Below are positions 1 to 37,522 of a stretch of 37,522 bases of DNA, one piece after another. The stretch spans positions 1 to 37,522 of the forward strand of contig NZ_JAHPPD010000016.1 in NCBI RefSeq assembly GCF_019061365.1. Reading direction: 5' to 3'. A model generated the notes under the pieces. That model searched no databases. It saw only the letters and a list, made by a program, of their open reading frames with translations, and was not told where the DNA came from. Every line of letters begins with the position of its first letter. Position 1 is the stretch's first letter. A program made the translations under genes and the position numbers. The stretch comes from Lentilactobacillus dabitei (GTDB taxonomy: Bacteria; Bacillota; Bacilli; Lactobacillales; Lactobacillaceae).

Positions 1-35
1 ATCACCTCATACTTAATTAATAATTCTATGGTACT

Positions 36-62
36 CAAAAAGACGTCTACGAAGTAGACGTC
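36..62 (-). terminator. Rho-independent terminator, minus strand
   Basis: GACGTCTAC and GTAGACGTC form a perfect 9-bp stem with a 3-base loop. On the minus strand the stem is followed by TTTTT. It lies about 40 bases beyond a second hairpin, so transcripts of the P-type ATPase gene meet two terminators in series. Confidence 0.7.
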
Positions 63-101
63 CAGTTATTTAGTGCTTACGCTAATCCCCACCATTTACG
101 C

Positions 102-143
102 AAAACAAGCAGTGCATCCAAAACCAGATGCACTGCTTGTTTT
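102..143. terminator. Bidirectional terminator hairpin after the P-type ATPase gene
   Basis: Two perfectly complementary 17-base arms (AAAACAAGCAGTGCATC and its reverse complement) flank an 8-base loop. The A/T ends of the stem supply a U-tract on either strand. It sits about 50 bases past the ATPase stop codon. Confidence 0.8.
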
Positions 144-195
144 CACTTAATCCCCGAGATCAGATGATCGAATCCCAGTTTCTTCTTAACGCTCA

Positions 196-3015
196 TTAAT
201 CATATTCAACGACATCATCATTCTGCCCTTCACGCATTCGCCAGATCAATTTTTTGATCCCAGACAGGATAAATGTTGGCAAGGCTGACAGGATAATAAT
301 GCCAACGTAGAGGCCCATTGATAATGAGGCCGTTCCCATCACTTGATTAAAGAACGGAATCAATGTGACCAATACAGACGAGGTTGCGGCAAAACCAACC
401 GCAAGGGTTAACCGGGAGTTGGTAAATGGATTCCGGTCAAACAGCGTCTTCGTACTTCTAGCATCATACACGTGCCAGAGTTGTCCGAATACCAAGGTCA
501 GGAAGGCGATCGTCTGACTTTGGGCAATTGAAAAGCCTTGATTGGCTGCCCAAATGAAGGCGATAAACACGGCACCACCCATTACCCCACCGCGGATCAG
601 CACTCGGCTGAGCATCCCATTGGCCAAAATTGATTGGTTAGTATCTCGGGGTTGTTGTTTCATCACATCGGCCTCTGCCTCATCGTATCCTAACGCAAAT
701 GATGGCAGCGAATCACTAATCATGTTCACCCACAGGACCATCAGTGCGGTCAGCGTTGGGGTCACTTCGGTAATGTGACCAATTGGTGCCGTAATCAAGA
801 AGACTCCCAATAACAGCGAGAGTACTTCAGCCACATTGGTGGTTAATTCATGCCGCATAAAATTCAAAATATTGGCAAAAATGGTTCGCCCAGATTCTAC
901 TGATTTCTCGATGGTTGTAAATTTGTCATCTAATAAAATCAAATCAGCAGCATCTTTAGTCACTTCCGTCCCATTAATCCCCATTGCGATTCCGATATCA
1001 GCGGCTTTCAATGCTGGGGCGTCATTAATCCCGTCGCCGGTCATGGCCACCACCTGTTTGTGCTGCTGAAGCTGTTTGATAATGCGCTGTTTATGGGCTG
1101 GGGTCACTCGGGCATAAACTCGAGTGGTCAAGACAGCTTCGGCGAGTTGGGCATCGTCCATTGTCTCCAGTTCTTTTCCAGTAATCACCCGGGCAGTCTT
1201 TGATTTGATAATCCCTAACTGCTTGGCAATTGCTTTAGCGGTCGCGGCATGGTCACCGGTAATCATCACCACATTCACAGCGGCATCGGTTAATTTCTTA
1301 ACCGATGCTCGCACTTCCTCACGCGGTGGATCAATAATTCCCACTAATCCTAAGAAGCACAGATCACGCTCAAGTTCTTCGCTTGGGGCATTCAATGCTT
1401 GATCTCGGGTGACCTCCCGTTGAGTAAGTGAAATTGTCCGCAGGGCGTTGTTAGCAAACGCCAGCATGGTGTTCTCAATATCAGCTGCAACTTCGCCAAT
1501 GTCGACCACTTGATCATCAAGCATAGCTGAAGCGGTTCGATCTTTAATCACGTCCGGGGCGCCCTTGGTTAAACTATAGTATTTACCATTCTCTTTAATC
1601 ACGACGGTCATCATTTTTCGAGTGCTGTCAAACGGCAGAATTCTGATGATATCAATGTCATGGTTGCCGCGTTCTTCTAACAAGGCATCACGCTTCACGC
1701 CCTGTTTGGCACCCAACACGACTAATGATACATCAGTGGGATTCCCAAATGGCCGCCAGTTCTGTTTATCATCGGGTTTAATTTCTGCTTCATTATTTAA
1801 GACTGCCACTTCCAAAAAGCGCTGGTAGTCCTTGGGGTTAACCGGCTTCCCATCGGTACGGATGATGTCACCAACCGGCGTGTAACCATTTCCCTCAACG
1901 TCATACACTTCGCCATTTGCCCAGAAACGAGTGACAGTCATCTCATTTTTAGTTAACGTTCCCGTCTTATCAGAGGCAATATAGGTCGTTGACCCCAGGG
2001 TTTCTACACTACTCAATGACTTTACCAACCCTTTCTGGTCGGCCATCATTTTGGCCCCAATTGTCAGCACAATTGAAAGGACCACTGGCATGGCATCAGG
2101 GATCGAGGCCACTGCAATGGCAATCGAAGTGGAAGAAATTCCGGCTAAGCTTTCCAGTGACACATTGCCGACTTGCAACAGTTGCTTGACAATATCGTAG
2201 CCGATTGTCAGGAGAATAATCAGCCCGGCAATGATCATCAATTTCTTGCTTAACCTGTGGACTGATTTTTCGATCGGCGTTTTCTGGTCGTCGATATCCT
2301 GCATTAAATTTGAAATTCGACCCAGTTCAGTGTCCATCCCCGTCGCGACCACCACGCCAATTCCGTTTCCGTTAACGACCATTGAGCCGGAATACCCCAT
2401 GTTAGTGCGATCCCCCAGCTCGGTATCTTCGGAAACAGCTTCGGTATCCTTGCTGATGGCATCAGATTCACCAGTCAAATGTGACTCGTTAATCTGCAAT
2501 TCAGCGGTCTTTAGCCACCGTAAGTCGCCGTCAATGAAGTCACCAGATTTCACACTGACGATATCGCCAGGAACCAAATCACTGGCTGCCACCGAAATCC
2601 AGTTGCTGTCCCGAAGAACGTGCATGTGATGCTGGCGCATGTTGGAGAGCGCTTCAAGCGATTTTTGGGCGGAGCGGGTTTGGTGAAAGGTCAGGCCACT
2701 ATTAATCACCACAATTAGCAAAATTGCAACTGCTTCATAAACGGAAGCCATGGCATGCTTGTGGTCACCGGTCACGTTAAAATCGTACATTGCACTGGCA
2801 AGGGCTAATCCCGTCGCAACCAGCAGAATAATAATTAATGGCTCCTTAAAACTTTTCAAGAACATTTTCCAAGCGGGCTCTTTCTTGGCTGACTGAAGCC
2901 GATTGGGTCCATATTCCTGTTGGCGAAGTTGTGCTTTTGGTTCACTCAAGCCAGAAATTCGGCTAGTTTCAAGGGTTTCCAAAACTGACTTTGTGCTTTG
3001 ACTATACCATTTCAT
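196..3015 (-). CDS. P-type cation-transporting ATPase, Ca2+-ATPase (P2A) type
   Basis: A 939-residue integral membrane pump that should export a cation, most likely Ca2+, at the cost of ATP. Visible landmarks are an N-terminal cation-ATPase domain with NRL, the actuator TGES at 181-184, the phosphorylation motif DKTGTLT with Asp349, and the hinge GDGINDAP around Asp661. Hydrophobic helices M1-M4 lie in the first third and M5-M10 after residue 690. Length and order match PMR1/SERCA-like bacterial pumps. M6 has WVNMISDSLP, keeping the Asn and Asp ligands of Ca2+ pumps. M4 reads PDAMP (306-310) where Ca2+ pumps usually have PEGLP, so ion selectivity is not settled. The start is backed by AAGGAGGA 7 bases upstream. 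It is a single-gene unit with terminators downstream. A Na+/K+ or Mn2+ pump is the main alternative. Confidence 0.9.
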   Translation of the reverse strand: MKWYSQSTKSVLETLETSRISGLSEPKAQLRQQEYGPNRLQSAKKEPAWKMFLKSFKEPLIIILLVATGLALASAMYDFNVTGDHKHAMASVYEAVAILLIVVINSGLTFHQTRSAQKSLEALSNMRQHHMHVLRDSNWISVAASDLVPGDIVSVKSGDFIDGDLRWLKTAELQINESHLTGESDAISKDTEAVSEDTELGDRTNMGYSGSMVVNGNGIGVVVATGMDTELGRISNLMQDIDDQKTPIEKSVHRLSKKLMIIAGLIILLTIGYDIVKQLLQVGNVSLESLAGISSTSIAIAVASIPDAMPVVLSIVLTIGAKMMADQKGLVKSLSSVETLGSTTYIASDKTGTLTKNEMTVTRFWANGEVYDVEGNGYTPVGDIIRTDGKPVNPKDYQRFLEVAVLNNEAEIKPDDKQNWRPFGNPTDVSLVVLGAKQGVKRDALLEERGNHDIDIIRILPFDSTRKMMTVVIKENGKYYSLTKGAPDVIKDRTASAMLDDQVVDIGEVAADIENTMLAFANNALRTISLTQREVTRDQALNAPSEELERDLCFLGLVGIIDPPREEVRASVKKLTDAAVNVVMITGDHAATAKAIAKQLGIIKSKTARVITGKELETMDDAQLAEAVLTTRVYARVTPAHKQRIIKQLQQHKQVVAMTGDGINDAPALKAADIGIAMGINGTEVTKDAADLILLDDKFTTIEKSVESGRTIFANILNFMRHELTTNVAEVLSLLLGVFLITAPIGHITEVTPTLTALMVLWVNMISDSLPSFALGYDEAEADVMKQQPRDTNQSILANGMLSRVLIRGGVMGGAVFIAFIWAANQGFSIAQSQTIAFLTLVFGQLWHVYDARSTKTLFDRNPFTNSRLTLAVGFAATSSVLVTLIPFFNQVMGTASLSMGLYVGIIILSALPTFILSGIKKLIWRMREGQNDDVVEYD

Positions 3016-3056
3016 CGGGTTCCTCCTTATAGGTGGGAATCTGTTTCGTCTAAAAA

Positions 3057-3073
3057 ATACTTATAATAAGTAT
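3057..3073. promoter_or_regulatory. Perfect inverted repeat in the ATPase promoter region
   Basis: ATACTTA-TAA-TAAGTAT is a perfect 7-bp inverted repeat about 45 bases upstream of the ATPase start. It overlaps TATACT/TATAAG sequences that could serve as the -10 region. Its position suggests an operator; no matching regulator was identified. Confidence 0.4.
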
Positions 3074-3144
3074 AACAAAGTCAAGCTGCTCACTTGTGAA
3101 AGTTTAGAGAATATTTGAGAAAAGTTTGAAGAATTTTAAAGTGT

Positions 3145-3252
3145 GCGCAGCAAAGCGGTTAGAAACCGGAGCCTAAGTGTCTTCAATCATAAATCCTGGT
3201 TTTGGATTTTTGGTTGAAGAGGCTTAGGTGCAGGTTTCTGCTTTGCGGAGCA
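3145..3252 (+). repeat. Modular palindromic repeat, copy A
   Basis: Nested arms read, from outside in: GCAAAGC/GCTTTGC, GAAACC/GGTTTC, CCTAAG/CTTAGG, CTTCAA/TTGAAG, AAATCC/GGATTT. The apical loop is TGGTTTT-like. The joints between stems are GGTTA, GGAG and TGCA, the same as in the other copies. It lies between the 5' end of the ATPase gene and the 3' end of the DedA gene, antisense to both. Confidence 0.8.
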
Positions 3253-3268
3253 TGATTCTACTATGTGA

Positions 3269-3306
3269 CATAAGTGCTTATGTGCAGGTTATTGCTTTGC
3301 GGAGCA
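3269..3306 (+). repeat. Truncated copy of the modular palindromic repeat
   Basis: CATAAG-TG-CTTATG is followed by TGCAGG, TTATTGCTTTGC and GGAGCA, which is the right half of the repeat found just upstream. The two inner stems and the left outer arms are missing. It looks like a deletion derivative of a full copy. Confidence 0.6.
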
Positions 3307-3418
3307 CTACTAATCTATCCAACAAGAAACCGCATAACTACAAGTTCCTCCTTTGCACCACAGTCCTAATTTACATAGAAAAGAAACTTCTGCCTTAGAA
3401 TGCCCTGCATCACGCAAC

Positions 3419-3452
3419 AAAAAAGGCCCCCAGGCAATCGCCCACAGGTCCA
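3419..3452 (-). terminator. Terminator of the DedA gene
   Basis: Read on the minus strand, GGACCTGTGGGC, a GATT loop and GCCTGGGGGCCT form a 12-step stem with two mismatches and several G-U pairs. TTTTTTG follows. It begins just after the DedA stop codon. Confidence 0.7.
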
Positions 3453-3455
3453 AAT

Positions 3456-4076
3456 TCACTGTTCATCCCTATTTTTCGTTGAAAATTTATAATAAACGTA
3501 GCAAGCTACAATGACCACCACGACGACCAGAATCACCATCAACCATTGATCTAGTTGCCCAAGCATCTGTTCCCAAGCTTGCCCAGCAAAGTGACCAACG
3601 AGGATTAGCACCGTATTCCAAAGCAATGTCCCAATAATGGTTAAACCACTGAACTTGCCAAACGAATAGCCAGTCATCCCTGCCGGAATTGAAATCAAGC
3701 TCCGGACGACTGGAATGCATCGACCGATTAAAATAGCAACAGCCCCATGCTTGTTGAAATAATGACCGGCTTTCGCAATGTCTGCGGGCTTCAACCGTAA
3801 AATTTTGCCGATTTTCCCAGATACCAGCCGCTCCAGCTGTTCAACACTCAATAATCGGCCAACCCCATATAGGGCGACTGCCCCAAGGTAAGCCCCAGCA
3901 GTTGCTGCCAAAATCGACCCCAAAATGGTCAGCTTACTTGAGATCGTTAAATAACCAGTGAACACCAACACCACTTCAGAAGGGATCGGCGGAAAAATAT
4001 TTTCGAAGGCAATTAGGAACGCAATTCCCCAATAGCCATATTGATTAATTAATTCAGTAATCGTACTCTCGCTCAA
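3456..4076 (-). CDS. DedA/SNARE-associated (VTT domain) membrane protein
   Basis: A 206-residue polytopic membrane protein. The family is linked to membrane homeostasis and to undecaprenyl-phosphate or lipid flipping. Family marks are ENIFPPIPSE near the N terminus and the later stretch GRCIPVVRSLISIPAG, matching the F/R-x3-R-x2-P-x2-G signature. There are four or five hydrophobic segments, and the C terminus is a long helix followed by a short basic tail. The start is a TTG preceded by GAGG; no ATG fits. An extended -10 element lies upstream, divergent from the promoter of the neighbouring aldo/keto reductase gene. It is a single-gene unit closed by a terminator. The exact substrate is unknown. 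Confidence 0.88.
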   Translation of the reverse strand: MSESTITELINQYGYWGIAFLIAFENIFPPIPSEVVLVFTGYLTISSKLTILGSILAATAGAYLGAVALYGVGRLLSVEQLERLVSGKIGKILRLKPADIAKAGHYFNKHGAVAILIGRCIPVVRSLISIPAGMTGYSFGKFSGLTIIGTLLWNTVLILVGHFAGQAWEQMLGQLDQWLMVILVVVVVIVACYVYYKFSTKNRDEQ

Positions 4077-4108
4077 TTAATTTCCTCGCTTCTCATTTTA
4101 GTAAGGCG

Positions 4109-4117
4109 ATTATACCA
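4109..4117 (-). promoter_or_regulatory. Extended -10 promoter element for the DedA gene
   Basis: The minus strand reads TGGTATAAT, a perfect -10 hexamer with the extended TGn motif. It lies about 33 bases upstream of the TTG start. No good -35 hexamer is present at 17 bases, as is usual for extended -10 promoters. Confidence 0.6.
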
Positions 4118-4136
4118 TATTCAAACTTTTCAATCT

Positions 4137-4165
4137 TTGGCATGTTGATTTTAATGGCTTATAAT
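4137..4165 (+). promoter_or_regulatory. Sigma-A promoter of the aldo/keto reductase gene
   Basis: TTGGCA, a 17-base spacer and a perfect TATAAT sit 29 bases upstream of the start codon. Spacing and hexamers are close to the housekeeping consensus. Confidence 0.8.
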
Positions 4166-4193
4166 TGAAGGTAATTAATGAAGGAGGATGGAA

Positions 4194-5147
4194 ATGAAGA
4201 CATTAAAAATTGGTAACACCAACTTCGAAGCATCTGCAGTTGCGTTAGGAATCATGCGGATGGCTGGCATGGATACAAATGCCGCCGCAAAAACGCTGCA
4301 AACTGCTGTGGATACTGGGATTAACTACATTGATTCAGCCGACATCTATGGTGAAGGCGGTTCAGAAAAGAAGTTTAAGGAAGCCTTAAAAGCTTCTGGC
4401 ATTTCTCGGGATAAACTATTTATCCAGTCAAAGGGTGGAATCGTCCTTGATCCCAGCCGCAGCCACGATGGCTTAGTATTCGGGGCTCGCTATGACTTTT
4501 CAAAGCAACACTTAATCGAAGCGGTTGATGGGATTCTGGAACGAATGGGCGTCGATTACCTGGATTCATTCTTGCTCCACCGACCAGATCCATTGATGGA
4601 AGAAGATGAAGTTGCGGACGCCTTTGATACTCTTCAGCGTGAAGGTAAAGTTCGTCACTTTGGGGTTTCCAACTTTGATCCTGAACAAGTCGAAATGGTT
4701 CAATCATGGGTTAACCAACGACTAATCATTAACCAACTGCAATTTAACGTGGTTCATTCCGGCATGATCAAGGCTGGCCTCCATGTTAACAAGGCCGGTG
4801 ATGATAGTAATGATCATAACGATCAAATCATCGAATATTCACGCCGCAAACACATGACTATCCAAGCTTGGTCACCATTTAATTATGGCTTGTTTGATGG
4901 TATGTATATCAATGATCCTAAGTATGGCAAACTAAACGATAAGTTGGCTGAATTAGCTGACAAGTATGGCGTTTCAAAGAATGCCATCGCGGTAGCCTGG
5001 ATTCTCCGTCATCCGGCTCACATTCAAGTATTGTTAGGCACAATGAATCCTGACCATATCAAGGATAGTGCTGCTGGTGCTGATGTCGAATTGACGAAGC
5101 AGGAGTGGTACGATTTGTACTTTGCTGCGGGTAATGACTTGCCTTAA
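4194..5147 (+). CDS. Aldo/keto reductase, YdhF-like
   Basis: A cytosolic NAD(P)H-dependent oxidoreductase of the AKR superfamily, about 317 residues, the usual size for a single TIM barrel. The catalytic tetrad is recognisable: Asp47 in INYIDSADIYG, Tyr52, Lys80 in IQSKGG, and the His of DSFLLHRPDP. GKVRHFGVSNF is the typical AKR strand-loop. Overall resemblance is to Escherichia coli YdhF. I start the gene at the second ATG because GGAGG abuts the first ATG (4188) but stands 6 bases from the second. It is monocistronic: a good promoter lies upstream, and a palindromic repeat with a terminator element lies downstream. The physiological substrate cannot be read from the sequence. Confidence 0.9.
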   Translation: MKTLKIGNTNFEASAVALGIMRMAGMDTNAAAKTLQTAVDTGINYIDSADIYGEGGSEKKFKEALKASGISRDKLFIQSKGGIVLDPSRSHDGLVFGARYDFSKQHLIEAVDGILERMGVDYLDSFLLHRPDPLMEEDEVADAFDTLQREGKVRHFGVSNFDPEQVEMVQSWVNQRLIINQLQFNVVHSGMIKAGLHVNKAGDDSNDHNDQIIEYSRRKHMTIQAWSPFNYGLFDGMYINDPKYGKLNDKLAELADKYGVSKNAIAVAWILRHPAHIQVLLGTMNPDHIKDSAAGADVELTKQEWYDLYFAAGNDLP

Positions 5148-5152
5148 AAAGA

Positions 5153-5267
5153 AGTGAGCGACGAGCAACGGTTTGACGCGGTTATCTAAGGGTCCGCCAA
5201 CTGAAATCCCGGTTTTGGATTTTGGTTGGCGGATTCTTAGATGTTAGCGTCAGTTGCGTCGGAGCGG
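5153..5267 (+). repeat. Modular palindromic repeat, copy B
   Basis: Starts AGTGAGCG six bases after the reductase stop codon, in the sense orientation. Arms are GCAAC/GTTGC, TGACGC/GCGTCA, ATCTAAG/CTTAGAT, CCGCCAAC/GTTGGCGG and AATCC/GGATT, with apical CGGTTTT. Every stem differs from copy A yet remains paired. It is the most diverged of the seven full copies, its GGAG/TGCA joint being replaced by GGTT/GTTA. Confidence 0.72.
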
Positions 5268-5407
5268 TCCTCAACAAGAATATGGAATCGAAGGCTCCAA
5301 CCATTGACCCCGGAACATAACTCAAAACAGCCACTGATAAACGGCTTTGTTTGTCAGTGGCTGTTTTGTGTTATGTGGTAGGGGGCGAACGGTCCTCAAC
5401 AAGAATA
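5265..5407. repeat. 18-base direct repeats flanking a terminator element
   Basis: CGGTCCTCAACAAGAATA occurs at 5265-5282 and again at 5390-5407. Each is followed by a version of CCA(A)TTGACCC. The pair brackets the hairpin element at 5304-5385 and may reflect its insertion or a local duplication. Confidence 0.7.
5304..5385 (-). terminator. Terminator hairpin of the conserved-flank family, copy 1
   Basis: AAAACAGCCACTGA and TCAGTGGCTGTTTT form a perfect 14-bp stem; ACATAA/TTATGT and CCCC/GGGG extend it outside. Read on the minus strand the flanks are CCCCTACCACATAA and TTATGTTCCGGGGTCAA, shared with the copies at 28.6 and 34.2 kb. T-rich stem ends let it terminate on both strands; here it follows the reductase gene. 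Confidence 0.7.
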
Positions 5408-5878
5408 CAACCAATTGACCCTGGAGCAATAATTGATCGTGGTTTAAGTTAGGAAGAAATAATTAAATATTAGAGTATGCCTTAAGATCCTTTAAACAGT
5501 CTACATTAAAAATTTGTTTTTAGTGTACTGTGCACATTTTCCTTGTCAGGAAATAAAGCGACTTGATTTATTTCAAATGATCAATTTAATTCATTTAACA
5601 TATGTTTCTTGTTACTATCATTACTAGGAATTACTAATCTGATTGGTTACTTACTCTTAATTATACAGAACCACTTTTGGATTAATCACATCGTGAATGT
5701 TTTGCAAACTAAACATTTTACCATCACGGGATTCAACAAGAAAAGCCACTTTGAGCACACAAGCGTTCATTAATAAATGATTGCTCAACAAAGAAATGAT
5801 GAATTAGGTTTCTAAAGTTAATTAGATCAGCGCATTCACACAGTATCAAAAAAGCCGCGTTTTACAACAATAAATTTC
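5408..5878. other. AT-rich gene-free stretch
   Basis: About 470 bases without a convincing reading frame, tRNA or repeat. A-rich sequence and scattered short inverted repeats only. It separates the reductase unit from the GyrI-like gene, which ends here. Confidence 0.5.
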
Positions 5879-6334
5879 CTATTCTACTGGGATTAATATT
5901 TCACAGTATCCCATCTTTACTAATTTTTGCTGATACCGTTCAATAATTGGTTTATTGATAGTGCTAAGCCTTTCCTCGCAGATAATCCGTTCCATCTTTT
6001 GATAGAATTCGTTAATTGCTGTTTCAATGTGCGCTATTTGGAAAACAGCATAGTTCCCGGCTGTTAATACTCTTTGTTTGATTCGGTCATTTTTAAAATG
6101 TCCCCTATCGGTAATTAGACAAGTATCATATCTACAGTTAACACTAGAAACATTTTGTGGATTATCCAGAGCTATGCCAAGTATAGTCGATTCTTGAAAT
6201 AGTCGTTCTGATTTAATCCATTGTTTAAATGAATCCATTAACTTTCTATTTTCAACACCATAAGCCCCTATTCGTCTAAAATAAACGACTTTCGTTTCTG
6301 TCATATGTTCAATATTCACTTTTACACACTCCAT
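5879..6334 (-). CDS. GyrI-like small-molecule-binding domain protein
   Basis: Roughly 151 residues resembling the GyrI/SbmC-like fold found as effector domains behind AraC or MerR DNA-binding regions and as stand-alone proteins. The recognisable stretch is VVYFRRIGAYG, the usual R-x-G-x-Y-G start of the domain, followed by a helix (SFKQWIKSERL) and a second half with the YDTCLI strand and a FQIAH strand. No helix-turn-helix is visible, so this is a stand-alone domain or the leftover of a regulator. The start is uncertain: an in-frame TTG at 6418 would add 28 residues that do not resemble the domain, and the ATG at 6334 has no clear ribosome site. The gene is more AT-rich than its neighbours. 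Confidence 0.6.
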   Translation of the reverse strand: MECVKVNIEHMTETKVVYFRRIGAYGVENRKLMDSFKQWIKSERLFQESTILGIALDNPQNVSSVNCRYDTCLITDRGHFKNDRIKQRVLTAGNYAVFQIAHIETAINEFYQKMERIICEERLSTINKPIIERYQQKLVKMGYCEILIPVE

Positions 6335-6418
6335 TGTTGTACTTGGACGTCCTGTGCTAATAGCATAACCCCAGTTAAAATGAAATACACTACCAAGTTT
6401 AAAATAATTTATTGACAA

Positions 6419-6788
6419 TCATATTTCCCGTTTAATAGATCAAGTAAGGAAATTAAAGCGGCGGTTATTTCCGATCAAAAGTGGTGCTTTTAGTGTTAAA
6501 TCTGTAAATCCTATAATTCTCAGCAATCTATATAGCTAATTCAAAGTTCAAGTGCCCCCATTTTAAATTTCAATCAATTAGCTTTGCTATTTGATTGAAA
6601 TTGCATCGAAGTATTTTTTTATCGCAGTATAAAACTAAATATTTTAATTTATTGGATCTCGAGCATAACTCAAAACAGCCACCAGAACTTTAAACTGTTC
6701 ATAAGTGGCTGGTTTGCATTACATGACTGGTTTTCAAATCATTTGTAATTCTTACACATAGCTAGGACAATAGTTTGAGAACTCCCTC
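6419..6788. other. Gene-free stretch with one terminator-like hairpin
   Basis: AT-rich and without a credible frame. It contains CAATCAA-type short inverted repeats around 6570-6600 and the hairpin listed separately at 6663-6717. No sign of an AraC-type helix-turn-helix was found on the minus strand upstream of the GyrI-like gene. Confidence 0.5.
6663..6717 (-). terminator. Terminator hairpin related to the conserved-flank family, degenerate copy
   Basis: The string CATAACTCAAAACAGCCAC is identical to that in the copy at 5.3 kb. AAACAGCCAC and GTGGCTGGTTT pair across a 20-base loop. It lies about 70 bases past the stop codon of the small membrane-protein gene, so it can end that transcript. 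Confidence 0.6.
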
Positions 6789-7154
6789 TCAAATTCCGAC
6801 GAACTTTAGCAGATAAAAGTTAAAAGCCGCCCAAATAACTGAGATAATCAAAATCACAAGAATGACGATACCAGCAATCCATAACCCAGAATGCTTCTCG
6901 GTTGTCCGTTCCCGATCCGGATTATAAGCAGGATTCAAGTTTTCCGCCAATGGATATTTGCGCGATAACCGTGGTTCCATCCACGTCGTCTGAAATACTT
7001 TAATTGCTCCTAACCCAATTGGCCACAAAATTAGCCAACTGATGCCAGCAATCTCTAATATCCTATCACTATCCGTTAATGACACTAGGCTAATCAAGAT
7101 CAACATTAATACTACAAATCCAATAATCAGGCACAAGCGATAAAATTGATGCAT
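6789..7154 (-). CDS. Small membrane protein paired with an XRE regulator
   Basis: 121 residues with three hydrophobic segments (about 5-28, 34-52 and 92-118) and a polar central stretch containing NPAYNPDRERTTEKH. That stretch resembles FNPNRGELSAADERE in the membrane protein at 11.7 kb, which is also next to an XRE gene. The start codon overlaps the regulator's stop (TAATG), which implies translational coupling. Function unknown; a sensor or anti-regulator role for the upstream repressor is only a guess. Confidence 0.75.
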   Translation of the reverse strand: MHQFYRLCLIIGFVVLMLILISLVSLTDSDRILEIAGISWLILWPIGLGAIKVFQTTWMEPRLSRKYPLAENLNPAYNPDRERTTEKHSGLWIAGIVILVILIISVIWAAFNFYLLKFVGI

Positions 7155-7420
7155 TACCAGCCATGTGTGGGTTTGGTCAGCCTTCTGTTTGTCAAATATC
7201 TTAATTGTTCACCCTTATCCGAGTCTGATATCGTTTCAAATAAATCACCAATTTGAACACCCAATGCATTAGCAACCAAACGTAACGTTTCTAAACTGGC
7301 ATCTTCCCCAGCTTCTAGGCGTTGAATTGTTCTGGGATTAACCTGGCTCACTTCTGCTAAATGTTCTTGAGTCCAACCATGCTGTTTTCGTAAATATGCA
7401 ATTTTGTTATTAGTCATCAT
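7154..7420 (-). CDS. XRE-family transcriptional regulator
   Basis: 88 residues holding one HTH_3 domain from residue 6 to 62: IAYLRKQHGWTQEHLAEVSQ followed by VNPRTIQRLEAGEDASLETL, the standard five-helix Cro/CI pattern. It is probably the repressor of its own two-gene unit, since a perfect inverted repeat lies about 70 bases upstream. Either of two adjacent ATGs may start it. A strong AAGGAGGA lies about 45 bases upstream with no start codon at the right distance, so the ribosome site actually used is unclear. Confidence 0.82.
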   Translation of the reverse strand: MMTNNKIAYLRKQHGWTQEHLAEVSQVNPRTIQRLEAGEDASLETLRLVANALGVQIGDLFETISDSDKGEQLRYLTNRRLTKPTHGW

Positions 7421-7486
7421 TTTGATTTCAGAATGGTTTTTCGGCTAGCTCGATCTACCGTTCTGTTCCTCCTTACTATTGGTTTT

Positions 7487-7502
7487 GAATCATTCATGAT
7501 TC
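7487..7502. promoter_or_regulatory. Operator-like inverted repeat upstream of the XRE gene
   Basis: GAATCATTCATGATTC is a perfect 7-bp inverted repeat with a 2-base centre. On the minus strand it lies just downstream of TGGTATGAT (an extended -10 candidate) and upstream of the XRE start, a typical place for autorepression. Confidence 0.5.
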
Positions 7503-7701
7503 ACTTAAACCATAGTGTACTTGGTAAAATCATACCACGACAGCGTCACGACAATAACCCGACAGTTGGCAACTCAAGATGAGGACAGCTAAATCCACTC
7601 AAACGTTAGAGGTTCGCGAACCATTTTAACGATGGTTATTTTGATTTATTATGAGTGCAGTTTCCGCGATTTAACCTTTGATCAACGACTTCGTATAACT
7701 T

Positions 7702-7756
7702 AATAAGGCCATCCGATTGAAATTCTGAGAATGAATTCCGATCAGATGGCCTTATT
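7702..7756 (-). terminator. Terminator of the PnuC/glycosidase unit
   Basis: AATAAGGCCATC and GATGGCCTTATT form a perfect 12-bp stem, with GAATT-rich inner pairing. It starts 12 bases past the glycosidase stop. The U-tract is short. Confidence 0.65.
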
Positions 7757-7767
7757 AATTAATCACT

Positions 7768-23321: not shown

Positions 23322-24255
23322 CTCGTTTCCTCCCCTCAACGAATTTGATTTCAATGAATAATAGAATCAAGAAGATCACAAAGGTCACGGTTGCCAATGC
23401 GGACGCGTTCCCGGTTTTGTAAAGGACAAACGCATTGAGGTACGTGTGATACAGCAAGTTAGACGACCCATAGTAGGGGCCACCTTGCGTGATGACGTTG
23501 ATTGGCGTAAAGACATACTGCAACCCTTGAACGATTGTCAAAATGAAGACATAGATTGCCACGCCTTTATTCAGTGGCAGCACAATGTTCCAAATGACCC
23601 GCAACTTGGGAATCCCATCCAAAGCGGCGGCATCAAGAATGTTGCGCGGGACGGCTCCTAAACCGGTGAGCAGTAAAATGAAATTATAACCAAACACTTT
23701 CCAATTGGTAATCAGACAAATCACGACAATTGCCATGGCACCGGAATTGGTCCATTGAGGCACTTTCATGCCAAAATCCCTGAGGAAGAGTGCCAGTGGG
23801 CCAGAAACGGGATTCAAAATCCATGAGAACAACATCGCGCCAACCACTAACGAGAACAAGCTGGGAATGAAGAACAGGATTTTGTAAGGCCCCTTCATTT
23901 TGCCAATGAAGAAATTGACAATTAGCGAAATGAAATATGGAATGATAAAGTTTAAAATCACCAATAGGACAATGTAGACGAGCGTATTTAAAATCACTTT
24001 CTGGTTCGTTGGGTCGGTGAAGACATTGACGTAATTTGCCAAGCCGACAAACTGCTTAGTTGGGGCAATCAGGTTCCAATTAAAGAAGCTCAGGTAAAAT
24101 GTATAGCCAATTGGAACGATCATGAACACCAGTAATAACAGTGCCGATGGTAGTAGGTATAGAAATGGCAAAAGCCGTCCTCGCGGCTTGCGGGAAACCC
24201 GCGGGCCAGAACGACTGTTAACAGCCTTTTCAATTTGTGAATTATTGTTGAGCAT
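23311..24255 (-). CDS. ugpA: Glycerol-3-phosphate ABC transporter permease
   Basis: 314 residues, six membrane helices after a basic cytosolic N terminus (SRSGPRVSRKPRG), MalF/UgpA type. Its EAA loop reads DAAALDGIPKLRVIWNIVLP. I place the start at 24255, where AGGAGAAG gives a ribosome site; the reading frame continues upstream to 24294 inside ugpB without one. It overlaps the ugpB stop by 14 bases. Confidence 0.87.
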   Translation of the reverse strand: MLNNNSQIEKAVNSRSGPRVSRKPRGRLLPFLYLLPSALLLLVFMIVPIGYTFYLSFFNWNLIAPTKQFVGLANYVNVFTDPTNQKVILNTLVYIVLLVILNFIIPYFISLIVNFFIGKMKGPYKILFFIPSLFSLVVGAMLFSWILNPVSGPLALFLRDFGMKVPQWTNSGAMAIVVICLITNWKVFGYNFILLLTGLGAVPRNILDAAALDGIPKLRVIWNIVLPLNKGVAIYVFILTIVQGLQYVFTPINVITQGGPYYGSSNLLYHTYLNAFVLYKTGNASALATVTFVIFLILLFIEIKFVEGRKRDAD

Positions 24256-25524
24256 TAATCTTCTCCTGTGCAGCCTTGAGTGTCTGGGCAACATTGCTGC
24301 CGGTTAAAATCTTGTCCCGGGCATCAATCATGTCCTGTTCAGCATCTAACCCATTTTTAGGGAATGATGTCCAAGGAACGGCGTTGGTCAATTCTTGGGT
24401 AGCTGGTTTAATCATTGGGTTGGCAGCCAAGTACTTCTTAAATTGAGCTGAATCTAAGGCAGTCTTTGTTGGTGGCAAGTATCCAGTTCCCTTGTCCCAA
24501 GTTAACAGTGAATCATTTTTATAGAGCCACTTTTCAAAGGTCCAAGCCGCTTTTTGCTTGGCACTGTCCTGAGAAGTGAGGGCTAACATTGACCCACCAA
24601 CTGGAACCGTCAGCTTATTGCCCTTAAAGGTTGGGGCAATTTGTGAGGAAGCCTTGAAGCTGACACTTTGTTTAATGTGTGAGGCTTGAGCAACGGTTGT
24701 GAACGCCATGGCCACTTTGCCATTGGTGAAATCGTCCATCCCTTGTGCCCAAGGCGTATGAATCGCGGCTTTATCCTTTAAAACCATGTCCTGTATAGTT
24801 GATAAGCTTTGACACCCTGAGCACTGGCAAACGCTGCTTTACCGGCCGAATTTTTAATTTGCGCACCATTGCTTAACATCATTGCTTGTTGCGCCCAGGT
24901 ATCAGCGGGTTCTTGAATATAGACGCCATAGTTGCCGCTCTTTTGCTTGATGGTCTTGGCAGCTGCTTGGACGCCTTCCCAAGTACTCAAGCTGCTCTTT
25001 TTAATCCCATATTTAGCAAGCATACTGTCATTGGTAAACAGAATTGGCGTACTCAATGAGTATGGCAACCCGACTAACTTACCTTTGGCGTTTTTAGCGA
25101 AGGATAACGACTGGGTCGAAAAGTTATTCGTAATGGCACTCTTGCTCTTGTCAAATTTTTGAGCTGCGTCAGTTGGCGTCATGTACTTGAAATTGTCAGA
25201 GAAGTAGTTCGTGAATGCCCAACCAACCTGAACGATATCCGGCACTTTTCCAGATGCCTGAGCGGATTGTAAATTCTGCATCAATCCTTGATACATATTT
25301 GGATTGTATTTAGCAGTTACCTTGATGTGCTTGTGGGTCTTGTTAAACTCTTTAACGAGCTTATTAACAGATGTCCCACCCTGTGTTTCAGCGTTAACGT
25401 GCCAATATGTAATGTGCGTTGTTTTGGTTGCCGCAGACTTGGAACACCCCGCAAACAATAACGCAACCCCGACAATTGACAAAAGACCGATTACTCGTTT
25501 TAAACCGTGACTAATAGTCATCAT
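24242..25524 (-). pseudogene. ugpB: Glycerol-3-phosphate-binding lipoprotein gene with a frameshift
   Basis: Encodes the solute-binding lipoprotein of the ugp importer. The 5' part (to 24778) starts with a lipoprotein signal, LFAGC with Cys27, followed by ITYWHVNAETQGG and the rest of lobe one. It ends abruptly at KAYQLYRTWF. The 3' part (from 24787) continues in another frame with DMVLKDKAAIHTPWAQGM and the C-terminal lobe. Restoring one base near 24789-24794 would give LYQDMVLKD, so a single-base deletion is the simplest explanation. The operon downstream is intact. It is either a recent mutation or a sequencing error. AGGAGGG precedes the start and lies at the edge of the tandem repeats. 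Confidence 0.85.
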
Positions 25525-25542
25525 GAAACCCTCCTAAAATAA

Positions 25543-25654
25543 GTGAGCGGAGTAAAGCGGTTAGAAACCGGAGCGTAAGTCGCTGCTGAGAGGAATTCCT
25601 GGTTTTGGAATTTTTCTCAGTGGTGCTTACGTGCAGGTTTCTGCTTTACGCAGC
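25543..25654 (+). repeat. Modular palindromic repeat, copy D (tandem 1)
   Basis: GTAAAGC-GGTTA-GAAACC-GGAG-CGTAAG-TCGCT-CTGAGA, then AATTCC, loop TGGTTTT, GGAATT, TCTCAG, GGTG-CTTACG-TGCA-GGTTTC-T-GCTTTAC. First of three tandem units. It begins about 20 bases upstream of the ugpB start on the opposite strand, right next to the ugpB ribosome site. Confidence 0.85.
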
Positions 25655-25667
25655 TGTCTAAAAGTAA

Positions 25668-25782
25668 GTGAGCGGAGTAAAGCGGTTAACAATCGGAATG
25701 TAAGTCGCCTTGGGGAGAAATTCCCGGTCTTGGAATTTTTCGCTAAGGTGCTTACATGCAGATTGTTGCTTTACGCAGCTGT
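25668..25782 (+). repeat. Modular palindromic repeat, copy E (tandem 2)
   Basis: Exactly 125 bases after copy D begins. Outer stem GTAAAGC/GCTTTAC is unchanged, but the second stem is ACAATC/GATTGT, the third TGTAAG/CTTACA, and the fourth uses TTGG/CTAA with a G-U pair. Joints GGTTA, TCGC, GGTG and TGCA are kept. Confidence 0.85.
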
Positions 25783-25792
25783 CCTAAAATAA

Positions 25793-25907
25793 GTGAGCAG
25801 ATCCAAGCGTTTAGGGATCGGAGGGTAAGTCGCCTGGAACGAAAATTCCGGGTTTGGGAATTTTTGTTCGAGGTGCTTACATGCAGATCCCTGCTTGGAG
25901 CAGCTGT
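25793..25907 (+). repeat. Modular palindromic repeat, copy F (tandem 3)
   Basis: Again 125 bases after the preceding start. Outer stem is now TCCAAGC/GCTTGGA, second stem GGGATC/GATCCC, third GTAAG/CTTAC, fourth GAAC/GTTC, fifth AAAATTCC/GGGAATTTTT. The units are joined by a constant GCTGTCCTAAAATAAGTGAG string. Confidence 0.85.
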
Positions 25908-26076
25908 CCTATTTACGATGTACTTATAGATTAACAAGGTGATGTAAATTGAAGGCAAAAATTATGTTTCAAAAGTGTAAAAAGTCATGACATTTTGGTG
26001 GGTGTTGGATACCCCAGTTGGTTATGAACCCTGTATTGTGTCCCTTACACACAATTTCATTTTAAAAAAGCCAAAG
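25908..26076. other. Probable promoter region of the ugp operon
   Basis: About 170 bases between the tandem repeats and the dacA-side terminator, with no gene. On the minus strand it contains TTTACA and GAAACA words spaced as in PHO-type boxes, and ATTGTGT/ACACAAT forms an inverted repeat at 26034-26056. No promoter could be fixed with confidence. If transcription starts here, the three repeats lie in the ugp 5' leader. Confidence 0.3.
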
Positions 26077-26118
26077 AAAAACGGGTAACCATTCGGATTG
26101 GAATAGTTACCCGTTTTG
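26077..26118. terminator. Terminator hairpin between dacA and the ugp operon
   Basis: AAAACGGGTAAC and GTTACCCGTTTT are perfect 12-base complements with a 16-base loop. TTTTG follows on the plus strand and A/U-rich sequence on the minus. It closes the dacA transcript. Confidence 0.75.
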
Positions 26119-26202
26119 TTTGGACCTGCCTAGCTTAAGTTGGTTCGACGCTCATAATCTTTTGATAATCAGCAGAAACTTCATTCAGTAATCTTTAAGA
26201 CC

Positions 26203-26262
26203 GGTAGCTCCTGTGATCGGATCAGGCATCCCAATTGGCCCCTATGATCCGATCCAACTACC
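26203..26262. repeat. Inverted repeat spanning the dacA stop codon
   Basis: GGTAG...GATCGGATCA and TGATCCGATC...CTACC pair. The inner 10 bases are perfect, and the CTACC arm contains the dacA stop codon. It may protect the mRNA end or slow termination; it lacks a U-tract. Confidence 0.5.
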
Positions 26263-27565
26263 GAGCCATAAACTTAGCAAAATTCACCATCAGCTTATAA
26301 ATCCCCGTAAAAATACCAATCAACATATTGCCAATCGAGCTTAACAGTGAGTGGTGATGCGTCTTTTTTGCTTGTTTTGCCTGCTGATTTGGTTTAATCG
26401 TCGCTTCAGCAATCATTGGCACCTTTGCCACCCCACGACTATTAGAAAGTCCCACCTCCGCATAGCCAACAGAGTCGCCTTTGGTCACTTGCCCGGTCTT
26501 TTGGGTCAAACGATACTTAACTGATTGGGGCTTTTGGTTGGCATTCTGGCGCCAAATGGCGGTTTGTGATTCTTGTGGCGTTGCCGTTAGCAATTGATTG
26601 CCGATCTTAAATTGATGGGCTTTCACGTTCACACTCACCTTTTGATACTTTTTATCAATCTGTTGAATCAATCGATCCATCGACGTGAATACCGAATTAC
26701 TATCGATAATGGTGGCAATCAAATGACGGCCATTGTGCCAAAAAGTAACCGTGAGACAGAGACCGGCATTAATTGTATAGCCGGTCTTCAACCCATCAAC
26801 GTGATTCGCTTTTCGGTAATAAACTTTGTTCTTCAACAAGCTGTTGGAGTTAACTAACCATTGTTTACCAACCTTCATCGTCGACTGACTACTCCACTTG
26901 GTAATCGTCGGGAATTCGGCGAGCACTTTAGCCGCCACTTGAGAAATGGCAGAAGCGCTGACCATGTTTTGGGCTTTGCTGGTCGTATGAGGTACCTGAT
27001 AATGATATTTCTTCAAATCGGTGTTATCGAGGCCAGAGCTGCTAACAAAGGTTGCCTCAATTCCCCATTTTTGAGCTTGCTGGTTCATCATGTAAATAAA
27101 TTGGGTGTTATTGCCACCACCCACTAATTTTCCGAGGGCAATCGCGGCAGAATTCGAAGAAGCGATCAGGGCGGCTTTGTATAAATCCTTAACGGTAAAT
27201 TCGCCAGAGCGCTTAATTCTAAATCCCCCTAAAGTGGGATCCTTACTCATTTTGATTAATTCTTCGTCAACGGGTACTTTCTGATCCCATTTGATCTTAT
27301 GCGCATCAATCGCTTTCTTGGTCAAATAGAGGGTCATTAATTTTGACAAACTGGCGATCGGCCGCTTGGCATCGGCGTTTTTCTGATACAGCACTTGACC
27401 GGTCTTGGCATCCATGACATAAGCTTCCTTAGCCTGAAATGCCGGCAATTTTTTCGCACGGGCTGAAGGTGTCGCAGTCGTTGAGAAAGCAATGATGGCA
27501 GCCATCACTATAACGACAATTTGTAAAAATGGGCTTTGTTTAACTTTCGAGGTGGCTTTCCGCAA
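26258..27565 (-). CDS. dacA: D-alanyl-D-alanine carboxypeptidase (PBP5-like)
   Basis: 435 residues. Trims the terminal D-Ala of peptidoglycan pentapeptides at the outer membrane face. A signal sequence (hydrophobic 15-30, ARA-K) is followed by the penicillin-binding motifs SLSK (72-75), SSN (136-138) and KTG (260-262), then a PBP5 C-terminal beta domain and a final amphipathic helix (GIYKLMVNFAKFM) for membrane anchoring. The start is a TTG with TAGGAGG 8 bases before it. The expected motif order and spacing are intact. It is a single-gene unit; the glycosyltransferase gene upstream on the same strand is about 180 bases away. Confidence 0.93.
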   Translation of the reverse strand: MRKATSKVKQSPFLQIVVIVMAAIIAFSTTATPSARAKKLPAFQAKEAYVMDAKTGQVLYQKNADAKRPIASLSKLMTLYLTKKAIDAHKIKWDQKVPVDEELIKMSKDPTLGGFRIKRSGEFTVKDLYKAALIASSNSAAIALGKLVGGGNNTQFIYMMNQQAQKWGIEATFVSSSGLDNTDLKKYHYQVPHTTSKAQNMVSASAISQVAAKVLAEFPTITKWSSQSTMKVGKQWLVNSNSLLKNKVYYRKANHVDGLKTGYTINAGLCLTVTFWHNGRHLIATIIDSNSVFTSMDRLIQQIDKKYQKVSVNVKAHQFKIGNQLLTATPQESQTAIWRQNANQKPQSVKYRLTQKTGQVTKGDSVGYAEVGLSNSRGVAKVPMIAEATIKPNQQAKQAKKTHHHSLLSSIGNMLIGIFTGIYKLMVNFAKFMAR

Positions 27566-27742
27566 ACCAGGTACCTCCTAAATTTCTAAATTACAGATGG
27601 CACTATCCTAACTTAAATTTTAAGATTTGGAAAATCAAATTGAGAATCTTTAAATAAAATTTACCCAGAAAAGCCAAATGTGGTATTTAATAGCGCCAGC
27701 ATTTTCTCGCAAGCTAACGACGATCCTGTTCCGCTCACTTTT

Positions 27743-28483
27743 TTAAGGTTGCAGATGACGGCTCATTTCATCGATATGCTGCCGAACCACCTGTTCCTTT
27801 CGCCTCATCCCCATTGTCGCAGAGTGGATAATGCTGTTACCCCGACTCACTTTGGTGTATAACGGCGCTGCATAATAGACGAACCGATGAGAGGCGGCAA
27901 TGTAATCCGCCGTAAACAGGAGATCTTCAGCCAGCTCTAAGGTTTCATCGAACCGAATCTGATGGTCACGAATCACCGAAAGCCTAAACCCTTTATTCCA
28001 AGTATATCCACCAATTTCGGCGCCGCGATAATTAATTGAATCAAATGCTTCTTGCTTTGAAACGGATTGGAATTTGGCATCGGCAGACAACCTGCCACCG
28101 CCACGCCATCCCCAGGCGTACCCAACTGCGGCCATATCAACAGCCTTATCTGCCAATCCGGCAACAATGACTTCAAGATAATTTGAAGCCAGTAGATCAT
28201 CGCCGTCAACAAACACAATAATTTCCCCATTGGCATGATCAATCGCATAATTGCGAGCCTTCGAGACCCCTTCATGCTCATCATAATAATAAGGATGAAT
28301 TCGCTCATCCTGCTTGGCAAGCTCAGAAATTGCGGTCGCAGTGTCATCGGTTGACGCATCATCAACTAAAATAATTTCAAAATTCTGATAGGTCTGATTA
28401 AAAATACTCTGCATCGTTTTCTTTAAATAAGATCCCAAATTGTAAGCTGGAATCGAAATGGTGACTAACGGAGAATTTGTCAT
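27743..28483 (-). CDS. Family 2 glycosyltransferase
   Basis: 246 residues with a GT-A fold. Transfers a sugar from a nucleotide donor. ISIPAYNLGSYL opens the domain; ILVDDASTDDT holds the first Asp pair and VFVDGDDLLA the DxD-type metal site. AEDLLF is the usual ED acid motif, followed by a Y-rich acceptor region. No membrane helix is seen, so it is cytosolic or peripheral. The start is at 28483, with GGAGG 8 bases upstream; the longer frame to 28498 includes that site. Likely decorates teichoic acid or an exopolysaccharide, but no polysaccharide cluster surrounds it. Confidence 0.88.
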   Translation of the reverse strand: MTNSPLVTISIPAYNLGSYLKKTMQSIFNQTYQNFEIILVDDASTDDTATAISELAKQDERIHPYYYDEHEGVSKARNYAIDHANGEIIVFVDGDDLLASNYLEVIVAGLADKAVDMAAVGYAWGWRGGGRLSADAKFQSVSKQEAFDSINYRGAEIGGYTWNKGFRLSVIRDHQIRFDETLELAEDLLFTADYIAASHRFVYYAAPLYTKVSRGNSIIHSATMGMRRKEQVVRQHIDEMSRHLQP

Positions 28484-28640
28484 GGTAACCGCCTCCACTT
28501 ATTTTTGGTCAGTGTAAGCGGTTGGGAAGGAATGTGCAAGGATTTGAGCGTCATCGCATATGGCGAATATTCGAAGCACGCAGTTGCCTCAATCGGAGAG
28601 TCTGGCATTTGCAATTTAAATTGACGAAATGTGCTCTCGC
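28484..28640. other. Intergenic region upstream of the glycosyltransferase gene
   Basis: No gene. It carries the presumed glycosyltransferase promoter on the minus strand. Part of the flank (GAAATGTGCTCT) recurs beside the hairpin element at 34.2 kb. Confidence 0.4.
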
Positions 28641-28645
28641 GGACC

Positions 28646-28730
28646 TAACCCTACTACATAAAAAAGAGCCCCAACGATAAACAAAGAACGTTCATCATTG
28701 GAGCTCATATCTTATTCTCCGGATCAACCC
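28646..28730 (-). terminator. Terminator of the ara operon, conserved-flank family copy
   Basis: On the minus strand GAGCTCCAATGAT pairs with GTCGTTGGGGCTC-type sequence (G-U allowed) and TTTTTTAT follows. Plus-strand flanks CCCTACTACATAA and TTATTCTCCGGATCAA resemble those of the copies at 5.3 and 34.2 kb. It lies about 95 bases after the araD stop. Confidence 0.78.
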
Positions 28731-28802
28731 GGACTTAGTAGAAAGCGTGCCTCAGGGAACTGGCCCTTATATTACCGCGCCAAAAACGTTCCTTTCAGCA
28801 CT

Positions 28803-29531
28803 CTATTCGTGTTCTGCGTGACTCTTAGATTTGGCATTATTTTGACCATAGTAAGCATTCTTACCATGCTTACGATAGTAATGCTTATCCAACAGATATT
28901 GTGGCACATGGGTTTCGTCACGAGTTAATTGTAATGTGTGATAGCTAATTTCAGCTGAAACTTCAAGTACCTTAGCGTTATAAACCGCTTTGTCGGCAGT
29001 TGGGCCCCATGCAAATGGACCATGTTGGCTAACTAGAACTGCAGGAACAGCATCTGGGTCAATTCCGCGGCGTTCAAATTCGTCAACGATCACTTTACCG
29101 GTGTTCAACTCATAGGCTTCTTCGATTTGTTTTTTCGTCAAAGCTGGGGCACAAGGAACATCACCGTAGAATGTGTCGGCATGAGTCGTGCTAGTAGCTG
29201 GGATATCCATCTTAGCTGCGGCAAATGAAACAGCCCAAGGTGAATGAGTATGAACAATACCACCAATGGTTGGGAAATGATTATAGAGATAAGTATGAGT
29301 TGGTGTATCGCTTGAAGGATTCAAGTCACCTTCAACAACCTTACCATCCAAATCAACAACGACCATATCTGAAGGCTTCATATCTTCGTAAGGAACCCCT
29401 GATGGCTTGATAACGAATAAGCCTTTGTCACGGTCAATTGCTGAAACATTTCCCCAAGTGAAGGTTACCAAGTCCAACTTAGGAAGTTTCATGTTTGCTT
29501 CATATACTTCTTGTTTAAGATCTTCTAGCAT
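28803..29531 (-). CDS. araD: L-ribulose-5-phosphate 4-epimerase
   Basis: 242 residues, class II aldolase-like zinc enzyme that turns L-ribulose 5-phosphate into D-xylulose 5-phosphate, feeding the phosphoketolase pathway. Visible marks are LVTFTWGNVSAIDRD, KPSGVPYEDM, the zinc histidines in GGIVHTHSPWAVS and the later SQHGPFAWG. Start placed at 29531: AAAGGTGA lies 8 bases before this ATG, and the upstream in-frame GTG lies inside that site. It is the second gene of the operon, separated from araB by a palindromic repeat. No araA follows. Confidence 0.93.
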   Translation of the reverse strand: MLEDLKQEVYEANMKLPKLDLVTFTWGNVSAIDRDKGLFVIKPSGVPYEDMKPSDMVVVDLDGKVVEGDLNPSSDTPTHTYLYNHFPTIGGIVHTHSPWAVSFAAAKMDIPATSTTHADTFYGDVPCAPALTKKQIEEAYELNTGKVIVDEFERRGIDPDAVPAVLVSQHGPFAWGPTADKAVYNAKVLEVSAEISYHTLQLTRDETHVPQYLLDKHYYRKHGKNAYYGQNNAKSKSHAEHE

Positions 29532-29591
29532 TTTGTTTATCACCTTTCGTGTTTGTGGTTTTAAGATTGTGGTTGTTCTTGGTTATATGGA

Positions 29592-29710
29592 GTAGGACAG
29601 CTCCGCAAAGCAATAACCTGCACATAAGCACCACAACCAAAAATCCAAGCCCAGGATTTCTGGTTGCGGAGACTTATGTTCCGGTTATTAACCGCTTTGC
29701 TTCGCTCACT
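29592..29710 (-). repeat. Modular palindromic repeat, copy G, inside the ara operon
   Basis: Minus-strand reading: GCAAAGC-GGTTA-ATAACC-GGAA-CATAAG-TCTCC, GCAACCA, AAATCC, loop TGGGCTT, GGATTT, TGGTTGT, GGTG-CTTATG-TGCA-GGTTAT-T-GCTTTGC. The araB stop codon overlaps the repeat's AGTGAG edge (TAGTGAG). The other edge TAGGACAGCT matches the tandem copies at 25.6 kb. It is in the sense direction, about 60 bases before araD. Confidence 0.85.
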
Positions 29711-31316
29711 ACTTCATTTTCATCGACTTAACCGCTTGCTCCTCAACCGGAAGGGCTGCCTTGTAGTTGTCGATGAACTTGTCATAACCTTGGACACTGG
29801 CTGGTTCTGGGTACAACGTTGCTTTGGTTGAATCTTTGAAGACACGGTTCTCCAAGTAGTCTTCCAATGCTTCGCCGTCTTTACGGTTAACACAGTAGAG
29901 TGCCAAGACTGCCATTCCCCAAGGACCACCCTCACCGGCATTTTCCATTACAGAAATTGGGGTGTTCAGGGCATCCGCCAGAACTTGTTGGGCAACAACC
30001 GGCGTCTTGAAAATACCACCTTGGGCAACCAGTACACTGGTCTTGATATGTTCTTCGCGAAGCAAGATATCCATCCCAATCTTTAATGGGGCAAAGGCTG
30101 AATAAATTTGTTGCTTGATGAAGTTAGCGAGGTTCAACTTGCTGTCTGGCTTACGGACAAATAATGGTCGGCCTTCTGGCATCCGGGTGATGTTTTCACC
30201 TGAAAGGTAAGCAAAGTTAACCAAGCCACCGGCATCTTGATCACCCTTAACTGATTCGGCGAACAAAGTCCCGTACAAATCATCAGGCTTGAGTTGCAAT
30301 CCAAGTGCTTTGGCAAATTCACCAAACAAGCCTACCCAAGCGTTGATATCGGATGAACTGTTGTTGGTGTGAACCATGGCAACTGGTGCACCATCTGGGG
30401 TTGTCACCATATCAATATCACGATGAACAGCCTTCATAGGCCGATCCAAGACAACCATTGAGAATGCAGAAGTTCCGGCTGAAATATTTCCAGTCCGCTT
30501 CTTAACACTGTTGGTTGAAACCATCCCAGTACCAGCATCCCCTTCAGGAGGCGCAATCAATGAACCGCCTTGGAGTTCACCACTCTGGTCAAGCAATTTG
30601 GCACCGGCATCCGTCAGCTCACCGACTTTTTGACCAGCCGGGAGGACCTTAGGCAAAATGTCGGTAATCTTCCATGGGTATTTCTGAACTTCAGGAAGAG
30701 CACTGAACTTATCCAGCATCTCTTGATTGTAGCTAACCGTCTGTTCGTCAATTGGAAACATTCCAGAGGCATCCCCAACACCAAGTGCCCTCTCACCGGA
30801 CAACTTCCAAGTAACGTAACCAGCAAGTGTTGTAAAGAAATCAACGTTCTTAACATGGTCTTCGTTATTCAAAATTGCTTGGTATAAATGAGCAATACTC
30901 CAACGTTCTGGAATATTGAAATCAAACAACTTGGTCAAAGCTTCCGCAGCCTGGCCGGTAATGTTATTCCGCCAAGTTCTAAAGGGTACTAACAACTCGT
31001 CATTCTTATCAAATGCCATATAACCGTGCATCATGGCACTGACACCGATTGACCCGATCTTCTGAAGATCGCAACCATACTTATCATGAACTTCCAATGC
31101 CAAAGTTGCATAACTGGTTTGGATACCATCCCAAATCTTGTCTATTGGATAAGTCCAAATGCCGTTATCCAATTCGTTTTCCCAAAGGTAATCGCCAGAA
31201 GCAATTGTTTGGAAATCATCTGTCACCAGGACGGCCTTGATTCTTGTAGAACCTAATTCGAGACCCAGCGAAATGTTTCCGCTTACAATTTCGTCTCGCA
31301 CACGACTTTCATCCAT
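29709..31316 (-). CDS. araB: L-ribulokinase (FGGY family)
   Basis: 535 residues. Phosphorylates L-ribulose with ATP, the step before AraD. The sugar-kinase actin fold shows ISLGLELGSTRIKAVL (phosphate loop 1), GVSAMMHGYMAFD, the second phosphate loop GNISAGTSAFSMVV, and the adenosine motif GGIFKTPVVAQ with GEGGPWGMAVLA. The lactobacillar AraB type is recognisable by the long WENELDNGIWTYP segment. GGAGG lies 8 bases before the ATG. Transcribed from a strong promoter with an AraR-like operator. Operonic with araD. Confidence 0.93.
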   Translation of the reverse strand: MDESRVRDEIVSGNISLGLELGSTRIKAVLVTDDFQTIASGDYLWENELDNGIWTYPIDKIWDGIQTSYATLALEVHDKYGCDLQKIGSIGVSAMMHGYMAFDKNDELLVPFRTWRNNITGQAAEALTKLFDFNIPERWSIAHLYQAILNNEDHVKNVDFFTTLAGYVTWKLSGERALGVGDASGMFPIDEQTVSYNQEMLDKFSALPEVQKYPWKITDILPKVLPAGQKVGELTDAGAKLLDQSGELQGGSLIAPPEGDAGTGMVSTNSVKKRTGNISAGTSAFSMVVLDRPMKAVHRDIDMVTTPDGAPVAMVHTNNSSSDINAWVGLFGEFAKALGLQLKPDDLYGTLFAESVKGDQDAGGLVNFAYLSGENITRMPEGRPLFVRKPDSKLNLANFIKQQIYSAFAPLKIGMDILLREEHIKTSVLVAQGGIFKTPVVAQQVLADALNTPISVMENAGEGGPWGMAVLALYCVNRKDGEALEDYLENRVFKDSTKATLYPEPASVQGYDKFIDNYKAALPVEEQAVKSMKMK

Positions 31317-31364
31317 TATATAATCCTCCAGAGTAACTCCATTAATATTTTCATTTACCCTCTA

Positions 31365-31393
31365 ATTGTAAAATATTCGTACGTATAAATCAA
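31365..31393 (-). promoter_or_regulatory. Promoter of the araB-araD operon
   Basis: TTGATT, exactly 17 bases and TACAAT, about 50 bases upstream of araB. The spacer contains the AraR-like operator, so repressor and polymerase would exclude each other. Confidence 0.7.
31375..31390. promoter_or_regulatory. AraR-like operator
   Basis: ATTCGTACGTATAAAT resembles the Bacillus AraR box (ATTTGTACGTACAAAT as I recall it) with two differences. It is centred in the araB promoter spacer. The araR gene is not in the window. Confidence 0.62.
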
Positions 31394-31428
31394 TTGTTTT
31401 CGAAATTTATAGAATAAATTGGCCACAA

Positions 31429-32100
31429 TTAAACCAGATCAGTCAGGGCATCCTCATCCAAAATCGTCACGGTAGACCCTGATGATTCAATGATTTCGTC
31501 AGTCGTCAGCTGTTTAAAAATTCGACTGATTGTTTCTGGCGTGGTCCCCAAATAAGTTGCAATATCCTTTTTCTTGAGTGGTAATTTGAATATTTTATCT
31601 CCGAGAGCGGCGCTGGTTTCCAACAAATATTTGGCCAGCTTGCCAGTGGTATCCGTTGTTGAGGCCAAGGTCTTTTCTTCTTGGAGTTCACTGATCTGCT
31701 TGCTCATAATCGCCAGCAACTTAACGGCTAACTGAGAACTGGTTTTTAACAAGTCCTGAAACGCCCCTTGATCAATTTGGCAAATATTTGAATCCACCAG
31801 CGCCGTGGCCGTAACATTCCTTTGATTCCCGTTGAATAGTGCGGATTCTCCATCAAAGTCCCCTGGCTGCATTACTTTCAATAACTGTTCTTTGCCGTTG
31901 GCCGCAACTTGGGAGATCTTGATTTGGCCAGCTTCCAGAATTAGAAAGTGGCCAACCGAATCGCCTGCCATATAAATGATTGTTCCCTTGGCATATTCGT
32001 GCTGAACGATCAACTTGGCAACTTCCACTTTTTGAGCTTGTGGCAGTGATCGAAACAACGGGACTAAATTGACACATTCAAGTGCGTGCTGTAAATCCAT
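31429..32100 (-). CDS. FLP-type Crp/Fnr transcriptional regulator
   Basis: 223 residues. An N-terminal cyclic-nucleotide-binding beta barrel (to about 120; GHFLILEAGQIKISQ, GDFDGESALFNG), a dimer helix, and a C-terminal winged helix with KKDIATYLGTTPETISRIFKQL. No iron-sulfur cysteine cluster is present, but Cys9 (LECVNLVP) and Cys107 (SNICQID) sit where the lactobacillar FLP proteins have a redox-switch cysteine pair, so it probably responds to oxidation by a disulfide. Translated right after an unknown gene with a 2-base gap; AAGGAG lies in that gene's end. Confidence 0.86.
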   Translation of the reverse strand: MDLQHALECVNLVPLFRSLPQAQKVEVAKLIVQHEYAKGTIIYMAGDSVGHFLILEAGQIKISQVAANGKEQLLKVMQPGDFDGESALFNGNQRNVTATALVDSNICQIDQGAFQDLLKTSSQLAVKLLAIMSKQISELQEEKTLASTTDTTGKLAKYLLETSAALGDKIFKLPLKKKDIATYLGTTPETISRIFKQLTTDEIIESSGSTVTILDEDALTDLV

Positions 32101-32102
32101 TT

Positions 32103-32747
32103 TTATAACTCCTTTAATTCATTGAGCCATTGCTGAGTTGCGCTATCCGGCGCGGTGGTCGTATCAAAGCCAATGGGTTCAAATACAGCTTTAACCTTCT
32201 GCCAATCAATCGCCTGATCGGAACTCAAATTTGCAACCAGGGAATCGAGCTGAGCAGGCCTCATCAGTTTAATTAATTGCGGGTTACCCGTTGAAAGCAG
32301 TGTATTAGCTGCCAGCTGGCGCAGAATAATTTGTTCCACATCAGCTGTAGAAGCCAGATCTATCAAGCTAATTCGCTCTTTTAACGGTACCGCCGGAATT
32401 TCACGTTCCAAGAAGTGATTGAAGGATTCCCAATTTTTTAAAACCTGCCGATAAAATTGATATGGCACCCGAATTCCAATTTGGCTGAAGGTTTTGGTAA
32501 CCAGCGTTGCCATTGGCCAAGTCGGTCCAGCCCCAGCAACACCTAATAATTCAATCAAGAAACGCTGCATCGTTTCTTTATCCGAATGACGATATTTTTT
32601 CTTGAGAGTCAAGTCATAACGGACCAATACAAAATTCTGAAATTGTTCCGGCCCAATCACGCGACCAGGTTGGTGATGCAGCCGTCGTCTAATCTGTTTG
32701 ATTTGTTTTAATTTGCTTGATTTAGCGAATCTACCTTGTTTTACCAT
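32103..32747 (-). CDS. Unknown protein cotranscribed with the FLP regulator
   Basis: 214 residues, soluble, with a very basic N terminus (KQGRFAKSSKLKQIKQIRRRLHHQ) and otherwise helical-looking sequence rich in Leu and Gln. It contains a Gly/Pro-rich turn (GVAGAGPTWPMATL). No catalytic motif was recognised. AGGGAGATAAAAA precedes the ATG. The 2-base gap to the FLP gene argues for a shared role, perhaps in redox response, but that rests on position alone. Confidence 0.68.
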   Translation of the reverse strand: MVKQGRFAKSSKLKQIKQIRRRLHHQPGRVIGPEQFQNFVLVRYDLTLKKKYRHSDKETMQRFLIELLGVAGAGPTWPMATLVTKTFSQIGIRVPYQFYRQVLKNWESFNHFLEREIPAVPLKERISLIDLASTADVEQIILRQLAANTLLSTGNPQLIKLMRPAQLDSLVANLSSDQAIDWQKVKAVFEPIGFDTTTAPDSATQQWLNELKEL

Positions 32748-33042
32748 TTTTTATCTCCCTGTTTACTACTCCCATTATTGCGGAAACGGCTCATTAAATC
32801 AAAGCATCACCTTTTCTGATTATTTTTTGCTAGCAAGCGTGAAAGCTGGCAATCACCACCTTAGCCCTTCCAACAACAGCGTTTTGGCTGTTCATCCCCA
32901 TTTCCAATTCATTTACATCATATTTACATAAATTTAATGGGAACCATTACTTTTAAATTTAACGTGTTTGTAACAAGTCGGCTAAATACTTGATTTATCA
33001 TAGGAATTCATTGTCACATAATTGTCTTATTTCGACCGGCTG
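32748..33042. other. Gene-free divergent region
   Basis: AT-rich, with no credible frame. It carries the promoter for the FLP unit on the minus strand (not located precisely) and leads into the LysM promoter. Confidence 0.4.
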
Positions 33043-33070
33043 TTGACGGTTATCGATGATCTGATATTAT
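33043..33070 (+). promoter_or_regulatory. Promoter of the LysM protein gene
   Basis: TTGACG, 16 bases and TATTAT. Transcription would begin near 33078, leaving a leader of about 160 bases before the coding sequence. Confidence 0.7.
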
Positions 33071-33077
33071 ATACGGC

Positions 33078-33239
33078 GTGATTGCTTCTGGTTCATCTAC
33101 CTCAATGATCAATCACCTTCCAAGTTACCGTTTAACATCTACCATGTGTTCCGGAACACACTTTCATTTTCACTTAGTAACCATGGAAGAACAACATTTC
33201 AAGTATTCGATCCAATTCTAGTTATAGATAATCTAAAAG
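33078..33239 (+). promoter_or_regulatory. Long 5' leader of the LysM gene
   Basis: About 160 bases between promoter and ribosome site. TGATTG...CAATCA can pair near its start and TGTGTTCCGGAACACA (33145-33160) is a perfect 16-base palindrome. No known riboswitch class was recognised; the length and palindrome suggest control of mRNA stability or translation. Confidence 0.4.
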
Positions 33240-33854
33240 GTGGTCATTATTATCAAAAAGAGTTTACTTACATTATCAGTTATCACTGGTTTCTTAGGTC
33301 TTAGTGGCGTTGTCGCAAATGCCGACAGCTATACCGTTAAGTCCGGAGATACCGTTGCCAACATTGCTGATAAATTTAACGACACTGTTAATGGAATTGC
33401 AAAACGCAACAACCTTTCTGATGCTGATTTAATCATGGTAGGCCAAAAGCTCAAAGTTAGCAACAATGATAAAGCTTCAAAGACCAACATGAAGACTTCA
33501 ACTGCTATTCACAATGAACATAAGGATGCAATCGTAGCTGATACAGCTTCAAATTCCAATAACAATTCAGATACTTCAACTGACGCAACCAGCAGCGCAA
33601 CAATCACCCCGGCTGCATTCCAATCACAAGGGGTTGTTTACCAAAATGGTAAGAAATGGACCTATTACACCGGTGCAGCATTCGCCGATGGTACCACTAA
33701 TCACGGTGGTTATGATGCAGACGGCTACTTAATTGTAGCAGCTCCTGCAGACGTTCCATTTGGCACTCACGTTCAAACGCCACTTGGTGAAGGCGTTGTC
33801 CATGATCGTGGAACAGCGATTGTCGGTAATCATTATGACTTGGTAATGCCATAG
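33240..33854 (+). CDS. Secreted LysM peptidoglycan-binding protein
   Basis: 204 residues. A signal peptide (KKSLLTLSVITGFLGLSG, cleavage after ANA) precedes one LysM domain (SYTVKSGDTVANIADKF to QKLKVSN), which binds GlcNAc chains. A Ser/Thr/Asn/Asp linker follows, then a small barrel with AAPADVPFGTHVQTPLGEGVVHDRGTAI, resembling the 3D/RlpA-like double-psi domain. Such proteins are abundant secreted lactobacillar wall proteins. The start is unusual: AAAGGTGG stands 8 bases before ATC-AAA-AAG where ATG-AAA-AAG would be expected; the only standard candidate, a GTG at 33240, lies inside that ribosome site. It ends YDLVMP, close to the usual end of the domain. Confidence 0.85.
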   Translation: MVIIIKKSLLTLSVITGFLGLSGVVANADSYTVKSGDTVANIADKFNDTVNGIAKRNNLSDADLIMVGQKLKVSNNDKASKTNMKTSTAIHNEHKDAIVADTASNSNNNSDTSTDATSSATITPAAFQSQGVVYQNGKKWTYYTGAAFADGTTNHGGYDADGYLIVAAPADVPFGTHVQTPLGEGVVHDRGTAIVGNHYDLVMP

Positions 33855-33861
33855 AGACTGG

Positions 33862-33975
33862 GGCAATAGGCGTTTTGATCCCAGAATTTAACGAAATGAC
33901 CAATTATTCCTGATTTTGGAATAGTTGGTCATTTTTGTTAAATTCTGGGATCAGCCGTTTGGCGCAGCTTTTATC
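33862..33975 (+). terminator. Terminator-like nested hairpin after the LysM gene
   Basis: GATCCCAGAATTTAAC/GTTAAATTCTGGGATC, TGACCAA/TTGGTCA and TTCC/GGAA pair in series, with apical TGATTTT. TTTTTG lies inside. The outer ends (GGCGTTTT, GTTTGGCGCAGC) recall the modular palindromic family, of which it may be a distant member. Confidence 0.6.
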
Positions 33976-34230
33976 TTGGTAGCTATGGCGATCTAGGTGA
34001 ATGATCATCGATTGAAAATTGATATGTGTTCTGCCCTCGTTGTTTATGCAGGAAGGGGCAGGGTCGTCAGAGCACGTTTCCACTATATAAGGGAAGACAT
34101 GGTTTCTCCCGGTATTAAAACATCTAACAATCTCCTATTCTTCATAGATAAAACGCGCTCACCAAAACTGACGCTATAAGAACCAGCAAATCATCTTTTT
34201 TAAGTTCTCCACTACCATGCCAAAATGCGC
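33976..34230. other. Gene-free stretch
   Basis: No frame with a ribosome site or codon pattern like its neighbours. It leads into the hairpin element at 34.2 kb. Confidence 0.4.
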
Positions 34231-34235
34231 TCTGA

Positions 34236-34336
34236 TGACCCTGACCCCTACCACGTAAGACAAAGCCGCCAACAATGAACAAAATTCGTTCATTATTGGC
34301 GGCTTTGTCTTACGTTCCGGGGTCAAACCGGGTCTT
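34236..34336. terminator. Terminator hairpin of the conserved-flank family, copy at the TetR gene end
   Basis: AGACAAAGCCGCCAA pairs with TTGGCGGCTTTGTCT, and GAAC with GTTC in the centre. The flanks GACCCCTACCACGTAAGA and TCTTACGTTCCGGGGTCAA pair with each other outside. It overlaps the last codons of the TetR gene on the minus strand. Confidence 0.75.
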
Positions 34337-34973
34337 ATCGCGCTCTAATCCCATTTTCCAATATATCCATATATACCTTCACCCGATCGATCACCTCACC
34401 CATATCTTCCATCTTGGTGATTTCTGGATGCTTTTCAAAATACGTTTGGGCCATTTGAGACATTGATCCAATAAACATTTTCAGATAGTCACGAACATCA
34501 GCTTCATTCAACTCTGGTCGAATATCCAGTTGACTAATAGTTGAAGTCAGGATTGTGTTCATTAAATCCGTTTCAAGCTTTTGAAACATCCCGAATACTT
34601 TTTCTCGCATGGGCTTGGGGACGAAGGAATCATTGGAATACACCCGCAGTAGCAATTCAAATTCAAACGGAAACTTGTGAGATAACTCCGTTTTATATTT
34701 GGTCGCCCGAATGATCATACTGACCAAATCCTGCGAATCTGTCCAGACTGATAAATCAACGACCGCCATAATTGTGTCTATCGCCTGTTTGACGGCTGCG
34801 TAATACAAATGTTGCTTATTATCAAAATATCTAAACACGGACCCTTTTGACACATCGGCCACTTCAGCGATCTTATCCGTGCTGGCGCGATAACCCCGCT
34901 TGCCAAATTCTTGCACCGCCGCTGTTAAAATTGCCTGCTCTTTTTGAGGATCACGTGGTAATCGTTTCGCCAT
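34335..34973 (-). CDS. TetR-family transcriptional regulator
   Basis: 212 residues. The N-terminal DNA-binding domain reads ILTAAVQEFGKRGYRASTDKIAEVADVSKGSVFRYFDNKQHLYYAAV, the standard TetR three-helix pattern; the remaining 150 residues are a helical ligand and dimer domain. Start at 34973, with GAAGG about 8 bases upstream; a longer frame to 35012 lacks support. It lies downstream of an ABC exporter pair on the same strand, so it is likely that exporter's repressor. Confidence 0.88.
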   Translation of the reverse strand: MAKRLPRDPQKEQAILTAAVQEFGKRGYRASTDKIAEVADVSKGSVFRYFDNKQHLYYAAVKQAIDTIMAVVDLSVWTDSQDLVSMIIRATKYKTELSHKFPFEFELLLRVYSNDSFVPKPMREKVFGMFQKLETDLMNTILTSTISQLDIRPELNEADVRDYLKMFIGSMSQMAQTYFEKHPEITKMEDMGEVIDRVKVYMDILENGIRAR

Positions 34974-35089
34974 GAATTGACCTTCTTTTTTACTCAATTG
35001 TTTAAGAATCACTAAGCCAAATTAAATTTCATTAAATCGATTCCAGGCTGCCTAGATTAATTGTCGATCCAATTGCTCCAAGCAAGTCA

Positions 35090-36694
35090 CTACGCAAGGT
35101 CTCGCTTACGATACCCGACAAAGCCGATCACGATCAATACCAACGCAACGACTAACAGCCACCACACCGGTTCTGCGTTGATTTCATGGATCGGAACTTT
35201 ATCGAACCAATAAAACGGCGAAATCTTCATTGCCCAATTTGGTAAATCGATCAGGCGGCCAAAGTAGGAAATGACAAACGAACCGCCTAACAGAATCCAA
35301 ACAACTGACCGCAGTTTTGGCAGAATGCCGATGAAGCAGACCAGTGTACTCATGAATAGAATCAATACAGGCAGCATTGCCACAAATATTCTATTATAAT
35401 ACCTGATTGGCAGCGAATGCGCCAAGGTTGAATTGCCCACCACCATTGTCGTCATCAGGGTGACATACAAAATTACTACTGCCAGGATCACCCCATACAG
35501 CACATATGTCGCTAATAGATAGTAGCGACTATGCGGGGTAGTATTAACGAGCTGCAGGTAGCCACGCCGTTCCTCGGTGTACAAGTGATTAATAACCATT
35601 GCTCCACCGATAACCGCCAGGACCGTGAAAATAATCCCAAGAATGCCGACAAACGACAACACTTGGTTTTTCTCCAATGCTTGAACGCCATTGCTGCCAA
35701 GAACTTCTTTAATGACTGGCGAATCGTTCACCAACTTGCCAATACTGTTAAATACTGAGCCGTAACTGGCACCCAGAACCGCCATACCAATGATCCAAAA
35801 TAAACTAATCGACCGTTGGTTCCAGAATAGTAAGGTTGCCGGACCCCGCAGGAAACGACTCTGCCGCTTGCCGCCACGGACTTGAATGATGCCGGCATCG
35901 ATATCCCGATTAACGTTCAGTGCAACCGCAATTCCAAATGCCACGCTTCCTAAAATTAAGAACAATGCAACGGGGAGCCAATTATTCTTGATATAAATAT
36001 CCGTTTTTTCGATCCAGCCGAAGGGGGACCACCAAGTGTTATCGGGATTGGAAACATCCGTCATCATCCGGACCAGATAGGTGAGGCCAAAAAACGCATA
36101 ATTATAAATTAAAACGTTGTGACTGTCGGCAACCAGTTGGGAAAAGATCAACGAGATCATGCCGAAAGTCCAGCCAACTGCCGCTAAAGAAACCGCAAAC
36201 AGCCAGTTACCGTTACTATCGCTACCTGGCATGTTCGCAAAGGTCATCCCAATTCCCGTGATGATTGCAAAACAGCCATCCGCGATTAATAGCTCTAAAG
36301 CCGCAGCGCTCAATGGGGCCAAACGCCCCACTGGATGTCCACCAAGGACCATTTCGGTAAGACCGGATTCCTCTTGAGCTCGGCTCGCGCCAACTGCCAC
36401 TGAATAGTTAAAGATCACCATGAAGATCGCCCAAAAGACGGCCATTTCGGTCGCAAAGATAACGGCCGTACTGATCGAAGCGTGCGCTAACGGCCCAAAT
36501 AGTGCCTTCATTGCAGGTGATCGTAATGTTTGAGCAATGGTATTCAATTGTTGCTGATTGCCGTATATGCCTTCAAACTTTGCGGCAACCGCAACGAATA
36601 ACCCAGCTAACACCAGCAGCCAGACCAGCAATTTAATCCAATCACGTTTGAAGTTTGCTTTCAACAATGCAAAAGTCTGTGTGTACTGTGTCAT
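35090..36694 (-). CDS. ABC-2 type exporter permease (TnrB3-like)
   Basis: About 534 residues with some twelve membrane helices in two similar halves, matching the group often called putative exporters of polyketide antibiotics. EESGLTEMVLGGHPVGR and the later YTEERRGYLQLVNTTPHSRYYLL are the paired cytosolic loops that contact the ATPase. The ATG at 36694 is preferred, with AGGTGAG just upstream; a GTG at 36703 overlaps that site. It starts 1 base after the ATPase stop. The partner ATPase is truncated, so the exporter is probably inactive here. Confidence 0.83.
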   Translation of the reverse strand: MTQYTQTFALLKANFKRDWIKLLVWLLVLAGLFVAVAAKFEGIYGNQQQLNTIAQTLRSPAMKALFGPLAHASISTAVIFATEMAVFWAIFMVIFNYSVAVGASRAQEESGLTEMVLGGHPVGRLAPLSAAALELLIADGCFAIITGIGMTFANMPGSDSNGNWLFAVSLAAVGWTFGMISLIFSQLVADSHNVLIYNYAFFGLTYLVRMMTDVSNPDNTWWSPFGWIEKTDIYIKNNWLPVALFLILGSVAFGIAVALNVNRDIDAGIIQVRGGKRQSRFLRGPATLLFWNQRSISLFWIIGMAVLGASYGSVFNSIGKLVNDSPVIKEVLGSNGVQALEKNQVLSFVGILGIIFTVLAVIGGAMVINHLYTEERRGYLQLVNTTPHSRYYLLATYVLYGVILAVVILYVTLMTTMVVGNSTLAHSLPIRYYNRIFVAMLPVLILFMSTLVCFIGILPKLRSVVWILLGGSFVISYFGRLIDLPNWAMKISPFYWFDKVPIHEINAEPVWWLLVVALVLIVIGFVGYRKRDLA

Positions 36695-36695
36695 T

Positions 36696-37457
36696 TTACT
36701 CACCTACTTTTTGATCATTATCAGAGTGGTAATAGCGTAAGAACAAATCCTCCAGTGTTGGTGGGGTTGTCTTCAGTTGCAAAATTTTATTGGCCGAAAG
36801 ACTCGCCATCACGTTGCCTATTTGATCAGAATCAACGCTAAATTCTGCGATGGTTTTCTGATCATTTTTAAAGTCCAGTTGGTACACCCCTGCCATCTTT
36901 TGCAACCCAACCAACGGCGCCACTGTTGTGACCGCCACCGAGTTTCGGGTCAGGTGCTGCATTGATTCCAGTGAGCCGGTCTCAATCACGCTGCCTTCGC
37001 GAATAATCGAAATCGTATCGCACATTTTTTCGACTTCAGACAGGATGTGACTGGAAAGCAGGACACTCTTGCCAGCCGCCTTAAGTTGGGCAACCTTTTG
37101 TTGGAAAATCAGTTCATTGAGCGGATCAAGCCCAGAAGTTGGTTCATCAAATACATACAATGACACGTCAGTTGAGAAAGCCGCAATTAAGGCCACCTTT
37201 TGCCGGTTACCTTTCGAATAAGTTCGATTCTTCTTACTGGTATCAAGCTTAAACTCTTTGATCAAGTCATCAGTCCGCTCAGTGTGGGTCTGTCCCGACA
37301 TATGAAGCAACAGATCAATTGTTTGACCACCAGTCAAGTTCGACCAGAGATAGACATCCCCAGGAACATACGCTAAATCCTTATGAATTGTGACTGATTC
37401 TTTCCAGGCATCTTTACCAAAGACTTTGGCTGAGCCGCCAGAGAAGCTGTCCAAGAT
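36696..37457 (-). pseudogene. Exporter ATPase truncated at its 5' end
   Basis: About 252 residues of a drug-type ABC ATPase. The signature region (YSKGNRQKVAL), Walker B (YVFDEPTSGLDP) and switch His (LSSHILSEVEK) are present, followed by a C-terminal domain of about 90 residues. The Walker A segment and everything before it are missing: the sequence begins at LDSFSGG, which in homologues follows the Walker A helix. A TAG stands directly before it, and the sequence beyond is unrelated and starts a transposase-like frame. So the gene is cut by an insertion. The N-terminal piece would be expected beyond the window. Confidence 0.8.
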
Positions 37458-37522
37458 CTATGATTTTTGATATACTTCTATGTAAAAAGCGAGTTTAAGC
37501 TATGAAAAATTATCCCAGCAAT
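37458..37522 (+). mobile_element. Left end of an insertion sequence with the start of a transposase
   Basis: Homology to the ATPase stops near 37457. The remaining 65 bases include ATG at 37502 followed by codons for KNYPSN, resembling the first residues of lactobacillar IS5-group transposases (M-K-x-Y-P/D-S-x). A TATACT-like element lies upstream. Only seven codons are visible and the terminal inverted repeat cannot be checked without the other end, so the family is tentative. Confidence 0.5.

Follow-up and report, generated by a model that had tools for sequence, protein, structure and literature searches.

Hairpin units in the window

The window analysed here, a stretch of 37,522 nt from a Lentilactobacillus genome near L. 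rapi, carries seven copies of one hairpin at the places where a sequence-only reading had listed them, and folding and a covariance model (CM) place all seven on one plan of about 115 nt, with a unit length of about 115-125 bp (boundaries given are those of the CM). A full unit of subfamily B, running from AGTGTGCG to GAGCATGATTCT, occupies 3139-3259 (+) and, after the tail ACTATGTGAC, the truncated right half of a further unit follows at 3272-3306 (+). The diverged unit at 5152-5273 (+), which begins ACGAGCAACGGTTTGACGC, lies 4 nt past the stop codon of an aldo/keto reductase gene (4188-5147), and next to it a palindrome from GACCCCGGAACATAA to GTTATGTGGTAGGGG (5271-5400, +) resembles by eye the type found at 34.2 kb minus its outer stem. 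Another subfamily B unit, at 13128-13251 (-), sits 6 nt past the stop codon of an SDR gene (13258-14031, -). At 25.5 kb three units form an array (25541-25662, 25666-25787 and 25791-25912, all +) with TCCTA at both junctions; the 5′ TCCTA (25532-25536, +) overlaps the Shine-Dalgarno complement CCTCCT (25530-25535) of the gene at 24778-25524 (-), and the 3′ TCCTA (25907-25911, +) lies at the end of the third unit. The last copy, at 29592-29711 (-) with the tail TCCATATAACC, makes with its first bases the stop codon TAG of an FGGY kinase gene (29709-31316, -). The sequence-only reading had described the 5.2-kb copy as keeping the plan with altered joints, and the CM agrees, finding altered sequence on the same plan there and in two related palindromes missing from that reading's list, at 33854-33973 (+, a weaker score of 61.8 bits) and 34221-34347 (-, beginning GGTTTGACCCCGGAACGTAAG, 68.9 bits). 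The tail TCTATRTARCC might be read as a promoter.

Fold and joints

All seven copies fold better than each of their 200 dinucleotide shuffles (z from -7.1 to -11.3). The pattern GGTTA-N6-GGA-N3-TAAG, with at most one mismatch, occurs seven times in the window versus 0.10 expected, and the matches are the six listed copies other than that at 5.2 kb, together with the 34.2-kb palindrome. The folding strand reads AGTGAGC...GTCCTAA, with unit starts of the form AGTG[AT]GC or AGAGCGC. Although the plan proposed from the letters stands, its joints had to be re-read from the folds and an alignment of 150 copies from the source genome. At the first joint GGTT bulges out as four nucleotides with no bases facing them; at the second, GGA faces GCA in a 3×3 loop; a further 3×3 loop, GGA opposite GGA, lies below stem 1; and the supposed TCGC opposite GGTG resolves to a bulged T and a T.T or G.T mismatch.

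Conservation of the unpaired joints, also claimed earlier, holds for most of their bases, which are nearly fixed, but not for the middle bases of two internal loops. Each base of AGTG is kept in 146-150 of the 150 copies and each base of the second-loop GGA in 146-148, whereas the middle bases of the first loop vary (G in 114/150 and 95/150), as do the C of GCA (112/150) and the second G of GGTT (123/150). Mean heterozygosity across these copies is 0.115 in joints, 0.262 in stems and 0.538 in the inner stem.

Covariation and strand asymmetry

The proposal that stems co-vary while pairing is kept was borne out quantitatively. In the 150 own-genome copies 95.9% of 6392 cells are paired, versus 81.3% when shuffled and 36-48% when slid; 32 of 43 pairs show two-sided change, and double-change cells number 988 versus 284, a value reached in none of 500 shuffles. 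A set of 28 units, six from two other genera and three from plasmids, gave 96.2% paired versus 77.5% shuffled and two-sided change at 31/43 pairs. In a Lacticaseibacillus-like genome (75 units) the figures are 97.5% versus 88.7% and 28/43. Since the model structure guided the large alignments, their pair counts lean towards it. Partner columns are linked at 0.74 (18 pairs), non-partner columns 1-2 nt apart at 0.17 and those farther apart at 0.07-0.10. Between whole arms, linkage is 0.59-0.78 for the two arms of one stem versus 0.11-0.52 for different stems, and this partial linkage of different stems indicates that blocks are also inherited or exchanged together.

Among non-Watson-Crick cells G.T far exceeds A.C (462 versus 51, where column independence would give 796 versus 421), and the excess persists when G.T-rich pairs are left out (156 versus 49). 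In genome G080 it disappears outside a few fixed positions (48 versus 37). Such an asymmetry indicates that one strand is the folding form and disfavours a symmetric cruciform, one of three readings offered at the outset beside a folded RNA and a mobile element requiring the shape.

Distribution in Lactobacillaceae

The source genome holds at least 150 copies: from 781 first-look candidates, 150 places were scored and all 150 match at E < 1e-25. Across Lactobacillaceae the family turned up in 102 of the 301 genomes searched and in 22 of 40 genera; within the genus itself three genomes (G001, G002 and G017) gave no match. The sequence-only reading knew of no named family, and we likewise obtained zero Rfam matches in the window at gathering score (the best, for the array, had E 0.34 and lay far below gathering scores). 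No description was found in the open-licence literature, including a text search with unit sequences, and an older one in a subscription journal is possible; one table row in PMC2267715 names L. johnsonii.

Placement

The 5′ ends of arrays lie against gene boundaries. In 51 of 95 arrays the 5′ end faces an antisense gene, and 30 of these 51 begin within 24 nt of its start codon; 25 of 38 sense arrays begin at -6 to +7 of a stop codon. Of 89 array 3′ ends, just 10 are no more than 24 nt from the end of a gene. Gene calls for the own and the Lacticaseibacillus-like genome were longest ORFs rather than the output of a trained gene finder, and the called ORFs that 13 of the 95 arrays overlap by more than half are presumably spurious. 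Motifs complementary to the Shine-Dalgarno sequence occur within 25 nt of 34/83 own 5′ ends versus 3/83 3′ ends. TCCT precedes 61/63 internal, 22/30 antisense-placed and 12/32 otherwise placed units (chance 7.5%), but only 1/25 sense units after stop codons. In the Lacticaseibacillus-like genome the units have a different end, CGCGTTATG, and 5′ ends also follow the T-runs of terminators. The sense units without TCCT and these different ends thus speak against any single target rule. A possible guide, in which the unpaired GGA would pair with TCC of the insertion site, fits the letters. Orientation showed no replication-strand bias in G080 (arrays 25+/30- in one half versus 35+/28- in the other, P 0.36; counted on just the 150 scored units, with the terminus assumed half-way).

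Empty sites and turnover in arrays

Three unit-bearing loci have clean empty counterparts in other species: L. rapi lacks the 25.5-kb array and the units at L121:1542, and those at L080:13501 are missing from both L. rapi and L. fungorum. The L. rapi site matching the 25.5-kb array has a single TCCTA, versus one at each junction of the array; no clear TCCTA duplication is seen at the other two. At the place of the 29592 unit, L. rapi has a 97% identical copy, and there is no unit in G011, G012, G015 and G018, four genomes of the genus that are more distant.

Where units are shared, their number and identity change. Unit number differs at 14 of 32 compared sites by a crude count of start motifs, and some of the 47 matched sites owe their match to an adjacent unit instead of unique flank (for example L101:1850 and L092:1969). 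Clean differences of one unit separate L107 from L217 and L089 from L226, and at L095 the order is swapped, our first unit being the relative's second and our second its first. Arrays have a period of about 125 bp, and their units differ from species to species at the same loci. Units 1 and 2 of L089 are 100% identical, and such identical neighbours in some arrays indicate tandem duplication. In L. rapi the 5152 unit has the same outer stem and a different inner stem, the 13128 unit has kept its outer stem and has different inner stems, and the copy at the 3139 site has 27-nt arms (compared by eye) that are exact complements, with the joints lost.

Units that stay in place are under mild, not nil, constraint. 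Pair-breaking changes number 18 versus 27.3 under neutrality (P 0.0085) and pair-keeping changes 21 versus 14.1 (P 0.03), while double compensations are not in excess (1 versus 0.7). Constraint this mild suggests that the fold is probably selected at copying.

Search for a mobilising enzyme

Y1_Tnp (PF01797) matches were found in 6 of 21 genomes. By element content they fall in 5/13 genomes with at least 27 units and 0/6 with at most two (one-sided chance about 0.11, by hand), and all five Y1-bearing genomes also scored for units are element-rich; in our own genome three C-terminal fragments lie at the ends of contigs. No match came from eight of the 13 element-rich genomes, which include L. 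kisonensis (G004), L. fungorum (G013), G003 and G006; draft assemblies could hide a Y1 gene, but G006 is in two contigs. A Y1 or RAYT enzyme as mobiliser is not supported, yet it stays a candidate, since among genomes searched for both Y1 and units the matches are confined to element-bearing ones.

A reverse transcriptase, from a group II intron or retroelement, is not supported either: RVT_1, present in 8/21 genomes, is missing from eight of the same 13 element-rich genomes (none in G004, G005, G006 and G013). In two of the richest genomes Pfam shows no Y1 (IS200/RAYT) transposase and no reverse transcriptase. An integron integrase is likewise not supported, since none in the 21 genomes passes the TIGR02249 cut-off; matches below it occur in 20/21 genomes and in all 14 controls.

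Origin of the conserved shape

Of the three readings first offered, the mobile element fits best, given the empty sites and array turnover. We judge it reasonably probable that the units are non-autonomous hairpins moved in trans, as folded single strands, by a putative enzyme. The AGTGAGC...GTCCTAA strand would fold as a single strand into the long hairpin, and the enzyme would know a unit by its folded shape and unpaired joints rather than by stem sequence when cutting, moving or copying it. The 5′ end would insert against boundaries, namely pyrimidine-rich Shine-Dalgarno complements and positions just past stop codons, and in the Lacticaseibacillus-like genome also behind terminator T-runs; insertion beside the 3′ end of an existing unit would build arrays with the period of about 125 bp. 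Copies mutated out of the fold would stop multiplying, so the shape would be kept while stems drift pair by pair. This suggests that the shape itself is what lets the hairpin move.

The strongest competitor, which we nevertheless consider unlikely, is a functional host RNA: units transcribed past stop codons in 3′ untranslated regions would bind a protein through their internal loops and protect or process mRNAs, with selection acting on each copy. The one-strand G.T asymmetry fits an RNA, as do the sense arrays that begin at stop codons, the deficit of pair-breaking and surplus of pair-keeping changes in place, and the 97% identical L. rapi copy. The mild constraint on in-place units weakens it, however, and their double compensations show no excess; at one and the same site close species carry different numbers of units and different units, and three genomes of the genus have no match. 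Moreover, with more than half of the array 5′ ends facing an antisense gene, the folding strand often lies outside that gene's mRNA.

Movement of a REP/IS200-type element by a Y1 (RAYT or TnpA) transposase seems a little less probable still. It would account for the hairpin, the intergenic dispersal, the TCCT-side insertion of two placement classes and the restriction of Y1 matches to element-bearing genomes, yet it must contend with the Y1-free element-rich genomes, that in two contigs included, and with the absence of strand bias in G080; a diverged Y1 protein that escapes PF01797 would rescue it.

Pairing might instead be kept by mutation, if one arm were rewritten to match its partner, either by template switching within the hairpin or by mismatch repair once the hairpin is extruded. 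Template-switch correction would leave just what is seen in L. rapi at the 3139 site, a copy with perfect inner arms and lost joints, but correction should erase mismatches and bulges, whereas most joint bases are nearly invariant and a specific G.T is kept at columns 57-84 in 120 of 150 copies; tract-wise rewriting would also link neighbouring columns, and linkage at 1-2 nt is only 0.17. We consider this improbable. Least probable is a DDE-transposase MITE of the ordinary kind, in which the terminal repeats by chance make up the entire element and copies are shuffled by homologous recombination: the 5-bp TCCTA at both array junctions and the identical neighbours in L089 would suit it, but TCCTA also ends the unit itself and recurs in flanks, unlike a random target duplication, and covariation of individual pairs around fixed joints is not expected of MITE arms.

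Relation to known elements

Streptococcal BOX, RUP and SPRITE sequences and other bacterial MITEs are likewise scattered between the genes of Gram-positive bacteria, as repeats of about 100 bp. The units described here are set apart from them, on their description, by per-pair covariation with fixed joints across 22 of 40 genera of one family. Miniature elements derived from IS200/IS605 resemble our units in their hairpin substrate and, as far as the TCCT-preceded placements go, in insertion beside a short fixed sequence. Elements of this type insert 3′ of one fixed tetra- or pentanucleotide and have a lagging-strand orientation bias; here Y1 was missing from eight of 13 element-rich genomes and no replication-strand bias appeared in the one genome tested.

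REP sequences are described as palindromes of 20-40 bp with a GTAG or CGTC tag (PMC3733652), and the REP/REPIN-RAYT system (PMC3116915, PMC3733652) resembles our units in its high-copy, clustered, gene-less intergenic palindromes, for which single-strand folding has been proposed in movement. Our units differ in their length of about 115 nt, the lack of either tag, a multi-joint fold with pair-wise covariation and the same eight Y1-free genomes. Integron attC sites (PMC2727003) are recognised as folded single strands with little sequence conservation and important unpaired bases, in arrays whose units are gained, lost and reordered, as at L095. The conserved bulges and one-strand fold are observed in our units, and recognition by a recombinase would be the putative counterpart. 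They differ from attC sites in that each hairpin makes up the whole unit and carries no gene cassette, in their genome-wide dispersal, and in that no integrase passes the cut-off.

A broader claim, possible but on present evidence doubtful, is that these units represent a mechanistically new class of mobile element in Lactobacillaceae. They would be hairpin cassettes devoid of genes, with no heritable identity beyond the folded single strand and its fixed joints. An enzyme other than a Y1 transposase, an integron integrase or a reverse transcriptase would add single units to arrays and take them out again, leaving stem sequence free to turn over and shape inherited. If mobility through shape is right, an industrially important bacterial family would harbour a repeat family held together by shape, not sequence, and numerous enough to influence intergenic regions, promoters and operons. 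Well over 100 natural compensated variants of one hairpin would make the recognition rules readable and, with these hairpins, the mobilising enzyme directly searchable; the fast exchange of units at fixed loci would bear on the typing of strains and on engineering the genomes of lactobacilli.

Plasmid and phage carriage

Near-identical copies occur on 77 plasmids, 16 of them of Listeria. In both records examined they adjoin a copper repressor gene, and we read the plasmid copies as hitch-hikers rather than as independent spread. A search of 50,697 phage records with one unit as query returned zero matches; the short pattern was found in three viral contigs.

Fold plan and covariation of the hairpin units

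The seven palindromic units that the sequence-only reading had placed at window positions 3145, 5153, 13134, 25543, 25668, 25793 and 29592 are all present there. As single strands they share a plan, with some variation among the seven copies. From the foot inward it runs through a 3x3 loop of GGA/GGA, stem 1 (7 bp), a 4-nt GGTT bulge, stem 2 of about 7 bp, a second 3x3 loop (GGA/GCA) and a stem 3 with TAAG/CTTA; the upper part comprises a T bulge accompanied by a T.T or G.T mismatch, then the long stem 4 and a loop of 7 nt. Folding z-scores ranged from -7.1 to -11.3, no shuffle folded equally well, and the pattern of joints (unpaired bases between stems) matched seven times in the window versus 0.10 expected. 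Additional palindromes of the same plan and very different sequence occur at 33854-33973 (+), 34221-34347 (-) and 5271-5400 (+), one extra palindrome apparently lacking the outer stem; these suggest a wider superfamily.

Covariation was evaluated with the 150 best units of the Lentilactobacillus dabitei genome (149 distinct). In this alignment 95.9% of 6392 cells are paired, versus 81.3% when shuffled and 36-48% when slid, and 32 of 43 pairs display two-sided changes, bearing out the earlier claim that pairing is kept; none of 500 shuffles reached any of five covariation measures. Because fitting to the model tilts this alignment towards the structure, analysis of column linkage was added. Partner columns exhibited a normalised mutual information of 0.74 (18 pairs, among 52 variable columns), and non-partner columns 0.17 at 1-2 nt apart and 0.07-0.10 at all greater distances. 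Tightly linked partners are separated by up to about 110 columns and neighbouring bases are weakly linked, a pattern resembling long-term evolution one pair at a time. Whole-stem exchange would link neighbouring columns and is therefore insufficient alone; blocks that were inherited or exchanged can be seen as well, since arms of different stems are linked at 0.11-0.52 (same-stem arms, 0.59-0.78). A cross-genus alignment of 28 units, mostly from Lentilactobacillus with six from two other genera and three from plasmids, was 96.2% paired with two-sided changes in 31 of 43 pairs, and 75 units from the Lacticaseibacillus-like genome G080 gave 97.5% and 28 of 43.

The non-Watson-Crick cells bear on the strand that folds. 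G.T outnumbers A.C by 462 to 51, versus 796 to 421 predicted from column independence, and by 156 to 49 once G.T-rich pairs are removed. As G.T on one strand reads as A.C on its complement, the AGTGAGC strand is taken as the folding form, either as RNA or as single-stranded DNA. The asymmetry is weaker in G080 (270 versus 37 overall, 48 versus 37 outside a few fixed positions), where the G.T excess is confined to those positions. Conservation of the joints, also proposed from sequence alone, holds on average, with a mean heterozygosity of 0.115 relative to 0.262 for stems, 0.365 for the apical loop and 0.538 for the inner stem, but not at every base: within the first 3x3 loop the two middle positions carry G in 114 and 95 of 150 units, GCA retains its C in 112 and GGTT its second G in 123, while flanking bases are kept in 136-149.

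Copy number and distribution

A covariance model built from the seven window copies, as had been suggested, found matches in the L. dabitei genome and in other Lactobacillaceae. All 150 scored candidates of the L. dabitei genome matched at E below 1e-25, a lower bound given 781 first-look candidates, and a strict half-site pattern produced 97 matches with none in a reversed control. Matches occurred in 17 of 31 genomes (L. dabitei, 18 of the genus and 12 of the order). Across Lactobacillaceae, scoring 11 candidates per genome under strict filters, 102 of 301 genomes and 22 of 40 genera held at least one match at E <= 1e-8. Scanning named genomes with a short pattern yielded at least 87 stretches; 72 of 80 among the matches listed belong to Lentilactobacillus rapi, L. 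kisonensis or L. fungorum, and the other eight, single matches in unrelated taxa, are taken as chance given the short pattern. Viral contigs L363, L364 and L365 match the short half-site pattern, which may be chance at such a length.

Among the genomes compared, L. rapi is the nearest relative, with long matches of 91-95% identity over window 22.0-32.5 kb and 75-91% over 0-19.9 kb. Units look unevenly distributed along its genome: at E <= 1e-15 just one unit, weak and located in L203, was seen in the first 160 kb of contig C12 in G016 (stretches L202-L209), and other stretches carry many but were picked for holding units. A G080 unit is ~86% identical to L. paracasei and L. rhamnosus plasmid copies, so this genome is probably Lacticaseibacillus, with Pediococcus plasmid copies being equally similar. 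One unit adjoins a copY copper repressor gene (L031:5001-5121, L339:3001-3136), and near-identical copies of it reside on 77 plasmids, including 16 from Listeria.

Turnover and selection

Site comparison revealed empty sites. L. rapi lacks the three-unit array at 25.5 kb: there, the sequences matching window 22000-25536 and 25907-28600 join and share 5 bp, TCCTA, which is present at both ends of the array in L. dabitei. Similarly, L. rapi and L. fungorum both have an empty site where L. dabitei carries the two-unit array L080:13501-13745, and L. kisonensis has a single unit there; at L121:1542 the empty site is in L. rapi. Overall, 47 of 95 L. dabitei arrays were matched to a relative stretch, these three being the clean empty sites seen among them, and by a crude count unit number differs at 14 of 32 compared sites. 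In the clean single-unit differences (L107/L217 and L089/L226) the extra unit, either gained in one species or lost from the other, sits between TCCTA and the next sequence. Start-to-start spacing within arrays is 122-127 bp for 54 of 57 neighbours in L. dabitei, 65 of 67 in L. rapi and 29 of 32 in G080.

Between species, many same-site units are roughly 70-85% alike, no closer than unrelated family members, although most of their flanks share about 90-97% identity; for a few units identity reaches 93-99%. The L. rapi copies at window 5152 and 13128 have the same outer stem and different inner stems, and the one at 3139 has exactly complementary inner arms with the joints gone, as template switching would give. 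Two units of L095 are in swapped order between species, and some array neighbours are identical, units 1 and 2 of L089 among them. Conversion, template switching and tandem duplication thus probably also act on the units; alone, they account neither for the fixed joints nor for how weakly neighbouring columns are linked.

Constraint in place was measured from 62 changes in 15 units that are one-to-one orthologues at the same site, with identity of at least 94%. Changes that break a pair numbered 18 versus 27.3 under neutrality (P 0.0085), single changes that keep it 21 versus 14.1 (P 0.03), joint changes 6 versus 10.6 (P 0.07) and double changes 1 versus 0.7; on these counts, constraint is present but mild. 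We infer from this mildness that the strong family-wide constraint arises mostly at copying. A broader set, comprising 23 best matches with >=90% identity, contained nine double changes, concentrated in the less similar pairs, which may be non-orthologous.

Placement beside genes

The 95 L. dabitei arrays (60 single, 35 multiple) often abut gene boundaries with their 5' ends, without a single target rule: the 5' end faces the start of an antisense gene in 51, of which 30 are no more than 24 nt from the start codon, and the stop of a sense gene in 38, of which 25 begin at -6 to +7 of the stop codon; six face neither. Of 89 3' ends, 10 have a gene end within 24 nt. TCCT, with a chance frequency of 7.5%, precedes 61 of 63 internal, 22 of 30 antisense-placed, 12 of 32 other and 1 of 25 sense-placed units. 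Sense arrays tend toward a terminal TCTATRTARCC tail. In a loose form it was seen after 15 of 25 sense arrays, after 4 of 30 antisense arrays, where one instance looks genuine, and after 8 of the 40 remaining arrays. This tail is sometimes followed by the truncated right half of another unit (window 3260-3310; loci L070, L091 and L123).

In G080, a start codon is found within 24 nt of 9 of the 27 antisense arrays, and all 14 sense arrays are at least 40 nt away from a stop codon. A TTTTT run occurs within 14 nt ahead of 11 of 42 G080 arrays and 2 of 83 in L. dabitei; those in G080 apparently often belong to a terminator. Several sense arrays there (L342-L360) begin directly after terminator-like T-runs, not stop codons.

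Mechanism and candidate enzymes

Most likely, a trans-acting enzyme would cut and join the units with the folded strand as its substrate. The hairpin foot places both ends side by side, the joints would serve as enzyme contacts, and insertion next to a unit's own end would extend an array. The units work somewhat like attC sites and REPs, but defining features of each were looked for and not found. In agreement with the earlier statement that no named family fits, Rfam gave no match and a literature search of open-licence full texts returned no description, an older account in a subscription journal being possible. We place the family among mobile bacterial palindromes; that it constitutes a new mechanistic class is less likely than not.

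No integron integrase exceeded the profile cut-off in 21 genomes. Weaker tyrosine-recombinase matches were present in 20 of the 21, which leaves host recombinases as candidate mobilisers. RVT_1 matches occur in 5 of 13 unit-rich (>=27 units) and 3 of 6 unit-poor (<=2) genus genomes. No replication-strand bias of units was seen in G080, whose first frame is, by eye, DnaA. Y1_Tnp matches were found in 5 of 13 unit-rich genus genomes and in none of six unit-poor ones; the eight unit-rich genomes without a match include L. kisonensis (G004) and L. fungorum (G013), and the Y1 transposase is therefore not needed by presence, nor is it cleared. In L. dabitei itself, contigs C216, C166 and C213 carry three Y1 transposase C-terminal fragments (33-39 aa) at their ends, probably repeats broken by assembly.
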